Below, piece after piece: positions 1 through 63,765 of a DNA stretch of 63,765 nucleotides. This DNA is from Nitrospiraceae bacterium (GTDB taxonomy: Bacteria; Nitrospirota; Thermodesulfovibrionia; UBA6902): assembly GCA_003599505.1 (NCBI GenBank), contig QZKO01000039.1:1-63765 (forward strand). The letters run 5' to 3'. Position 1 is the stretch's first letter, and each line of letters starts with the position of its first letter. The notes under the pieces were generated by a model. The model did no database searches, was not told the origin of the DNA, and saw only the letters and a list, made by a program, of their open reading frames with translations. The position numbers were made by a program, and so were the translations under genes.

Positions 1-391
1 AGACCGCGACGGCGACATTCTTCGGGTGAGCAAAGCCCTTTGCCTCTGGAATCGCATCGAGCGCCGCACGGCTCTTCGCCGCATGGAGGAGCGAAGCGAG
101 TGTATGCGATTTGCCGCCACCAAATGGCGTCCGGAGTTTGAGTACGCGATTGTATCCCGGTTCGCCGTCGAGCGAAGCCAGGACTTCTTTGAGCAGCTTC
201 TGCAAGTCCGCAGTCAGGTATGTTGCCCGGAAGAACGCCTCCGGATCGCGATTCACGACGGGGACGTTCTTGTCGCCGGCCGCGATCGCTCCTAAGTCGA
301 TCGCAAACAGCGCCTCAGTGAGGGCGCCTCCCTCAACATCAGGATGCAACCTCACGAGGTCTGTCCAGGGGCGAAGCGCTCGCGTGGTCAA
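1..391 (-). CDS. DUF499-family AAA-type ATPase, N-terminal part (runs off the window)
   Basis: This minus-strand frame is open from a TTG at 391 to the window edge, giving about 130 residues. It begins with LRPWTDLVRLHP, continues with a VNRDPEAFFRATYLT segment and reaches a P-loop, TPFGGGKSHTL, near residue 90. That order matches DUF499 proteins, large P-loop ATPases often found next to DUF1156-type DNA methylases and helicases in anti-phage islands. The TTG overlaps the TGA of the upstream small gene (388-390), so the two are translationally coupled. The catalytic role is not visible here because most of the protein lies outside the window. The family call is from memory of the N-terminal motif and P-loop. 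Confidence 0.75.
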   Translation of the reverse strand, partial: MTTRALRPWTDLVRLHPDVEGGALTEALFAIDLGAIAAGDKNVPVVNRDPEAFFRATYLTADLQKLLKEVLASLDGEPGYNRVLKLRTPFGGGKSHTLASLLHAAKSRAALDAIPEAKGFAHPKNVAVAV

Positions 392-684
392 TTCAGTTTC
401 TCCATATCAAACAGTCCTGGCTCACTACGGACTGGGTGCCCACCCTTCCGAATCTTCGGATAGAACACTCCGATCACAACCCATGTATTGGGGTGTGCGA
501 GAATCGTCCCCACGAAGAAGTGAGTGTCCTTGTCCGGCCCGCACAGTTCGCGGAGGAACTTTTCCCGTACCTTCTCGGCCGCGTCTTTATGCGAATTGCC
601 TTGTTTGACGAGTCGCCAGAAGAGCGCCCCGACCTCCCAATCCTCGATCATCATCTGGTGCCCTTTGCATCGAGGATCATCGCA
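388..684 (-). pseudogene. Small DUF499-associated protein, 5'-truncated
   Basis: The minus-strand product contains CDDPRCKGHQ, then IEDWEVGALFWRLV, then a KDTHFFVGTILAHPNTW segment ending in a VVIGVFYP strand. This resembles the small partner encoded beside DUF499 ATPases. The recognisable protein begins at the CDD motif (about 684). Upstream of that the same frame is only the antisense of the SGNH hydrolase gene. Its true N-terminus and promoter are therefore missing, although an ATG pair at 654/651 could restart translation. It is coupled to the DUF499 gene by a TTGA overlap. The function is unknown; context suggests a defence-island accessory protein. Confidence 0.5.
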
Positions 685-1638
685 CTCGGAGATTCCTGCA
701 CCCTCGGGGTCGGCATCGAAGACAATGAAACGTATTCCGCAGCGCTCGAACGTCTGCTTAACGGGAGAAGTCAATCGTCAGGAAAGTATGAAGTCATAAA
801 CGCCGGGGTCGCGGGTTATACTTCGCTTCAGGGATCGAGGTTTTTCAAGACCGACATAGCCAGATACAAACCGGACGTCGTCACGGTGCAGTTCGGTTTC
901 AATGATTACCTTTATACCGCGGGCCCCTCCGACAAGGATGTGCCTGAATCGAGCAGTACGGCTATTTTCATTGACGGCATACTGAGAAAAAGCCATTTAT
1001 ACCGGTTTATCAGAAACAAGCTGGATATGCTGACGTCAAAGAAGCCCTCATATCCGCCGAACAGGCGCGTGGACTTGCCGGATTTCAGGAAAAACCTCAA
1101 AGGGCTCATATCCGCCGCAAGGGGGTCCGGCGCAAAGGTTATACTCTTGAACCTGCCCGTGCGGCCTGACGTCCCCCTTGTCGTAAACCCGGTGCCGCTG
1201 CCTGGCGGTGGGGACGGGAAAGGCGTGGAATGGCTGAGGCCCGCGGTTATAGGTGGAAAGAATTATTTTGTCGAATCCGCTTTCGACGGCCCGGCTTCCG
1301 AGCTCGATGAGGCTGTCGGGAAATATCCTCAGTGGTCGCTGGCGCATTACTTCCTGGCAAAAAAATATGAGGCCGCCGGCGAGAAGGAAAAGGCCCGGGA
1401 GGAATTCAATAAGGCAAAAGAAACGGACGTCGACAGGAAGGTAATCGCCGGATACAGCGCCGCCGTGAAAGAGGTAGCCGGAGAGACGAACGTCCCGATG
1501 ATCGACCTCGTCGGCGTATTTGGTTCTATGCAGGATAAAAGTCTTTTCCTCGACGAAAGACATACAAACGCAGCCGCGCATGCCATCATCGCCGAGGAGA
1601 TATTTAAGACTTTAATCAGGTTAAAAGTTGAAAGTTAA
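658..1638 (+). CDS. SGNH/GDSL-family hydrolase, 5'-truncated
   Basis: The product is an SGNH-fold esterase or acetylhydrolase. Block I is the GDS in IIALGDSCTLG (nucleotides 676-711), followed by INAGVAGYTS, a GFNDY block III and a C-terminal DERH block (D-x-x-H). A TPR-like helical insert (QWSLAHYFLAKKYEAAGEKE) sits before the last block, as in SGNH enzymes of exopolysaccharide loci. Family members normally carry an N-terminal membrane segment or 40-70 residues before GDS. Here those are absent and the frame upstream is antisense to the defence-type gene. A GTG at 658 is the nearest in-frame start, but no convincing RBS precedes it. It overlaps the next gene by 11 nt. It is probably an O-deacetylase of a surface glycan if still functional. 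Confidence 0.7.
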   Translation: MPFASRIIALGDSCTLGVGIEDNETYSAALERLLNGRSQSSGKYEVINAGVAGYTSLQGSRFFKTDIARYKPDVVTVQFGFNDYLYTAGPSDKDVPESSSTAIFIDGILRKSHLYRFIRNKLDMLTSKKPSYPPNRRVDLPDFRKNLKGLISAARGSGAKVILLNLPVRPDVPLVVNPVPLPGGGDGKGVEWLRPAVIGGKNYFVESAFDGPASELDEAVGKYPQWSLAHYFLAKKYEAAGEKEKAREEFNKAKETDVDRKVIAGYSAAVKEVAGETNVPMIDLVGVFGSMQDKSLFLDERHTNAAAHAIIAEEIFKTLIRLKVES

Positions 1639-1643
1639 AAGTG
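1622..1643 (+). repeat. Degenerate 7-bp tandem repeat (AAAAGTT type)
   Basis: Three consecutive heptamers (AAAAGTT, GAAAGTT, AAAAGTG) span the overlap between the SGNH gene and the next membrane protein. They supply its TTG start context and the last codons of the hydrolase. The same period is seen at four other places in the window. Confidence 0.5.
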
Positions 1644-3325
1644 AAATATATCGCAAGCCGCTTTTGGCCGCCGGAGTGGTCTCCCTGGGGGTCCTCTGTT
1701 TTGCGGTATACGGGGAAGCGCTCGGATACTATTTCACTTCAATGGACGCCTTTCCGCTTTTGCTGACAGGGAGGATCGATTCGCTTGAAGACATCGGCAG
1801 GATATTTTCATCTCCCCTCGGCGGAGGTTTTCCGTTCGGGACGTACTACAGGCCTTTAAGCGAGCTGTCATACGGGATCGACTACCTCATCTGGGGCAAG
1901 GACCCGATGGGTTATCATCTTACGGACATACTCCTTCATCTCGTCAATTCTATAATGGTCTTTTTTATAGCAGGCCTCCTGTACAAGGGCATTAAGAAGG
2001 GTTTGCTGTTTGCATGGATCGCGTCGCTCCTGTTTCTTCTTCATCCCCTCGGCTCAGCCGTCGTCCCTTCGATAGCGCGCAGGCAGGACATGCTCATTGC
2101 GCTCTTGCTGAGTCTTTGCCTTCTCTCATTTGTCAAAGCCGAACGGTCGGAGAGAAACCGGACGGCATGGTATGCGCTGTCTCTGATGATCGGTTTTTTA
2201 GCGGTCTTCTCGAAGGAGTCCGCCTTTGTGCTGCCCGTGCTGATAGGGCTTCTGTCCTTTATCTTCAATGACGGGTGCGATTACGGCAAAAGGCTTATTA
2301 CCGCCGTCAGGCGCTCAATGCCTTTTTTCGGGCTTGCCGCGCTGAATACCCTTCTTCACGTCTACCTGTTCGGCTCCTGGGGCGTGCACGGCTCATCGGG
2401 CCCGGCTCAAAACGCAGCCGCTGCAGTAAAGTCCTTCTTTATGCTCGCCGGACCTTTGGAGATTTTACATTTGAGCGCACCCTTGAGAGCGGCAACGCCG
2501 GCGGTTATTTTCCTGACCGCGTTCCTGTTTCTCGCGAATGCCCTGCGCAGGCACGGCGTCAGGGGATTTCTGAATGAAATTTTGAGCAGGGAGCGAAAAG
2601 TATATACTTATTTAACAGCTTTTATTCTCACTTTTATGGCGCTCTTTACCATAAGCGGCAAGTCTCTGGATTTTTACCACTACCTGCCGAACATGGCGGT
2701 AATTATTCTCGCAGTTATGGCCCTTGCGGACACTTTCAGAAAGAAATGGGCCTCTGTCGTCGTTAAATTCTCCGGCGGGATCTTCACCGCTTATGCGTTC
2801 CTGTACTCTCCTGTATTCGCCGATTACGATGCATGGCGCAGCAGCAGCGAGCTTACGCGCAGAACGATAGAAGAAACGGAAACGGCGCTGCTTTCCGATA
2901 GGGATGCCTCCAGGATATACCTGATCAACTGGCCCGGCTTTATCGGACTTGAGTCCGAGGCCCCAGGGACCAACTCTACCATACTCGTAAGCTACAGCAT
3001 GGACGCCTGGGCTGAATGGGCCGGGCTCAAACCGTCCCGGAATGTGGAATTCATACATGTATCTTACGCCTCTTTCCCGGCAGGCGATATCAGCGCAAAG
3101 CTCAATTATGTCTTCAAGGACAGGGAAATTCACGCCTCTGCCGAAGGATGCCTGATATCTCCCTCTAAATTCCCTTATAAAGGCGAAGTCCCTTTTAAAT
3201 TGAGGATAGATGACGACATGACAAGCGGTACGCTCGTTTTCACACGCGAGCTTCAGGATAATGAGCGGCTCTTTCTCTACGACGTCAACGGCATCAGGAT
3301 AGTTAGAAAGGCTGTGTACGGTTAG
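1628..3325 (+). CDS. GT-C-like integral membrane glycosyltransferase
   Basis: This 565-residue polytopic membrane protein has about ten hydrophobic segments. After the first segment a periplasmic loop reads TYYRPLSELSYGIDYLIWG followed by YHLTDILLHLVNS. That pattern is typical of GT-C proteins related to protein O-mannosyltransferases and bacterial TPR/GT-C proteins, which use polyprenyl-phosphate sugars as donors. The C-terminal ~150 residues are soluble and probably periplasmic. The start is a TTG overlapping the upstream stop and lying inside a 7-bp repeat. A later start is possible but would cut into the first membrane segment. It is followed 8 nt later by another GT-C-like gene. The substrate is unknown; the arabinose-phospholipid operon further downstream offers one possible donor. 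Confidence 0.65.
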   Translation: MKVKSEIYRKPLLAAGVVSLGVLCFAVYGEALGYYFTSMDAFPLLLTGRIDSLEDIGRIFSSPLGGGFPFGTYYRPLSELSYGIDYLIWGKDPMGYHLTDILLHLVNSIMVFFIAGLLYKGIKKGLLFAWIASLLFLLHPLGSAVVPSIARRQDMLIALLLSLCLLSFVKAERSERNRTAWYALSLMIGFLAVFSKESAFVLPVLIGLLSFIFNDGCDYGKRLITAVRRSMPFFGLAALNTLLHVYLFGSWGVHGSSGPAQNAAAAVKSFFMLAGPLEILHLSAPLRAATPAVIFLTAFLFLANALRRHGVRGFLNEILSRERKVYTYLTAFILTFMALFTISGKSLDFYHYLPNMAVIILAVMALADTFRKKWASVVVKFSGGIFTAYAFLYSPVFADYDAWRSSSELTRRTIEETETALLSDRDASRIYLINWPGFIGLESEAPGTNSTILVSYSMDAWAEWAGLKPSRNVEFIHVSYASFPAGDISAKLNYVFKDREIHASAEGCLISPSKFPYKGEVPFKLRIDDDMTSGTLVFTRELQDNERLFLYDVNGIRIVRKAVYG

Positions 3326-3332
3326 AAGAGGA

Positions 3333-4925
3333 ATGAATAATGACGTAAAATCAGGGAGCAAAACCAGCCCGCTCCTTTTATTGTCCTTATTTCTGGCACT
3401 CGGCCTCGGCATAAGGCTCTATATCTCCTGGCAGGATTTTGCCCTGCTATTCCAGAAATGCGTGGTGGACGACGCCCTCTTTTATCTGAACATCGCAAAA
3501 AACATCTCACTCGGCAAAGGCGCGACGTTCGACGGCTCTATCATGACTAACGGATTTCATCCGGCCTATGCCCTCCTGTTAGTGCCGTTGTTCCTGCTCT
3601 TTCCCGACAATCCGGATATGACTTTCCATCTGGCCTTGACGATCTGCTCTGTTTTCAGCGTTATGACAGGGGTAATCATATTTCTTATCGTAAAGGAGAT
3701 TGCGGGGGAAATCGCGGGACTGATCGCGTCTTTTTTATGGCTCTTCAATCCATACGTCATCATGATCTCATTGAACGGCGTTGAGGTGAGCGTGGCGATG
3801 TTCTTCCTTTCGCTCTGCATATATCAGTTCGTTAAGATGCGGGTAACAAATGCATTCGGTCCGCGGAGCCTGGCGCTGCTCGGGGCACTTACCGCGCTGG
3901 CTGTCCTGGGCCGGGTGGATTCCGTCTTCATGATGATGTCCCTTACATTTTTTCTCTTCCTGGCCTGGTACAAGGAAAAGAAAAGGCTGGTCCCGGCCCT
4001 GGCAGGGCCTGCTATTTTCAACCTGGCCGCTTTCAGCGCGCTCGCTCCGTGGTTTGCCTGGAACCTTTACCACTTCGGCTCCATCAGACAGATAAGCGGC
4101 GTGACTCTGCCCAACGTCGCGCACAATATGTTCCTGATGAAATACGGCACGTATCTTTCTTTGTCTCTGGTAAAGACCGAGCTTTCGAATCTGAGAATAT
4201 GGCTGGAGAGCATAGTCAGGTTCAGCGGCGGGCTCCCCTTTTTTATCAGCGCCCTCCTTATCTTTATCGTGTTCAGGCGTGGAAGCTTTATGGAGGATAT
4301 AGAGAAATTATGGGAGCAGATGAAAATAGTCGACTTTGCTGTTCTATCGGCCCTTTCCCTCGTATCATTCTACGCCTTTTATTTCTGGGGATGGTTCAGG
4401 CCGTGGTATTACCTTTCCGTGATTTTAACGGCAACGGTCTGCCTCGGAGTGTTCGCAGGATATGTCCTTAAAGCGGTCCGGGGCTCAAACCCCGGCATAA
4501 GGCCGCGTTATCTTGTCATCCTGTTTCTCGTCCTCGCCGTTTACTTTTCGCACCGGGGGGAGAGCGTCTGGGAAAAGGGCCTTTTCCCCTTTCAGAAACA
4601 GTTGTACGAATCAGCGCTGTGGTTAAACGAAAATACTGAGAAAGATACAAAGATAGGAGCGATCAGCTCAGGCGTTTACGGATACATCACTCAAAGGACG
4701 ACAGATCTCCTCGGCGTTGTGAACCACGAGGCTTACCGCGCAATGCGGGAGAAAAGGATTTTCTCATACATGAAGGAGAAAAACCTCGATTACCTTGTCG
4801 ACAGGGAAGATATGGTCGGGTTTTTCAGCGAGCGCTTTGACGGCGAAGGTTTTATGGATAAACTGACTCCCGTCAAGAGATTCGGGGACAAAGCCTCCGA
4901 CGTCGTGGTGTATAAAATAAATTAG
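3333..4925 (+). CDS. GT-C family membrane glycosyltransferase (PMT/ArnT-like)
   Basis: This 530-residue membrane protein has about 11-12 predicted transmembrane helices. The first periplasmic loop carries the acidic pair in VVDDALFYLNIAKN, followed by MTNGFHPAYALLL. This arrangement is characteristic of GT-C transferases, in which the first-loop Asp acts in catalysis. The C-terminal soluble domain (ESALWLNENTEKDTKIGAIS) strongly resembles the tail of the protein at 23779-25422, so the two are paralogues. The ATG follows the upstream stop by 7 nt. It likely transfers a sugar from a polyprenyl-phosphate carrier to a periplasmic acceptor. Confidence 0.7.
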   Translation: MNNDVKSGSKTSPLLLLSLFLALGLGIRLYISWQDFALLFQKCVVDDALFYLNIAKNISLGKGATFDGSIMTNGFHPAYALLLVPLFLLFPDNPDMTFHLALTICSVFSVMTGVIIFLIVKEIAGEIAGLIASFLWLFNPYVIMISLNGVEVSVAMFFLSLCIYQFVKMRVTNAFGPRSLALLGALTALAVLGRVDSVFMMMSLTFFLFLAWYKEKKRLVPALAGPAIFNLAAFSALAPWFAWNLYHFGSIRQISGVTLPNVAHNMFLMKYGTYLSLSLVKTELSNLRIWLESIVRFSGGLPFFISALLIFIVFRRGSFMEDIEKLWEQMKIVDFAVLSALSLVSFYAFYFWGWFRPWYYLSVILTATVCLGVFAGYVLKAVRGSNPGIRPRYLVILFLVLAVYFSHRGESVWEKGLFPFQKQLYESALWLNENTEKDTKIGAISSGVYGYITQRTTDLLGVVNHEAYRAMREKRIFSYMKEKNLDYLVDREDMVGFFSERFDGEGFMDKLTPVKRFGDKASDVVVYKIN

Positions 4926-4944
4926 GGTCAAGGGTAAGGGAAAC

Positions 4945-6483
4945 GTGCAAAATAAAAAACCGGTGACGACGTTTATCTCTCTCGGCGACATAAGGGCCGC
5001 CGGTATACGGGCGATCAGCGCTGTTCTCAGAAGCAGGGGCTGGGAGTCGAATATAGTCACGTACAAGCTGGGCTATTCAAAGGACGACATTCCTACCGCT
5101 AAGGAAGAAGATTTGCTGATCAGCCTTTTAAAAGACCTGAATACGGATATCGCCGCAATAAGCGTTAAGACCCCGTTTTTAAAGACGGCTGAAAAAATAA
5201 CAAGACGGGTAAAAGACGAGCTCGGCATTCAGGTGGCCTGGGGTGGAAGCCACCCGACCGTAATGCCTGCAGAGAGTTTGAATTGCGCTGATATTGTCTG
5301 TGTGGGCGAAGGGGAGCATCCGTTTCTTGAGCTTCTTGAGCGGACGGCTGACAGCGGAAACATATATGACATTAAAAACCTGTGGCTCAGGAAAGACGGG
5401 GAGATCGTCAGGAACAATATACGTCCCCTGCTCCAGACAAAAGACCTGGACGCCCTTCCTTTCCCTGACTGCGGAGGAGAGAACAAATATATAATCAACA
5501 ATGAAAAGCTGACCCGGGGCGATTGTCTCAATACGGTTATCGAGTATTATCCCATGGCGTCGAGGGGCTGTCCGTACAGTTGCAGCTTTTGCATAAACGG
5601 CGTGCTGAGAGACATTTATCGGGGCAGTGGTCCTTTCGTAAGATTAAGGAGCCCGGAAAAGGTCGTTGACGAGATCGCGGGCGTCCTCAAAATATTCCCT
5701 TCGGTCAGGAGGATCAGGTTCCTGGACGAAGTATTCCCCTGGAGGATGGACTGGATAAAAAAATTCAGCGATGAATATAAAAAGAGGATCGGCCTCCCCT
5801 TCCTCTGCACCTCCCATCCGGGCGCCATAAGGGAGGACGTGATAAAGATACTCAAAGAAGCCGGACTGATCGTCGTCGGCTTCGGCATGCAAAGCCCCTC
5901 TGAAAGGGTGCGCAAAGAGGTCTTTAACAGGGCCGAGACTAACGATACGATCCTGAAGTCGATAGAGATACTGCACAGGAACAGGCTTGAAGGCTTTTAC
6001 GACATCATACTGGACAACCCTTTTGAGACGGAGCCGGACAAGAAGGAGGGACTTGATTTCCTGCTGAAGATACCCAAGCCGTATAATATCAGCGCCTTTG
6101 GCCTGAAGTTTTTCCCTACGTACAAGATAACCCTTGAAGGGCTGAACAAGGGAATTACCAGCGAAGCGGAAGTGGAGTCCCTCGGCTCACAGGGTTATTT
6201 CGAGATGAACTATAACTGGTATTCTCCACGGAAAAAAGAAGACGTCTTCTGGAACTGTCTTTATCTCCTGGCCTCAAGGAGCGCTGTGCCGGCTTTTGTG
6301 GTCAGGTCGGCGAGCAGAACACATATCCTCAGAAAGTATCCTCAGCTTCTCGTCCGGATGGTTAAATTGAGCTGGCCGCCTGAGCTCCTGATAATCGGGG
6401 CCCGCAGGCTTGTAAGAGGTCAGTTGAATCCGCTTAACGTCATAAAAGTCATTGTGTCGCGGATGTTGAAGAGGACGATATAA
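4945..6483 (+). CDS. B12-binding domain radical SAM protein
   Basis: This 512-residue protein has an N-terminal cobalamin-binding Rossmann domain (about 1-165), with WGGSHPTVMP at 99-108 and the VCVGEGEHPFLELL motif at 119-131. A radical SAM barrel follows, with the [4Fe-4S] cluster cysteines C209, C213 and C216 (CPYSCSFC). A C-terminal helical region follows. Class B radical SAM enzymes of this layout catalyse methylations or rearrangements on unreactive carbons. The start is GTG, preceded by an AGGGTAAGGGAA Shine-Dalgarno-like stretch. It lies between membrane glycosyltransferases and a secreted protease. The substrate cannot be inferred. A related enzyme lies at 51467-52894. Confidence 0.8.
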   Translation: MQNKKPVTTFISLGDIRAAGIRAISAVLRSRGWESNIVTYKLGYSKDDIPTAKEEDLLISLLKDLNTDIAAISVKTPFLKTAEKITRRVKDELGIQVAWGGSHPTVMPAESLNCADIVCVGEGEHPFLELLERTADSGNIYDIKNLWLRKDGEIVRNNIRPLLQTKDLDALPFPDCGGENKYIINNEKLTRGDCLNTVIEYYPMASRGCPYSCSFCINGVLRDIYRGSGPFVRLRSPEKVVDEIAGVLKIFPSVRRIRFLDEVFPWRMDWIKKFSDEYKKRIGLPFLCTSHPGAIREDVIKILKEAGLIVVGFGMQSPSERVRKEVFNRAETNDTILKSIEILHRNRLEGFYDIILDNPFETEPDKKEGLDFLLKIPKPYNISAFGLKFFPTYKITLEGLNKGITSEAEVESLGSQGYFEMNYNWYSPRKKEDVFWNCLYLLASRSAVPAFVVRSASRTHILRKYPQLLVRMVKLSWPPELLIIGARRLVRGQLNPLNVIKVIVSRMLKRTI

Positions 6484-6487
6484 CTAA

Positions 6488-6613
6488 GGAGTTAAGAGTT
6501 ATGAGTTGTGAGTTAAGAGTTAAAAGCAGGGGCCGGGGGCAAGGGCTCGTCACTCGTTACGCGTTACTCGTTACTGTTTTACTGTTCACTGTTCACTGTT
6601 CGCTGTTCACTGT
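6488..6613 (+). repeat. Cluster of three different 7-bp tandem repeats feeding into a signal peptide
   Basis: Successive heptamer families are visible: GAGTTAA-type (6488-6524), then a GGGGCCG/GGGGCAA-type block (6527-6545), then CGTTACT/CGTTACG (6553-6575), then GTTCACT copies (about 6580-6613). The start codon and hydrophobic signal region of the downstream protease are written in this repeat DNA. Confidence 0.7.
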
Positions 6614-7991
6614 TGCTTTCGCCGCGCCGTACGGCGCTCAGTGGTATGACGTATCCGAGTACCTGCTTGGCAAAGTTTACGTGAAAGTCATTTTCCTTGA
6701 GAGCAATGAGAAGGGCCCGAATACCGAGAACTGGACCGCGCAGGAACGGACAAACTGCAAAGAGGCCCTCGAAAAGGCGCTGTCTGAAATCAGGAACAGG
6801 TTTATCAGGGAATTCGAGATTGAAGAAGGCTCCGGCAAATTGCCTCCCGGCGTCAATCTCGAATTCATCACCGATTATGAAACAGCAGAAATATCAGTAG
6901 AGCCTATTACGTTAAATGGCTCCGGAATCATGTTCTCTACCGGAGACCTGAAGCTGTGGGTGAATGAGGTTATGGCAAAGAAGGGGTTTGACAAGAAAAC
7001 CCCGCCGACAGGCCTTCAGCCGATACTTCCTTATCCCCCTTTTCAATACAACGTAGCCGAATATGCCGACTATCTGAGAAATAAATACGATACCGATTGG
7101 GCTACAGTCATTTTCTTCTATGACAATTCCGATGACGAAGACGGCCTCTTTGCAAATAAAAAATCCGCAGGGCCTCCTATGGGCGTCGGAGGTCCGGGGC
7201 TGCACTTTTCAAACAACAGAGGAAGACCTTTTATCGAAAAGCGACAAGCTCCTGAAGACCCTCTTTCGGTTGCCGGTATCATTCATGAATTCCTTCATGT
7301 CTGGTATGCCGTCGATGAGCATACAAGCAACAGGCACTTCAAAGAAGACGCCGTCATGGGATATTTGGGAGGCGAAAACCTTAATTACGGCAAGGCCAAA
7401 GGACACAGGTCGATTATGTACACTGCGCAGGATTGGCCTGAGATGTCCCCATATACAAAGAAGCAGGTAGGCTGGACTGACAGCGACGGAGACCATATCC
7501 CCGACATACTGGACGTGCCGCCGGTCATAACGTTATCAGGTCATGAAAAAAAAGGCGCTGCGACATATGAAGGAAGGGCCTTTTCACCGCCCCTTCCCAA
7601 CAAGAACCCCTACTCGGAAGGGGGCACACTGAAGCCGCCGCAGGACCTCTCAGTCGTTCTCCATTTGTCTCCGGCGCCTGAAAGGAGAGCCGGCATCGGA
7701 GATTTCTTTAAAAAGGTCCCCGCCTTCCGGCCGCCGTTTCCCTGGACAAGAAACGATATTACGATCAATAAAATTATTTCTGTCGAATACCGGGTAACGA
7801 AGGACGGGAAGGCCGTCGCCGGCTGGGGAAAGGCTACGCCTGGGGACGGGGCATTCGATGAGGCCGTTGAAGATTTCAATTTCTCATTTCAAACGCCCCC
7901 GCAGGGGGAATATGCTGTCGAGGTCCACGCCCTGAATTCGGTCGGTCTTCTCGCCACAGAGAGCACAGAGACTAAAAGGATGTTAAAATAG
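6501..7991 (+). CDS. Secreted HEXXH metalloprotease-like protein
   Basis: This 496-residue protein starts with a hydrophobic segment ending in FTVAFAAPYG, so it is probably exported. A zinc-protease motif HEFLH lies at 262-266 and is followed by VWYAVDEH, with an Asp/Glu/His cluster at 272-274 that could supply the third ligand. A TSP3-like SDGDHIPDILD segment follows, then a proline-rich linker and a C-terminal beta domain (EYRVTKDGKAVAGWG). I do not recognise a named peptidase family. The first ~40 residues are encoded by heptamer repeats, so the precise start is uncertain. ATG 6501 has an AAGGAG sequence upstream. It may trim surface proteins or matrix, but this is inferred only from secretion and context. 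Confidence 0.6.
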   Translation: MSCELRVKSRGRGQGLVTRYALLVTVLLFTVHCSLFTVAFAAPYGAQWYDVSEYLLGKVYVKVIFLESNEKGPNTENWTAQERTNCKEALEKALSEIRNRFIREFEIEEGSGKLPPGVNLEFITDYETAEISVEPITLNGSGIMFSTGDLKLWVNEVMAKKGFDKKTPPTGLQPILPYPPFQYNVAEYADYLRNKYDTDWATVIFFYDNSDDEDGLFANKKSAGPPMGVGGPGLHFSNNRGRPFIEKRQAPEDPLSVAGIIHEFLHVWYAVDEHTSNRHFKEDAVMGYLGGENLNYGKAKGHRSIMYTAQDWPEMSPYTKKQVGWTDSDGDHIPDILDVPPVITLSGHEKKGAATYEGRAFSPPLPNKNPYSEGGTLKPPQDLSVVLHLSPAPERRAGIGDFFKKVPAFRPPFPWTRNDITINKIISVEYRVTKDGKAVAGWGKATPGDGAFDEAVEDFNFSFQTPPQGEYAVEVHALNSVGLLATESTETKRMLK

Positions 7992-8048
7992 TCAGTTGTT
8001 TGAACGGTGGATATACCCCTCACTGAAAGGGTTACGCATTCAAGAAAA

Positions 8049-10133
8049 ATGATATCGCGGATATTAATATTGATCCTTACAGCGCTCGCGGTCCTGCTTG
8101 CAAAGGACGCCGAGGCATACATAGGCCCGGGCGCCGGCTTTGCATTCTTTTCCTCATTTATTGTTTTTATCATTACCTTCGCCCTCATAATATTTTATTT
8201 CATCTCGCTGCCGGTCAGGGTCATTTTTAACGCGCTATTCCGGAGAAAGGCAAAGGTGAAAGGCCCGTTCAGGCAGGTCATCATCCTGGGGCTTGACGGC
8301 ATGGACCCCGCGCTTACAGCCGGATTCATGCGGGGCGGGAAGCTCCCGAATTTCGCGCGGCTGAAAGACAGCGGCGCGTTTGCGCCCCTTGCGACAAGCT
8401 GCCCGTCTATTTCGCCTGTCGCGTGGTCGTCTTTCATGACAGGACTTGATGCGTCTTATCATGGTATCTTTGATTTCCTGACACGCGACACAGGCACATA
8501 CTTCCCTCTGCTCTCATCAGCGGAGATAAAGGGCCCCCGGCGCACATTCTCAATAGGGAAATATGTGCTTCAATTGGGCAAGCCCAGGCTTAAGCTTCTG
8601 AGAAAAGGCAGGCCGTTCTGGAATATATTGGGCGAGCAGGGGATATTCAGCTCGATCATTCGCGTGCCTATCACTTTTCCTCCGGAGAAATTCAACGGCC
8701 TGCTTCTGTCGGGGATGTGTGTCCCGGACCTTCAGGGAACTCAGGGAACGTTCTCCTTTTATACGACCGACAGTTCTTACAGGGAGGAAAAAACAGGCGG
8801 AGTCTGTTTTACGGTGTCATTCAACAGCGATACAGCCGATACCTATTTGTATGGCCCGAAAAATACCCTGGTAAAGGACGGCGGGAAGCTGAGGACCCCG
8901 CTCGGGATAAGGGTAACCGAAGGCAATAGCTCCGTAATTGTTAAAGTTTGCGGTCAGGAACTCCGGTTGGAGCAAGAGGAATATTCCCCCTGGGTAAGGG
9001 TAGTTTTCCGTCCCGGTCTGGGCGTTAAGGTGAGGGGTATATGCAGGTTCTATCTTAAAAAGGTTTCGCCTCATCTTGAGCTCTATGCGACACCGGTCAA
9101 CATTGATCCTGAAAGGCCCGCCCTTCCTGTTTCACATCCCTTTATCTATTCCGTCTATCTTTCAAAGATGATCGGCTCATATGCCACCCTCGGACTTGCT
9201 GAAGATACCTGGGCGCTGAATGAAGGGATTATCGATGAGGACGCGTTTTTGAAACAGGCCTACGCTTTTTATGAGGAGCGCGAGAAAATGTTTTTCAAGG
9301 CCCTCGAAAGAAACCCTGGAGGGCTTTGCGTGTGCGTATTTGATACCACGGACCGCATACAGCACATGTTCTTCCGTTGTCTCGACGAATCCCACCCTGC
9401 GAACAAAGGGAAAGAAGTCCTGAAATACAAAAACGTTATAGAGGACCTTTATGTCAGGATGGACGGACTGCTCGGCCGTGTCATGGAAAAAGTTGATAAA
9501 GATACGCTTCTGATAGTAATGTCGGACCACGGGTTCAAGCAGTTTAAACGGGGCGTCAATTTAAATACATGGCTTTTTCAGAACGGATATCTCCGGTTAA
9601 AGGACGGAGGCAAGACGGGCGGCGACTGGTTTGAAAATGTTGACTGGGCCGGGACAAGGGCATTCTCATTGGGATTGACCGGTATATACATAAACAGAAA
9701 AGGGCGGGAATCAAAGGGGATTGTCGAAAAGGGGGCTGAGATTCAAGGCCTGAAAAAAGAGATCATTGAAAGACTTGCAGGCCTTGTCGATGAAGAGAAA
9801 AAAGAAAAAGCTATTATAGACGCTGTCGATACGGAAAGTTTTTTTTCAGGCCCTTATGCCTCTGACGGCCCTGACATATTGATAAACTATAACTCAGGCT
9901 ACAGGAGTTCATGGGCCTGCGCCACCGGAAAGGTGACGGAATCCGTTTTTGAGGACAATGTAAAGCGGTGGAGCGGAGACCACTGTGTCGACCCGAAGCT
10001 TGCGCCGGGGATATTTTTTTCAAATATTAAAATAAATACCGCAACTCCCGACATCAGGGACATAGCGCCGACTGTACTGAAGGCCTTTGGAGCGGAAACG
10101 CCTGAAAACATGAAGGGGAAGACGCTGATTTAG
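8049..10133 (+). CDS. Membrane-anchored alkaline phosphatase superfamily phosphodiesterase
   Basis: This 694-residue protein begins with a signal-like helix ending ...DAEA, followed by the AYIGPGAG motif and a second membrane helix. These place the catalytic domain next to the membrane. AP-superfamily motifs in order are LGLDGMDP (metal Asp), SISPVAWSSFMTG (probable Ser nucleophile in the SPVAW position), DTTDRIQH, MSDHGF and SGDH. Together they give a complete two-metal set of the type I phosphodiesterase/nucleotide pyrophosphatase group. I prefer ATG 8049 over GTG 8007 because it gives a clean signal peptide; the alternative adds 14 residues. The tandem gene downstream (10161) is a paralogue of similar layout. 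It could hydrolyse or transfer a phospho-headgroup or phospho-glycan; the substrate is unknown. Confidence 0.75.
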   Translation: MISRILILILTALAVLLAKDAEAYIGPGAGFAFFSSFIVFIITFALIIFYFISLPVRVIFNALFRRKAKVKGPFRQVIILGLDGMDPALTAGFMRGGKLPNFARLKDSGAFAPLATSCPSISPVAWSSFMTGLDASYHGIFDFLTRDTGTYFPLLSSAEIKGPRRTFSIGKYVLQLGKPRLKLLRKGRPFWNILGEQGIFSSIIRVPITFPPEKFNGLLLSGMCVPDLQGTQGTFSFYTTDSSYREEKTGGVCFTVSFNSDTADTYLYGPKNTLVKDGGKLRTPLGIRVTEGNSSVIVKVCGQELRLEQEEYSPWVRVVFRPGLGVKVRGICRFYLKKVSPHLELYATPVNIDPERPALPVSHPFIYSVYLSKMIGSYATLGLAEDTWALNEGIIDEDAFLKQAYAFYEEREKMFFKALERNPGGLCVCVFDTTDRIQHMFFRCLDESHPANKGKEVLKYKNVIEDLYVRMDGLLGRVMEKVDKDTLLIVMSDHGFKQFKRGVNLNTWLFQNGYLRLKDGGKTGGDWFENVDWAGTRAFSLGLTGIYINRKGRESKGIVEKGAEIQGLKKEIIERLAGLVDEEKKEKAIIDAVDTESFFSGPYASDGPDILINYNSGYRSSWACATGKVTESVFEDNVKRWSGDHCVDPKLAPGIFFSNIKINTATPDIRDIAPTVLKAFGAETPENMKGKTLI

Positions 10134-10160
10134 AGCGAACTTGAGAAATTAAAAATCAAA

Positions 10161-12137
10161 ATGAAAAGAAAAATCAAAAAATATTTTAATTCCGGCGTTG
10201 CCGGGGCAGTCCTGCTTTTTTTAATCAGCTCTCTCTTAATAGGCGGTTGCAGTAAAAGCCACAGCAACAGGACGGAGAAAAAGGTAATCGTATTGGGTTT
10301 TGACGGTATGGACCCGGATATTCTGGAGCGGCTCATAAGAGAAGGGAAGATGCCCCATTTCGAAAATTTAATGCAAAAGGGCAATTACCGGGAACTGGAA
10401 ACAAGCATCCCGCCCCAGAGCCCTGTGGCATGGTCGAATTTTATCACGGGCATGAATCCGGGAGGGCACGGCATTTATGATTTCATACACCGCGACCCTG
10501 AAACAATGATCCCCTTTCTTTCAACTTCCGAGGTGCGGCCTGCCGACAAGAAGATCACTCTCGGCGGTTGGACGATCCCGGTTTCGAAAGACAAACTGGT
10601 GCTCCTTCGCAAAGGCACTGCATTCTGGGAAATGCTTGACAAGCATAATATACCGGCTACTGTGATCCGCGTTCCTGCGAATTTTCCCATAATGGAAACG
10701 GAAACCCGCTCTCTTTCAGGGATGGGGACCCCCGACATCCAGGGGACATACGGTATATTTTCCTTTTATACGACGGAAGACAGTGTCTTCGAAAAAGATG
10801 TATCAGGAGGGAAAATCTTCCCGGTACGCATGATAAACAACCGGGTGGAAGCGAGTATCGAGGGACCCAGAAACACGTTTAAAAAGGGCGCGCCGAGGAG
10901 TAAAGTTGATTTCCAGGTCGTGTCCGACCCTGAACACTCAGTGGCAAAGATACTGCTCCAGGACCGGCAGGTAATTCTTAAACAGGGTGAATGGAGCCCC
11001 TGGGTCCGGATGGAGTTCGAGTTAATTCCCTTTTTCCAGAAGGTGAGCGGCATTTGCCGTTTTTATCTGAAAGAGATTTATCCGGTTTTTAAACTCTATG
11101 TCACCCCGGTGAATATCGACCCTTCGGACCCGGCTATGCCTGTATCCACTCCGGAGCATTTTGTAAAAGAGCTGTACGAAGAAGTAGGGCCGTTCTATAC
11201 GCAGGGCATCCCCGAAGACACCAAGGCGTTGATACAGGGCGTTTTGAATGACGATGAATTTCTTGTGCAGGCGCGCATCAGTTATGATGAATTCCGGAGG
11301 ATTTTCATGCAGGAGATGGGGCGCTTCAATTCAGGTTTGCTGTTTTTTTATTTCGGAAGCACGGACCAGCTTTCCCACGTGTTCTGGCGGACAATGGACC
11401 CGGCGCATCCCGCATATGACCCTTCGGGTAAGAACGCCGATGTTATAGAAAAGACCTATATGGAAATGGACGGCATCCTCGGGTTTACTATGGACAGGCT
11501 CGACGGAAAAACGACCCTTATTGTGTTGTCGGACCATGGGTTTGCGCCCTATTACCGTTCTTTTAATATTAATACCTGGCTTAGAGATGAAGGCTATATA
11601 GCGCTCAGGGACGGAGCCCCGAAAGGCGAGTTCTTCGAAAACGTCGACTGGTCCGGCACACGCGCGTACGGCCTGGGGTTTAACGGCCTTTATCTGAATA
11701 TGAAGGGAAGGGAGAAAAACGGCATCGTTCTGGAGGGCGGGGAGCGCGAGACTCTGATAAATGAATTATCAGCAAAGCTGCTTTCAATCAGAGACCCGAA
11801 GACGGGACAAAATATAATAACAAAAGTTTACAGGACGGACGAGGTATACACAGGGCCGCATCTGAAAAACGCGCCTGAGCTCATCGTAGGCTATAATCGC
11901 GGATACCGGGCTTCATGGGAAACAGTGCTCGGTAATTTTCCTGAAGGACTATTCAGTGATAATAATGAAAAATGGAGCGGCGACCATCTGATGGCCGCCG
12001 AGCTCGTGCCCGGGATCTTGCTTGCAAACAGGAGGATACGCGCGGAGCGTCCGTCGCTTTTAGATATCGCGCCGACTATCCTGAAAGAATTTGGGATCAC
12101 GAAGAATAAGGAGATGGTGGGCAGCAGCATATTTTAG
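10161..12137 (+). CDS. Lipoprotein alkaline phosphatase superfamily phosphodiesterase
   Basis: This 658-residue protein has a type II signal peptide. A hydrophobic helix is followed by a lipobox, LIGGC, so it is likely a lipoprotein. The AP-superfamily core has LGFDGMDP, PPQSPVAWSNFITG (nucleophile Ser), GSTDQLSHVFW, LSDHGFAPY and SGDH. Sequence blocks such as GTFSFYTTD/GIFSFYTTED and FENVDWSGTRAY/FENVDWAGTRAF show that it is a duplicated sister of the preceding gene. It starts 28 nt after that gene. The C-terminus ends with GSSIF and, as in the sister protein, lacks the LGYID tail seen in the third AP protein (59816-61474). The role is probably periplasmic phosphoester chemistry on an envelope glycan or lipid. 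Confidence 0.75.
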   Translation: MKRKIKKYFNSGVAGAVLLFLISSLLIGGCSKSHSNRTEKKVIVLGFDGMDPDILERLIREGKMPHFENLMQKGNYRELETSIPPQSPVAWSNFITGMNPGGHGIYDFIHRDPETMIPFLSTSEVRPADKKITLGGWTIPVSKDKLVLLRKGTAFWEMLDKHNIPATVIRVPANFPIMETETRSLSGMGTPDIQGTYGIFSFYTTEDSVFEKDVSGGKIFPVRMINNRVEASIEGPRNTFKKGAPRSKVDFQVVSDPEHSVAKILLQDRQVILKQGEWSPWVRMEFELIPFFQKVSGICRFYLKEIYPVFKLYVTPVNIDPSDPAMPVSTPEHFVKELYEEVGPFYTQGIPEDTKALIQGVLNDDEFLVQARISYDEFRRIFMQEMGRFNSGLLFFYFGSTDQLSHVFWRTMDPAHPAYDPSGKNADVIEKTYMEMDGILGFTMDRLDGKTTLIVLSDHGFAPYYRSFNINTWLRDEGYIALRDGAPKGEFFENVDWSGTRAYGLGFNGLYLNMKGREKNGIVLEGGERETLINELSAKLLSIRDPKTGQNIITKVYRTDEVYTGPHLKNAPELIVGYNRGYRASWETVLGNFPEGLFSDNNEKWSGDHLMAAELVPGILLANRRIRAERPSLLDIAPTILKEFGITKNKEMVGSSIF

Positions 12138-12188
12138 CCGGGATTATTATTTTGGGCTGATTATTCTATTCAATTGGTGGAGGAAGGC

Positions 12189-12386
12189 ATGTTCGGGTCA
12201 AAGGTAAAAATTGATAAAGACCTGCTTGACAGGTGCAAACGGTTTGCCGCCGAAAAAGGCTACGGTTCTGTTGAGGAATTTATTGTCCACACGCTTGAGA
12301 AGGAATTGCGGACCTCGGCAGCGGGATGTGAAGAGACCGGAGAGGAAATAAAAAACAGGCTGAAGGGGCTCGGCTACATAGACTGA
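12189..12386 (+). CDS. Small ribbon-helix-helix-like protein with a C-terminal LGYID tail
   Basis: This 65-residue protein starts at ATG 12189 behind a GGTGGAGGAAGG ribosome-binding site; an upstream TTG at 12174 is disfavoured. The N-terminal part (KVKIDKDLLDRCKRFAAEKG followed by EEFIVHTLEKEL) looks like a ribbon-helix-helix or CopG-like fold. The last residues, EEIKNRLKGLGYID, closely match the C-terminus of the AP enzyme at 59816-61474 (VKDQLRQLGYID). It lies 51 nt after an AP gene that lacks this tail. It could be a tail or adaptor module supplied in trans, or a small regulator. The function is unknown. Confidence 0.65.
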   Translation: MFGSKVKIDKDLLDRCKRFAAEKGYGSVEEFIVHTLEKELRTSAAGCEETGEEIKNRLKGLGYID

Positions 12387-12414
12387 ATCCGGGGGAAGCC
12401 GTAAATGAGAAGCC

Positions 12415-13239
12415 ATGCAGATCCTTAATTCGATATTAAATACATTCTTTGACCTCGTGCTGGCGCCCATGAGATCATTTAATCCGTTCTGGTCGCTGTT
12501 TATCTTTTCCGTGCCGGCGGGTATACTCCTGGTCCTGATATTCCGTTACACATCAGACCAGGGGGCGATCCGGGAGACGAAGGACAGGATAAAGGGGCAT
12601 ATGCTGGAGATACGGCTTTTCAAGGACAATCCGGGTGTGTTAATGTCGGCATTCGGGAGCATACTCGTCTACAATTTTAAATATATGCGGCATGCCGTCA
12701 GGCCGATGCTCTTTATGGTCGTGCCTGTCCTTTTTATGCTTGTACAGCTTGATGCCTGGTATGGGTACAGGCCTTTAAGGACGGGTGAATCCGCCGTTTT
12801 TTCAGTCAGACTGTCCGGGAGCGACGGTAGAGTTGTCGACAATATAACTCTACAGGCAGATGATGGTCTGACTGTTGAAACTCCGCCTCTCCGCATACCG
12901 GAAGAAAAAGAAGCGGACTGGAGGATAAGGGCAGACAAGGCGGGAAATCACAAAGTGGCTGTACGGGTCCGGGGCAAAACGGTTGAGAAAACAATCACGG
13001 TTTCAGGAAATCCGGGCCGGGTATCGGTAAAAAGGACCTCCGCCGGTTTTTGGGAAAGACTTTTCAACCCCGGAGAAAAACCGATACCGGAAGATTCCGG
13101 GATAAAAGAAATAAGCGTAGAATATCCTTTGGGGTCTATCTATGTGTTAGGCTGGAGCATGCACTGGCTTATGGTTTTTTTTCTGCTGACCCTCATCACC
13201 GGCTTTGCTTTTAAGGGGTTTTTCCGTGTCGAGTTGTAA
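12415..13239 (+). CDS. Polytopic membrane protein of unknown function (possible Oxa1/EMC3-like core)
   Basis: This 274-residue protein has hydrophobic segments near residues 25-45, 90-115 and 240-265. A charged amphipathic stretch (ETKDRIKGHMLEIRLFKDNP) lies between the first two, and a beta-rich periplasmic-type domain (about 120-205) precedes the last. A leading membrane helix, a cytosolic charged hairpin and paired helices recall DUF106/EMC3-type members of the Oxa1/YidC superfamily. That comparison is by topology only and is weak. It starts 28 nt after the 65-aa gene and overlaps the DprE1 gene by 14 nt, so it belongs to the arabinose operon. A transport or membrane-assembly role for the lipid-linked sugar is possible but unproven. 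Confidence 0.5.
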   Translation: MQILNSILNTFFDLVLAPMRSFNPFWSLFIFSVPAGILLVLIFRYTSDQGAIRETKDRIKGHMLEIRLFKDNPGVLMSAFGSILVYNFKYMRHAVRPMLFMVVPVLFMLVQLDAWYGYRPLRTGESAVFSVRLSGSDGRVVDNITLQADDGLTVETPPLRIPEEKEADWRIRADKAGNHKVAVRVRGKTVEKTITVSGNPGRVSVKRTSAGFWERLFNPGEKPIPEDSGIKEISVEYPLGSIYVLGWSMHWLMVFFLLTLITGFAFKGFFRVEL

Positions 13240-14563
13240 TAATTGCGGGTCCGATTTTGAATCGTGGGGCAGGTTCCCGAGAGTGTCGCATATGGGAATG
13301 CTCGCGCCCGGGAGCGTCGGGAAGGTCGGTCCTGCAATTGAATCGGTCGGTTCATCGGTCCTGCCGAGGGGATTGGGACGGAGTTACGGGGATTCCTGTC
13401 TCAATGAAAACGGCTATCTCCTTTCAACAAAGTGGCTGGACAAGTTTTATGGTTTTGATCCCGGCACGGGTTTATTAAAATGCGAGTCCGGTGTCTCACT
13501 CGATGAGATCCTGAAGTTGTTTGTGCCGAGGGGCTGGTTTTTATCGGTTACGCCCGGAACAAAATTTGTGACTGTAGGGGGGGCGATCGCAAACGACGTC
13601 CATGGGAAGAGCCATCACAGTACCGGGTCGTTCGGAAATTCACTCAAGCAGTTTGAATTATTGAGGTCTGACGGAGAAAGATTTATATGCAGCAGGGACT
13701 TGAACCCCGGCCTGTTCAGGGCCACTGTCGGGGGACTCGGTTTGACAGGCGTTATTTTGTGGGCCGAGTTTGCCTTAAGACGGATCGATGGGCCTTATAT
13801 TGAAATGGAAGCGGTAAAGTTCAATGACATAGAGGAGTTTTTTCAGCTTTCCGAAGAATCTGTTCATGGGTATGAACATACGGTTTCGTGGGTCGATTGT
13901 CTGAGCGGACCCGGGGCGAGGGGTATTTTTATGAGGGGGAATAACTCGGCCCGTCAGGAACCGGATGAATCAAGGCGCGCGCATGGTCCTTCCCGCAAGA
14001 CCATGCCTTTTGACGCTCCCCCCTTTTTATTATCCGGTCCCTCGATCAGGCTGTTTAATTTTTTGCATTTTAATCTGCAGAGGAAAAAGGTCCACAGGAG
14101 CTGTATTCATTACGACCCATTTTTTTATCCGCTGGACGGCATACTGCACTGGAACAGATTATACGGGAAACGCGGTTTCCTGCAGTGGCAGTGCGCGATA
14201 CCGAAGACCGGGAAGAAAAGGGCCTTGACCCTGATCCTGCAAGAAGTCGTCAGGGGTGAAGCCGGTCCGTTTCTTACTACATTAAAAGAGTTCGGCGACA
14301 AACCGGCAGAGGGGTTGCTCTCATTTCCGATTCCGGGGATTACCCTGGCGCTCGATTTTCCCAATACCGGGGAAAAGCTCTTTTCCTTTCTGGACAGGCT
14401 GGACAGGATCGTAGCGGATTTCGGAGGCAGGATTTATCCTGCGAAGGACGCCCGCATGGCGCCCGGGATGTTCAGCGCCTCGTTTTCAGAGATTGAAAAC
14501 TTTTCAGGATATGTTGATCCGAGGTTGTCTTCGAGTTTTTACAGAAGAGTAGGAGGTAAATAA
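13226..14563 (+). CDS. dprE1: FAD-dependent decaprenylphosphoryl-beta-D-ribose 2'-oxidase-like protein
   Basis: This 445-residue FAD-linked oxidase opens the 2'-epimerisation of polyprenyl-phosphoryl-ribose to arabinose. PRGLGRSYGDS and PGTKFVTVGGAIANDVHGKS followed by HHSTGSFGN form the FAD-binding domain and match DprE1 closely. The C-terminal domain has GLLSFPIPG and IYPAKDARM. The position of the mycobacterial Cys387 (ICVDFP) reads LALDFP here, so Ala375 replaces that cysteine. The start is GTG 13226 after AAGGGG, overlapping the upstream gene by 14 nt; the longer TTG start at 13205 has no clear RBS. An N-terminal CNNC pair is unusual. The stop overlaps the next start (TAATG). It is predicted to work with DprE2, a HAD phosphatase and UbiA in one operon. 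Confidence 0.85.
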   Translation: MSSCNNCGSDFESWGRFPRVSHMGMLAPGSVGKVGPAIESVGSSVLPRGLGRSYGDSCLNENGYLLSTKWLDKFYGFDPGTGLLKCESGVSLDEILKLFVPRGWFLSVTPGTKFVTVGGAIANDVHGKSHHSTGSFGNSLKQFELLRSDGERFICSRDLNPGLFRATVGGLGLTGVILWAEFALRRIDGPYIEMEAVKFNDIEEFFQLSEESVHGYEHTVSWVDCLSGPGARGIFMRGNNSARQEPDESRRAHGPSRKTMPFDAPPFLLSGPSIRLFNFLHFNLQRKKVHRSCIHYDPFFYPLDGILHWNRLYGKRGFLQWQCAIPKTGKKRALTLILQEVVRGEAGPFLTTLKEFGDKPAEGLLSFPIPGITLALDFPNTGEKLFSFLDRLDRIVADFGGRIYPAKDARMAPGMFSASFSEIENFSGYVDPRLSSSFYRRVGGK

Positions 14564-15309
14564 TGGCCCGGCCCGCAAAGATTTTAGTTTTCGGGGCGAC
14601 ATCGGCAATTGCATTCGGGACCGCCAAACTGTTTGCTCGTGACGGCGCCTCACTCTATTTATGCGCGAGGGATGAAGAAGATCTTAAAGCGCTTTCAGCG
14701 GACTTGACCGTCAGAGGGGCCAAAGAAGTCGGCTATTCCGTATTTAATGCTTTGGATAAGGGTTCGATAATCAGGGCTGTTGACGATTGCCTGAAAAAGT
14801 TTCCGGAGCTTGACGGACTTCTTATCGCATATGGGACCCTGCCGGACCAGGGTTTGTGCGAGACGGATATTGAGGAGATGCGAAGGGCCGTTGAAATTAA
14901 TTTTACAAGTCCGGCAATAATTTTGACCTATATTGCCGGACATTTTGAAAAAAAGAAACAGGGGGTAATCGCTGTTATTTCATCGGTTGCGGGCGACCGC
15001 GGGCGTCAGTCCAATTATGTTTATGGAGCCGCAAAAGGCGCGCTTACAACATTTTTATCGGGTTTGAGACAACGCCTCGGCAAATCGGGAGTAAATGTCA
15101 TTACCGTCAAGCCCGGGTTTGTAGACACCCCGATGACGGCCGGTTTTAAAAAAGGATTGTTGTTTGTCGGCCCTGATGTTATTGCAAAGGGCATTTACAG
15201 GGCCGTCAAAACGGGAAAAAGTATAGCTTATGTCCCGTGGTTCTGGCGTATAATAATGATGATCATCAGGAATATCCCGGAAAAGATATTTATCAAGATA
15301 AAACTGTAG
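14563..15309 (+). CDS. dprE2: SDR-family decaprenylphosphoryl-D-2-keto erythropentose reductase-like protein
   Basis: This 248-residue short-chain dehydrogenase has a Rossmann nucleotide-binding segment VFGATSAIAFGTAKLFARDG at 9-28, a catalytic Ser in ISSVAGDRG and YVYGAAKG (YxxxK). It follows the DprE1 gene with a one-base overlap. In the DprE1/DprE2 pair this enzyme reduces the 2-keto intermediate with NAD(P)H to polyprenyl-phosphoryl-arabinose. A bare SDR could do many reactions; the assignment rests on the adjacency and overlap with DprE1 and UbiA. Its stop (TAG) overlaps the GTG start of the HAD gene. Confidence 0.8.
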   Translation: MARPAKILVFGATSAIAFGTAKLFARDGASLYLCARDEEDLKALSADLTVRGAKEVGYSVFNALDKGSIIRAVDDCLKKFPELDGLLIAYGTLPDQGLCETDIEEMRRAVEINFTSPAIILTYIAGHFEKKKQGVIAVISSVAGDRGRQSNYVYGAAKGALTTFLSGLRQRLGKSGVNVITVKPGFVDTPMTAGFKKGLLFVGPDVIAKGIYRAVKTGKSIAYVPWFWRIIMMIIRNIPEKIFIKIKL

Positions 15310-15929
15310 TGAAAAAAAAACTGGCAATCTTTGATTTTGACGGGACCATGATCAAGGGTGATTCTCTCATCAGGTTTTTATGGTATTATTCGAATCCCTT
15401 TGTCTTTGCGGCCAGATGTTTCCATTTGCTTCCCGTGATGATAAAGTACGCAATGGGGTTTATCGATGAACACAGCGCCAAGGAAAAGGTATATATGCTG
15501 TTTTTCGCGTGGGTCCCGCGAAAGCAATTCATGGAAAAGGCCTCTTTGTTCAGTATGTCGGTTATCCCGTTGATCGTGAGAGAGGAAGCGGTCCGGAGAC
15601 TCAGATGGCATCAGGGAAGCAACCATGATTGTATATTGGTAAGCGCGTCGATAGAAGATTATTTGCTGCCGTGGGCTGAGAGCGCGGGGTTTTCGAGTGT
15701 CGTTGCGACAAAGCTGGAAACCGACGGCAGCGGAAAGATAACAGGGAAGTTCTCGGGAAGGAATTGCAAGGGAGCGGAAAAAGTTGCGCGTATAAAGGAA
15801 GTCCGGAGCGACTTGTCGCAATATGAAATATACGCTTACGGCGACAGCAGGGGTGATAAAGAATTGCTGGAAATTGCGGACCATCCGTTTTACAGATCTT
15901 TTGAAAAGGAAATATCCTACCCGGTATGA
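15309..15929 (+). CDS. HAD-IB family phosphatase
   Basis: This 206-residue HAD hydrolase has motif I IFDFDGTMIKGDS, motif II in VSASIEDYLLPWA, a conserved Lys in the RNCKGAEKVARI region and motif IV AYGDSRGDKELL. The SerB-like IB subclass removes phosphate from small or lipid-linked substrates. GTG 15309 overlaps the upstream TAG; an in-frame TTG at 15237 would sit deep inside the SDR gene. Within this operon the missing step of the arabinose-phospholipid pathway is 5-phosphate removal from polyprenyl-phosphoryl-5-phosphoribose, which this enzyme could perform. That role is inferred from context. Its stop overlaps the UbiA start by 4 nt. Confidence 0.8.
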   Translation: MKKKLAIFDFDGTMIKGDSLIRFLWYYSNPFVFAARCFHLLPVMIKYAMGFIDEHSAKEKVYMLFFAWVPRKQFMEKASLFSMSVIPLIVREEAVRRLRWHQGSNHDCILVSASIEDYLLPWAESAGFSSVVATKLETDGSGKITGKFSGRNCKGAEKVARIKEVRSDLSQYEIYAYGDSRGDKELLEIADHPFYRSFEKEISYPV

Positions 15930-16795
15930 ATAAGGCAGCACAGGTCCTCAGATTAATACGGGTCCGTCAATGGCATAAAAATTCATTTGTCCTCCTTGGA
16001 TACTTTGTTCTGGGTGATTACGCCAACTACGCTCTGCTGCTCAAGGCAATTTTTGTTTTTTCAGCTTTTTGTCTGGCTTCGTCGGGTGTTTATGTCCTTA
16101 ACGATTTCAAGGACATTGAAGCGGACAGAAACCATTTTCACAAAAAGAACCGGCCGTTGGCCAGTGGAGACGTTTCGGTTAAACCCGCCCTTTTCTTGTC
16201 CGGCATTCTATGTCTGGCATCACTTTCAGTCGCTTATGCCGTTAATGTCCTTGCCCTGTTAATAGTGTCCCTGTATTTAATAAACAATATTACATATTCT
16301 TTCGGCCTGAAAAGATACCCTATAATTGATGTATTTCAATTGGGGTTAGGGTTTATGTTGAGGATATTCGCAGGGACCGTCGGCATCGGGATTTATATCT
16401 CCGAATGGATGATACTCACTGGTTTCATGATCAGTCTCTTTATAGGTTTTTCCAAAAGGTTTGCCGAACTTGTCAACAGCGACGGTTCCAGGGACCAAAG
16501 ACTGGTTTTAAAGGAGTATTCCGTTGATATTTTAAAGTCGTTTATGCTTATTATGGCGTCTGCTACAATAATAACGTATTCTCTTTACACCCTGAGTCCC
16601 CGATCGGTTGCCTTGCACGGCACGACAAATCTTGTATACACTACACCGTTTGTCGTGTTCGGCATCTTCCGTTTTCTGTATTTGGTCCTGTACCATAAAT
16701 CCGGGGAAGACCCCTCGTCCCAGATATTTGAAGACAGACAATTAATATTTACTCTCATTTGCTGGGCATTGACCTATGGCTTGATCATATACTGA
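15926..16795 (+). CDS. UbiA-family prenyltransferase, likely polyprenyl-phosphate phosphoribosyltransferase
   Basis: This 289-residue polytopic protein has the UbiA signature NDFKDIEADRNHFHKKNRP (Asp-rich Mg-binding motif) in its first cytosolic loop and about eight membrane helices. Mycobacterial and rhizobial homologues beside DprE1/DprE2 are 5-phosphoribosyl-1-pyrophosphate: polyprenyl-phosphate transferases that start the arabinofuranose donor pathway. The four-base overlap with the HAD gene and the DprE pair supports the same role. An alternative is a quinone or heme prenyltransferase, but neither pathway is nearby. The operon ends here, just before a strong hairpin at 16806-16834. Confidence 0.8.
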   Translation: MNKAAQVLRLIRVRQWHKNSFVLLGYFVLGDYANYALLLKAIFVFSAFCLASSGVYVLNDFKDIEADRNHFHKKNRPLASGDVSVKPALFLSGILCLASLSVAYAVNVLALLIVSLYLINNITYSFGLKRYPIIDVFQLGLGFMLRIFAGTVGIGIYISEWMILTGFMISLFIGFSKRFAELVNSDGSRDQRLVLKEYSVDILKSFMLIMASATIITYSLYTLSPRSVALHGTTNLVYTTPFVVFGIFRFLYLVLYHKSGEDPSSQIFEDRQLIFTLICWALTYGLIIY

Positions 16796-16805
16796 TTATT
16801 CGCAA

Positions 16806-16834
16806 TGTCCGGAGTTAATGCGCGGCTCCGGACA
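16806..16834 (+). terminator. Hairpin after the arabinose-lipid operon
   Basis: A perfect 9-bp inverted repeat, TGTCCGGAG and CTCCGGACA, with an 11-nt loop starts 11 nt after the UbiA stop. No T-tract follows, so it may be a weak terminator, an attenuator or an mRNA-stabilising stem-loop before the DUF4956 gene. Confidence 0.45.
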
Positions 16835-16871
16835 ATACTGCCAAACAGATAAATAAACACATAAGGAGGAA

Positions 16872-17567
16872 ATGATGCCTAAGGAATTAACCTTGAACTG
16901 GCTGCAGGGAGACCTGTCTTTAACTTCATTGTTAGTCAGTCTGTTATTGGGAGTGGCGCTTTCGCTGATATTGAGCTGGCACTTTAAACGGTTCGGCTCG
17001 ACGCTTTCCAACCGGGAGGAATTTACCAACGTTTTCCCCTTTGTGATATTGACTACCGTGCTGATAATCTCGGTTGTAAAGTCTTCCCTGGCCCTTTCCC
17101 TGGGTCTTGTAGGCGCCCTCTCTATAGTCCGGTTCCGCACTCCGATCAAGGAGCCGGAAGAGCTCGCATATCTTTTTGTGGCCATTGCCATGGGCCTCGG
17201 TCTCGGCGCCGACCGTTTGGCGGCTACCGTTATCGCAAGCCTCGGCATCCTTACAGTCACGGCCCTTTTCAAATGGAGTAAGCGGAGTGTTGAAAACAAA
17301 ACCCTCTACCTGTCGGTTGACTGGCGCGGCGGCAGCGGCGAAGATCAGCCGGAGCGCTATCTGGACAGTGTAAACGAAATTCTTCTGAGACACATAAAGA
17401 AAAGCGACCTCAGAAGGTTTGACGCGCGGAAAGAGTCTGTAGAAGCTACGTATCTCGTACAGGTGACCGGCACCGACAGCCTGAGCAAGCTCGTCGCTGA
17501 ACTGCGCCGGACCTTCCCCTCAATCGGGGTCACGTTTATAGATCAAAATAATATGCCGAGTGTTTAA
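16872..17567 (+). CDS. DUF4956 family membrane protein
   Basis: This 231-residue protein has four hydrophobic helices in the first ~135 residues, including the hallmark segment LGLVGALSIVRFRTPIKEPE, then a soluble C-terminal domain. That matches DUF4956, a family regularly encoded beside CotH-kinase and VTC-domain genes, as here. The biochemical role is not established. An AAGGAGGA sequence precedes two adjacent ATGs; the second (16875) has better spacing. It lies about 100 nt before the CotH gene and is probably co-transcribed with it. Confidence 0.8.
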   Translation: MMPKELTLNWLQGDLSLTSLLVSLLLGVALSLILSWHFKRFGSTLSNREEFTNVFPFVILTTVLIISVVKSSLALSLGLVGALSIVRFRTPIKEPEELAYLFVAIAMGLGLGADRLAATVIASLGILTVTALFKWSKRSVENKTLYLSVDWRGGSGEDQPERYLDSVNEILLRHIKKSDLRRFDARKESVEATYLVQVTGTDSLSKLVAELRRTFPSIGVTFIDQNNMPSV

Positions 17568-17604
17568 TCCTAAAAGCGGCAGCAGCCATGAATTAATATG
17601 GATA

Positions 17605-17640
17605 CCTACTTCCTACTTCTCACTTCCTGCTTCTACTTAT
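17605..17640 (+). repeat. Degenerate 7-bp tandem repeat (CTACTTC type)
   Basis: Four to five consecutive heptamers (CTACTTC, CTACTTC, TCACTTC, CTGCTTC) lie in the gap between the DUF4956 and CotH genes. They are the same period as the repeats at 1622, 6488, 19330 and possibly 4925. Confidence 0.6.
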
Positions 17641-17665
17641 TCGTGGCTCAAAGAGCTTAATTAAG

Positions 17666-20392
17666 ATGGAAATCAGAAGTTCTGAGCAAATCGAAAGAGA
17701 GAGGGTTTTGCGGAAAAGGTGGGGTCTTGCGGTCCTGCTGCTTGCGCTTTTGTCGGCTGTCCTCATGCTCGCAATCGGCGTCAAATATAAAGATTACCTG
17801 ACAAGAGAGATCATGCTTTGGGCGATCAACAACGGCCATTCCGTGATGCGGCAGGATACGAGTCTCACGTCGGCGCTTATCAAGGCGCCTCTTAATTATG
17901 TGAAGGCGCTTCAGGCCAAAGAAGACCTGCCGAGGCTCGTCATCGACATCAAGTTCAAGTATTTCAGGGAGCTTCAGGCAAAACGCGACGAGGCTATGGC
18001 AAAAGGGTTTTTGATAAAGGACCCGGATGATTTTGTCCCTGCGTCTATAAGGCTGAACGGCAAGACCATCAAGGTCAAATTAAGGCTCAAGGGAGACCTG
18101 ACCGACCATCTCATGGGAAACAAGTGGTCTTACCGCATCAAGGTGCAGGGAGATGACCATATCTCCGGCCTCAAGACGTTCTCGATCCAGCATCCCGGTA
18201 CCCGCTCCTTCCAGGCGCAACCGTTGTTTTTTAATGTCCTCCGCGAAAACGGCGTTCTTACCCCGCGCTATTTCTTTGCGGATGTGACTGTCAACGGCAA
18301 AGACGTCGGCGTTATGGCGGTTGAAGAATTTTTTTCCAAAGAGCTTCTTGAGTCCCAGGGGCGCAGGGAGAGCGTCATTCTGAAATTCGATGAGTCCATG
18401 TTTTGGGATGAATGGATGGCGCTCGGCGCGAAAGGACCCGTTTTCGACAATTATAAAAATGCGGCCCTCGATTCTTTTCAATCATCAAAGATCGCAAAGT
18501 CCGAAAGTCTTTCGAAGAATTATGAGACTGCCGTGGGACTGCTGCGCGGTTTTGTCAACGGAGAGCTTGCGGCCTCGGACGTCTTTGACGCGGAGCTTAT
18601 GGGACGGTTTCTGGCGATCTCGGAAATGCTGGGCGCAAAGCACGGTGTAAGCTGGAACAACGTCCGTTTTTATTTCAATCCTATTACCGCGCGAATTGAG
18701 CCTGTTGCCTATGACAGCTTCAAGAAAATATTAGCAGCCGAATCATTCGGCGCTGTCTTCTCCGGGGAGCCCTTCGCAGAAAAACTGCTCGGAGACCCCG
18801 CTGTCTTTGAAGCGTATATAAAGACCGTAAATGAAGTGGCAGGCAAGATCGAAAGCGGCAAGCTCTTGGGCAAAATGAAAAAGTATGAGCAGGGATATTT
18901 GCCTCTGCTTGAAAGAGAATTTCCGTTCCTGCAGGAATTTCCCTATAGTAAAGTGGAAGTCCAGGCCCAAAGACTTCCCGCGCTCCTGAAAGACGGCGGG
19001 ATGATCTCCGGGGCTGCAGATAAAAAGGTGAAGGCCTCTTACCCTGATTACAAATACGCTTCGATCCTTCATGCCTACACGATCCGGGACGAGAACGGAC
19101 CTTATCTTGAGCTTGCCAATGCCGTCCCGAAGGAAGTGGAGATCAAATCGATCGAATGGATATCGGACAGCGGCCACAGGAAAGCTCCCTTCGCGCCGGT
19201 TTCCGCTATCAAATTGCCTATGACCTTGCCTCAAACCCCGGAAGGCGCCCTCCCCGATTTCAGGCGTGTTTATTATCAGTACCCGCCGGAGGGCTTCGGC
19301 TATTTCCTGCAGGTGAATGCGATCATTAAGGGACAAGGGGCCAGGGGCCAGGGGCAAGGGGAAGTCTATGAAATTAAGGCGAAACCGTATTACGCGGCGC
19401 TCAAACAGCGTCCGCTCCCCGCTTCTTCCGTAAAGGAGCAATTGGCTCAACATCCTTTCCTCGCCGCCGACCCGGAGAAAAGAAAATTATACGTGAGACC
19501 CGGGAAATGGAAGGTAAGCGCTCCATTGGTCGTCCCGCAAGGCTTTTCTCTTGAGATAACGGCTTCGACCACACTCAGGTTTGCGCCGGACGCCGGACTG
19601 ATATCTTACGGCAGTCTTGATTTCCGGGGAACGGAAAAGGCCCCGATTGTCCTTGAAGGGATGTCCTCCTCGTGGCAGGGGCTTTTAACGCTTAACGCCG
19701 CCTCTCCTTCAAGATGGTCTTATGTGACCGTAAACAACACATCGGGGATTAAGCGTACCGGTTGGGAGCTTGCAAGCGGCGCGACGTTTTATCAGAGTGA
19801 AATAGAAATGGAGCATTGCGCTTTTATGAATAATACGACGGAAGACGCATTGAACATCGTGAGGTCGCAGTTCAAATTGAAGGACGTGAATTTTATCAAC
19901 ACGGCGTCGGATGCCTTTGATTCGGACTTCTCCGAAGGGACTGTCGAAGGAGGCCTTTTCACTGATATAGGCAAGGCAGGCGGGGGAGACGGAATAGACG
20001 TGTCAGGCAGCTTTATAACGGTCAACGGCGCACGTTTCCTGAATATAAGCGACAAGGCCCTTTCCGTGGGTGAAGGGAGCAAAATGAAAGCGGTGCATGT
20101 AATCATTGAACGCGCCGGGACCGGCGCTGCGAGCAAAGACGGCTCGCAGCTTGAGATTACGGATTCTTCCATAAACCGGACCGATATCGCAGGCCTGATG
20201 GCGTACATCAAGAAGCCGGAGTACGGAGCGGCAAGCATTGACGCCGGAGGCTTGAAGTTCGGAGATAACGTGATACACGCCCGCGCACAGAAGGGAAGCT
20301 CCATAACCGTTGACGGCGCCGCCGTGGAAGCCGAAGACGTGGACGTAGATCTGCTTTATGAGACCGTCATGAAGAAAGGCCTGCGCAGATGA
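17666..20392 (+). CDS. CotH kinase family protein with a C-terminal right-handed beta-helix
   Basis: This 908-residue protein has one N-terminal membrane helix (about 20-40) and an extracytoplasmic body. Residues ~120-420 carry a CotH-type atypical kinase domain, including QHPGTRSF, ADVTVNGKDVGVMAVEEFFS and RIEPVAYDS. The region after ~590 is a beta-helix of parallel repeats (TTLRFAPDAGLISYGSLDF, then YVTVNNTSGI, EHCAFMNNTTEDALN), as in pectate-lyase-like carbohydrate-binding proteins. CotH kinases phosphorylate proteins or possibly glycans. Fusion to a beta-helix would place the kinase on a surface polymer. An in-frame run of GGGGCCA heptamers codes for a GQGARGQGQG insertion near residue 557. 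It overlaps the VTC gene by 4 nt. Confidence 0.8.
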   Translation: MEIRSSEQIERERVLRKRWGLAVLLLALLSAVLMLAIGVKYKDYLTREIMLWAINNGHSVMRQDTSLTSALIKAPLNYVKALQAKEDLPRLVIDIKFKYFRELQAKRDEAMAKGFLIKDPDDFVPASIRLNGKTIKVKLRLKGDLTDHLMGNKWSYRIKVQGDDHISGLKTFSIQHPGTRSFQAQPLFFNVLRENGVLTPRYFFADVTVNGKDVGVMAVEEFFSKELLESQGRRESVILKFDESMFWDEWMALGAKGPVFDNYKNAALDSFQSSKIAKSESLSKNYETAVGLLRGFVNGELAASDVFDAELMGRFLAISEMLGAKHGVSWNNVRFYFNPITARIEPVAYDSFKKILAAESFGAVFSGEPFAEKLLGDPAVFEAYIKTVNEVAGKIESGKLLGKMKKYEQGYLPLLEREFPFLQEFPYSKVEVQAQRLPALLKDGGMISGAADKKVKASYPDYKYASILHAYTIRDENGPYLELANAVPKEVEIKSIEWISDSGHRKAPFAPVSAIKLPMTLPQTPEGALPDFRRVYYQYPPEGFGYFLQVNAIIKGQGARGQGQGEVYEIKAKPYYAALKQRPLPASSVKEQLAQHPFLAADPEKRKLYVRPGKWKVSAPLVVPQGFSLEITASTTLRFAPDAGLISYGSLDFRGTEKAPIVLEGMSSSWQGLLTLNAASPSRWSYVTVNNTSGIKRTGWELASGATFYQSEIEMEHCAFMNNTTEDALNIVRSQFKLKDVNFINTASDAFDSDFSEGTVEGGLFTDIGKAGGGDGIDVSGSFITVNGARFLNISDKALSVGEGSKMKAVHVIIERAGTGAASKDGSQLEITDSSINRTDIAGLMAYIKKPEYGAASIDAGGLKFGDNVIHARAQKGSSITVDGAAVEAEDVDVDLLYETVMKKGLRR
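19330..19361 (+). repeat. In-frame 7-bp repeat (GGGGCCA type) inside the CotH gene
   Basis: The heptamers GGGGCCA, GGGGCCA and GGGGCAA lie within the coding region. They add a Gly/Gln/Arg-rich linker between the kinase part and the beta-helix without breaking the frame, despite seven not being a multiple of three. Confidence 0.6.
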
Positions 20393-21081
20393 ACACGGTT
20401 CCTGAGACGTCAAGAACAGAAGTGAAATTCATTGCCGGAGCCGCGCAATTTCACATGCTGTTGACATGGCTACGCGTGCATCCGGCAGGTTTTGTCTCGC
20501 CCTTTCCCGACCGCCGGGTGAACAATATCTACTTTGACACTTACGACTGGACCGCGTTTGCTGAAAACCTTTCCGGGGTGAGCTCGAGGACCAAAGTCCG
20601 TTACAGATGGTACGGAGATTCTGTTTATCCGGACGCCGGCACGCTCGAAGTAAAAAAGAAGCGCAACTGCCATGGCTGGAAGCTCCAATTTAAGATCGGC
20701 GCTCCTCCATATGGACCGGGGGCAGGCTGGCAGGAGATAATCCAATCGCTTCTTGAGCAATTGCCTCCGGAAGGAAGGAGATGGTTGAAAGACAATCCTG
20801 TCCCGGTAATTATGAACCGCTATATGAGAAAATATCTTGTTTCCGGCAACGCCAAGGTCAGGGTGACAATCGATTCGGGAATGTGCGTGTGGGAGCAGCG
20901 CTTCAAGCCGTATCCGAATTTCATCCACCGCGCGAATATGCCGGACCTGTCGGTCGTTGAATTCAAGTTCAGCCGCGGCGATTACGAAGCCGCGTCGCAG
21001 GTCATACAGGGCATCCCCATACGCCAGGGACGCCATTCAAAATACGTTACAGGCGTGAGAGCGGTAGCGGGTCTCTATTAA
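20389..21081 (+). CDS. VTC-domain (triphosphate tunnel) protein
   Basis: This 230-residue protein has the charged strand order of VTC/CYTH tunnel enzymes: RTEVKF at the N-terminus, NNIYFDTYDW, RTKVRYRWYG, TLEVKKKRN, MNRYMRKYL and a final VVEFKFSRGDYE. Yeast Vtc4 uses this fold to polymerise polyphosphate. Bacterial forms beside CotH and DUF4956 are annotated as polyphosphate polymerase domain proteins, but their activity is not generally shown. It starts with a four-base overlap on the CotH stop. The trio probably acts together at the membrane. Confidence 0.8.
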   Translation: MNTVPETSRTEVKFIAGAAQFHMLLTWLRVHPAGFVSPFPDRRVNNIYFDTYDWTAFAENLSGVSSRTKVRYRWYGDSVYPDAGTLEVKKKRNCHGWKLQFKIGAPPYGPGAGWQEIIQSLLEQLPPEGRRWLKDNPVPVIMNRYMRKYLVSGNAKVRVTIDSGMCVWEQRFKPYPNFIHRANMPDLSVVEFKFSRGDYEAASQVIQGIPIRQGRHSKYVTGVRAVAGLY

Positions 21082-21085
21082 TAAA

Positions 21086-21116
21086 GAAGTGATGCCTTCA
21101 TGGTTCCCATCACTTC
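21086..21116. terminator. Hairpin between converging genes
   Basis: Inverted repeat GAAGTGATG/CATCACTTC with a 13-nt loop lies between the VTC gene and the converging phosphoesterase gene, overlapping the latter's stop. There is no clear T-tract, so terminator function is uncertain. Confidence 0.3.
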
Positions 21117-22225
21117 ATGTTTCTGCTCCTTCGCCGCATCCAGACGACGGTTATGAAGGCCCCGGTCAGAACGCAGACGCCTCCGAAGGCGGCGGCAAGC
21201 AGCGCAAACGATCCCGGTTTATAAAACTTTTTATAGAAGCGCACCATGAATTTTTTGGCCCAGCCGGGAGGACGTCTCTCGACCTCATCCCAGAACCTCC
21301 AGTTCAACTGCGGGGAGTTTAATGCCCCGACCGCGATTGTCCGGATAATGTATTTATCGCCTTCAACACGAACGTATTGGATGTTGTCAAGCTGCTTGTG
21401 GATGGCCCATTCGTCGGGGTTCGGGAACATCCGGAAGAATTCCTTCTGCGGGGCGCTCAAACAACTGCTGAGAATGTAATGAATACCGTCCTGCTCCATA
21501 TGAGCGTATTTAAAATACCAGGGAGAGCCTGCGAACACGGCGCGGGTCTTTCCGCTCCGGAGAAGGGGGTGAATGCTTTCCCACCAGAAAGTGGAAGGCT
21601 CCGACCAGGGCTGAGGATTATGCATGAAGATAAAAATGTGCTTATACTCATTCTGCCGTCCGATTTCGTCTTTAATAAACCCGAATTGCTCGTCGTCGAA
21701 GGGTTGGCTGAGTCCTTCCCAGGTGGTCTGATCGTCTTTACCCTGCTGTTTGATACCGGCCGTATCGAGCAGGATGAACCGGTTTCCTTTGAACGTAAAG
21801 GCATAGGGCGGCCCCGGATAGCGGCTGAGATAAACGTCTCTCGTTACGTTGTTGTGCACGTCATGATTACCGGGTATGCGGTAAACGGGGATGCCGAGCC
21901 GGTTTACCCCTGCGTCGAATCTTTCCCAATCCGCAGTGATGATTGCCGGGTCGGTCTTTTGTCCCCACATGCCCTGGATGGCGTCGCCGGTAATGATGAG
22001 TAAATCGGCCTTCAGCTCGGTAATGCGTTCAAGTATCTCTTCAAAGTGCAGTGGAGGCTCGCCTGTAGCCTTGCCTCTGGGATGTCCCCAGACAACGAAG
22101 GAAAAGCTGTTTTGTGGATCAGCAGAGGGAGCGGTTTCAGGGACTTTAGCAGCGAAGGCCTCAAGCCCCTGAAAAACGGCAAGAAGGAAGACGATCGTTA
22201 AAATGGATAATGTTTTATTCCGCAT
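21110..22225 (-). CDS. Exported calcineurin-like metallophosphoesterase with degenerate metal site
   Basis: This 371-residue minus-strand protein has a signal peptide (cleavage after AFAA) and a C-terminal membrane anchor (ALLAAAFGGVCVLTGAFI then RRRSRN). The fold motifs GDAIQG (GD), GNHDVH (GNHD) and a late His in FMHNPQPW are present. The first motif, normally D-x-H, reads GHPRG, and the last, normally G-H-x-H, reads GSPWYF. Several metal ligands are therefore missing, and catalysis as a standard two-metal phosphoesterase is doubtful. A good -35/-10 pair lies upstream (22251-22279), and an AGAGGAA RBS precedes the ATG. It is divergent from the flippase gene. Confidence 0.75.
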   Translation of the reverse strand: MRNKTLSILTIVFLLAVFQGLEAFAAKVPETAPSADPQNSFSFVVWGHPRGKATGEPPLHFEEILERITELKADLLIITGDAIQGMWGQKTDPAIITADWERFDAGVNRLGIPVYRIPGNHDVHNNVTRDVYLSRYPGPPYAFTFKGNRFILLDTAGIKQQGKDDQTTWEGLSQPFDDEQFGFIKDEIGRQNEYKHIFIFMHNPQPWSEPSTFWWESIHPLLRSGKTRAVFAGSPWYFKYAHMEQDGIHYILSSCLSAPQKEFFRMFPNPDEWAIHKQLDNIQYVRVEGDKYIIRTIAVGALNSPQLNWRFWDEVERRPPGWAKKFMVRFYKKFYKPGSFALLAAAFGGVCVLTGAFITVVWMRRRSRNMK

Positions 22226-22250
22226 GCGGGTTCCTCTGAAAAATTAAACT

Positions 22251-22279
22251 ATAATGACCGGCTTCAAACGTTTTGTCAA
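22251..22279 (-). promoter_or_regulatory. Sigma-70-type promoter for the metallophosphoesterase gene
   Basis: On the minus strand a perfect TTGACA (22274-22279) is separated by 17 nt from CATTAT (22251-22256). The expected transcript start is about 20 nt before the ATG at 22225. A TATAAT on the plus strand at 22250-22255 overlaps it and might serve the divergent flippase gene. Confidence 0.55.
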
Positions 22280-22300
22280 TAAGGAATAGTCAAACAAAAA

Positions 22301-23752
22301 ATGTTTAAAGGCGCTTTTTTTCTGAGCATAAGCCAGATAGTCTCCGCGTTGACGAGCCTGCTGCTGCAGCTTTATCTCGGCCGCTCGCTCGGTCCGGAGC
22401 TGTACGGGGTCTTCGGGGTCGTCAATGCCTTTATCATGATAAACGAGATGATACTGATGAGGGGGATATATGATACGCTCTCGCGGTTTGTCGCTGAGAA
22501 GGAAGAAGCCGCCGGCGCGATCGTAAGCGCTATGCTCAAGACAGCGGCGATCACGGGTTTTACCCTCTGCGGCCTTTACTTTTTGTTCTCGGCCCGGCTC
22601 GCTTCCCTTATGAACGACCCTGAGCTTTCAGTCTATATAAAGCTTTCCGCCTTCACCATCCCGTTTTCCCTGCTGTCAACCGTTTACCTCGGCGCCTTTA
22701 ACGGGCTCAGGAGATTCGCAAGGCAGGCGCTGATTTTCATAGTCTTCTGTGTCGCGAGGCTTTTTGTCGTGATTATGCTCGTGTACTTCGGATTCGCCGT
22801 AAAAGGAGTGATCATAGGCCTGCTGATAACCGACGTATTAAGACTCTCGATGGCCAGGGGACTTTACAGACCTGAAGGCGCTATCCAGGATTTTCAAGCC
22901 GGAAAATTGGCCCGCTTCGCCCTGCAGCTTATAGTCATTTCGATCTTTTCCGCTCTCGTGATGTACGTCGACCTCTTGGCAGTAAAGGCCGTTATTCAGA
23001 AAAACCTCGAAACCGGCCTGTACGCGTCCGCAGTGACGATCTCGAGGATACCGACCTTCCTGATAATCCCCGTTACGATAGCGGTGATCCCGATACTCAC
23101 CAAAGCCATCTCCGAAGGCGACGCCGCGTTCATTGAAAACCGGGTCAGACAAGCCCTGAGACTGCTCCTGATGATCATACTCCCCGTATCGCTTATCTTC
23201 ATCGCTACAAGCGAGAGCTGCATCTCGCTTCTTTACGGCGGCAAATACGCGCAGGCCTCAGGTCCGCTCAAGATATTGTTGGCGGGAGGGATTTTCCTTT
23301 CTGTAAAAGCCCTTATGTACAGTGTGATCATAGCCGCCGGGCATCCCCGGTTTTTGATATCCATAGGCATGTTTTCCCTGATTTCCGAGATTGCGCTTCT
23401 CTTATTGCTCATCGGCAGATGGGGTCTTTCAGGCGCCGCTGCGGCCAGCACCATAACCCATTTCCTCGGGTTCATCATATCCTATGCCTATGTGGCGAGA
23501 AGGTTCATGACCGAGGCAATGCCGATGTCTTTTGTCCGGATCACATCTGCATCACTTCTGGCGTATTTCGCAGCCCTGGCATATTCGCCAAAGGGCATTA
23601 TATTGCTCATTTTCTACTCCATTCTTATAGCCCTTTTTGTTTTCCTCCTGATTATTATGAAAGAAATCGATATTGAAACAGTCAGGATAAGATCCAAAGA
23701 AATATGGGGACAGTTCAGAGATCGCCTCTCCAGCCAGAGCAATCTCATTTAA
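22301..23752 (+). CDS. Polysaccharide flippase (Wzx/MATE-like)
   Basis: This 483-residue protein has about 12-14 membrane helices and the N-terminal segment GAFFLSISQIVSALTSLLLQ, which opens oligosaccharide flippases of the MOP superfamily. LYGVFGVVNAF and RFARQALIFIV are further family-like segments. It probably moves a lipid-linked glycan across the inner membrane. The gene is divergent from the phosphoesterase and followed closely by a GT-C gene. A second flippase is at 61480-62979, so the window may serve more than one glycan. Confidence 0.8.
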   Translation: MFKGAFFLSISQIVSALTSLLLQLYLGRSLGPELYGVFGVVNAFIMINEMILMRGIYDTLSRFVAEKEEAAGAIVSAMLKTAAITGFTLCGLYFLFSARLASLMNDPELSVYIKLSAFTIPFSLLSTVYLGAFNGLRRFARQALIFIVFCVARLFVVIMLVYFGFAVKGVIIGLLITDVLRLSMARGLYRPEGAIQDFQAGKLARFALQLIVISIFSALVMYVDLLAVKAVIQKNLETGLYASAVTISRIPTFLIIPVTIAVIPILTKAISEGDAAFIENRVRQALRLLLMIILPVSLIFIATSESCISLLYGGKYAQASGPLKILLAGGIFLSVKALMYSVIIAAGHPRFLISIGMFSLISEIALLLLLIGRWGLSGAAAASTITHFLGFIISYAYVARRFMTEAMPMSFVRITSASLLAYFAALAYSPKGIILLIFYSILIALFVFLLIIMKEIDIETVRIRSKEIWGQFRDRLSSQSNLI

Positions 23753-23778
23753 CCGTCCTTTTAATCAGAAGCTCTCTA

Positions 23779-25422
23779 ATGAAAAAACATTACCTCATAA
23801 TCTCCTGTTTATTTTTGGTCCTGGCAGGCTCCTATCTGTTTGGAATGCTAAAGGTAGCAGGGGCGCCGGGCTTTCCGCTGGATGACAGCTGGATACACCT
23901 CCAGTTTGCAAAAAACCTGATAACGGGAAACGGTTTCTCATACAATGCCGATATCCCCGTCAATGGTTCAACCAGCCCCCTCTGGACCCTTCTTCTGGCC
24001 GGCGCCTGGGGCATTATACCGAGCTATTTTGCCGCCGCTGTCGTTTTAGGCGTGTTGTTTTCCGTCCTTACATGTATCTATTCCTATAAGATCGCCCAGA
24101 CCATAACTAAAGAAAATAATTATCCCCTTCTTGCAGGGATGCTGGTTGCCGTGACCCCGCCCCTTGCGTGGGCGGCGCTTTCCGGGATGGAACCGCCGTT
24201 GTATGCTTTCCTCGCTCTTGCGGGCATTTATTTTCATATAACATTCAGGGGAAAAAGCGACTGGAGACAGTACGCGGCTACCTCTACATTTGCGCTGACC
24301 GCTGTCGCAAGGCCGGAGTGCCTGATATTGTTCCCGATAGCGGTAATTGACAATTTCATTACCCGGAGACTCGTTGATGACGGAAATAAACGCGAGCTCA
24401 TTAAAAAAAGCCTGCTACATGCTGCCGTTTTCCTGATAATCCTGATACCCTACGCGGTATTCAATTACACCCTGTCGGGAAGCCCTGTGCCGACGTCTTT
24501 TTCAGCCAAGGTAGGCAACAGGGGGATAGTCGATCTGATCGCCCACGGGAATATCAGGAACCTCACGATTATTGTTTACTACGTCTTTCAGAATTATCAC
24601 GACCTGATTAAATCATGTGTGGAAAATAATTTTATCCTGTCCCTCTTTTTTATCATCGGGTTCATAGCGCTCCTGTTCGCGCCTTTCAGGGAAGGTTCCT
24701 CACACAGGTCGTTTATTCTGCCGTTGGTGCTTATACTACAACCTCTGGCAATGGCGGTAGTTACCCCCTTTGAGGGGATACTCATTCAAAACCAGAGATA
24801 CATCACTCACTTTATGCCTCTTCTCGTTATCATTGAGCTCTACGGACTATTCACTCTCCCTGACGTTATCAGGGGTCTTTTTAAGCTTTCTTCACAAAAG
24901 AGGGGCCCGGTGTCGATTCCCGGAAGCATGTCGATAGCAGTTTTATTGCTGATATTCATAGTATCGTTTAAAGTGCAGTTTTTCGCCCGGTTCAGCGATG
25001 CGAAGCCAAAATCACTGCAATACGCATATAATGTCAAGAACATCAATGAAATGCAGGTCCGTATAGGAAAGTGGATTAATGAGAACACCGATAAAAATGC
25101 CGTAATTGCAGCAAATGATATTGGGGCCATAGCCTTCTTCGGCAACAGGCGTATTATAGACACTGTCGGCCTTGTTACCCCGGAGATAATCCCCTACCTG
25201 CGTAAAGGGCCTGACAGGCAGAAGGGGCTGCTGGAATATCTCGAGCTTAAGCGCCCTGACTATCTCGTAATTTTTCCGAACTGGTATCCCATGATTGCGG
25301 CAAGGAGCGATTTATTTGAGAAGGTATACTCGGTCAGACTCAAAGACAATATCACAGCCGGCGGACGGGAAATGGTCGTGTACAGGACCATCCGGGCCGG
25401 CAGCTTTCAAAATAAACCTTAA
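23779..25422 (+). CDS. GT-C family membrane glycosyltransferase
   Basis: This 547-residue polytopic protein has a first-loop acidic motif, FPLDDSWIHLQFAKN, followed by VNGSTSPLWTLLL. These are the DD and GxTSPLW features of GT-C transferases. The soluble C-terminal domain (KWINENTDKNAVIAANDIGA, then RRIIDTVGLVTPE) is shared with the protein at 3333-4925. The start at ATG 23779 (MKKHYLII) gives a clean first membrane helix; a longer frame from 23704 overlaps the flippase and is less likely. The gene ends 3 nt before hypF. It is predicted to transfer a sugar from a polyprenyl-phosphate donor in the periplasm. Confidence 0.75.
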   Translation: MKKHYLIISCLFLVLAGSYLFGMLKVAGAPGFPLDDSWIHLQFAKNLITGNGFSYNADIPVNGSTSPLWTLLLAGAWGIIPSYFAAAVVLGVLFSVLTCIYSYKIAQTITKENNYPLLAGMLVAVTPPLAWAALSGMEPPLYAFLALAGIYFHITFRGKSDWRQYAATSTFALTAVARPECLILFPIAVIDNFITRRLVDDGNKRELIKKSLLHAAVFLIILIPYAVFNYTLSGSPVPTSFSAKVGNRGIVDLIAHGNIRNLTIIVYYVFQNYHDLIKSCVENNFILSLFFIIGFIALLFAPFREGSSHRSFILPLVLILQPLAMAVVTPFEGILIQNQRYITHFMPLLVIIELYGLFTLPDVIRGLFKLSSQKRGPVSIPGSMSIAVLLLIFIVSFKVQFFARFSDAKPKSLQYAYNVKNINEMQVRIGKWINENTDKNAVIAANDIGAIAFFGNRRIIDTVGLVTPEIIPYLRKGPDRQKGLLEYLELKRPDYLVIFPNWYPMIAARSDLFEKVYSVRLKDNITAGGREMVVYRTIRAGSFQNKP

Positions 25423-25425
25423 ATC

Positions 25426-27711
25426 ATGAAGCACAGGATGCAGATAACTATTAAAGGGATTGTGCAAGGCGTGGGTTTCAGACCGTTCATTTATAATCTT
25501 GCCAGGAGGCTCAACCTTTCCGGTTACGTGCTCAACAATACTACCGGCGTATCCATCGAGGTAGAAGGCGAGGGCCCCGACATAAAGGAATTCCTCGATA
25601 GCGTGAAGACCCAGCCGCCTCCGCAAGCGGATATCTTTGAAATAAAGAGTGACCACGCCGATCCGATAGGGTATGAGAATTTTGAGATCAGGGAGAGCGA
25701 GGACGTTGAGGAGAAGTTCGTTCCTATATCGCCTGAGCTTGCGACCTGCAAAGAGTGCGTCTCCGAATTGTTCGATCCGAAAGACAGGCGGCACCGGTAT
25801 CCTTTTATAAACTGCACCAACTGCGGCCCGAGGTTCACCATTGTAAAGGACATTCCTTATGACAGGAAATTTACGACCATGTCGGTCTTCCCTATGTGCG
25901 AAAAATGCAATGCTGAATACCATGATCCGGCAGACAGGAGATTCCATGCGCAGCCTAACGCCTGTCCCGTGTGCGGGCCGAGGCTTTTTCTGCTTGACAG
26001 CGAGAGAAAAGAGCTTCCCGTTGAAGACGTGATATCCGGGGCGTGCAGGCTTTTAAAGGAAGGCAAGATCATCGCAGTCAAAGGTCTCGGAGGCTATCAC
26101 CTCGCCTGCGACGCGCAGAACAGGGACGCGGTAGCGAGACTGAGGGCCAGGAAGTTCAGGGAGTATAAACCCTTTGCTATTATGGTAAAGGACCTTAAGA
26201 CCGCAAAAGAAATTTGCTTTGTGAATGAAAAAGAAGAGCAGCTTCTAAGCGGTGTAAAACGTCCGATAGTCCTACTTAAGAAACGGCCTGACGCCCCTGT
26301 CTCAGAGGATGTCGCGCCGGACCAGAAATACTTCGGCGTCATGCTGCCGTATACGCCGCTTCACCATCTGCTGCTTGCGGAGTCCGGGCTTATACTCGTC
26401 ATGACGAGCGCCAACATAAGCTCGGAGCCGATCGTCTTTGAGGATAAAGACGCGTTTGACAGGCTGAAAGACATAACCGATTATTACGTCATCCATAATA
26501 GGGAGATACACATAAGGACGGACGATTCCGTGAGCAGGGTAGAGCGCGGAAAAGACGTCGTGCTGAGAAGGTCCAGGGGGTATGCCCCGCATCCCCTGTT
26601 GATGAAGCATTCATTCACCGAGCAAATACTCGCATGCGGCGCGGAACTAAAAAACACATTTTGCCTCACAAGGGGCAATTACGCATTTCTCAGTCATCAT
26701 ATCGGGGACCTCGAAAACCTGGAGACGCTCTCGTCGTTTGAAAGCGGCATTGAGCATTTCAAGAGGATCTTCAATATAGAGCCTGCCGTTATCGCATATG
26801 ACCTGCATCCCGAATATCTTTCCACAAAGTATGCGCACTCTTTAAAAGAGACCGGGAAGGTCGGCGTGCAGCATCACCACGCGCATATCATAAGCTGCAT
26901 GGGCGACAACGGTCTGGAGGGAGAGATAATCGGTGTGTCTTTTGACGGCACGGGTTACGGGCTTGACGGCAAGATATGGGGCGGCGAATTCCTGGTCTGC
27001 AATTACGGCGCTTTTCAGAGGGCGGCGCATTTTGAATATTTCCAGCTCAACGGCGGGGAAAAGGCGATAAAAGAGCCGTGGAGGATAGCGGCTTCGTTAC
27101 TGTATAAAATTTACGGCGATGATATGATGGACTTAAACATTGATCTCGTGAAAACGCTCGAAAACGATAAGTGGCATATCCTTAAACAGATGATAGAGAA
27201 GGGCGTCAATTCACCTTTGACGTCGAGCGCCGGTCGAATATTTGACGCGGTGTCCGCCCTTTTAGGGATAAGAAAAGAGATCTATTATGAAGGCCAGGCC
27301 GCCATCGAGCTTGAAACGAAGGCCGACCCCGCGGATAAAGGCAGGTATGAGATCGCCTATAAAGAGCATGACGGCAAAACAGAGATCGTCCTCGTCCCTT
27401 TGATTAAAGGCATTGTCTCGGACCTTGCAAAAGGGACAGGCGTTGATACCATATCCGCAAGGTTTCACAACACGATGGCGGGCATTGTTTTAGATGTATG
27501 CCTGAAGCTTAAAAAACATACTGGGACCGACAGGGTGGCTTTGAGCGGCGGGGTGTTCCAGAATTCGCTGCTTATGGAGAAGACGTGTAAGCTCCTTGAT
27601 GAAAACGGCTTCAAGGTTTATACGCACCGCAGGGTACCGACGAATGACGGAGGCCTGTCGCTGGGGCAGGCGATCATTGCGAATGAACGGATAAAAGCGG
27701 GGAAGGTTTGA
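25426..27711 (+). CDS. hypF: Carbamoyltransferase HypF, [NiFe]-hydrogenase maturation
   Basis: This 761-residue protein has the full HypF architecture. An acylphosphatase domain (1-90, GIVQGVGFRPFIYNLA) is followed by two zinc-finger sets (CKEC, CTNC, CEKC, CPVC), a YrdC-like domain (IAVKGLGGYHLACDA) and a Kae1-like C-terminal domain with HHHAHIISCMGD and ALSGGVFQN. It forms carbamoyl-AMP from carbamoyl phosphate and ATP and passes the carbamoyl group to the HypE C-terminal Cys for cyanide-ligand synthesis. It starts 3 nt after the GT-C gene and overlaps no other. hypE is 2.1 kb downstream with two unrelated genes between; hypC and hypD are not in the window. Confidence 0.95.
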   Translation: MKHRMQITIKGIVQGVGFRPFIYNLARRLNLSGYVLNNTTGVSIEVEGEGPDIKEFLDSVKTQPPPQADIFEIKSDHADPIGYENFEIRESEDVEEKFVPISPELATCKECVSELFDPKDRRHRYPFINCTNCGPRFTIVKDIPYDRKFTTMSVFPMCEKCNAEYHDPADRRFHAQPNACPVCGPRLFLLDSERKELPVEDVISGACRLLKEGKIIAVKGLGGYHLACDAQNRDAVARLRARKFREYKPFAIMVKDLKTAKEICFVNEKEEQLLSGVKRPIVLLKKRPDAPVSEDVAPDQKYFGVMLPYTPLHHLLLAESGLILVMTSANISSEPIVFEDKDAFDRLKDITDYYVIHNREIHIRTDDSVSRVERGKDVVLRRSRGYAPHPLLMKHSFTEQILACGAELKNTFCLTRGNYAFLSHHIGDLENLETLSSFESGIEHFKRIFNIEPAVIAYDLHPEYLSTKYAHSLKETGKVGVQHHHAHIISCMGDNGLEGEIIGVSFDGTGYGLDGKIWGGEFLVCNYGAFQRAAHFEYFQLNGGEKAIKEPWRIAASLLYKIYGDDMMDLNIDLVKTLENDKWHILKQMIEKGVNSPLTSSAGRIFDAVSALLGIRKEIYYEGQAAIELETKADPADKGRYEIAYKEHDGKTEIVLVPLIKGIVSDLAKGTGVDTISARFHNTMAGIVLDVCLKLKKHTGTDRVALSGGVFQNSLLMEKTCKLLDENGFKVYTHRRVPTNDGGLSLGQAIIANERIKAGKV

Positions 27712-27712
27712 G

Positions 27713-28606
27713 ATGCTTAATTGCAGTATCGGCATAATGGCTTATAATGAAGAAGCCAATATCGGCAATCTGCTTGAGGCCCTGCTTATTCAAAAAACCC
27801 ATATCTGCCCGATAAAGGAGATATACGTTGTTGCAAGCGGCTGTGAAGACGGCACCGAGGATATCGTCAGGGATTACTCAAAGAAAGACGGCAGGATAAA
27901 GCTCCTGGTCCAGGAGAACAGGGAAGGAAAGGCGTCCGCCGTAAATCTTTTCCTCTCTGTTGCTCAAGGTGAAATAATCATGCTTGAAAGCGCCGATACC
28001 ATTCCCGCGCCGGGGACAATCGAAAAAATGGCGGCCCCGTTCTTTGACCCTTCCGTAGGCATGACGGGAGGACGGCCCGTGCCGGTTGACAGTCCCGATA
28101 ATTTCCTGGGCTTTACCGTCAATCTCCTCTGGAGGCTTCATCACATGATCTCACTTGAGCATCCGAAGATGGGCGAACTGATCGCGTTCAGAAACGTTGT
28201 TAAAGAGATCCCTGTCGACACGGCTGTGGATGAAGCGAGCATCGAGGCAATTGTTACGGACGCAGGCTTTAGAATAAAATATGCGGAGGACGCCGTGGTC
28301 TACAATAAAGGCCCTGAAAACATAAGAGAGTTCATAAAACAGAGACGCAGGATCGCCGCCGGGCATATATATGTCGGCAAGACCCAGCATCATTCCGTCT
28401 CGACAACTTCCGTAACGCATATATTGAAACCGCTTTTAAGGGATTTAAAGTGGTCGATGAAAGATATCCTCTGGACTTCCGGGGCGGTCCTCCTGGAGGC
28501 GTGGGGCAGGTTTTTAGGCTTTTATGATTTTCACGTCAGAAAGAGAAATCCCTTCATATGGGACATCTCAACGTCCACAAAGAAGTTGAAGGGAACGATA
28601 AATTGA
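27713..28606 (+). CDS. Family 2 glycosyltransferase
   Basis: This 297-residue protein has a GT-A core: IGIMAYNEEANIGNLLEALL, ASGCEDGTEDIV, an EGKASAVNLFL nucleotide-binding segment and a metal-site region at ESADTIP, where the usual DxD is altered. A KQRRRIAAGH acceptor-helix motif comes late. A C-terminal hydrophobic stretch (ILWTSGAVLLEAWGRFLGF) may touch the membrane. It starts one base after the hypF stop and is coupled to the next gene by a TTGA overlap. Such genes are not usual between hypF and hypE. The sugar and acceptor are unknown. Confidence 0.8.
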   Translation: MLNCSIGIMAYNEEANIGNLLEALLIQKTHICPIKEIYVVASGCEDGTEDIVRDYSKKDGRIKLLVQENREGKASAVNLFLSVAQGEIIMLESADTIPAPGTIEKMAAPFFDPSVGMTGGRPVPVDSPDNFLGFTVNLLWRLHHMISLEHPKMGELIAFRNVVKEIPVDTAVDEASIEAIVTDAGFRIKYAEDAVVYNKGPENIREFIKQRRRIAAGHIYVGKTQHHSVSTTSVTHILKPLLRDLKWSMKDILWTSGAVLLEAWGRFLGFYDFHVRKRNPFIWDISTSTKKLKGTIN

Positions 28607-29856
28607 AAGAAGCAAGATTGAAATTTCTCCGCTTTCACTGCCTGGACCGGCATCACTGCGCGGTCCAGTATCACCACCTGGTAGATGGAATTATAAAAAG
28701 GTTTGAAGCCGCCAACCCTCATGTTAAGATCGAATCGACCATCATGAGGAACTGGTATCAGCTTATGCATATACTGAACAAGAAGCTCCATACCGACGAA
28801 ACGCCGGATATATTCCATACCTGCGGCGGCGGCATACTCGAGGAGCTCTCCGATGCGGGTTTGGTATACGACCTTACACATGAGCTGGACGGCGGCTGGC
28901 GGAAGGACTTTGTGCCTGCCTCTCTTCAGCCGCTGAGGTTTCACGGGAAAGATTTCGCAATTCCCCTTGAGCAGGGCTGCATATTCGTCTGGTACAACAA
29001 GAAGATATTTAAAGCTTTCGGTTTTTCAGTTCCGAAGACTTTCGATGACCTTCTTTACATTTGCAGGGAGCTTGCAAAGAAAGGCATCGTGCCTTTTACG
29101 GTCGGCAACGGCGAGAGATGGCCCGGCGCCTTTTTCTTCTCACACCTGTTTCACAGGATCGGCGGGGAAGAAGTGTTTGTCAGCGACTTCACGAAAGCCT
29201 CCAATTACGATCATATTAGAAACAGCTTTATTGCGGCGGCGTCAAAGCTGCTTGAGCTTGTAGACGCAGGCGCATTCCACAAAGACTGCAACACCATGGA
29301 TTATTATCAGCAGCGCATGATGCTTGTCGAAGGCAAGGCCGCCATGCAGATAAACGGCAATCGCCTTCTGAATTATTTATTGGCTGAAGGGCCAGCTATA
29401 ATTGACAGTCTCGACATATTTTCATTCCCGCTCGTGGACGGCGGCAGAGGGAAGACCACAACCCTCTTCGGCGGCTCTCTTGCAACTTATGCCGTATCGG
29501 AGAAATCGGGGCATAAGCGGGAAGCGGTCCAATTTTTAAAATGTTTGACGGACCGGCAGGCTGCAAGGGACGTCATCTTTAACATGGGCGACATACCGGC
29601 TTTGACCCACGTTCCTTTCAGCGAATATCCGTCCGCGGTTCATGCGCGGATGGCGGAGGAATTGAGTATGGCCGAGAATCTTCAGGTGCATTATTTCAAA
29701 TACCTTCCGCCTCATGCAGCCGGAGTTTATCTGAACATAGTGGCCAAGCTTTTTGAAAAAGAGATCACGCCTGAAGAGGCCTTTAAGACGGTTGAGCAGG
29801 CGCTTGCCGCCAGGACAGGAAATAACGTGAACAAATCAGGAGGCATTGAAATATGA
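28603..29856 (+). CDS. Family 1 solute-binding-protein-like, no signal peptide
   Basis: This 417-residue protein has the MalE-like fold: IIKRFEAANPHVKIES near the N-terminus, PDIFHTCGGGILEEL, YNKKIFKAFGFSVPKTFDDLL, a GKAAMQINGN motif and FGGSLATYAVSEKSG. Translation most likely begins at TTG 28603, overlapping the GT2 stop, after GAAGGGAA. The first beta-strand of the fold begins almost at once, so there is no signal peptide or lipobox. No ABC permease or ATPase gene is nearby. It therefore looks like a cytosolic carbohydrate-binding protein recruited for another use. Its stop overlaps the hypE start (ATGA). Confidence 0.75.
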   Translation: MKEARLKFLRFHCLDRHHCAVQYHHLVDGIIKRFEAANPHVKIESTIMRNWYQLMHILNKKLHTDETPDIFHTCGGGILEELSDAGLVYDLTHELDGGWRKDFVPASLQPLRFHGKDFAIPLEQGCIFVWYNKKIFKAFGFSVPKTFDDLLYICRELAKKGIVPFTVGNGERWPGAFFFSHLFHRIGGEEVFVSDFTKASNYDHIRNSFIAAASKLLELVDAGAFHKDCNTMDYYQQRMMLVEGKAAMQINGNRLLNYLLAEGPAIIDSLDIFSFPLVDGGRGKTTTLFGGSLATYAVSEKSGHKREAVQFLKCLTDRQAARDVIFNMGDIPALTHVPFSEYPSAVHARMAEELSMAENLQVHYFKYLPPHAAGVYLNIVAKLFEKEITPEEAFKTVEQALAARTGNNVNKSGGIEI

Positions 29857-30863
29857 AAAAAGACAAAATAACCCTCGCACACGGAGGCGGCGGGCAGATC
29901 GCGAACGAGCTGATAGAGGGGCTTTTCCTCCCCATCCTCGGCAATCCTATATTGAACAAGCTGAACGACCAGGGGGTCTTTGAAATAAACTCCACGAGGT
30001 TCGCCTTCACTACGGATTCATACGTCATCAATCCGATCTTCTTCCCCGGCGGCGATATCGGGGAGCTTGCCGTTTACGGGACGGTGAATGACCTTTCAAT
30101 GGGCGGCGCAAGACCTCTTTACCTCAGTGTCGGCTTGATAATAGAGGAAGGCTTTCCAATGGATGATCTGACGAGGATAATGAATTCCATAAAAAAGGCC
30201 GCAAAGGAATCGGACGTCCAGATCATTGCAGGAGATACAAAGGTAGTAAATAAGGGCGGCGTTGACGGCATATTCATAAACACGGCCGGAGTGGGCGTCA
30301 TTGAATATAACCATAATATCTCCGCCGACAACCTGCAGGCAGGCGATAAAATAATCCTCAGCGGTTACCTCGCCGACCACGGCATCGCCATAATGGCAAA
30401 GAGGGAAGGGCTTATCTTTAATAACACGATATTGAGCGACAGCGCCCCTTTAAATAATATCGTTTCGGAGATGCTCAAGACCGGCGCGGAGATACACGCC
30501 ATGAGAGACCCCACCCGGGGCGGCTTGTCCTCTACGCTGAATGAATTTGCAAAGAAGTCCGGCGTCGGCATCGTTATTGAAGAAGCTAAGATACCCATCA
30601 GGGAAGAAGTGAGCGAGGCGTGCGAGATACTCGGCCTTAATCCGCTCTATGTCGCCAATGAAGGGAAGCTGGTGGCCGTGGTCAAAAGGGACGGCGCGGA
30701 CGTTATTCTCGAAGCCATGAGAAAAAGCAGGTTCGGCGAAATGGCCGCCCTCATCGGCGAAGTCACGGATTCGCACAAGGGGAAGGTTTTTATGAAGACC
30801 GTTACAGGCGCCACAAAGATTGTCGACATGTCCGTCGGAGACCAGCTTCCGAGGATCTGTTGA
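29853..30863 (+). CDS. hypE: Carbamoyl-dehydratase HypE, [NiFe]-hydrogenase maturation
   Basis: This 336-residue AIR-synthase/PurM-family protein starts with LAHGGGGQIANELI and has GGDIGELAVYGTVNDLSMGG, IIAGDTKVV and RDPTRGGLSSTLNE. It ends in PRIC, whose Cys accepts the carbamoyl group from HypF and is dehydrated with ATP to a thiocyanate. All hallmark segments are intact, so it is likely functional. It is coupled to the upstream solute-binding-like gene by a four-base overlap, with AGGAGG upstream. It is followed 10 nt later by a radical SAM gene. Confidence 0.95.
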   Translation: MKKDKITLAHGGGGQIANELIEGLFLPILGNPILNKLNDQGVFEINSTRFAFTTDSYVINPIFFPGGDIGELAVYGTVNDLSMGGARPLYLSVGLIIEEGFPMDDLTRIMNSIKKAAKESDVQIIAGDTKVVNKGGVDGIFINTAGVGVIEYNHNISADNLQAGDKIILSGYLADHGIAIMAKREGLIFNNTILSDSAPLNNIVSEMLKTGAEIHAMRDPTRGGLSSTLNEFAKKSGVGIVIEEAKIPIREEVSEACEILGLNPLYVANEGKLVAVVKRDGADVILEAMRKSRFGEMAALIGEVTDSHKGKVFMKTVTGATKIVDMSVGDQLPRIC

Positions 30864-30873
30864 GCGTATTTAG

Positions 30874-31938
30874 ATGATCGAATTAATCCCCCGCATCCCC
30901 CTCTTTAAACTCTTCAGAAGCTTCGGCGTGCCGGGAATGCTGCCCGTAAGCCTGACGGTCAGTGTTACGGGCAGGTGTAATTCCCGGTGTATGACCTGTA
31001 ATATCTACAATAAAAAGACCGGGGAATTATCTCTTGAGGAGTATGAGAAAATATTCAGCTCCATCGGCAAGGCGCCGTACTGGATAACGTTCAGCGGGGG
31101 CGAGCCGTTCTTGCGTGAAGATATCGCGGAGATATGCAAGAGCGCTTATAAGAATTGCGGGCCGAAGATCATCAACATCCCCACAAACGGGCTGCTTTCC
31201 GACAGGATCGAGAAAGGGGTAAGGGCAATACTTGACGGTTGTCCCGGTTCGAGCCTGATCATTAATCTCTCAATTGACGGAATCGGTGAAAGACACGATG
31301 AAATACGCGGGGTAAAAGGGTGTTTTGAGAGAGCGATGAGCACATATGAAAGGCTGAAATCGATCAAACATAAAAATTTGACGGTCGGCATACACACCGT
31401 CATATCCAGATATAATGCAAAGGAGATACCGTCGCTTTACAAGCGGATTAAAGAGCTGAAGCCGGATTCCTATATTACCGAGATAGCCGAGGAGCGCGTA
31501 GAGCTCGGCACCATCGGCGCCGGCATTACGCCTTCTTTGCGGGATTATTCCGCCGCCGTTGACTTTCTCTCAAACGAAATGAAAGACTGGGATATGAAAG
31601 GGCTTGCGAGGATAACAAGGGCGTTCCGTATGAGATATTATCAGACCGTAAAGAAGATATTGAAAGACAATAAAGAGGTCATCCCCTGTTTTGCGGCTTT
31701 CGCTTCCTGCCAGATAACTCCCGAAGGCGACGTTTGGGCGTGCTGTATAAAGGCGGAGAATATGGGGGCGCTGCGCGATGCGGGTTATGATTTTAGAAAG
31801 ACATGGTTTTCGGATAAAGCGAAGGAGGTAAGGAATTCCATCCGGCAAGGTAAATGCTTTTGTCCGCTTGCCAACGCCAGTTACACGAATATGCTGTTTA
31901 CCCCGCAATATCTTTTCTTCGGAAGAAATTCAAGGTGA
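30874..31938 (+). CDS. Radical SAM protein with SPASM-like C-terminus
   Basis: This 354-residue protein has a CxxxCxxC cluster motif (CNSRCMTC) at about 35-42, FSGGEPFLRED and a PTNGLLS segment. The C-terminal part has extra cysteines (CFAAFASC, WACC, CFC) consistent with a SPASM or twitch domain holding auxiliary Fe-S clusters. SPASM enzymes modify peptides or sugars. It starts 10 nt after hypE and ends overlapping the NAD-epimerase start. The substrate is unknown. It could act on a glycan nucleotide or on a peptide; the Cys-repeat protein 1.9 kb downstream is a speculative candidate. Confidence 0.75.
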   Translation: MIELIPRIPLFKLFRSFGVPGMLPVSLTVSVTGRCNSRCMTCNIYNKKTGELSLEEYEKIFSSIGKAPYWITFSGGEPFLREDIAEICKSAYKNCGPKIINIPTNGLLSDRIEKGVRAILDGCPGSSLIINLSIDGIGERHDEIRGVKGCFERAMSTYERLKSIKHKNLTVGIHTVISRYNAKEIPSLYKRIKELKPDSYITEIAEERVELGTIGAGITPSLRDYSAAVDFLSNEMKDWDMKGLARITRAFRMRYYQTVKKILKDNKEVIPCFAAFASCQITPEGDVWACCIKAENMGALRDAGYDFRKTWFSDKAKEVRNSIRQGKCFCPLANASYTNMLFTPQYLFFGRNSR

Positions 31939-32927
31939 ATATATTGGTTACAGGGGGCACAGGGTTTATCGGCAGCAACCTTGTGCACAGGCTCACGGCG
32001 GACAGCCATAGAGTAATTGTCCCTGTAAGAAAGCAGAGCAGCACAAAATGGCTTTCCCCCTCTAACGTAGAGATAATTGAAACCGATCTGTCCGAACATG
32101 AGAAAGTAAAAGGGCTTTTAAAAGGAGTTGACGTCGTTTTTCACCTTGCCTCCATCAGAGGGAGCGGATGGTCCTATCCGGAGGAACAGATATTAAACAC
32201 GAACATAAGAATAACGGAGAATTTGCTTGAGGCATCCGCCGGCATTAACAGACATTTTATTTACATCAGCTCGGTAGGTGTTCACGGTTATTTAAACGGA
32301 CGGACAGCAGATGAAAATTTTCCATATAACCCTTCGACAAGATACGGGATGACAAAGTGCGAATCGGAAAAACTGGTAAAGAAATATCATGAAGAAAAGG
32401 GACTGAAGACAACCATAATCCGTCCTGTTATAACGTACGGTCCGAAGGATACGTGGGGAATGGTCCCTAAATTGATAGGGCTCATAAATTCAAGGAAATA
32501 CCTTACCGTAGGGAGCGGTGAAAACAGGGTGCATCTTATTTATATAGACGACCTGATTGACGGGATGCTGTTCGCAATGAATAAACCCGACAGTTACGGG
32601 GAGACCTTTATCCTTGCGGGTGAACGACCTATAACTATAAACGGGTTAGTCGACATAATAGAAAAGACATTAAAAGCGTCCGTATCCGGCGTGCATGTGC
32701 CTTTATGGTTTGCCCGGACAATTGCCGTTATCATGGAAACCGCGTACAAAGCTTTGTTGAAAGGTAAAGAGCCTGTCATCACAAGGGACAAGATCAACAT
32801 CATGACGGTGGACAGGGCTTACGCTATAACAAAGGCAAAGAGCCTGCTCGGGTTTTCCCCGTCAACGGACTATGAAAAAGGACTGAGCATGACCATACGA
32901 TGGCTGAAAGAAAATAAACTGATATAA
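31935..32927 (+). CDS. NAD-dependent epimerase/dehydratase
   Basis: This 330-residue extended SDR has the glycine-rich NAD motif VTGGTGFIGSNL at its N-terminus, ISSVGVHGYL and a catalytic YGMTKCESEK (YxxxK), followed by an IRPVITYGP motif. It is likely a sugar-nucleotide epimerase or dehydratase, or a hydroxysteroid-like dehydrogenase; the exact reaction cannot be chosen from sequence alone. The start is GTG 31935, overlapping the radical SAM stop (GTGA). A much longer reading frame from 31854 is excluded by the overlap and the perfect motif position. Confidence 0.8.
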   Translation: MNILVTGGTGFIGSNLVHRLTADSHRVIVPVRKQSSTKWLSPSNVEIIETDLSEHEKVKGLLKGVDVVFHLASIRGSGWSYPEEQILNTNIRITENLLEASAGINRHFIYISSVGVHGYLNGRTADENFPYNPSTRYGMTKCESEKLVKKYHEEKGLKTTIIRPVITYGPKDTWGMVPKLIGLINSRKYLTVGSGENRVHLIYIDDLIDGMLFAMNKPDSYGETFILAGERPITINGLVDIIEKTLKASVSGVHVPLWFARTIAVIMETAYKALLKGKEPVITRDKINIMTVDRAYAITKAKSLLGFSPSTDYEKGLSMTIRWLKENKLI

Positions 32928-32947
32928 TCTTGTTAGAGAGAACTGAA

Positions 32948-33718
32948 ATGAAATCAATGATAATACTCCCTACATATAATGAAAGGGAAAATATTGAAAA
33001 GCTCGTCCCCGGGATACTGGACCTGAAGCGGGATTTTTATATAACTATAGTAGACGACAATTCTCCTGACGGCACCGGTGAAGCGGCGGACAGGCTTGCG
33101 GCTTCCCATCCGGGGATTCATGTCATTCACAGACCGGAAAAATCGGGATTAGGCACTGCTTATCTGGAGGGCTTCAGGTATGCCCTAAGTAAGAATATGG
33201 ATTATATTTTCGAGATGGATGCCGATCTTTCACATCACCCTAAGTACCTCATTGATATGCTTGACGCAATCAGGGATGCGGACCTCGTAATAGGCAGCAG
33301 ATATTATGAAGGAGTGAGGGTTGACGGCTGGCGTTTCAGAAGGTTGCTTCTGAGTAAATTCGCCAACATGTACGCATCATACATGATCCTCCTTCCCGTG
33401 TGGGATTTTACCAGTGGGTTCAGATGCTTTCGTCGTGAGGTACTTGAGAAACTGGACCTCACGAGTATCCGTTCGGACGGATATTCATTCCAGATTGAAG
33501 TTGCGGCATATGCATACAGGCTCGGGTTCAGAATAAAGGAAATACCTATTATCTTCTATGGAAGGGTGTCGGGTGATTCAAAGATGTCCGGACGCATTGT
33601 GTGGGAAGCATTCTGGACCGTGATCAGATTAAGATCTCCTTTGATTGAAATAATCAAACATCTCAGGTTTTTCTTTAAAGATTATAGTGAATTTGTAAGA
33701 GAAGGAAAAGGAAGTTGA
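32948..33718 (+). CDS. Polyprenyl-phosphate glycosyltransferase, Dpm1-like
   Basis: This 256-residue GT2 protein has LPTYNERENIEKLVPGIL, IVDDNSPDGTG and EMDADLSHHP (DxD), then TSGFRCFRREVL and RVSGDSKMS. These are the hallmarks of dolichol/polyprenyl-phosphate mannose synthase. It would make a lipid-linked monosaccharide donor for GT-C transferases such as those at 3333 and 23779. ATG 32948 follows AGAGAGAA; the TTG at 32930 is a less likely start. It ends the operon that began with hypF, before a strong bidirectional terminator. Confidence 0.85.
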   Translation: MKSMIILPTYNERENIEKLVPGILDLKRDFYITIVDDNSPDGTGEAADRLAASHPGIHVIHRPEKSGLGTAYLEGFRYALSKNMDYIFEMDADLSHHPKYLIDMLDAIRDADLVIGSRYYEGVRVDGWRFRRLLLSKFANMYASYMILLPVWDFTSGFRCFRREVLEKLDLTSIRSDGYSFQIEVAAYAYRLGFRIKEIPIIFYGRVSGDSKMSGRIVWEAFWTVIRLRSPLIEIIKHLRFFFKDYSEFVREGKGS

Positions 33719-33744
33719 AACTTATATAGGCCCGCTCTTTCTCT

Positions 33745-33784
33745 AAAAAAAACTGGTAAGGGAATTTCCTTACCAGCTTTTTTT
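33745..33784. terminator. Strong bidirectional intrinsic terminator
   Basis: A 9-bp stem CTGGTAAGG/CCTTACCAG (33753-33761 and 33768-33776) with a 6-nt loop is flanked by an A-tract on the left and a T-tract on the right. It can stop both the plus-strand Dpm1 operon and the converging Cys-repeat gene. Confidence 0.9.
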
Positions 33785-33804
33785 AGTTGTACAACTAAAT
33801 GGTA

Positions 33805-34023
33805 TTACTCTTCAGTCGTGCTCTCTGAGCTGTTCTCCTTAACTTCAGGATGAGCCTCGATTTCAATGCACGGATTTTTTGCAGTTCCGCAGCAGTTTTC
33901 TGCTACAACCGGATGAAGTTCAACTTCAATACACGGATTTTTTGCAGTTCCGCAGCAGTTTTCTGCTACAACCGGATGGAGTTCAACTTCTATACACGGA
34001 TTTTTTGCTGTTCCACAACACAT
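33805..34023 (-). CDS. Small Cys-rich protein of three tandem 21-residue repeats
   Basis: This 72-residue protein starts at ATG 34021-34023 behind AAAGGAGG. After Met come three in-frame 21-residue repeats with the core CCGTAKNPCIEVELHP, then an acidic, Ser-rich tail. The first two repeats are identical in protein and differ at about five of 63 nt; the third differs at a few residues. Each repeat has three Cys. No signal peptide or membrane segment is visible. A longer frame from 34086 has no RBS. A sigma-54 site (34083-34097) sits 60 nt upstream. I know no family with this repeat. Metal or redox binding, or a multi-core peptide precursor, are hypotheses only. Confidence 0.75.
   Translation of the reverse strand: MCCGTAKNPCIEVELHPVVAENCCGTAKNPCIEVELHPVVAENCCGTAKNPCIEIEAHPEVKENSSESTTEE
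33832..34020 (-). repeat. Three tandem 63-bp coding repeats
   Basis: Units at 33958-34020, 33895-33957 and 33832-33894 code for the 21-residue repeats of the small Cys protein. The first two units are about 92% identical, suggesting recent expansion. Confidence 0.9.
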
Positions 34024-34082
34024 AATATTTCCTCCTTTCTGTGGGAATTCCACGAATAATGTATAAGTTTTATGATTAAAGA

Positions 34083-34097
34083 GCAAATATTATGCCA
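34083..34097 (-). promoter_or_regulatory. Sigma-54 (-24/-12) promoter of the Cys-repeat gene
   Basis: On the minus strand TGGCATAATATTTGC matches the consensus TGGCACG-N4-TTGC with the required 10 nt between GG and GC. The predicted transcript start is about 34071, some 48 nt before the ATG, which leaves room for the AGGAGG ribosome site. Confidence 0.7.
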
Positions 34098-34367
34098 TCG
34101 TCGGTTAATTATTTTAACCTATTGAAATAATGTGTTAAAATAAATATTGTTATTTTAAGCAACGCTCTGTAAATTATAAAAATTGTAAAAAAAAGCGACA
34201 AACTCTAATGAGTTACTAATTTTATGTAAGATGTACCGACATTCTTAATTAAATGACGCGTATAACTGTCAGCTTATTCGACACAATAAATAAAAACGCG
34301 ATAAAACAGGGAGTTATCAGAGGCAGGGAAGCCGCTATGGCTTCCCTGCTTTTTGCTAATTATAAGT
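34098..34367. other. AT-rich spacer with a hairpin, no gene seen
   Basis: No supported ORF is present. An 11-bp stem GCAGGGAAGCC/GGCTTCCCTGC (34323-34333 and 34339-34349) is followed by TTTTT on the plus strand, as in a rho-independent terminator. No plus-strand gene lies upstream, since the Dpm1 operon already ends at 33784. It may end a small plus-strand RNA or act as the 3' stem of the PEP-CTERM mRNA read from the other strand. Confidence 0.4.
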
Positions 34368-34937
34368 CTATCTGATTTTTTGTATGTATCTTCTTGCAGC
34401 CAGAAGCGTCCCTCCCGTAATAAAGAGTAAACAACTGACAGGCTCAGGCGCAACCGGAGGCGCGACATCGCCGTCACGGACAGCCCATGCATAACGGTCT
34501 GTGGTCTTGGCGCTGAGGTCTTGTGTGCCGTATTTGAAATTAAACCTCCACGCCTGAGATAAATCCGAATCACTTTCCGTCCCGGACCAGTATATGGAAG
34601 GTTTTACGTTTACAAATAGCCCGGGAGACGCGGAAGTTATGGTTTCAGTATAAAAAAGATGTCCCATCTCGCTTCCGGAGCAGTCATTTCCTGAACAGGT
34701 GTCGGATGCGGGGAGTCTCCAGTCGTCGAAACCCTGAAAAACGAGGTTTGACGCCCAGGAATTTGCCTCATCCCATGTCAGGGTAAGCGTGGAATAATTT
34801 GCGTCCTGCAGCCAGGTGAGATTTAAACCGTCATCGTATATGAGCCCGTTTCCCCTGTCGATAAGTCCCGCGTGCGCGGGTGAGATCAGCGTCAATAACA
34901 ACATAGTCGCCGCGGTGAAGAAAAAAGTTTTTTGCAT
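34368..34937 (-). CDS. PEP-CTERM sorted protein with DUF1566 domain
   Basis: This 189-residue protein has a signal peptide (cleavage after AHA, near residue 23), a DUF1566-type domain (TWDEANSWASNL, DWRLPAS, YWSGTE, AWRFNF, YAWAVRDG) and a C-terminal sorting tripartite signal. The signal consists of PEP at 164-166, a hydrophobic run CLLFITGGTLLA and a basic end, RRYIQKIR. Exosortase A recognises such tails and cleaves them during export to the surface or exopolysaccharide. The sigma-54 site at 35198-35212 precedes it with a ~250-nt leader. An exosortase-locus acyltransferase is divergent. It is probably a matrix or surface protein. Confidence 0.85.
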   Translation of the reverse strand: MQKTFFFTAATMLLLTLISPAHAGLIDRGNGLIYDDGLNLTWLQDANYSTLTLTWDEANSWASNLVFQGFDDWRLPASDTCSGNDCSGSEMGHLFYTETITSASPGLFVNVKPSIYWSGTESDSDLSQAWRFNFKYGTQDLSAKTTDRYAWAVRDGDVAPPVAPEPVSCLLFITGGTLLAARRYIQKIR

Positions 34938-35197
34938 CTGGTTTCCCCTGCCTTTCTGTCAAATTGAGTTTGGAATCAATGTGCTTGTTATTTGTTTTTG
35001 ATGAAGAATTACGGCTGTGAACGGTTTCTGGTTTCCATGTCCCCTCCATTTTTTCAAATTTTCTTGACAACGCGCTGATGGAACGTTGTTAAGAAAATTT
35101 GTGTGTTAAAGTTTATTGCAGGTCCGGAAGTTAATGACAGCCCATTTTTATTTTCATAGAATGTCCCCTTGAAACTTGCTTTTCAGCACGAGTGCTT

Positions 35198-35212
35198 GCA
35201 ATTGTTATGCCA
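35198..35212 (-). promoter_or_regulatory. Sigma-54 (-24/-12) promoter of the PEP-CTERM gene
   Basis: On the minus strand TGGCATAACAATTGC has the GG and GC elements 10 nt apart and shares its first seven bases with the site before the Cys-repeat gene. The leader to the ATG at 34937 would be about 250 nt, which is long. Confidence 0.65.
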
Positions 35213-35323
35213 TATTTTGCAGGAATTACAGAACATGCCGGAATAAATCACAATTTATTTTTTTTAAATAAAAAAAATATATATAAAACAATTCCCGGCA
35301 CTGTGACTTTGGTGTGCAACCTT

Positions 35324-35351
35324 TTGTCATGTCACATTAATATGTTATTAT
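35324..35351 (+). promoter_or_regulatory. Possible sigma-70 promoter of the acyltransferase gene
   Basis: TTGTCA (35324-35329) and TATTAT (35346-35351) are separated by 16 nt on the plus strand, about 80 nt before the ATG at 35437. Confidence 0.4.
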
Positions 35352-35436
35352 ATAAAGCGTTTTAGCAGGGAATCGCCGGTTATCCGTCCAGGTAAAATTC
35401 CCTTGACTTGAGCGGCCTTCAGAGAGAGAATAAAAT

Positions 35437-36195
35437 ATGTCATTTACTGTCAATATCGCTTCAGAAGAAAAGGAATTAAAAGAGATTTTCAGGTTAAGAT
35501 ACAAGGTATATTGCCTGGAATGGGGTTTTGAGAAAATCTGTAATCATTCCGATGGAATATTAACGGACAACTATGACAAACATTCTCTTCATTTTGCTGC
35601 AAGAGACCTTTCACAGAAGCTTGTCGGGGCCCTGAGTTTGATATTGCCTTCGGAAGAAGGCTTTCCTGTTGAGAAATACTGTGAGCTCGATATCGACAAC
35701 AATGAAATACCTCGCGGGCAAATAGCGGAAATCTCAAAGCTCGTAGTGCACAGGGATTACAGGAGAAGGACGGAAGATAAGTATATCTACGGCCCCGACG
35801 AGGAGCGGAGGAGCATCGGCAGTTTTGCTTTCGACAATTATTCTTACAACAGGCGGTTCGAGGACAAGCCGAAATACAAGCAGGGGACACAGCGCCCCGG
35901 CATGTCTCTTGTCGAGAAGAGGAAACGGCATGAAATTATTATCAGCCTGTATAAGGCCTTATATATTGAAAGCAGGCGGAGGCAGATGACTCACTGGTAC
36001 GCGATCATGACAAAGGGGATTGTGACCCTGCTCGAAAAATTCGGGGTGCAGTTTAAGGCAATCGGCGATCCTGTTGATTATCACGGAATACGCACGCCGT
36101 ATCTGGGGGAACTGCGAAAGATGGAAGAGGAGATGTCAAACAGGGACCCGGAGCTGTATAAAGAATTTATCAACGGGTTGCAGGACACGCGTTGA
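35437..36195 (+). CDS. PEP-CTERM/exosortase system-associated acyltransferase
   Basis: This 252-residue protein has the N-acyl amino acid synthase-like GNAT fold: IFRLRYKVYCLEWGFE, HFAARDLSQKLVGALSLILP, ISKLVVHRDYRRR and THWYAIMTKGIVTLLEKFG. This matches the acyltransferase subfamily repeatedly found with exosortase/PEP-CTERM systems. The acyl donor and acceptor are not known. An AGAGAGAA element precedes the ATG. It is 77 nt ahead of the sensor kinase gene on the same strand and divergent from a PEP-CTERM substrate gene. It may modify a sorted protein or a signal molecule. Confidence 0.8.
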   Translation: MSFTVNIASEEKELKEIFRLRYKVYCLEWGFEKICNHSDGILTDNYDKHSLHFAARDLSQKLVGALSLILPSEEGFPVEKYCELDIDNNEIPRGQIAEISKLVVHRDYRRRTEDKYIYGPDEERRSIGSFAFDNYSYNRRFEDKPKYKQGTQRPGMSLVEKRKRHEIIISLYKALYIESRRRQMTHWYAIMTKGIVTLLEKFGVQFKAIGDPVDYHGIRTPYLGELRKMEEEMSNRDPELYKEFINGLQDTR

Positions 36196-36272
36196 ATTGT
36201 CGGTTTCAGCGCCTCGTGTCCCGGCGGGTAATATATTCCGGTTAAGGTTTTGCCTGGGAGGGGATTAAGGTT

Positions 36273-37292
36273 ATGGCAAACAAGTTCAGTTTTACTGCCG
36301 ATAAGGATTTAGTAATAAAAATTAATGCTTCATGCGGGAAAGAAGCATGCAACAATATTGCTGTAAGCATTGAAGGCAGGAAGGTCCGGGAGATTTTCCC
36401 CTTTCTGGAGAAAAAGATAGAACTTGTCTTTAAGGACGGCAGGGTGAGGCATATAACAGGATACAAACATACCTGCGTTATGGGCTCAACTCTTTCTTCC
36501 GACGTGGAGCTTGCCCCGGTAAAAGGCAGGAAAGGGGAAGTTAAGGAAGTTACAGTAGCGCTCGATAATTTTTTACTCGAATGTCCTCTGAACAGGAAGC
36601 TCTCCTATTCCGATGAAAAGATGATCGAAATAGGCAAAACGGCATCATCCCTTGCCCATGGGGTAAGGAACCCCCTTAATGCCATAAAGGGCGCTGTTGT
36701 TTATCTGCGCGAAAAATACGGACATGAAGCAACGCTGCTGGAATTCAGCACGATTATCAACGATGAAATAAACAAACTCGATAACTTTATCTCTAATTTT
36801 CTGAGCGCCGCGAAAGGTGAGATGAAACCCGCTCCCGTCCTGCTTGACGACATCCTGAAAAGGATTACCGCCATGATCAGGCCCCGCGCCGAGATGCAGA
36901 AGATAAACATTACACAGGACCTTTCCAGCCTGCCGCATATAGACGCGGACTATTTCCAGATCGAACAGGCGCTGTTTAATGTCGTCAACAACGCGGTAGA
37001 GGCGATGCCGGAAGGCGGCGTCCTTGAGATCAGGACATCGCTTAAATGGGAGAAAGACAGGGATTACGCTGTAATAAAAATATCAGATACCGGGGAGGGT
37101 ATTCCGCGAGAGAAGCTGCGGAGGCTCGGCGAAATTCGCGGCGGGACCGGTAAGAACGACAGGGGGTTTGGTATTTTTATATCACGTGAGATCATAAAAT
37201 CTCACAACGGGAAACTGTTATGGGAAAGCATAAGCGGCAAGGGGACCACCTTTAAAATCTACCTGCCGTTCAGTGCTAAAAGACAGGCATAA
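36273..37292 (+). CDS. Soluble sensor histidine kinase (PrsK-like position)
   Basis: This 339-residue kinase has its H-box at SSLAHGVRNPLNAIKG (His129), an N-box NVVNNAVEA, G1 DTGEGIP, G2 DRGFGIFIS and GKGTTF, so the NtrB-type catalytic core is complete. The N-terminal ~115 residues have no membrane helix and contain four Cys (21, 26, 68 and 104), which could bind a metal or sense redox state. Canonical PrsK proteins of exosortase loci are about twice as long, with membrane and GAF regions, so this is a reduced or different sensor. It is followed 56 nt later by a sigma-54 activator, its likely partner. Confidence 0.8.
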   Translation: MANKFSFTADKDLVIKINASCGKEACNNIAVSIEGRKVREIFPFLEKKIELVFKDGRVRHITGYKHTCVMGSTLSSDVELAPVKGRKGEVKEVTVALDNFLLECPLNRKLSYSDEKMIEIGKTASSLAHGVRNPLNAIKGAVVYLREKYGHEATLLEFSTIINDEINKLDNFISNFLSAAKGEMKPAPVLLDDILKRITAMIRPRAEMQKINITQDLSSLPHIDADYFQIEQALFNVVNNAVEAMPEGGVLEIRTSLKWEKDRDYAVIKISDTGEGIPREKLRRLGEIRGGTGKNDRGFGIFISREIIKSHNGKLLWESISGKGTTFKIYLPFSAKRQA

Positions 37293-37348
37293 ATTATTTG
37301 TCCGTCCGCCTGAGCGGGCTAACTTCGGCAACCTGGGGAGAAGGAAAG

Positions 37349-38701
37349 ATGGACTCCGGAGACAAAGGGAACATTCTTCTGGTGGATGATGAACCGAACG
37401 CCTTAAAAGTCCTGTCCGCCATACTCAGGGAAGCGTCATACAAAACATATCAGGCGGATTGTTTTGATAAGGCCGTAGAAATAGTTTCGCTTGAGGACAT
37501 TGATGCGGTTATTACCGACTTGAAGATGCCGGGGAAAGACGGACTGCATCTGTTCCACCGCCTGAAAGCAAATAACCCTGACATACCTGTTATTTTTCTT
37601 ACGGCATACGGGACTGTCGATTCCGCCGTTACCGCGATGACCGAAGGGGCTTTTTTCTATTTTATTAAACCGCCGGATTACGTAAAGCTGAAGGCGGTCC
37701 TGTCCAGGGCGGTTGAACAAAAAAGACTCAGGAGCGAGGTTGCGGACCTGAGAAGCCGCATCGAATCGACTTACGGATTTTCAAGCATAATCGGGAAAAG
37801 CCCGGGTATGGAAAGTATCTTCAGGACGGTAGAGTCGATCAAGGATTCCTCGACAAATGTCCTGATAACCGGAGAAACGGGCACGGGCAAGGAGCTGCTC
37901 GCAAGAGCGATCCATTACACCAGTCACAGGCATTACAGGCCGTTTGTTGCCGTAAACTGCGCCGCGCTGCCCCACGAGCTCCTTGAGGCGGAATGTTTCG
38001 GTTATGAGAGAGGCGCTTTTACAGGCGCGGTCTCAAGGAGAGTAGGGAAATTCGAAGAGGCGGACACCGGCACACTGTTCCTTGATGAAATCGGGGAGCT
38101 GGGCCTTCCCCTCCAGGCAAAACTGCTTCGGGCCATCCAGGAAAAGGAGATTGAACGCATCGGCGGGAACAGGAAAATAAAGATAGATGTGAGGTTGCTT
38201 GCGTCAACAAACCGCGACCTGTCGAGAGAGATAAGGTCTGAAAATTTCAGAACGGACCTTTACTACCGTCTGAATGTAGTGCAGATTAAACTGCCGCCCT
38301 TAAGGGACAGGAGAACCGACATCCCACTGCTCGTTACCCACTTTATCGATAAATTCGCCAACCGTGAAAACAAGCGCGTGACGTCGGTTTCACCCGAGGT
38401 AATGCGCGTATTTCTGCAGCATGACTGGCCCGGGAACATAAGAGAACTTGGGAATGTTATAGAGAGGGCGGTTGTCCTTGTAAAGGGAGATGTTATAGGG
38501 CTTAGAGACATCCCGGCCGAGATCAGGAAAGAGGCAAAGGTCAGCGGTCAGGCCCCTGAAAAACTCAAGCCGTTGAAAGAGATCGAGCTTGAGATGATAA
38601 ATCAGGCGCTCAACACATTTCGCGGCAATAAGTCAAAGGCCGCAAGGGCCCTCGGAATAACCAGAAAAGCTCTTTATAAGAGACTTGAAAATGTAAAATA
38701 A
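37349..38701 (+). CDS. prsR: Sigma-54-dependent response regulator, PrsR-like
   Basis: This 450-residue NtrC-type regulator has a receiver domain with phospho-acceptor Asp57 ([12 protein letters not shown]), an AAA+ domain with [14 protein letters not shown] (sigma-54 contact loop) and FLDEIGEL, and a Fis-type HTH ([20 protein letters not shown]) at the C-terminus. ATG 37349 follows GGAGAAGGAAA; the TTG start at 37298 is rejected. In exosortase-A organisms the PrsK/PrsR pair works with RpoN to activate PEP-CTERM and exopolysaccharide genes. Here three sigma-54 sites lie within 5 kb. The symbol is by position and domain content. Confidence 0.85.
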
Positions 38702-38999
38702 CCTGTAAATTCTGTATCCAAATTACACATAATTTAAAACTTCATGATAATAAATCATTTTTTGTCTATCTAAAATAAAGTTGTTCCCTCCGGATACAAA
38801 TTTCTTTGTCTGCCCCCGGTTTAAAAACTAACGGAAAAAGGCAGAACGCTTTTAACATGGTACACGGAATAAATAAATAATTCGGGAAGTTTACTGCTTG
38901 CCGGGCGGTCCAATAATATTGTTTGAAGCAGATTATTGTGTCTGGTATTAATATTGCGTATTATAAGGCTCGATCTCAAATATCCTGTTGATCTAAGAC
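38702..38999 (+). other. AT-rich leader before the receiver/PrsT operon
   Basis: About 300 nt without a gene. It holds a sigma-54 site (38943-38957). Divergent copies of a GTATCC (38713-38718)/GGATAC element, separated by about 80 nt, might be an activator-binding site, but the pairing is weak. Confidence 0.45.
38943..38957 (+). promoter_or_regulatory. Sigma-54 (-24/-12) promoter of the receiver/PrsT operon
   Basis: TGGTATTAATATTGC has GG and GC elements 10 nt apart on the plus strand. The predicted start is about 38969, 31 nt before the ATG at 39000. Confidence 0.6.
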
Positions 39000-39380
39000 A
39001 TGGCTGATTCAAAGAAAATTCTGATTATAGAAGAAGACGGCTTTTCAAAAATATGCTCCGCTATTCTGCGTGAAGAGGGGTATCAGACAAGTCTTGCCGT
39101 TTCCGTGAAAGAAGCCGTCCGGATCGCTTCGAATAACGGGATATCCCTGATCGTTTCAGGCTATTCATTTGTGGATTCACTCCTGAAATCAAGAATTATC
39201 CAGGAGGTGCCGACTATAGTGCTGTCTGATGAACTGAACAATGAGCTTATTGAAACCATGAAATGCATCAGGAATTCGGTTTGTTTATTAAGACCCATTG
39301 ATTATGAGAGGTTCAAATACATAGTGCGCGGGGTACTGAACGGTTACCTTAACCTGTCAGGAGGGAATATCATTGCGTAG
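39000..39380 (+). CDS. Stand-alone degenerate receiver-domain protein
   Basis: This 126-residue protein is a CheY-like receiver fold on its own: ILIIEEDG (acidic pocket 11-13), SLIVSGYS, TIVLSDEL and CLLRPIDYERF. At the phospho-acceptor position the usual Asp is Gly54 (SLIVSG aligned to AVITDL of the neighbouring regulator). The conserved Lys in the KP motif is Arg98, so aspartyl phosphorylation is unlikely. It overlaps the PrsT-like gene by 8 nt and is transcribed first in that operon from the sigma-54 site. It may be a protein-interaction or ligand-binding pseudo-receiver. Confidence 0.75.
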   Translation: MADSKKILIIEEDGFSKICSAILREEGYQTSLAVSVKEAVRIASNNGISLIVSGYSFVDSLLKSRIIQEVPTIVLSDELNNELIETMKCIRNSVCLLRPIDYERFKYIVRGVLNGYLNLSGGNIIA

Positions 39381-42138
39381 GATAACAGCCTTTATTTTTT
39401 TATTTTTTGTCCTGGCTGCAGGGTGCAATAAAGACCTGAGCAAACAGCAATATTACGACAAAGGCGTAAAGTTCCTTGAAAGCGGAAACGCCAACGGGGC
39501 AATTATTGCTTTCAAGAAGGCGATTGAGAATGACCAGAATTACTTTGAAGCAAGGTACAAGCTCGGCCTGGCGTATCTGGCCCAGGGCAAATTTGAATCC
39601 GCTGAAAAAGAATTGCTTAAGGTAAGCAAATTAAATCCGTCATATAATGACACTCATATCGCTCTCGCAAAGGCATACATGGGTTTATCCGAACTGAATA
39701 ACGCCGTCACGGAGATCGACAGGTATCTAAGTAAAATCAGCAATAATGATGAGGCATACGAGGTTGCCGCTTCAATATATGTTGCCAAGAGGGATTATTT
39801 CAAGGCAGAAGAATACCTGGGAAAATCCCTGATGATTTCCCCGCAGCGGTTATCTTCAAAGATTATGCTTTCAGATATTTATTTACTGGAAGGAAAAACC
39901 GCGCAGTCGGAGACCCTTATAAAGGAAGTTCTTGATAAGGACACTAACAATAAAAAAGCCTTGTACGTTTTTTCGAGGATACAACAGAAGCAGGGGAAAA
40001 ATGACGATTTGATAAGTACATACCGGAAGATACTCGATATAGACCCGAAAGACATCAACGCGCAATTGGAATTAGGCCTGGTTTATATTCAGACCATGAA
40101 GCTGGAAAAGGCCAGGAAACTGGCCGGTGAAATGCAGAAGGCATCTAATAAAAGGCATGAAGGCTCATATCTAATGGGTCTGGTGTACTATTATGAAAGA
40201 AAAATAGACGAGGCATTGGTTTTGCTTCAGAAATCAGCGGAAAAAAAGGCTATTCCAGGGGCTTTTTACCATCTTGGACTCTGCCATCTTGAAAAAGGCG
40301 ATCTGGAGCAGGCAACCAGCGCTTTTCAGAAAGTAATTGACCTGAGGCCCGATACGGTACAGCCCCGCCTGCTGCTTACTTTAACTCACCTGCGTAACGG
40401 CAGATACGAAGAAGCCGAAAGAGAAGCAAAGACAGCGCTGGATATCGACGGGGAAAATGCCTTTGCGCATAATATGCTTGGCAGCGCATATCTGGCGCTC
40501 AATAAGGGGGAACTTGCCGTTGAGGAGTTCGACAGGGCTATTGAACTCGATCCGACACTCGTTGACGCCCATATAAAGAAGGGAAATTTCAGCCTGGTGG
40601 CAGGCGATGAGCAGAAGGCTGAGAAGGAGTTCTCCGTCGCGGTTAAAATAGCTCCTGATTTGCTCGATAGCAGAATTATTCTTGCCAAGTACTATATAAA
40701 AACAAAAAAATTTATTGAAGCTATAACCACGTTAGAGGAAGGCCTTAGGGGAAACGTCAATGACGCGGTCCTTTACAATATTATCGGAGCGGCGCATATC
40801 GGGCTTCTGGATACCGGGAAGTCCCTGCAGAGCTTTGAAAAGGCTAAATCCTCCAATCCCGGTTTTCTGCTTTCCTATTTTAATTCAGCCCTGGTCTATC
40901 TGAATAAAGGCGATCAGGAAAAGGCGATTAAGGAATATGAAAAGGTCCTTGACATAAGCGACAGCAACATTACAGCCCTCCTGATGCTGGCAAGGGTTCT
41001 GGAAGCAGAAAAGAGAGACAAAGAGGCGTTGTCTTATTACTTTAAGGCAAAAAAACTGGGAAAAGTTGAAGCGTATATGGCGCTTGCGGGATATTATCAG
41101 CGAAAGAATGACAGTAAGCAGGCACTAAGCGTCCTTAAAGAGGCATTGAATATTGAACCCGACAATCTCAGGGCCGGAGACATGATGGGGGCATTATATG
41201 CCGCCGACAGGAACTATAAAGAGTCCCTTTCCGTCTACAGAGATATTAAAGATATTTCTCCCGGATTCGCCGCTGAGAGGATAGCCGGAGTCTATGCGGC
41301 CATGGGCGACTACGATAAGGCTATAACGGAGATGAGGGGGTTATTGGCGAAAAATAAAAACAGGACCGATGTCCTCCAGACAATACTTAATCTTTACATG
41401 AAGAAGAAAGATTACGTTTCCGCGGAAAGGGCGGCAAAGGAGATTATCTCGATCAAGCCGGGAAATTATTACTCGTATCATTTTCTTGCCTCGGTGTACA
41501 GAGAAGCCGGCAGGATACAGGACGCGCTCGGTGTTTTAAAGAAAGCCAGGGAACTGAGTCCGACCGGTATTGAGACAAGCATGGAGATGGGGAAAACATA
41601 TTTTGCCGGCAGGGATTTCAATAAGGCCCTTGAGATTTTCCGGGAGGTCGAGAGATCTAAGCCGTTGTATGCTCCTGCATATTTTTACCAGGCCGCCGTT
41701 CTCGAAGAAACCGGCAACAGAAAGGACTCTGTTGAAAAATATAAGAAGACACTGGAGCTTTCTCCGGACTACGCCCCTGCGTTGAACAACCTTGCGTATC
41801 TGTTCGCCGAAGGCTACGGTCCGGCCGGCAAGGCGGTGGAGATGGCGCGCAGGGCCAAAGAATTAGCGCCGGCGGAAGGCAGCATAACAGATACACTGGG
41901 ATGGACGCTGTATAATGCCGGCAGTTACGACGAAGCCCTGAAGTATTTTATAGAAGCTACATATTACCTTCCCGGCGATCCCGCCGTTCGTTACCATTTA
42001 GGATTGGCGTACTTGAAGAAAGGACTGAGAGACAGGGCGGAAGAGCAGATAAAGAACTCAGTCCGTCTCGGGCGCCGTTCTCCTTTTGCCGAGATTGAAA
42101 TCGCGCAGAAGCTTCTGGACGACATAAAAAAACAATGA
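39373..42138 (+). CDS. prsT: TPR-repeat lipoprotein, PrsT-like (exosortase locus)
   Basis: This 921-residue protein has a type II signal peptide with lipobox LAAGC near residue 18, then about 22-24 TPR units from end to end (for example YFEARYKLGLAYLAQGKFES and AFAHNMLGSAYLALNKGELA). This is the long TPR lipoprotein of exosortase-A/PEP-CTERM exopolysaccharide systems. It is anchored in the outer membrane and probably acts as a scaffold for polymer assembly. It starts at TTG 39373 after GGAGGG, overlapping the receiver gene. Its stop overlaps the sugar-transferase start (ATGA), so all three are one operon. Confidence 0.85.
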   Translation: MRRITAFIFLFFVLAAGCNKDLSKQQYYDKGVKFLESGNANGAIIAFKKAIENDQNYFEARYKLGLAYLAQGKFESAEKELLKVSKLNPSYNDTHIALAKAYMGLSELNNAVTEIDRYLSKISNNDEAYEVAASIYVAKRDYFKAEEYLGKSLMISPQRLSSKIMLSDIYLLEGKTAQSETLIKEVLDKDTNNKKALYVFSRIQQKQGKNDDLISTYRKILDIDPKDINAQLELGLVYIQTMKLEKARKLAGEMQKASNKRHEGSYLMGLVYYYERKIDEALVLLQKSAEKKAIPGAFYHLGLCHLEKGDLEQATSAFQKVIDLRPDTVQPRLLLTLTHLRNGRYEEAEREAKTALDIDGENAFAHNMLGSAYLALNKGELAVEEFDRAIELDPTLVDAHIKKGNFSLVAGDEQKAEKEFSVAVKIAPDLLDSRIILAKYYIKTKKFIEAITTLEEGLRGNVNDAVLYNIIGAAHIGLLDTGKSLQSFEKAKSSNPGFLLSYFNSALVYLNKGDQEKAIKEYEKVLDISDSNITALLMLARVLEAEKRDKEALSYYFKAKKLGKVEAYMALAGYYQRKNDSKQALSVLKEALNIEPDNLRAGDMMGALYAADRNYKESLSVYRDIKDISPGFAAERIAGVYAAMGDYDKAITEMRGLLAKNKNRTDVLQTILNLYMKKKDYVSAERAAKEIISIKPGNYYSYHFLASVYREAGRIQDALGVLKKARELSPTGIETSMEMGKTYFAGRDFNKALEIFREVERSKPLYAPAYFYQAAVLEETGNRKDSVEKYKKTLELSPDYAPALNNLAYLFAEGYGPAGKAVEMARRAKELAPAEGSITDTLGWTLYNAGSYDEALKYFIEATYYLPGDPAVRYHLGLAYLKKGLRDRAEEQIKNSVRLGRRSPFAEIEIAQKLLDDIKKQ

Positions 42139-43526
42139 ACTTTTTAAAGAATTCTTTTGCATCGAAAAACATACTGTTAATCGCGGGAGACATGTTCCTG
42201 TCTTTTGCGGCCGTCTACGGCGGCGCTTTTTTACGGTTCTCGAATAATCATGACCTCCTGATGAGAGAATATGCGTCTTTGCCTCCGAAGGCCGCGGTAT
42301 TTTCAATCGCTGTCATATTAATGGTTTTCTTCACGGACCTCTATGACGCGGAACCGAATGATAAAAAAGGAATATTTTCAAGGATCGTAATCGGGAATTC
42401 ATTGGCATTTGTTGCGCTTGGGACCTTTTATTATTTTATCCCTTTTGTCAAGATCGGCAGGGGTATTTTATTCCTGTCAATCTGTCTGGCTATTATAGTT
42501 CAGACGTTATGGCATATAGGCTATGCCTTGTTTCTGAAGCTGCCTGCTATGTCAAGCAAGGTGCTGATTCTCGGCGCCGGTCCTGTAGCGCTGACCATGG
42601 GAAACTTATTTGCCGGAAATAGCAGAAATAACAATGGATTAAAACTTGCCGGTTACGTGAATTGCACCGGCGAGACCATCCGTGTCCCCAGGAACAATGT
42701 AATCGGGGAAAGCGCGAGTTTGCTTGAAATCGCATTAAATGAGAGGGTGCATAAAATTATTGTTTCCCTCAGTGAAAGGAGGGGTTCCTTCCCGGTAAGA
42801 GAGCTGCTCAACTGCAAGCTGCAGGGAATTGATATTATTGAAGGGCCGTCTTTTTATGAACAGATAACGGGGAAATTGCTTATTGAGAACATGAACCCAA
42901 GCCATTTTATTTTTTCCGATGGGTTCAGAATAACCGCGCTCAGACGTTATGTTAAACGCGCGGCGGACGTTATTTTCAGCTCTGCAGGACTTATACTGTC
43001 AATCCCGCTTTTCCTGATTTTATCCATTATAATAAAACTGGATTCGAAGGGGCCTGTATTGTTCAGACAAAAGCGCGTTGGAGAGGGTGAAAGGCCTTTC
43101 ATTATATATAAGTTCAGGACGATGGTAGAAGACGCTGAAAGAGACAGCGGACCGGTGTGGTCCAGTAAAGGCGACAGCCGGATTACAAGGGTTGGAAGAT
43201 TTTTGAGAAAAACACGCCTTGATGAAATTCCCCAATTGTTCAACGTTTTCTCCGGGGACATGAGTTTTATAGGTCCAAGACCCGAAAGGCCTTTTTTTGT
43301 CGAGTCCCTGAAGAAACAGATCCCTTATTATTCGGAGAGGCATTGCATAAAGCCTGGCGTTACCGGATGGGCTCAGGTAAAATATCAATACGGAGATTCC
43401 ATGGAAGACGCCATTGAGAAGCTGCGGTATGATCTCTATTACATAAAGTATCAATCTCTTTTGATTGATCTTCTTATTGTCCTGAGCACCGTTAAGGTTA
43501 TTTTCTTCGGGCGGGGGGGAAGGTAA
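42135..43526 (+). CDS. Undecaprenyl-phosphate sugar-1-phosphate transferase, exosortase-locus type
   Basis: This 463-residue protein has an N-terminal set of four to five membrane helices, a CoA-binding-like Rossmann domain (SSKVLILGAGPVALTMG) and a C-terminal bacterial sugar transferase domain (KRAADVIFSSAGLI, then YKFRTMVEDAE, KTRLDEIPQLFNVF, FIGPRPERP, KPGVTGWAQV). It starts repeat-unit synthesis by moving a phosphosugar from UDP-sugar to undecaprenyl phosphate. It resembles the EpsB-type initiating transferases of exosortase-A loci. It overlaps PrsT by four bases. Confidence 0.85.
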   Translation: MNFLKNSFASKNILLIAGDMFLSFAAVYGGAFLRFSNNHDLLMREYASLPPKAAVFSIAVILMVFFTDLYDAEPNDKKGIFSRIVIGNSLAFVALGTFYYFIPFVKIGRGILFLSICLAIIVQTLWHIGYALFLKLPAMSSKVLILGAGPVALTMGNLFAGNSRNNNGLKLAGYVNCTGETIRVPRNNVIGESASLLEIALNERVHKIIVSLSERRGSFPVRELLNCKLQGIDIIEGPSFYEQITGKLLIENMNPSHFIFSDGFRITALRRYVKRAADVIFSSAGLILSIPLFLILSIIIKLDSKGPVLFRQKRVGEGERPFIIYKFRTMVEDAERDSGPVWSSKGDSRITRVGRFLRKTRLDEIPQLFNVFSGDMSFIGPRPERPFFVESLKKQIPYYSERHCIKPGVTGWAQVKYQYGDSMEDAIEKLRYDLYYIKYQSLLIDLLIVLSTVKVIFFGRGGR

Positions 43527-43586
43527 TTTGAACGGAACTAAAGAATGTCCTTGCCCGCGCCGAAACTTAATTATACCGGAGGGAAT

Positions 43587-44387
43587 ATGAGGAAAATAAT
43601 ACTTACTGTAATATGTTGTATTTTCTTGTCGGCCGGCGCTTTTGCAAAGGATTATGTTATCGGCGATGGGGATTCTCTTCAGATATCCGCATGGGGGAGT
43701 CCGGAGCTGAGCGTTCTCACAAAGGTAAGGCCCGACGGAAAGATTTCAATCCCTGCAGTAGGTGAAATAAAGGCCTCGGGACTGACCCCTATGGAATTGA
43801 CGGGGGTGCTCGAAAAAGAGATGACGAAAGTCGTGAAGACGCCTATAATAACGGTTATCCTGACGGATATGACAAATTACCGGATATTCGTATTTGGAAA
43901 GGGCGCGCCTGCGGGAATGAAGACGCTCACGAGAGAAACGACCCTCCTTGAGTTTCTTTCCCAGTTGGGCTCCCTGGAGAAGGCCGACCTGGAAAACGCG
44001 TATCTCATCAGGGACAGGAAGAAGATAAAGAGCGGTTTTTATCAGTTGTTTGAAAAAGGCGATTTCAGTCAGGATGTGGTCCTCGAGCCCAATGACATGC
44101 TGTTTATCCCCGACATATTCGAAAACAGGATCAGCGTGGTCGGAGAAATCAGGAAACCGACGACGTTAGATTACAGGGAAGGTCTCACTGTCATGGACAT
44201 TCTTTTAACTGCCGGAGGCTTTACGGAATTTGCGAAGAAAAACGACGTGGAGATCCTGAGAAAGAAGGGAAACGGCGAGAGGACAAAAATAACTGTTAAG
44301 GCAAAGGACGTTCTGAAGGGGGAGCTGAACGAGAATATCGCGATCATGCCCGGCGACGTCGTGGTAGTGAAGGAGAGCCTTTTTTGA
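43587..44387 (+). CDS. Polysaccharide export protein (Wza/SLBB family)
   Basis: This 266-residue protein has a signal peptide (FLSAGAFAKD), a polysaccharide export domain (DSLQISAWGSPELSVLTKVR) and two SLBB domains (residues ~105-185 and 190-262, with DMLFIPD and PGDVVVV ends). No lipobox Cys follows the signal peptide, unlike classical Wza. ATG 43587 follows GGAGGG; a TTG at 43545 is a weaker start. It is expected to form the outer-membrane channel for the polymer with the beta-barrel and chain-length proteins downstream. Confidence 0.85.
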   Translation: MRKIILTVICCIFLSAGAFAKDYVIGDGDSLQISAWGSPELSVLTKVRPDGKISIPAVGEIKASGLTPMELTGVLEKEMTKVVKTPIITVILTDMTNYRIFVFGKGAPAGMKTLTRETTLLEFLSQLGSLEKADLENAYLIRDRKKIKSGFYQLFEKGDFSQDVVLEPNDMLFIPDIFENRISVVGEIRKPTTLDYREGLTVMDILLTAGGFTEFAKKNDVEILRKKGNGERTKITVKAKDVLKGELNENIAIMPGDVVVVKESLF

Positions 44388-44433
44388 AAAAGCAGGGGCG
44401 GCAAAGAGCGGGCGGAGAGTTTAAGGAGAAAAA

Positions 44434-45975
44434 ATGACGGAAGCGCCTCAAATGGATCTGAAAAAATACTGGCAGCTTATAGTCGGGCGGAGATATCTTT
44501 TTATCGCTGTATCGCTGCTCTGTCTGTCGGCGATAGTATGGGGAAGCTATTTTATTCCGAAGATGTATGAAGCGCAGTGCACGGTCCTGATTGAAAGAAA
44601 CGTTATCAACAACCTTGTCAAGGATATTGCCATAACCCCGTCACTGGATGAAAGAATTAGGGTAATGTCTTATACCATGACGAGCAGAAATCTTCTCATG
44701 AAGGTGCTGAGAGAGCTTGATCTCGACGTCGACAGGGGAAAGACCGGGGCCGTGGAAGAAATCATTCAGAACTTCCAGGAGAAGACCGTAATCAAGATGG
44801 TCAATAAGGGGGCCAAAGCAGGGACCGCGGACTGGTTTTCCGTCACTTACAGGGACAGGAGCCCTAAGGTCGCAAGAGATTATATCAATACGCTGGTAAG
44901 AAGGTATATTGAGGAGAATGTATCGGCGAAAAGAGATGAGTCCTTTGAGGCCAATAAATTTCTCAGCGAGCAGAGGGAATATTTTAAAAGTAAGCTGGAC
45001 GCTGTGGATGGAAAAATTATGGACTTCAGAAGGGAGAGTGACATTTATATATCCATAGACGAAAAAACTATCGTAGGCGAGATAAAAGGCGCCCAGGAAA
45101 ACCTTGAGGCCATCAGGACGCAGAAAATGGAGCTGGAAGCCCGGAGGAGCGCGACCGAGAAGCAGATTCACGAAGAGAAGCCGTACGCCGTGGCGTTTAC
45201 GGGAAAGAAAGGCGATTCCTTAATTTCACTCCAGAATAAACTGAACGAGCTGCTGCTGAAGTACACCGAGAATTATCCCGAAGTGATCAGACTCAAGGCG
45301 GAGATCGAGATGCTGAAGAGGCAGATGCTTGAAAGACCTCAGGATGCGGGACCAGACCAGGAAGCCGAAACCGAGATGATGACCTTAAACCCTTTCCGCC
45401 TGAAGCTGAAAGAAGAGATAGCGAAAATAGATGCCGAGGTAGCCGCCCTCTCCGCAAAGGAAAGGCGTCTGACTTCGTCAATAGAGGCGAAGAAGAAATA
45501 TCTCCGGGACATCCCGATCGATAAGAAGAACCTTTCCGATCTGGAGAGAGAGAGAGAAACCTATAAGAACATCGACAACGAGCTGGTCTTCAGACTCGGT
45601 CAGAGTGAAGTCTCCAAACAGATGGAGATCCAGGATAAAACCGAGACCTTCAGAATAATCGACCCTGCGATTTTACCTACGGAACCGGTAAGTCCCAACA
45701 GGGTATTGATTATACTCATGGGGATTGTCGCAGGGATTGCCGCCGGCCTTGGAGCGGTCTTTTTGCTTGATAATATCGACAATTCGGTAAAGACGGTCGA
45801 TGAGCTCAAAACGTTTTTTACCGCCCCGGTCCTTGCCGTTATCCCGCAAATTGTTACAGAAGAGGAAGCTGCCAGGAATGACAGGATGGACAGGAAAATA
45901 TATGCGTTTTCCATAGCATATCTTTCAATTATCGGCATTGTTTTGATTAAGGAAGCGATAGCGCGCTTCTTTTAA
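44434..45975 (+). CDS. Chain-length determinant (Wzz family), exosortase-locus type
   Basis: This 513-residue inner-membrane protein has helices near 20-40 (LFIAVSLLCLSAIVWGSYF) and 425-445 (RVLIILMGIVAGIAAGLGAV). Between them is a long coiled-coil periplasmic domain rich in Glu, Lys and Arg (for example EAIRTQKMELEARRSATEKQ). It sets polymer length and contacts the separate BY-kinase encoded next. An AAGGAGA sequence precedes the ATG. The C-terminal ~70 residues (VDELKTFFTAPVLAVIPQ) form a cytosolic-facing tail that resembles the kinase-activating segment. Confidence 0.85.
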   Translation: MTEAPQMDLKKYWQLIVGRRYLFIAVSLLCLSAIVWGSYFIPKMYEAQCTVLIERNVINNLVKDIAITPSLDERIRVMSYTMTSRNLLMKVLRELDLDVDRGKTGAVEEIIQNFQEKTVIKMVNKGAKAGTADWFSVTYRDRSPKVARDYINTLVRRYIEENVSAKRDESFEANKFLSEQREYFKSKLDAVDGKIMDFRRESDIYISIDEKTIVGEIKGAQENLEAIRTQKMELEARRSATEKQIHEEKPYAVAFTGKKGDSLISLQNKLNELLLKYTENYPEVIRLKAEIEMLKRQMLERPQDAGPDQEAETEMMTLNPFRLKLKEEIAKIDAEVAALSAKERRLTSSIEAKKKYLRDIPIDKKNLSDLERERETYKNIDNELVFRLGQSEVSKQMEIQDKTETFRIIDPAILPTEPVSPNRVLIILMGIVAGIAAGLGAVFLLDNIDNSVKTVDELKTFFTAPVLAVIPQIVTEEEAARNDRMDRKIYAFSIAYLSIIGIVLIKEAIARFF

Positions 45976-46008
45976 GGTTAAAATATTTTTGGATATAAGA
46001 GGGAATAA

Positions 46009-46815
46009 ATGAGCAAAATCGAAGAAGCCCTGAAAAAAGCGAACATCCTGAGAGAGTCTTACGGCAATACCGGAAACGTGAAAGCGCATATTCCATCCGA
46101 CGGGGAGATCATAAAGACGGACAACCAGTACCTCGTAACCCTTACACAGCCGGGGTCCCCGGTCGCCGAGGAATACAGAAGGCTTAAGTCGATGTTAATC
46201 AGGGAAACGAAAGCGAATTTTCTGAACACTGTCATGATTACAAGCGCTGTCGAGGCGGAAGGGAAAAGCCTTACCGCGGTGAATCTCGCGCTGACGCTGT
46301 CGCAGGAGATAGACCATACAATCCTCCTTGTTGACGCGGACTTAAGGAAGCCTACGCTTCACGAGTATCTCGGAATAAGCTGTAAATACGGGCTTTCCGA
46401 TTATTTGACCCGTGATATCGATCTGTCTGAAATCCTTGTGAAGACGGGCATCGGCAATCTGCTGATCATCCCTGCCGGTCATACCGTTGAAAATCCCGTT
46501 GAGCTGCTTTCTTCCGTAAGAATGAAGACGCTTATTCATGAATTGAAACACAGGTATATGGACCGGTATGTTATTATCGACACGCCGCCGATTCTGCCTT
46601 TTGCCGACGCGATTTCGTTGGGGTCGCTGGTAGACGGGGTATTGTTTATTGTTAAAGAGGGACGCATTCAGAAAAAATCTCTGGAGAACGCGGTTCATTT
46701 GATAAAGGACCTGAAAATCCTGGGAGTTGTATTTAATTATGCCCATGCGGAGAATCTTGAAGGGCATTATTCCAGGTACTATTATTACAATTACAAAAAG
46801 AAGGAGAAAAAATGA
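46009..46815 (+). CDS. Tyrosine-protein kinase (BY-kinase) of the exopolysaccharide locus
   Basis: This 268-residue MinD-like ATPase has a Walker A in SAVEAEGKSLTAVNLA, a Walker A' in LLVDADLRKPTLHEYLG and IIDTPPIL as Walker B. A Tyr-rich C-terminus (HYSRYYYYNY) is the autophosphorylation cluster. In exosortase-A loci this kinase is split from the Wzz-like membrane protein. It probably cycles phosphorylation to control polymerisation. It overlaps the beta-barrel gene by four bases. Confidence 0.85.
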   Translation: MSKIEEALKKANILRESYGNTGNVKAHIPSDGEIIKTDNQYLVTLTQPGSPVAEEYRRLKSMLIRETKANFLNTVMITSAVEAEGKSLTAVNLALTLSQEIDHTILLVDADLRKPTLHEYLGISCKYGLSDYLTRDIDLSEILVKTGIGNLLIIPAGHTVENPVELLSSVRMKTLIHELKHRYMDRYVIIDTPPILPFADAISLGSLVDGVLFIVKEGRIQKKSLENAVHLIKDLKILGVVFNYAHAENLEGHYSRYYYYNYKKKEKK

Positions 46816-48077
46816 AGAAGACCGTATTCTTCTGTCTGCTGACTTTTGTTCTGGTTTCGGCTTCAACGCCTTCATTTGCAAAGATCGAGGTGGTCCCGAC
46901 CCTGAGTTTAAGGGAAGAATATAACGATAATATATTTCTTACAAGAGAAAACAAGGAAGACGATTTCATAACTACGATTATCCCGGCGGTCTCATTGCGG
47001 TATTCCCCCAATAAATTGCTGGACCTGGACCTGGACTACAAATTGAACTTCAGATTCTACGGCAGCCACAACGAATTCAATGACGATAATCTCAGGGATT
47101 CTCAAAACGCTTACTTCCTGGCGCGTTCCAGGCCGCTGAATTATCTTTATATAGACGCCTCCGACACCTATAGGAGAGTGCCGGTAGACGTTAGAAGACG
47201 CTTTGCAGAGGGCAATGAGATAGTCAACGTTACCGAGAGTAATGTTTTTTTCATTTCTCCGTACATACAATACCCCGTTACGCCGAGCATTTTATCAACA
47301 ATAGGATATGAATATGACAATAAGTGGTTCAACAGCGCAGAATTAAGGGATTCTGAAAGCCATGCGGCTTTTTTAACAATGGGCAAGACGTTCCAGTCAA
47401 AATTAAACGTGGACCTTAAGTACAGGTACTATAAATATCTTGCGGAACCGGCTGAAGAGCTTGATGCCGGCGTGATTAAAGACTATGACAGTCACCGTGG
47501 GTCGGTCCTGCTTGCTTATCAGGCCTCGCGGGATGTTAAGGTTGAGGGGGAAGTCGGAGAATCGAGAATTGATTTTGAGTCCGCCGAGGATTCAAAGGGC
47601 GCCTTCTGGAAAGTAGGCGTCGATTACGGTTCGGGAAGCGCGGACGGCACCTTGTTGGGATTAAGTTACGGCTCTTCATTCCGGGATTCCCCTCTTTCGG
47701 GGGTGTACAGGAGCAGAAGGGCGGAGGTGAGCTTCAGGACGGGCAGGGTCCTTGCGCTGATGATAAATCCGTATTATTCGAAGGATAAGTTCATAAGGAC
47801 CGACAGGACCGACAGGATAACCGGCGTGAAGCTCAGCATATCGCGGCCGTTGACCGAGAAACTGTCGGTCTCGCTCAACGGAGATTATGAGAGACAGAAA
47901 TTTTTACCCGGGCAGGAGAGTGTCGACAAATACGGCGCCGGAGGAGATCTCAATTATAAATTGAACAAATTTGTAACCACGGGGTTAGGCTACAGATACA
48001 ACAACAGGGATTCGGATGACGTTGAAGGGGACTTTGACAACAACATTGTCTGGCTTCTGGCGAAGGCGGTTTTTTAG
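46812..48077 (+). CDS. Outer-membrane beta-barrel protein of exosortase exopolysaccharide loci
   Basis: This 421-residue protein has a signal peptide ending in PSFA and then alternating strands such as SLRYSPNKLLDLDLDYKLNF and FVTTGLGYRYNNRD. It ends in a Phe (WLLAKAVF), as expected for BAM-dependent barrels. Proteins of this type lie between the BY-kinase and the ATPase in exosortase-A loci and may be the secretion pore. The four-base overlap with the kinase gene supports coupling. Confidence 0.8.
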   Translation: MKKTVFFCLLTFVLVSASTPSFAKIEVVPTLSLREEYNDNIFLTRENKEDDFITTIIPAVSLRYSPNKLLDLDLDYKLNFRFYGSHNEFNDDNLRDSQNAYFLARSRPLNYLYIDASDTYRRVPVDVRRRFAEGNEIVNVTESNVFFISPYIQYPVTPSILSTIGYEYDNKWFNSAELRDSESHAAFLTMGKTFQSKLNVDLKYRYYKYLAEPAEELDAGVIKDYDSHRGSVLLAYQASRDVKVEGEVGESRIDFESAEDSKGAFWKVGVDYGSGSADGTLLGLSYGSSFRDSPLSGVYRSRRAEVSFRTGRVLALMINPYYSKDKFIRTDRTDRITGVKLSISRPLTEKLSVSLNGDYERQKFLPGQESVDKYGAGGDLNYKLNKFVTTGLGYRYNNRDSDDVEGDFDNNIVWLLAKAVF

Positions 48078-48086
48078 GTCTCTAAA

Positions 48087-49214
48087 ATGTATGAAAACCA
48101 TTTTTCCTTAAAGCATAAACCGTTTGATCTGGTCCCCAACCCCGATTTCCTTTTTCTAAGCAGCACGCACCAGAAAGCGATTACCTATCTTGATTACGGA
48201 ATAAAAGAGAAGATAGGATTTATTTTCCTCACCGGCGAAATCGGCTGCGGAAAGACAACGATTATCCGGAACCTTATCAAGCATCTTGACGGTTCTGTCA
48301 GAATTTCGAGGATCAATAACACAAAGGTTTCCTCCGAGCAGCTGATTTCCATGGTCAACGAAGATTTCGGTCTTGATACCGAAGGAAAAAACAAGATCAG
48401 GCTGCTGAGCGAGCTTAATGAATTCCTCATCGATCAATACGCAAAAAAAAATCAGCCGATATTATTGATCGACGAGGCGCAGAACCTTACCCCTGATCTT
48501 CTGGAGGAGGTAAGGTTATTGTCGAACCTTGAAACCGACAGGGCAAAACTGCTCCAGATAATACTTGTGGGACAGCCGGAGCTGAAAAGGACGCTCATGC
48601 TGCCGGAGCTTATGCAGTTACGCCAGCGCATTAACATCAGTTATCATATAGCTCCGCTTACGCTTGATGAGACTTCCGCTTACATCAGGCACCGTTTGAC
48701 CGTTGCCGGTAATCCGGACGTCATGAAATTGCAGAATGATATGCTGGAGCCTATCTACCGGTTCAGCCGGGGCATACCGAGGCTGATTAATATTATCTGT
48801 GATTTCGCGCTCCTCAGCGCGTATACGGAAGGCAGGAAAGAGGTCACCGTTGAGACGGTCAGAGAAGTCGCGGCAGACCTTGAAGCAGGCGAGCACTGGA
48901 ATGATTCCCCGGCGGTTAATACGTCAGGAGGCGGCAAAACGCAGGAGGACGCCGGGTTAGGGGAAGTCGTCTTAAGACTGATGAGGCTTGAGGAAACAGT
49001 CAGAAATAACGTCTCCGAGCTTATATCGTTGTCGAACAAGATTATCCAATTGGAGAATTATGCCTCGGGTCCGATAAAAATTCCGGGAAAAAGCGGGTCT
49101 GTAAACGGCGACCTGCCGGCTGAAAACAGAAATCAACTGCATCTCCTTGAAGGCCGGATTGAGTCGGCTGCGGAAATAATCGGTCATATAAACGAAAAAC
49201 TGAAGGGTCTGTAA
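48087..49214 (+). CDS. ExeA-like ATPase of exosortase loci
   Basis: This 375-residue AAA+ protein starts with YENHFSLKHKPFDLVPNPDFLF, then has Walker A GEIGCGKTT, a Walker B LLIDEAQNL and a sensor region, RIPRL-like (GIPRLINIICD). The C-terminal ~80 residues form a helical segment. It matches the conserved XrtA-system ATPase (general secretion protein A family). It begins 9 nt after the barrel gene and ends the conserved core operon. It probably energises assembly or export of the polymer; this is not established. Confidence 0.85.
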   Translation: MYENHFSLKHKPFDLVPNPDFLFLSSTHQKAITYLDYGIKEKIGFIFLTGEIGCGKTTIIRNLIKHLDGSVRISRINNTKVSSEQLISMVNEDFGLDTEGKNKIRLLSELNEFLIDQYAKKNQPILLIDEAQNLTPDLLEEVRLLSNLETDRAKLLQIILVGQPELKRTLMLPELMQLRQRINISYHIAPLTLDETSAYIRHRLTVAGNPDVMKLQNDMLEPIYRFSRGIPRLINIICDFALLSAYTEGRKEVTVETVREVAADLEAGEHWNDSPAVNTSGGGKTQEDAGLGEVVLRLMRLEETVRNNVSELISLSNKIIQLENYASGPIKIPGKSGSVNGDLPAENRNQLHLLEGRIESAAEIIGHINEKLKGL

Positions 49215-49353
49215 TATCAAAGACTCGCGGCAGCTTCGGGCCGGCATCATGGCAAGAGTGTCGTTGCCGGGATTTTAACCTCCGGAATTTATTAAAGACA
49301 AACGGTCTGCTAACGCTTTCTGAAACGTAAAATGTGACCGAGAAGGCGGAGCC

Positions 49354-50184
49354 ATGCAAATTTCTTTTGTCATACTTTCATTCAATTCCTGCAGCTACCT
49401 GGAAAGGTGTTTTAATTCCATAATATCGAAGTGCCTGGAAGAGAGACTTAATTACGAAATTATCGTAATCGACAATGGTTCTGCCGATGAATCGAAATCT
49501 GTTATTAAGTCTTATGAAAAAACGCATCCTCATAACTTCGCGACCATATTCCTGCCTGAAAATACGGGCACGACATATTCGAGAAATTTAGGATTAAAGA
49601 AGGCGCGGGGCCGGTATATATGCGTGCTCGATTCCGATACTGAGCTGCTTGACGGCTCCATAAGGAATGTGCTGGGAATCCTCAATAAAGGATCGGACGT
49701 GGGGATCGTGGCTCCCCGGTTGCTTCTGGATGACGGCTCCATTCAGAATTCAGTAAAAAAATTCCCCACTCTTTTCCATAAAATCATCAAGCTGCCGAAC
49801 GCTGTCTTTAAAATAAACACCCCGAACGTCGATTTTTATACGGACTTTCCTTTCAGCGCCGAGACGCCTGTTGATTCCGCCATCTCGGCATGCTGGTTTT
49901 TCAGGAGAGATATCCTCGCGGAGGTCGGGTATCTGGATGAAAAACTGTTTTATTCCCCCGAGGACCTGGAGTTCTGCATGAGGGTGCGCAAAGCCTGCAA
50001 GAGCATAATCTACTTTCCGTTTTTGAAAATATTGCATCACACCCAGCAGATATCTCATAATGACCCCTTCTCAAGGATATCGTTAAGTCATTTTATGGGA
50101 CTGCTTTATTATTTCAGGAAACACGGCGGATGGTTTTCAACAAAAAACATTTATGACTGTTTCAAGCGGACGCAGCAGGATTAG
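49354..50184 (+). CDS. Family 2 glycosyltransferase
   Basis: This 276-residue GT-A enzyme has FVILSFNSCSYLERCFNSII, VIDNGSADESKSVI and VLDSDTELLDG (DxD), followed by ACWFFRRDILAEVGYLDEKLF and YSPEDLEFCMRVRKA. This is the rhamnosyltransferase-like group that adds a sugar to a lipid-linked repeat unit. A 139-nt gap separates it from the ATPase gene; no promoter stood out there. It probably belongs to the variable part of the exopolysaccharide locus. Confidence 0.85.
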   Translation: MQISFVILSFNSCSYLERCFNSIISKCLEERLNYEIIVIDNGSADESKSVIKSYEKTHPHNFATIFLPENTGTTYSRNLGLKKARGRYICVLDSDTELLDGSIRNVLGILNKGSDVGIVAPRLLLDDGSIQNSVKKFPTLFHKIIKLPNAVFKINTPNVDFYTDFPFSAETPVDSAISACWFFRRDILAEVGYLDEKLFYSPEDLEFCMRVRKACKSIIYFPFLKILHHTQQISHNDPFSRISLSHFMGLLYYFRKHGGWFSTKNIYDCFKRTQQD

Positions 50185-50196
50185 AGAAAGGTCAAT

Positions 50197-50295
50197 ATGC
50201 TGAAGATTATTAATGTTGTAGGCGCGAGGCCCAATTTCATGAAAATTGCTCCCATTATTGAGGCCATAGGCAAACACAATATCGAGAGATTTTAG
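50197..50295 (+). pseudogene. wecB: wecB (UDP-GlcNAc 2-epimerase) remnant
   Basis: A 32-codon ORF begins MLKIINVVGARPNFMKIAPI, the unmistakable N-terminus of UDP-N-acetylglucosamine 2-epimerases (about 370 residues in full). After IIEAIGKHNIERF it ends at a TAG. The remaining ~340 residues are gone, replaced directly by the deacetylase gene. It starts 12 nt after the preceding glycosyltransferase with an AGAGAAAGG site. It is likely a deletion scar. Confidence 0.85.
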
Positions 50296-50316
50296 TTCCG
50301 GGAAAGGAGCCGATCA

Positions 50317-51474
50317 ATGACCGTGAAGAAACTTGAAAATATTATAGCTGCAATCTGTATTGTTCTGACGGTGTCAAACTTTGCAATTGCGTCAGACAAC
50401 GGACTGCCTATTGTCATTATCACGGTCGACGTTGAATCAAAGAAAATTGATGGCGTTGAATTGCCCATGCCTGAACAGGTAAACGCGATATGCATGAATA
50501 ATATTTCTTGCGGATTGGGGAAAATGACGGAGCTTCTAAAGGAAAAAGGCTATCCGGCTGTTTTTTTCTTAAACGTTTATGAGTACAAGAAATACGGCGA
50601 AGAGCCGGTCATGGAGATAGCAAAATGGTTTGATGGGGCAGGGCATGACGTTCAGCTTCATATTCATCCTCAATGGGCCTATGATAAAGACCGTAATCTG
50701 ACGCATCAGTACACGCTGGACGAGCAGATTAAAATCATCAGGGACGGCAAGGACCTGCTCGAAAAATGGCTGGACAAACCTGTCCTGGCCCACCGCGCCG
50801 GCGCATACGGAGCCGACGAGAATACATTGAAGGCGCTTATTGAAAACGATATTCTTTATGACAGCTCTCTTTTCATCGCTTCGGAGAATTCGAAAGTCAC
50901 CGCCCTCGATTTAAAGAAAAATGTTCTCTCCATGTACGGGCCTCTCTATGAATTCCCCGTAACCGTCTATAGAAAACATGAGGAGCCCCCTTTTTTAAAA
51001 GGTCTCTTAAAACCTGTTTCGAGGGTTAGAAAATATGACGCGAACTGGTTTGCCGATGAGGCGGAGACGGAAAAGGCCGTGAGGGAAGCAATTGACATGA
51101 AACTTGATTTTATAATTCTCTTTCTTCACAGCTTCTCTTTTATTAAGCATTACACTCCCGATGGAGACAAGATAGCGGATATTGGCGCTATCCACAGATT
51201 TGAACATTTATTAAATATCATAAAAAGAGAAGAATTGAGGGTTATTACTTTCCAGGATATTAAGCCGGGCAATCTGGAGTTAAGCCGCTATTTAAACAGG
51301 CAGGATTCAATTCCCGATATTTCCGCACAAATAAACGCTGTTCAGTATTCAAGAAAACGCATGGGAATAACAGCAGCCAACTATAAAGTTTTTCTGACGG
51401 TCTTCAGTCTTATTGCAATATTTGGATTGATTGCAACAATAAAGTTCATCAAAAGGAAAAACAAAAATGCCTGA
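50317..51474 (+). CDS. Membrane-anchored polysaccharide deacetylase-like protein
   Basis: This 385-residue protein has an N-terminal signal or anchor (IIAAICIVLTVSNFAIAS), a CE4-like domain and a C-terminal membrane helix (VFLTVFSLIAIFGLIATIKF) followed by a basic tail. Metal-type features are TVDVESK (Asp near the start), VQLHIHPQW (HxH) and AHRAGAYGAD. It departs from the typical exosortase-A deacetylase, which has a DVEDWF motif. ATG 50317 follows a GGGAAAGGAG site. Its position right after the wecB scar suggests it replaced lost genes. It would remove acetyl groups from a periplasmic polymer. It overlaps the radical SAM gene by 8 nt. Confidence 0.7.
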   Translation: MTVKKLENIIAAICIVLTVSNFAIASDNGLPIVIITVDVESKKIDGVELPMPEQVNAICMNNISCGLGKMTELLKEKGYPAVFFLNVYEYKKYGEEPVMEIAKWFDGAGHDVQLHIHPQWAYDKDRNLTHQYTLDEQIKIIRDGKDLLEKWLDKPVLAHRAGAYGADENTLKALIENDILYDSSLFIASENSKVTALDLKKNVLSMYGPLYEFPVTVYRKHEEPPFLKGLLKPVSRVRKYDANWFADEAETEKAVREAIDMKLDFIILFLHSFSFIKHYTPDGDKIADIGAIHRFEHLLNIIKREELRVITFQDIKPGNLELSRYLNRQDSIPDISAQINAVQYSRKRMGITAANYKVFLTVFSLIAIFGLIATIKFIKRKNKNA

Positions 51475-52894
51475 CATATTGCTTCTCCATCCGCGGGTAA
51501 ATGAAAGGTCCTTTGGCGGTATGCCCCCTTTGGGGCTTGCCTGGATAGCTTCTTATCTTGAGGACAAAGGATATTCGCTTGAGCTTGTAGATTTTCAGGT
51601 GGACCAGAGGTCGGTCGAGGAGGTGATAAGAAAGGCCGCTCCAGGGATTATCGGCATTTCAGGGACCTCCAATACAAGGTTTAAAAGCTTTGAACTGGCA
51701 AAGATCGCAAAAGGGATTGATGAAAAGATTTTGGTTGTATACGGCGGTTCCCATGCTACTTTTACTGCGGATGACACGTTAAAAAATCTGCCTGAGATCG
51801 ATGTTGTGGTGACCGGAGAGGGCGAAGAGAGCATGAACGAGATAGCAGAATCCGTTTTGAGGAACGGGAAGAAACTCGGAGATATCCCCGGTATCTGTTA
51901 CAGGGAAGACGGCAAGATTGTTCATAATCCGTATCGCCCCCGCATTGAAACACTCGAGGCGCTGCCCCTGCCGAGACGTCATCCGCAGGATATAAAACGC
52001 TATGATCTCAAAATGGATTTCCTGAACGTGCCCGGCGCGTCGGTTATGACTTCCAGGGGATGTCCTGTCAACTGTTCTTACTGCTCTGCAAGCGCCATGT
52101 TCGGAAGGACCCTGACCTTGCGGTCTGCACAAAACATCGTTGATGAAATAGAGATACTGATAAACGATTACGGGTATGAGGGGATAAAATTTTTTGACAG
52201 CACCTTGACACTCAGAAAGAGCCATATAACCTCACTATGCGATGAGATAATGAGGAGGAGGCTGAAATTTCCATGGGAATGCGAAGTGCGTGTTAATACG
52301 GTCACAAAGGATTTGCTGCATATGATGAAAACAGCCGGATGCTACTATGTGGATTTCGGCGTTGAATCGGCAAGTGAGCCGGTCTTGAAAGCTATGCACA
52401 AGGGGATATCGCTTGAACAGGTGATCAATGTCTTTAAGTGGACGAAGGAGCTCGGCATTTATACCAAGGTATTTTTCACTTTCGGTCATATCAAGGAGAC
52501 ACTGGAGGATTCAAAGAAAACCATTGAGTTTATAGACACCTATAATGATTACATTACTTCACCGGGGATAGGAGTGGGAATAAAGATTTACCCCGGGACG
52601 CAGGTTGAAAGGTATGCATATGAAACCGGCTGTCTTGACAAAGGTTTTTCATGGGTCCCCCCGTATCACAGTAAAGAAGCTGAATTTATGAGCGGAGAAC
52701 CGAATGTGCCGCTCTTGATACAGCCCCGGATGGGTTTCAGGGAATTAAGGCAAATAAGATATCTGCTTCTTAAAAGGAGGCTGAAGGACCCTGCCGGTAT
52801 ATTTAAGTCTTTAAAAGACGCCTGGGACAAAGACAACATAAAAAAGCTCTGGACGATAGGGAAAGGGATGGTCCAGGCAAAATTGTCCAAATAA
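51467..52894 (+). CDS. B12-binding domain radical SAM protein
   Basis: This 475-residue protein has a cobalamin-binding domain at 1-165 (LLLHPRVNERSFGGMPPLGL, VVYGGSHATF, VVTGEGEESM). The radical SAM cluster is CPVNCSYC at about 194-201, followed by the barrel and a helical tail. It is distantly like the 4945-6483 enzyme. Such class B enzymes methylate or otherwise rework sugars, lipids or antibiotics. It overlaps the deacetylase gene and is one base from the O-antigen ligase gene, so it is part of the glycan operon. The target is unknown. Confidence 0.8.
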   Translation: MPDILLLHPRVNERSFGGMPPLGLAWIASYLEDKGYSLELVDFQVDQRSVEEVIRKAAPGIIGISGTSNTRFKSFELAKIAKGIDEKILVVYGGSHATFTADDTLKNLPEIDVVVTGEGEESMNEIAESVLRNGKKLGDIPGICYREDGKIVHNPYRPRIETLEALPLPRRHPQDIKRYDLKMDFLNVPGASVMTSRGCPVNCSYCSASAMFGRTLTLRSAQNIVDEIEILINDYGYEGIKFFDSTLTLRKSHITSLCDEIMRRRLKFPWECEVRVNTVTKDLLHMMKTAGCYYVDFGVESASEPVLKAMHKGISLEQVINVFKWTKELGIYTKVFFTFGHIKETLEDSKKTIEFIDTYNDYITSPGIGVGIKIYPGTQVERYAYETGCLDKGFSWVPPYHSKEAEFMSGEPNVPLLIQPRMGFRELRQIRYLLLKRRLKDPAGIFKSLKDAWDKDNIKKLWTIGKGMVQAKLSK

Positions 52895-52895
52895 A

Positions 52896-54266
52896 ATGCT
52901 TGAGTTATTATTGCCTCTCCAGCGACTTTTTAAACCGGTGTTGATCCTGCTGTTGCTGTGGAGCAGTTATCGAACGATATTTATGAGAGACAGGGCTGTG
53001 GGCCTTGTCCTTTATCTCGCGTTAGTCATTATTGTAGACAGTTTCCTGAATACAGGCATTTTTATCCCGGGCATGGAATACGGGAGCATCAGGTATTCGG
53101 AAGTGTGCGCTTTATTTCTTATCTTATATAATCCTCCCAAAAGATACTCAAAGAGGGATAATCGTTTATTTTTTAAATTGCTTTTTTTGTATTTCTTCCT
53201 CTATCTGGTTGCGGCTTTCAGAGGAATAACCATTGAAGACGGATTGAATAACTTCAGGCGGTATATCATTCCCCAGATAACTGCTTTATGGGTGGCTTAC
53301 AGGGGGTTTGACAAAGATGAAGATTATGGAAGATTCCTTTTTTATTTTATGACACTCCTTATACTTATTGCCCTGTTTACATTTTGGGATGTTTTTTTCG
53401 ACCGCTGGATTATGTTTAGTGAAGGCTTGAATACGCAAACATACTCAAGTGGAAGAAAAAACGGAAGATTTGGGAGCTTTTTCCTCAATCCTAATTATAT
53501 GGGAGCCTTTGCGGTATTGGTATTTCCTGTTATTTTTATCAGGACCTTGCTTGAAAGAAATATTATCAAAACAGTTTTTTGCTGGACAGGAGTGCTTGCC
53601 CTGACTTTTGCTTTTGTTGAAACACAGTCAAGAGGACCTATGCTGAGCCTCCTTGTTGCGATGAGTTTCTTTATTTTTATGCCGACAAAGGGATATTCTT
53701 TTATAAAAAAGACAGCGTTTCTGATTGTTCTTGTGTTTGTTATTTATCTGTTTATGCCGGGGTTTTTTGAACATGCAATAGAGAGGTTTTCAACTATTGA
53801 ATCAGAAATGGCAATGGACAAGAAATCAAGAAATACGGTTTGGGAATATACAATTGAAGTAATAAGGAATAATCCCTTATTAGGTGTTGGATTGGGAGAA
53901 ATAACATATTTTAAGAGGATGATCCAGGCCGGTTTCAGGGAAGAGATGATGGCCCGGCCCCTGGATAATCCCCATAATTCCTATCTTGAAATTGCCGTTA
54001 CCGCCGGGATACCCGCTCTCATATTATTTATTTCATTTAATGCCGTATTAATAAGAAAAGGGATATCAAAAATTCTTGCGTTATCAGAATCTGCTAAGGA
54101 CAACTCTCTGTATTTAATGGGCTTTATTGCGGGGCTGCTTGGTTTTCTGGCCTGCCTTTTCCCCGATATGTATCTTTTTACTCAAAATGTCGCTCCTGCG
54201 TATTGGATAATATTCGGGCTTACTTATTCTATAGCCATAAAAGCAGAAGGACCTGAAGAAGCATGA
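52896..54266 (+). CDS. O-antigen ligase/polymerase family membrane protein
   Basis: This 456-residue polytopic protein has about 11-12 membrane helices and a large periplasmic loop. PF04932-type motifs are TQSRGPMLSLLVAMSFF, NPLLGVGLGEI and NPHNSYLEIAVTAGIPA. It either polymerises (Wzy) or ligates (WaaL) lipid-linked glycans at the periplasmic face; sequence alone does not decide. It lies between the radical SAM and formyltransferase genes with short overlaps. Base composition is clearly more AT-rich than the core locus, which fits horizontal exchange of this variable block. Confidence 0.8.
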   Translation: MLELLLPLQRLFKPVLILLLLWSSYRTIFMRDRAVGLVLYLALVIIVDSFLNTGIFIPGMEYGSIRYSEVCALFLILYNPPKRYSKRDNRLFFKLLFLYFFLYLVAAFRGITIEDGLNNFRRYIIPQITALWVAYRGFDKDEDYGRFLFYFMTLLILIALFTFWDVFFDRWIMFSEGLNTQTYSSGRKNGRFGSFFLNPNYMGAFAVLVFPVIFIRTLLERNIIKTVFCWTGVLALTFAFVETQSRGPMLSLLVAMSFFIFMPTKGYSFIKKTAFLIVLVFVIYLFMPGFFEHAIERFSTIESEMAMDKKSRNTVWEYTIEVIRNNPLLGVGLGEITYFKRMIQAGFREEMMARPLDNPHNSYLEIAVTAGIPALILFISFNAVLIRKGISKILALSESAKDNSLYLMGFIAGLLGFLACLFPDMYLFTQNVAPAYWIIFGLTYSIAIKAEGPEEA

Positions 54267-55063
54267 AAGTATTGGTCCTGACTTCATATACGCCTCATAA
54301 CGTATATCTGGTAAACAGGCTGACTTCAAAAAAAGAAATCGTCGCAAAGGTTACTGAAAATCGTCCTCTGCTGTCTTCGAACCGGCAGAAGATGGAAGTC
54401 AGGAAAAAGATGATTCAAAAATACGGGTTAATCAGGACCTTGAATAAACTTTTTTATAATAAATACAAAACTGTTTATGTTAACAGCCGGAGCGCGGACA
54501 CAGTAAAGAACCTTTTATTCCCCGGAAGCCGGGAAATAAAATATACACTTGATGTGCCATCGATCGAGACAGCGAATATAAACGATAAGAAGTGTATTGA
54601 CTTTGTCTCAGCATATAATCCGGACATAATCGCAGTATGTGGAACGGGCGTAATCAAGCCTGAAGTGTTTCGTTTGTCTCGCTATGGCACGATAAATATC
54701 CACTGCGGCATAACCCCTGAATACAGAAGCGCCGACCCGATCCTCTGGGCCTTGTACAATAATGAGCCGGACAAAGTGGGAGTTACGGTCCACTTTGTCG
54801 ATGAAGGGATAGATACGGGAGATATTATTTATCAGAAGGCGGTAGGAGTAACAAAAGACGACAACCTGGATGCCTTGTATTGCAAATGTATAAAAACGGG
54901 GGCGGAGCTGATGATAAAGGCGATTGACGATATCGAAAGAGGCGAGGTGAAGACGTTCAGAAAGGACGCGGTCCCGGGCAGGGCTTATTATCATATGGAC
55001 CTCGGGATATGGCAATATATGAATTTTCTCAGGAGATTTAAAAGACTTAAAAAGAGCTTGTGA
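54263..55063 (+). CDS. Formyltransferase (sugar N-formyltransferase-like)
   Basis: This 266-residue protein has the formyltransferase catalytic core: TINIHCGITPEYRSADPILW (Asn/His), VGVTVHFVDEGIDTGDII (Asp) and PDIIAVCGTGVIKPEV. It lacks the tRNA-binding C-terminal domain of Fmt, so it resembles sugar formyltransferases that use N10-formyl-THF to formylate an amino sugar. The N-terminal ~90 residues do not look like a typical Rossmann cofactor half and may hold acceptor specificity. It overlaps the ligase gene by four bases. Neighbouring deacetylases could expose the amine it formylates. Confidence 0.75.
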   Translation: MKVLVLTSYTPHNVYLVNRLTSKKEIVAKVTENRPLLSSNRQKMEVRKKMIQKYGLIRTLNKLFYNKYKTVYVNSRSADTVKNLLFPGSREIKYTLDVPSIETANINDKKCIDFVSAYNPDIIAVCGTGVIKPEVFRLSRYGTINIHCGITPEYRSADPILWALYNNEPDKVGVTVHFVDEGIDTGDIIYQKAVGVTKDDNLDALYCKCIKTGAELMIKAIDDIERGEVKTFRKDAVPGRAYYHMDLGIWQYMNFLRRFKRLKKSL

Positions 55064-55079
55064 ACTGATTTTCCTTTTC

Positions 55080-56303
55080 ATGAAAACCCTGCACAACAAA
55101 TTAAGAAAAAAATATAACCACTTGAAAAGATCGTATTTGCCTTCTTCAGAGAAGCCGAAAAGATTAATTATTGATAAGGCCAAGTGGCTTAATAACGCCG
55201 ACAGTCCGGTGATGCTTATGATCGACGACTTCACTAACGCATGGCACAGCAGAAACAGCGGGGGATCATGGGATATCGGAGGCGATTGGGGCGGGGGACT
55301 TGATAAAGAAGGCTCTGCTTTTTCTTTTCTCGAAGAAAATCTCCTGAAAGATTTCCCTGAAGTGAAAGTCACTTTCTTCACCGTAGCAGGGAAGATCAGT
55401 CAGTATACCTTTGCCGTGCCGTTTACTTTTTCGGAGTCCCTTAATCACAGCGATGAGTCGAGGGCATTTTTCAGGAAGCTGCATGAGGATGAAAAATCTG
55501 AGATAGCTTATCATGGATATAATCACGGGGCCCCGGGTGAGAAGACCGTGAATTTCATGCAGGAGTGGAAAGGCTTTCGCTCCGTGGACGAGGCGTGCGA
55601 GCAGACGGAAAAGGGGAAGGAGATATTTAAGGACGTATTCGGGGAATATCCGCGCGGAGGGAAATACGGCGGCTGGGAGTATAATGAATTTGCGGATGCA
55701 TCGATTGCTCGCAGCGGGTTTTTGTGGTGGTGCAGGGACTGGATGCCGAGGGATATTAGCGACAGTATAAGCGATAGTTATTATGAACCGCAATTTTTTG
55801 GAGGAAGTTTCGTCGTCGCGCTGCCTTCGACGGTCCATGGATATTTATGGGACAAGGGACAGATTGAAAGGCTTCTGGAGAAACAGCAGATTATTTCTAT
55901 AGAGGAGCATATAGCTCCGGTAAGGCCGGACGGTCTTATTCAAACACCGAACGTTATTGATGATATTGATGAATTAAAGAGCCTGTTTAACTATCTGAGA
56001 AATAAAAAGGTCTGGTATGCAACAGGGACAGAAATAGCAAAATACTTTATTGCATATTCCTTCACCACAATTCACGATATTGAACATGACAGGTTTAAAA
56101 TCAAATATGACGGACACGTCAGGGAGCCGATGCTGACTGTTATAGTTGACTGCCGGTCCTTCTGTGAAGACAATAAAAAACCTGCTGAGAAGGTCATCTT
56201 GCCTGACGGCAAGAAAATAGAGGACTTCGCATATCTGGATAACAGGAGGCATATCATTCGCGTCAATATTCCGGTCCAAAACGGACCTTATCAAATTCAG
56301 TGA
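55080..56303 (+). CDS. Polysaccharide deacetylase-like protein (DUF2334-type)
   Basis: This 407-residue protein has a CE4-like catalytic segment: MLMIDDFTNAWH (Asp pair), IAYHGYNHG (HxxxH), GGKYGGWEYNEF and an EEHIAP segment. The C-terminal ~90 residues form a beta domain (EPMLTVIVDCR, then KVILPDGKKIED). No signal peptide is clear, so it may act in the cytosol or be exported by another route. It overlaps the DUF4091 gene by four bases. It might deacetylate an amino sugar before formylation by the previous gene product. Confidence 0.65.
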   Translation: MKTLHNKLRKKYNHLKRSYLPSSEKPKRLIIDKAKWLNNADSPVMLMIDDFTNAWHSRNSGGSWDIGGDWGGGLDKEGSAFSFLEENLLKDFPEVKVTFFTVAGKISQYTFAVPFTFSESLNHSDESRAFFRKLHEDEKSEIAYHGYNHGAPGEKTVNFMQEWKGFRSVDEACEQTEKGKEIFKDVFGEYPRGGKYGGWEYNEFADASIARSGFLWWCRDWMPRDISDSISDSYYEPQFFGGSFVVALPSTVHGYLWDKGQIERLLEKQQIISIEEHIAPVRPDGLIQTPNVIDDIDELKSLFNYLRNKKVWYATGTEIAKYFIAYSFTTIHDIEHDRFKIKYDGHVREPMLTVIVDCRSFCEDNKKPAEKVILPDGKKIEDFAYLDNRRHIIRVNIPVQNGPYQIQ

Positions 56304-57937
56304 GAAAATTTAATTTATGTGTCCTGGCATCGCTGGTCATAATTATCTTTAGTCTGCAGTCGTCCTGCTTTTTATCTCCTGTTGAACCTTCCGCTTTTAC
56401 CCTTTTTTCTCACGAAATAATGAGAAATATTCCTGAAGCAAAACATAATCTTAAACAGCTTGACTCTATAAAGCTTACTGCGTTGCGGGGCGAATATGAG
56501 CCTTTTGCTTTTTCAGTTTATTGTAATGAGGCCTGCCGGTCTATCGCCGTCCGGATATCGGATCTAAGATCAGGCAGCGGCGTCAATCGGAACGTTGACA
56601 GGATACAAATTGAAATAAACAGATTAAAAACAGGCAGGGCCTCATATGGTATCCGGGACCGGATACTTGAACCGGTCACTGATGAAGGCGTTGAAAGGGG
56701 CAAAAGCGCTGATTTCTGGGTAACGGTATATGTTTCCGAGAATGCGGATTCCGGAACTTATCATGGTATTATGACAGTTACTTCAGGGGATAATGGACCG
56801 GTTAAAATCCCGGTGGAACTAAAAGTTCTGCCTGCAAAACTTGAAGAGCCCAAAGATGTTCAGTTCGCGATGCTGTATACAGTTTCTCCATTCGGTCAGT
56901 ACTTTAAGCCCGGCATGCATGATCAATTGAAACGGGAGGCCCTGGAATTCTACAAAGAGCTGAGGGCGCACGGCATGACCGCGATAAGTCCCAAGAATTC
57001 AGACTGGCCGTACAGAAAGGGGAATATTGACGGGCTAAAGGCAGAGGTAAGAACGGCGCTTGATGCAGGGTTAAACGGCCCTGTGCTGTGGTACATGAGC
57101 TCCCTGATCAACGGCGCAAAGGGAGGGAAGAAATATGCCTATTACGACGGCAAGTGCGACAACTGGGATGAAACGCGCGATTTGCGGAACCTTAAAGAGA
57201 TTATCGGCGCGGTAAAGGAGACCGGAAAGAAAGAGAAGTGGCCTGAAGTTGTTTTCATTACTGTTGATGAGCCGGGCACTGATACAGAGGATAGAAAGAT
57301 TTTAGATACTCGAATGGAAATTCTTGAGAAAACCCTTAAGACAGTGCATGAAACTGGAGCAAAAGGCGCTGCGACTTTAACTGAACCATTGGATGATAAG
57401 CATAATAATCCTCCGTTTGTGAAGGTCCAAAATGAATTGCGCGACCGCTGGAATAATGTACGGCCTTACTGCGATATAAGAATATATGGTTATAGTTATC
57501 CCCAGGGACAAACAAATCTTTACGCTGAAAAGGATGACAGTGAAAGGCGTGGTCATGAAATGTGGTTCTATAACAACAAAGCCGTGATGGGAAACGACCG
57601 TCATATGGCGCGTGTCTTTTTCGGACTGTGGGGGTGGAAGGTCGGAGCGAAAGGCCTGACCGCGTGGACATATCCCGGGAAACGCACGGTTCAATGGGAG
57701 CTGGTCCGTGAGGGGATTGATGATTTTAAGTATCTGAGTTTGATAGAGCGTCTTTTAAAGACAAGGGCGAAAGGTGATAGTGACAGAACGGAAGCTGAAA
57801 GATTTCTTCAGGAGATCTCAGGGAAAGTAGAATTGGATAAGGACGGCTATATAAAAGACCGGGAATCGTGGGAGGACTTTGATTTTGTAACGTTCAGGCA
57901 TGAGGCCGGCGGGATTATAGAGAAGTTGAGTATTTAA
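56300..57937 (+). CDS. DUF4091 family glycoside hydrolase-like protein
   Basis: This 545-residue protein has an N-terminal hydrophobic export segment (CVLASLVIIIFSLQSSCF). An N-terminal beta domain (LRGEYEPFAFSVYC) precedes the DUF4091 catalytic-type barrel with FITVDEPGTD, MWFYNN, RVFFGLWGWKVGAKGLTAWTY and VREGIDDFKYL. Members are predicted hydrolases of surface or host glycans. The GTG start at 56300 overlaps the previous stop. A Cys in QSSC could be a lipobox but has a poor context. It is 5 nt from the amidotransferase gene. It may trim or release the locus's own polymer. Confidence 0.75.
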   Translation: MRKFNLCVLASLVIIIFSLQSSCFLSPVEPSAFTLFSHEIMRNIPEAKHNLKQLDSIKLTALRGEYEPFAFSVYCNEACRSIAVRISDLRSGSGVNRNVDRIQIEINRLKTGRASYGIRDRILEPVTDEGVERGKSADFWVTVYVSENADSGTYHGIMTVTSGDNGPVKIPVELKVLPAKLEEPKDVQFAMLYTVSPFGQYFKPGMHDQLKREALEFYKELRAHGMTAISPKNSDWPYRKGNIDGLKAEVRTALDAGLNGPVLWYMSSLINGAKGGKKYAYYDGKCDNWDETRDLRNLKEIIGAVKETGKKEKWPEVVFITVDEPGTDTEDRKILDTRMEILEKTLKTVHETGAKGAATLTEPLDDKHNNPPFVKVQNELRDRWNNVRPYCDIRIYGYSYPQGQTNLYAEKDDSERRGHEMWFYNNKAVMGNDRHMARVFFGLWGWKVGAKGLTAWTYPGKRTVQWELVREGIDDFKYLSLIERLLKTRAKGDSDRTEAERFLQEISGKVELDKDGYIKDRESWEDFDFVTFRHEAGGIIEKLSI

Positions 57938-57942
57938 TCACT

Positions 57943-59829
57943 ATGTGCGGGATCTGCGGAAAAGTTTATATAGACGGAGAACGGAAAGTCTCCGGAAATG
58001 AAATAACCGGCATGAGAGACGTTATGATCAGGAGAGGACCTGATGACGCCGGTTTATTTATAAAAAATAATGTCGGCCTGGGTCACCGAAGGCTGTCGAT
58101 CATAGATTTAGAGGCCTCTCATCAGCCGATGTCCAATGAAGACGGAAGCATATGGATTGTTTTCAATGGAGAAATTTACAGTTTCAAAGAACTCAGGGAT
58201 GAATTGCTGAAGAAGGGGCATGTATTTAAAACAAAAGGGGATACGGAGGTAATTATCCATCTTTACGAAGAGTATGGCAGGGACTGTGTAAGTATGCTGC
58301 GAGGCATGTTCGCATTTGCGGTATGGGATTCCCGTGACGATTCCCTTTTTCTGGCAAGAGACAGAATCGGCAAAAAACCTTTGCACTATTATCATGATAA
58401 TAAGGTTTTCCTGTTTGGCTCGGAGATTAAATCAATACTTGCAGACGAATATTACAATTCTAAAAAAGAAATGGATATGCACGCGCTGCACTCGTATTTT
58501 TCATTTCTCTGTGTCCCGGACCCTTTGACGATGTTTAAAGGCATAAGAAAGCTTCCCGCCGGGCATACGCTGACTCTGAAAAGGGGCCGGGCTGACATAA
58601 ATAAATACTGGGATGTGAATTTCGGCGGTACACAAGTAAAGACTGAAAAGCAGTATTGCGAAGAGCTGATGGAGTTATTAAAAGAGGCTGTGAGAATAAG
58701 GCTTATTTCCGACGTGCCGTTAGGCGCATTTCTGAGCGGAGGGATTGATTCAAGTTCAGTTGTGGCCTTGATGTCGCAGCTTGTTGATCAGCCTGTAAAG
58801 ACATTTTCTATAGGCTTTTCCGAGGACCGCTACAATGAATCCAGCGATGCAAGGATCGTAGCGGAATATTTCAAGACGGACCATACGGAATTCATATTGA
58901 ATCCCAAAGACATTATTACCGGGATTAATGAAATCCTTCTATACTTTGATGAGCCTTTTGCCGATTCGTCGGCCCTGCCGACATATTATGTCTCAAAACT
59001 TGCGAGGGAAAAAGTCACAGTCATCCTCTCAGGCGACGGAGGAGATGAGCTTTTCGGGGGGTATCCGTGGAGGGCCGACAGACCCGGATATCAGCTTGCT
59101 TTAAGCAGGCTGCCTATGTTTTTAAAGAAAAACCTTAGGTTTGCAGCGCGATTTCTTCCGTCGGCGGTAAAAGGCAAGAACTTTTTAAGACATATTGATA
59201 TGCCTTATGAAAGGTATATATTGGATGCCAAGGCTGTATTTAATCAGGAAGAAAGAAGTTCATTGTATTCCGATGAATTGATTAACGCCCTGAAGGGAAT
59301 TGATCCATATCATTACAATCTGCAATATCTGAAGAAAGCGGACGACAAAGGCTGGACAGACAGCATAATGGAATACGATCTGAAAACCTACCTCCCGAAC
59401 GACATTCTGACAAAGGTTGACAGGATGAGCATGTTTAATTCCCTTGAAGTCAGGGTGCCGATACTGGACCACAGGGTCATAGAATACGCGGCAGTCATCC
59501 CGGCGTCGCTAAAGATTAAAAACGGCATTTCAAAATATATTTTCAAAAAGGCGATGAAAGATATTCTGCCGAAGCAGGTGTTAGGCAAGATAAAACACGG
59601 ATTCAACCTGCCGCTTGAAACCTGGCTGAGAACGGATTTAAAAAAAGATGTCCGGGAAATAATTTTGAACGCCGGCCGGCATTCGTATTTTAACAATGCG
59701 AATATTGAAGCTATGCTGAAAAAATTTTTTGGAGGCGACGACTCATATAATTTCAAGGTCTGGGAATTATACGTTTTTCAATTATGGTATCAGAAAATAT
59801 TCAGAGGAGATGATAATGAAAGATCGTAA
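57943..59829 (+). CDS. Asparagine synthase-like glutamine amidotransferase
   Basis: This 628-residue protein has Cys2 as the glutaminase nucleophile (MCGICGKV), RRGPDDAG, GHRRLSIIDL and FNGEIY in the N-terminal Ntn domain. The synthetase domain has the ATP-binding SGGIDSSSVVAL and LSGDGGDELFGGYPW. The layout is AsnB, but paralogues in exosortase/exopolysaccharide loci amidate sugar carboxylates instead of aspartate. It overlaps the AP gene by 14 nt and shares a transcript with the hydrolases upstream. The likely task is modification of a uronic acid residue in the polymer. Confidence 0.85.
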   Translation: MCGICGKVYIDGERKVSGNEITGMRDVMIRRGPDDAGLFIKNNVGLGHRRLSIIDLEASHQPMSNEDGSIWIVFNGEIYSFKELRDELLKKGHVFKTKGDTEVIIHLYEEYGRDCVSMLRGMFAFAVWDSRDDSLFLARDRIGKKPLHYYHDNKVFLFGSEIKSILADEYYNSKKEMDMHALHSYFSFLCVPDPLTMFKGIRKLPAGHTLTLKRGRADINKYWDVNFGGTQVKTEKQYCEELMELLKEAVRIRLISDVPLGAFLSGGIDSSSVVALMSQLVDQPVKTFSIGFSEDRYNESSDARIVAEYFKTDHTEFILNPKDIITGINEILLYFDEPFADSSALPTYYVSKLAREKVTVILSGDGGDELFGGYPWRADRPGYQLALSRLPMFLKKNLRFAARFLPSAVKGKNFLRHIDMPYERYILDAKAVFNQEERSSLYSDELINALKGIDPYHYNLQYLKKADDKGWTDSIMEYDLKTYLPNDILTKVDRMSMFNSLEVRVPILDHRVIEYAAVIPASLKIKNGISKYIFKKAMKDILPKQVLGKIKHGFNLPLETWLRTDLKKDVREIILNAGRHSYFNNANIEAMLKKFFGGDDSYNFKVWELYVFQLWYQKIFRGDDNERS

Positions 59830-61474
59830 ACAAAACAGGATATTAGTTGTCGGTCTTGACGGAGGAGAATGGAATGTCATAGGTCCTTTAATAGAGAGGG
59901 GGCTGATGCCCAATCTTCAGAAATTGGTCTCCCAGGGTTCCTCAGGAGATCTAATATCGTCAGTTCCGCCTATTACTCCCACAGCATGGACTTCATTTCT
60001 TACCGGAGTGAATCCCGGGAAGCACGGGATTTTCAGTTATCAAAAAAAATTGCAGAGCGAAAATTCGTACTTTGCGAGCCCCCTCAACTGTATGGACATA
60101 AGAAAAGAGTGTTTGTGGCATATACTGGGAGATCACGGCGAAAAAGTATGTTTTATAAATGTCCCGATGTCCTTCCCGCCTCAAGAGGTGAATGGGTACA
60201 TGATCACCGGAATGATGACCCCTGTAAATGCGCCCCGGTTCACCTATCCCGATTCATTAAAGGATGAACTCTTGAAAAATGGCATAGATTACCAGATTGA
60301 TATCAATATCGCTAAGGAAGTTAATTTGCTTGAGGACCCATCATTCATTGAGAACTATCTCTTAAAAGACGAATGCACAGCTTTTTTCAAGGAGCTTTAC
60401 AAAATAACTGAGCAGCGTTACAAGGCTGCAAGCTATCTCATGACAAACAAACCCTGGGATTTCTTCATGACCGTGTTTATCGGGATGGACCGTGTTCAGC
60501 ATTATCTCTGGGAATACCTTGAATCAGGACTGAATAAAGAGAATATTATTTCCAGGAAGATCTTCGAATATTTTTCATATCTGGATAAGTTGGTCGGGGA
60601 TATAGTTGCATTAGCCGGCGAAGATTCCACAACAATAATAATGTCCGACCATGGTTTTGGAAGATATAAAGGAGACCTGCTTGTTAACAGATGGCTGATC
60701 GGACACGGCCTGATGAACCTTAATAAACAGAACCGGAAGATCATTCCTTTGCTGAAGAAAGTTGCAAAGAAAATAGGGATAAGGAAAGACACGTTGAAGA
60801 GGGTGATGGATGAGAAAAAAGTGGATTCTCTCAGAATGAGTGTACAGCAGATCGAATGGAAGACCTCTAAAGCTTTTAGCGTTTTATCTCACGGCATACA
60901 CATAAACCTTGAAGGAAGAGAGTCGTTAGGCTGTGTAGGGAATGATTCCGAATATGAAGAGCTGAGAGCGTTAATAACGAAAATGCTGTATGAAATAAAA
61001 GATCCTGTAACCGGCGGCCAGGTCATCAAGAAAGTCTATAAAAAAGAAGAAATTTACAACGGCCCGGAAGTAGAGCATGCCCCTGACCTGATACTGCTGT
61101 CTTCAGACGTCGATCATTATGGAATTTACAGCACCCGTTTTTCCAACGACGGTATCTTTTATAAAAATACATGGAAAACAGGCGATCATAGACAAAACGG
61201 GATCCTGATCATGAAGGGCAGAGGGATAAAGAGCAATTTCAAGGTGAATAACGCTGAAATTACGGATGTTCTGCCTACTATTTTATATCTTAAAGACCTC
61301 CCGGTGCCGGACCACGTTGATGGAAAAGTCCTCAAAGAAGTCTTTATGGATAAATCCGACGATGTGAGATTTGAGAAGAGGTCGGGTTTACAATCGGATG
61401 AATCCTATCAGTACAAGGAAGCAGAGGTTGAAACGGTTAAGGACCAGTTGCGGCAGCTTGGATATATTGATTGA
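59816..61474 (+). CDS. Cytosolic alkaline phosphatase superfamily protein with LGYID tail
   Basis: This 552-residue protein has no signal peptide and starts straight with the fold: RILVVGLDGGEWNVI, PPITPTAWTSFLTG (nucleophile Thr), FIGMDRVQHYLW, MSDHGFGRY and TGDHRQNG. The metal set is complete. The last residues, VKDQLRQLGYID, match the end of the small protein at 12189-12386. Unlike the two membrane-anchored AP enzymes at 8049-12137, it looks cytosolic. ATG 59816 is placed 6 nt after GAGGAG and overlaps the amidotransferase gene. The substrate may be a phosphodiester or a sulfo/phospho-glycan intermediate. Confidence 0.75.
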   Translation: MKDRKQNRILVVGLDGGEWNVIGPLIERGLMPNLQKLVSQGSSGDLISSVPPITPTAWTSFLTGVNPGKHGIFSYQKKLQSENSYFASPLNCMDIRKECLWHILGDHGEKVCFINVPMSFPPQEVNGYMITGMMTPVNAPRFTYPDSLKDELLKNGIDYQIDINIAKEVNLLEDPSFIENYLLKDECTAFFKELYKITEQRYKAASYLMTNKPWDFFMTVFIGMDRVQHYLWEYLESGLNKENIISRKIFEYFSYLDKLVGDIVALAGEDSTTIIMSDHGFGRYKGDLLVNRWLIGHGLMNLNKQNRKIIPLLKKVAKKIGIRKDTLKRVMDEKKVDSLRMSVQQIEWKTSKAFSVLSHGIHINLEGRESLGCVGNDSEYEELRALITKMLYEIKDPVTGGQVIKKVYKKEEIYNGPEVEHAPDLILLSSDVDHYGIYSTRFSNDGIFYKNTWKTGDHRQNGILIMKGRGIKSNFKVNNAEITDVLPTILYLKDLPVPDHVDGKVLKEVFMDKSDDVRFEKRSGLQSDESYQYKEAEVETVKDQLRQLGYID

Positions 61475-61479
61475 TTAAT

Positions 61480-62979
61480 ATGAGTAAAGAGAAGTTATCG
61501 CTTACAAAACAGTCTCAGATCCTGATTTTAGGACAGGCGCTTTCTTTTGCTTTCAATTTCCTTGTCCCCGTTGTTGTAGTAAGGTTTTTTAACGTTTCCG
61601 AATATGGAGTTTACAAGCAGTTGTTCCTTGTGATTATGACCGTCACGGTCATTCTTCCGTTCGGTATTGCAGAAAGCCTTTACTATTTTATTCCGCGCAA
61701 CAAAGACAACCAGCAGCACTATATTTTTCAGACGGTCGGATTCTTATTTCTTGCGGGCGCGCTTTTCCTGGGCATAATGCTGTTCCGGGGCAAGAGTATA
61801 CTGTCATCTTTAAATCTGGGCGAGTTGAACGAATACGTTGTGACGTTGTCTCTTTACATTGTCTTTATGTGCATATCCCTTCCTTTGGAGAGGATACTTG
61901 TAAGCCGGGAGCGTGTAAAACTTTCATCATCCGTTACGGTTATTTCGGAAGTGCTGAAGGGCATTTGCATAGTATCCGCCACGGTCCTGACAAGAGACCT
62001 TAAGGTTGTCATGAATTTATTGGTTGGGTTTTCGGTGCTGAGGATGGCCGCCTTTTTTTATTATCTTGCGAGCAGTAATCTGATGTTTTTTTCGATCGGA
62101 AAGCTCGACACCAAAAGGCTCAAAGAACAATTGCGGTATTCTTTGCCATTCGGATTTGCGGTTGTTGTCGCGACAATAAGGAGGTTTTTTCACCAATATT
62201 TGATTTCATTCTATTTTGCCGCAAGGGATTTTGCCATTTATTCGGTCGGCGTATTTCAACTTCCGCTGATGAACGTGATTTATACCACGGTTTCGAATGT
62301 TGCGCTGATCAGGATCAGCGAGTGTCATCAGAAAAAAGAATACGGCAAGATTATCGAGATATGGTTGAACAGCTCGCGGAAGCTTGCTCTTATTTATTTT
62401 CCGGTTACGCTCCTGTTTATTTTATCATCAAAAGAGTTTATCACGATATTTTTTACCGATCAGTATCTGGACAGTATTCCGTTCTTCATTGTCACGCTCC
62501 TCCAGTTGCCCGTTGATGTCTTTATTACTCATAGTATTCTTAAGGCATATAATGAAAACAGGTATATTCTCCATCTGAATATTATAGCGCTAATAATGAC
62601 CTCCATTCTTGTATTTGCGCTTACAAAGAAATTTGGAATGCTTGGAGCTACGGCAGGCACGTCTTTTTCTTATGCGTTTGTCAGGATATTGGAGATAGTA
62701 AAGATCAAAAAACTGATCGACGTAACATTTAGCAGATTGGTCCCATGGAAAATATTTATCAGGATTCTGCTGGCATGCTTAATGTGCGGCACGGCAACAT
62801 TAATAGTCAGGAATCTGGAACTGTTTGGTTCAGTGCAGCTTTTATTTGTAACGGAGCTGCTGCTGTTTTCCATAATGTACCTTTTGATAATTTATTTTAA
62901 CGGGATTCTGACAACGGGGGAGAAAGAGGACATTAAGAAGATTATTTATAAGCTGAACCCTGTTTTTTTTCTCAAATGA
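61480..62979 (+). CDS. Polysaccharide flippase (Wzx-like)
   Basis: This 499-residue protein has about 12-14 membrane helices, starting with SQILILGQALSFAFNFLVPVV and VSEYGVYKQLFLV, typical of MOP-superfamily oligosaccharide flippases. It would flip the repeat unit made in this block. ATG 61480 is a plausible start; a TTG at 61471, overlapping the AP stop, is equally possible. It sits between the AP gene and a GT4 gene and shares its AT-rich composition. Confidence 0.8.
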   Translation: MSKEKLSLTKQSQILILGQALSFAFNFLVPVVVVRFFNVSEYGVYKQLFLVIMTVTVILPFGIAESLYYFIPRNKDNQQHYIFQTVGFLFLAGALFLGIMLFRGKSILSSLNLGELNEYVVTLSLYIVFMCISLPLERILVSRERVKLSSSVTVISEVLKGICIVSATVLTRDLKVVMNLLVGFSVLRMAAFFYYLASSNLMFFSIGKLDTKRLKEQLRYSLPFGFAVVVATIRRFFHQYLISFYFAARDFAIYSVGVFQLPLMNVIYTTVSNVALIRISECHQKKEYGKIIEIWLNSSRKLALIYFPVTLLFILSSKEFITIFFTDQYLDSIPFFIVTLLQLPVDVFITHSILKAYNENRYILHLNIIALIMTSILVFALTKKFGMLGATAGTSFSYAFVRILEIVKIKKLIDVTFSRLVPWKIFIRILLACLMCGTATLIVRNLELFGSVQLLFVTELLLFSIMYLLIIYFNGILTTGEKEDIKKIIYKLNPVFFLK

Positions 62980-63016
62980 TACCTGGGGAGGTTTGAAATA
63001 AAAAGGAGATGCTTTA

Positions 63017-63765
63017 TTGCAAAAATTAAAAATATTGCATGTCGGCAACGGGAAGGCATTTAAAATAAAGGCTATTGCAAGTTTTTTTAAACAAAGGGGG
63101 CATGACGTTCATTTTATTCCTGTTCCTCCAACAGATGAGAGATGGGACGGGATAATTTATCATGAATTGCGGCCTTTTGGAATATTCTCGAAGATACAGG
63201 TCCTAAAGAATATATTTGCCGTCAGAAAGATTGTCCGGGACATAAGCCCTGACATAGTTCACGCTCATAACGCCAGAGGTCCCGGCTGGTATGGCGCCTT
63301 TTGCAGGCATTCGCCTTTTATAATTCATGCGTATGGAAGCGACCTGCTTCCTTTTTATTATGACTACAGGAATATATTGGGTAAATATCTGACTTCCTAC
63401 ACATGCAGGAAGGCAGACAGGATAATAGTTACAGGGCGTCATATGGTTAAAGGGGCCGGGCACTTAAGGGTTCCGGAGCAAAAAATTGTGGTGCTTCCCA
63501 GGGGAGTTAATGTGAGGACTTTTAGAGCCGGTCTGGATACAGGCGATCTGAGGAAAAGATTGAAGATCGGCAACGCATCGCCGATTATATTCAGTCCGAG
63601 GTACCAGATCAATGAAGCCCTATATAATGTTGACACAATCATAGAATCGATACGCCGGGTAAAAATGAATTATCCTCAAGTGTTATATATACAATTATAT
63701 GACCCTTCAAGGGGGAAAGAAAAAGAGGCATTTGAAAAGATGGCGGAAGATCTTGGAGTAGCCGG
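63017..63765 (+). CDS. Family 4 glycosyltransferase, N-terminal part (runs off the window)
   Basis: An open frame from TTG 63017 behind AAAAGGAGA runs to the window edge (249 codons). LKILHVGNGKAFKIKAIASF is the opening Rossmann strand, followed by PDIVHAHNARGPGWYGAF, IIHAYGSDLLPF and KIVVLPRGVNVRTF. These are GT4 features (GT-B fold with a G-V-D/N-x-x-F motif). The retaining UDP-sugar site lies beyond the window. It is probably the next transferase of the exopolysaccharide block. Confidence 0.85.
   Translation, partial: MQKLKILHVGNGKAFKIKAIASFFKQRGHDVHFIPVPPTDERWDGIIYHELRPFGIFSKIQVLKNIFAVRKIVRDISPDIVHAHNARGPGWYGAFCRHSPFIIHAYGSDLLPFYYDYRNILGKYLTSYTCRKADRIIVTGRHMVKGAGHLRVPEQKIVVLPRGVNVRTFRAGLDTGDLRKRLKIGNASPIIFSPRYQINEALYNVDTIIESIRRVKMNYPQVLYIQLYDPSRGKEKEAFEKMAEDLGVA

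Follow-up and report, generated by a model that had tools for sequence, protein, structure and literature searches.

A Cys-rich triple-repeat protein of a deep-subsurface Nitrospirota bacterium and its probable place in a PrsR-type regulon

A small gene in a deep-subsurface Nitrospirota bacterium encodes a 72-residue, Cys-rich protein of three 21-residue units, which lies outside every described family yet is under strong purifying selection. Its upstream region carries three conserved copies of a 17-nt box ahead of a predicted sigma-54 promoter, and on the basis of this arrangement the gene is very probably a member of a PrsR-type regulon. We refer to the whole stretch of DNA analyzed here (63,765 nucleotides) as the window.

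The repeat protein and its relative

The coding sequence and its parts are as follows.

33805-34023, minus strand: coding sequence of the Cys-rich triple-repeat protein, 72 aa, supported by the selection test below; stop codon at 33805-33807
33958-34020, minus strand: unit 1, CCGTAKNPCIEVELHPVVAEN
33895-33957, minus strand: unit 2, CCGTAKNPCIEVELHPVVAEN, with 5 silent differences from unit 1
33832-33894, minus strand: unit 3, CCGTAKNPCIEIEAHPEVKEN; its protein sequence is nearest to that of the relative's unit 3
33808-33831, minus strand: acidic tail SSESTTEE; the tail of the relative is shorter, SSESSE

A preliminary description of this DNA had reported the open reading frame, and its coordinates, minus strand, length of 72 aa and nine Cys proved exact on reexamination. 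The protein consists of Met, three 21-residue units (CCGTAKNPCIEVELHP...) and the acidic tail; translation of the open reading frame reads MCCGTAKNPCIEVELHPVVAEN-CCGTAKNPCIEVELHPVVAEN-CCGTAKNPCIEIEAHPEVKEN-SSESTTEE. Unit 1 begins at residue 2, with no leader ahead of the repeats. Tandem Repeats Finder independently detected an array with a 63-bp period at 33862-34014 (score of 278). The first two 63-bp units had been said to differ at about five bases; they differ at exactly 5 of 63, and every difference is silent. Unit 3 differs from the other units by 14 to 19 bases and at 4 of 21 residues. The module has the consensus C-C-G-T-A-K-x-P-C-I-E-x-E-x-H-P-x-V-x-E-N, so that each unit contains three Cys and one His and the whole protein offers 12 potential soft ligands.

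The earlier view of this protein as undescribed is borne out by our searches. It had no credible match in Pfam, NCBIfam, PHROG, PADLOC, or PDB sequence searches, nor a metallothionein-family match in Pfam, NCBIfam, or PDB, and a literature search for the repeat core found nothing. Genome contigs were scanned by exact 8-residue words, a method that reaches close relatives only, and profile searches across 47 order-level and 396 phylum-level genomes found the protein in only two species. Weak profile matches (EF-G, antisense frames, a TPR protein, and an epimerase) were read and rejected, and plasmids, phages, and viral contigs yielded no distant homologues. The sole true relative is encoded in a same-genus MAG, Thermodesulfovibrionia DeMMO2_3 (G005; contig JAGVGM010000211.1), and likewise has three units, with 89% protein identity. 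The preliminary description had proposed a search of other genomes for the repeat core and its neighbors; this relative and its syntenic glycosyltransferase neighbor are what that search returned.

Comparison of the two genes shows how they have diverged. In the unit region, 34 of 45 DNA differences fall at codon position 3, and pS is 0.80, a value at which silent sites are saturated, against a pN of 0.077. These values indicate a genuine protein on which purifying selection is strong, and we regard its reality as nearly certain on this sequence evidence. The opposite-strand open reading frame is not conserved: it contains a stop in the relative, and 29 of 64 residues agree. That the gene is instead nonfunctional, a chance open reading frame or a decaying repeat, is in keeping with its presence in two species only; we consider this extremely improbable, given that the pS and pN values refute it unless the substitution pattern is an artifact, and that the Shine-Dalgarno sequence, promoter, boxes, and terminator are all conserved. 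The 9 Cys and 3 His do not vary across the six units of the two species. Because invariance extends to 16 of the 21 unit positions, however, conservation does not set Cys and His apart.

Units 1 and 3 are each closest, in protein, to the like-numbered unit of the other species. The middle unit pairs with unit 1 in the window, from which 5 silent differences separate it, but in the relative it pairs with unit 3, again at 5 differences. Either the middle unit was overwritten repeatedly, or a third unit was gained twice from a two-unit ancestor. The proposal of recent expansion is thus upheld in part: the middle unit resembles opposite neighbors in the two species, but the unit count is three in both, and the homologues in the window genome and its relative show no difference in unit number.

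Promoter and putative activator boxes

The following elements flank the coding sequence.

34031-34036, minus strand: Shine-Dalgarno sequence AGGAGG (AAAGGAGG), conserved in the relative
34082-34097, minus strand: predicted sigma-54 promoter TGGCATAATATTTGCT, 59 nt upstream of the ATG, conserved in the relative
34184-34200, minus strand: putative activator box 3 (PrsR-type), TGTCGCTTTTTTTTACA
34225-34241, minus strand: putative activator box 2, TGTCGGTACATCTTACA
34267-34283, minus strand: putative activator box 1, TGTCGAATAAGCTGACA
33746-33783, no strand assigned: bidirectional intrinsic terminator, common to the convergent glycosyltransferase gene; stem at 33753-33776

The strong ribosome-binding site and the terminator noted previously were both found, as AAAGGAGG and the stem at 33753-33776. 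The sigma-54 promoter was likewise recovered, as TGGCATAATATTTGCT at 34082-34097, and three boxes that the preliminary description had missed extend it to a probable PrsR-type regulon. These 17-nt boxes (TGTCG-N7-TNACA) lie upstream of the sigma-54 site, and their spacings, 42 and 41 bp, do not vary between the two species. The 27 fixed box positions are likewise all identical, compared with 50% identity in the other intergenic DNA, and none of 20,000 Markov shuffles contained two or more boxes. The 3'-most box ends in TTTACA. In the two species, the spacer from box to sigma-54 site is 86 and 89 nt, and the distance from the sigma-54 site to the ATG is 59 and 71 nt.

A closely similar arrangement was described by Haft et al. 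2006 (PMC1569441) for PEP-CTERM genes. There, a 17-nt motif ending in TTTACA, sometimes repeated, sits 32 to 92 nt before a sigma-54 motif, which precedes the ATG by a mean distance of 71; PrsR is the predicted activator, and the motifs were found only in Proteobacteria. By the text description in that study, motif length, TTTACA end, sigma-54 motif, spacer, and ATG distance all match those found here. To look for the same arrangement elsewhere, we used a composite pattern of box, 60 to 90 nt, and sigma-54 site, with the reversed pattern as a control. The single box TGTCG-N7-TNACA was rejected as a specific marker, with 42 matches genome-wide compared to 16 for the reversed pattern; only the sigma-54 composite is specific. 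The composite matched 22 times among 38 relatives and 40 times among 396 Nitrospirota genomes, with no reversed-pattern matches in either set. PEP-CTERM proteins are encoded downstream of about 31 of 50 distinct composites (a manual count in which the downstream open reading frames were read). The remainder mostly precede exported-looking proteins, as judged by eye, and a few cytoplasmic ones (MshEN-like and PilZ-like, names likewise given by eye). In Nitrospirota, the composite also stands ahead of subtilase-like and polysaccharide-export genes.

Both partners of the predicted regulatory system are present in the genome. Of its 23 matches to the PrsR model, one exceeds the cut-off, a true PrsR on contig C12 (635 bits; cut-off, 502.6), and a true PrsK is found on the same contig (548 bits; cut-off, 300). 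The regulator at 37298-38701 in the window was rejected as the cognate PrsR, as it scores 393 bits, below 502.6, and the better candidate is on contig C12. The histidine kinase/NtrC-type pair of the XrtA locus (36273-38701) falls well short of the PrsK/PrsR cut-offs and is thus a second, paralogous pair. PrsT lies at 39373-42138, with XrtA-associated exopolysaccharide genes at 42099-49214 (families EpsB_2, TyrKin, TIGR03016, and TIGR03015).

Motif similarity points to PrsR as the likely activator of the repeat gene. The composite extends the range of the PrsR-type box from Proteobacteria to Nitrospirota. The repeat protein itself has no match to the PEP-CTERM model, and by inspection both a signal peptide and a C-terminal PEP/TM/Arg cluster are absent; lacking signal peptide and leader, it is probably cytoplasmic. 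A promoter search can therefore reveal non-exported regulon members that PEP-CTERM domain searches miss.

The neighboring operon and possible functions

Three neighboring genes are as follows.

30874-31938, plus strand: radical SAM/SPASM protein, the candidate maturase of the preliminary description
32930-33718, plus strand: convergent glycosyltransferase (GT2), which ends the operon that runs from HypF through the radical SAM gene; syntenic neighbor in the relative
34368-34937, minus strand: PEP-CTERM-like protein with an Lcl_C domain, served by a sigma-54 site of its own at 35197-35212; it scores 10.5 bits with the PEP-CTERM model, below the 16-bit cut-off

The tightly overlapping operon at 25426-33718 encodes HypF, HypE, two glycosyltransferases, an SBP-like protein, the radical SAM/SPASM protein, and an epimerase. 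HypF and HypE both score far above cut-off, the HypE C terminus is PRIC, and the SBP-like protein has no evident signal peptide. The order HypF, glycosyltransferase, SBP-like protein, HypE, radical SAM/SPASM protein, epimerase is conserved in the relative, whose contigs break between epimerase and glycosyltransferase, and we infer the last junction. Elsewhere in the window, a heptanucleotide tandem repeat (ACTGTTC, 4.9 copies) occupies 6564-6614.

It had been suggested that the repeat protein is a multi-core precursor, whose units would be cut apart once the Cys of each had been crosslinked by the radical SAM/SPASM enzyme (30874-31938) or by a different one. A whole number of exact repeats, each with its Cys at the same positions, is what such a precursor would show, and an orthologue of the enzyme (79%) occurs only in the two peptide-bearing genomes, with conserved gene order. 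The adjacent glycosyltransferase is also found only in these two genomes, however, so this co-occurrence does not discriminate. The suggestion otherwise has little support: no leader precedes unit 1, and the enzyme has no recognition domain (Pfam gives Radical_SAM and SPASM, with a subthreshold Fer4_12). Its best NCBIfam matches, to heme and other SPASM enzymes, are far below cut-off; its gene lies in an opposite-strand operon without an exact sigma-54 site, which argues against co-regulation; and no protease or exporter was seen beside the peptide gene. An MNIO (DUF692) Cys-peptide system was considered and rejected, as PF05114 is absent from both genomes. We therefore judge a precursor role improbable.

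The explanation we prefer begins with phosphorylated PrsR, which would bind the three boxes, set at intervals of about four helical turns, and then activate the sigma-54 form of RNA polymerase at the -24/-12 site, so that the repeat protein would be switched on together with exosortase-sorted matrix proteins. Less confidently, each unit would supply its three Cys and one His as ligands, and the protein would be a reservoir of metal or thiols, similar to a metallothionein, that matrix production requires. Given three Cys and one His per unit, such a reservoir is our best single guess, which we hold tentatively; the metal or redox buffer suggested earlier is still plausible. AlphaFold predicts no fold (pLDDT of 38), a result that neither supports nor excludes metal binding. 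Ranked close behind, and on its own rather unlikely, is a structural or regulatory role without metal, in which the protein would form intermolecular disulfides or a binding scaffold, e.g., as a feedback adaptor for matrix synthesis. Co-regulation with matrix genes, the flexible acidic tail, the alternating hydrophobic residues in the repeats (IEVELHP), and the lack of a predicted fold would all suit such a role; against it, an extracellular structural role would need a signal peptide, which is absent, and a protein so rich in Cys within a reducing compartment more commonly serves metal or redox roles. Returning to the metal or thiol reservoir, a wider reading is possible if somewhat doubtful: modular Cys3His proteins that stay inside the cell would make up a new family, timed with the exosortase-sorted extracellular matrix, and would link that matrix to metal/thiol homeostasis or be cut into small Cys-rich peptides. 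The promoter link to a known biofilm-matrix regulon offers this otherwise uncharacterized small protein a function that can be tested.

Comparison with known systems

The repeat gene shares features with three kinds of known system. Like multi-core RiPP precursors that have radical SAM/SPASM maturases, it has repeated Cys units, with a SPASM gene at a distance of about 2 kb; in contrast to those systems, no leader, recognition domain, adjacent protease or exporter, or co-regulation was seen. Bacterial metallothioneins and other small Cys/His-rich metal binders are also small and cytoplasmic-looking with a repeated ligand pattern, and the repeat protein contains 12.5% Cys and, in addition, His. 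It departs from metallothioneins in matching no Pfam or NCBIfam model, in its regular 21-residue units, and in its sigma-54 matrix-type control. Compared with the products of PEP-CTERM genes under PrsK-PrsR, it is tiny and Cys-rich, has no signal peptide or PEP-CTERM domain, and belongs to a Nitrospirota host. Its gene nevertheless resembles those genes in forming a single-gene unit, preceded by a long intergenic region that contains a repeated 17-nt motif, a spacer, and a -24/-12 site, in a genome that encodes both PrsK and PrsR.
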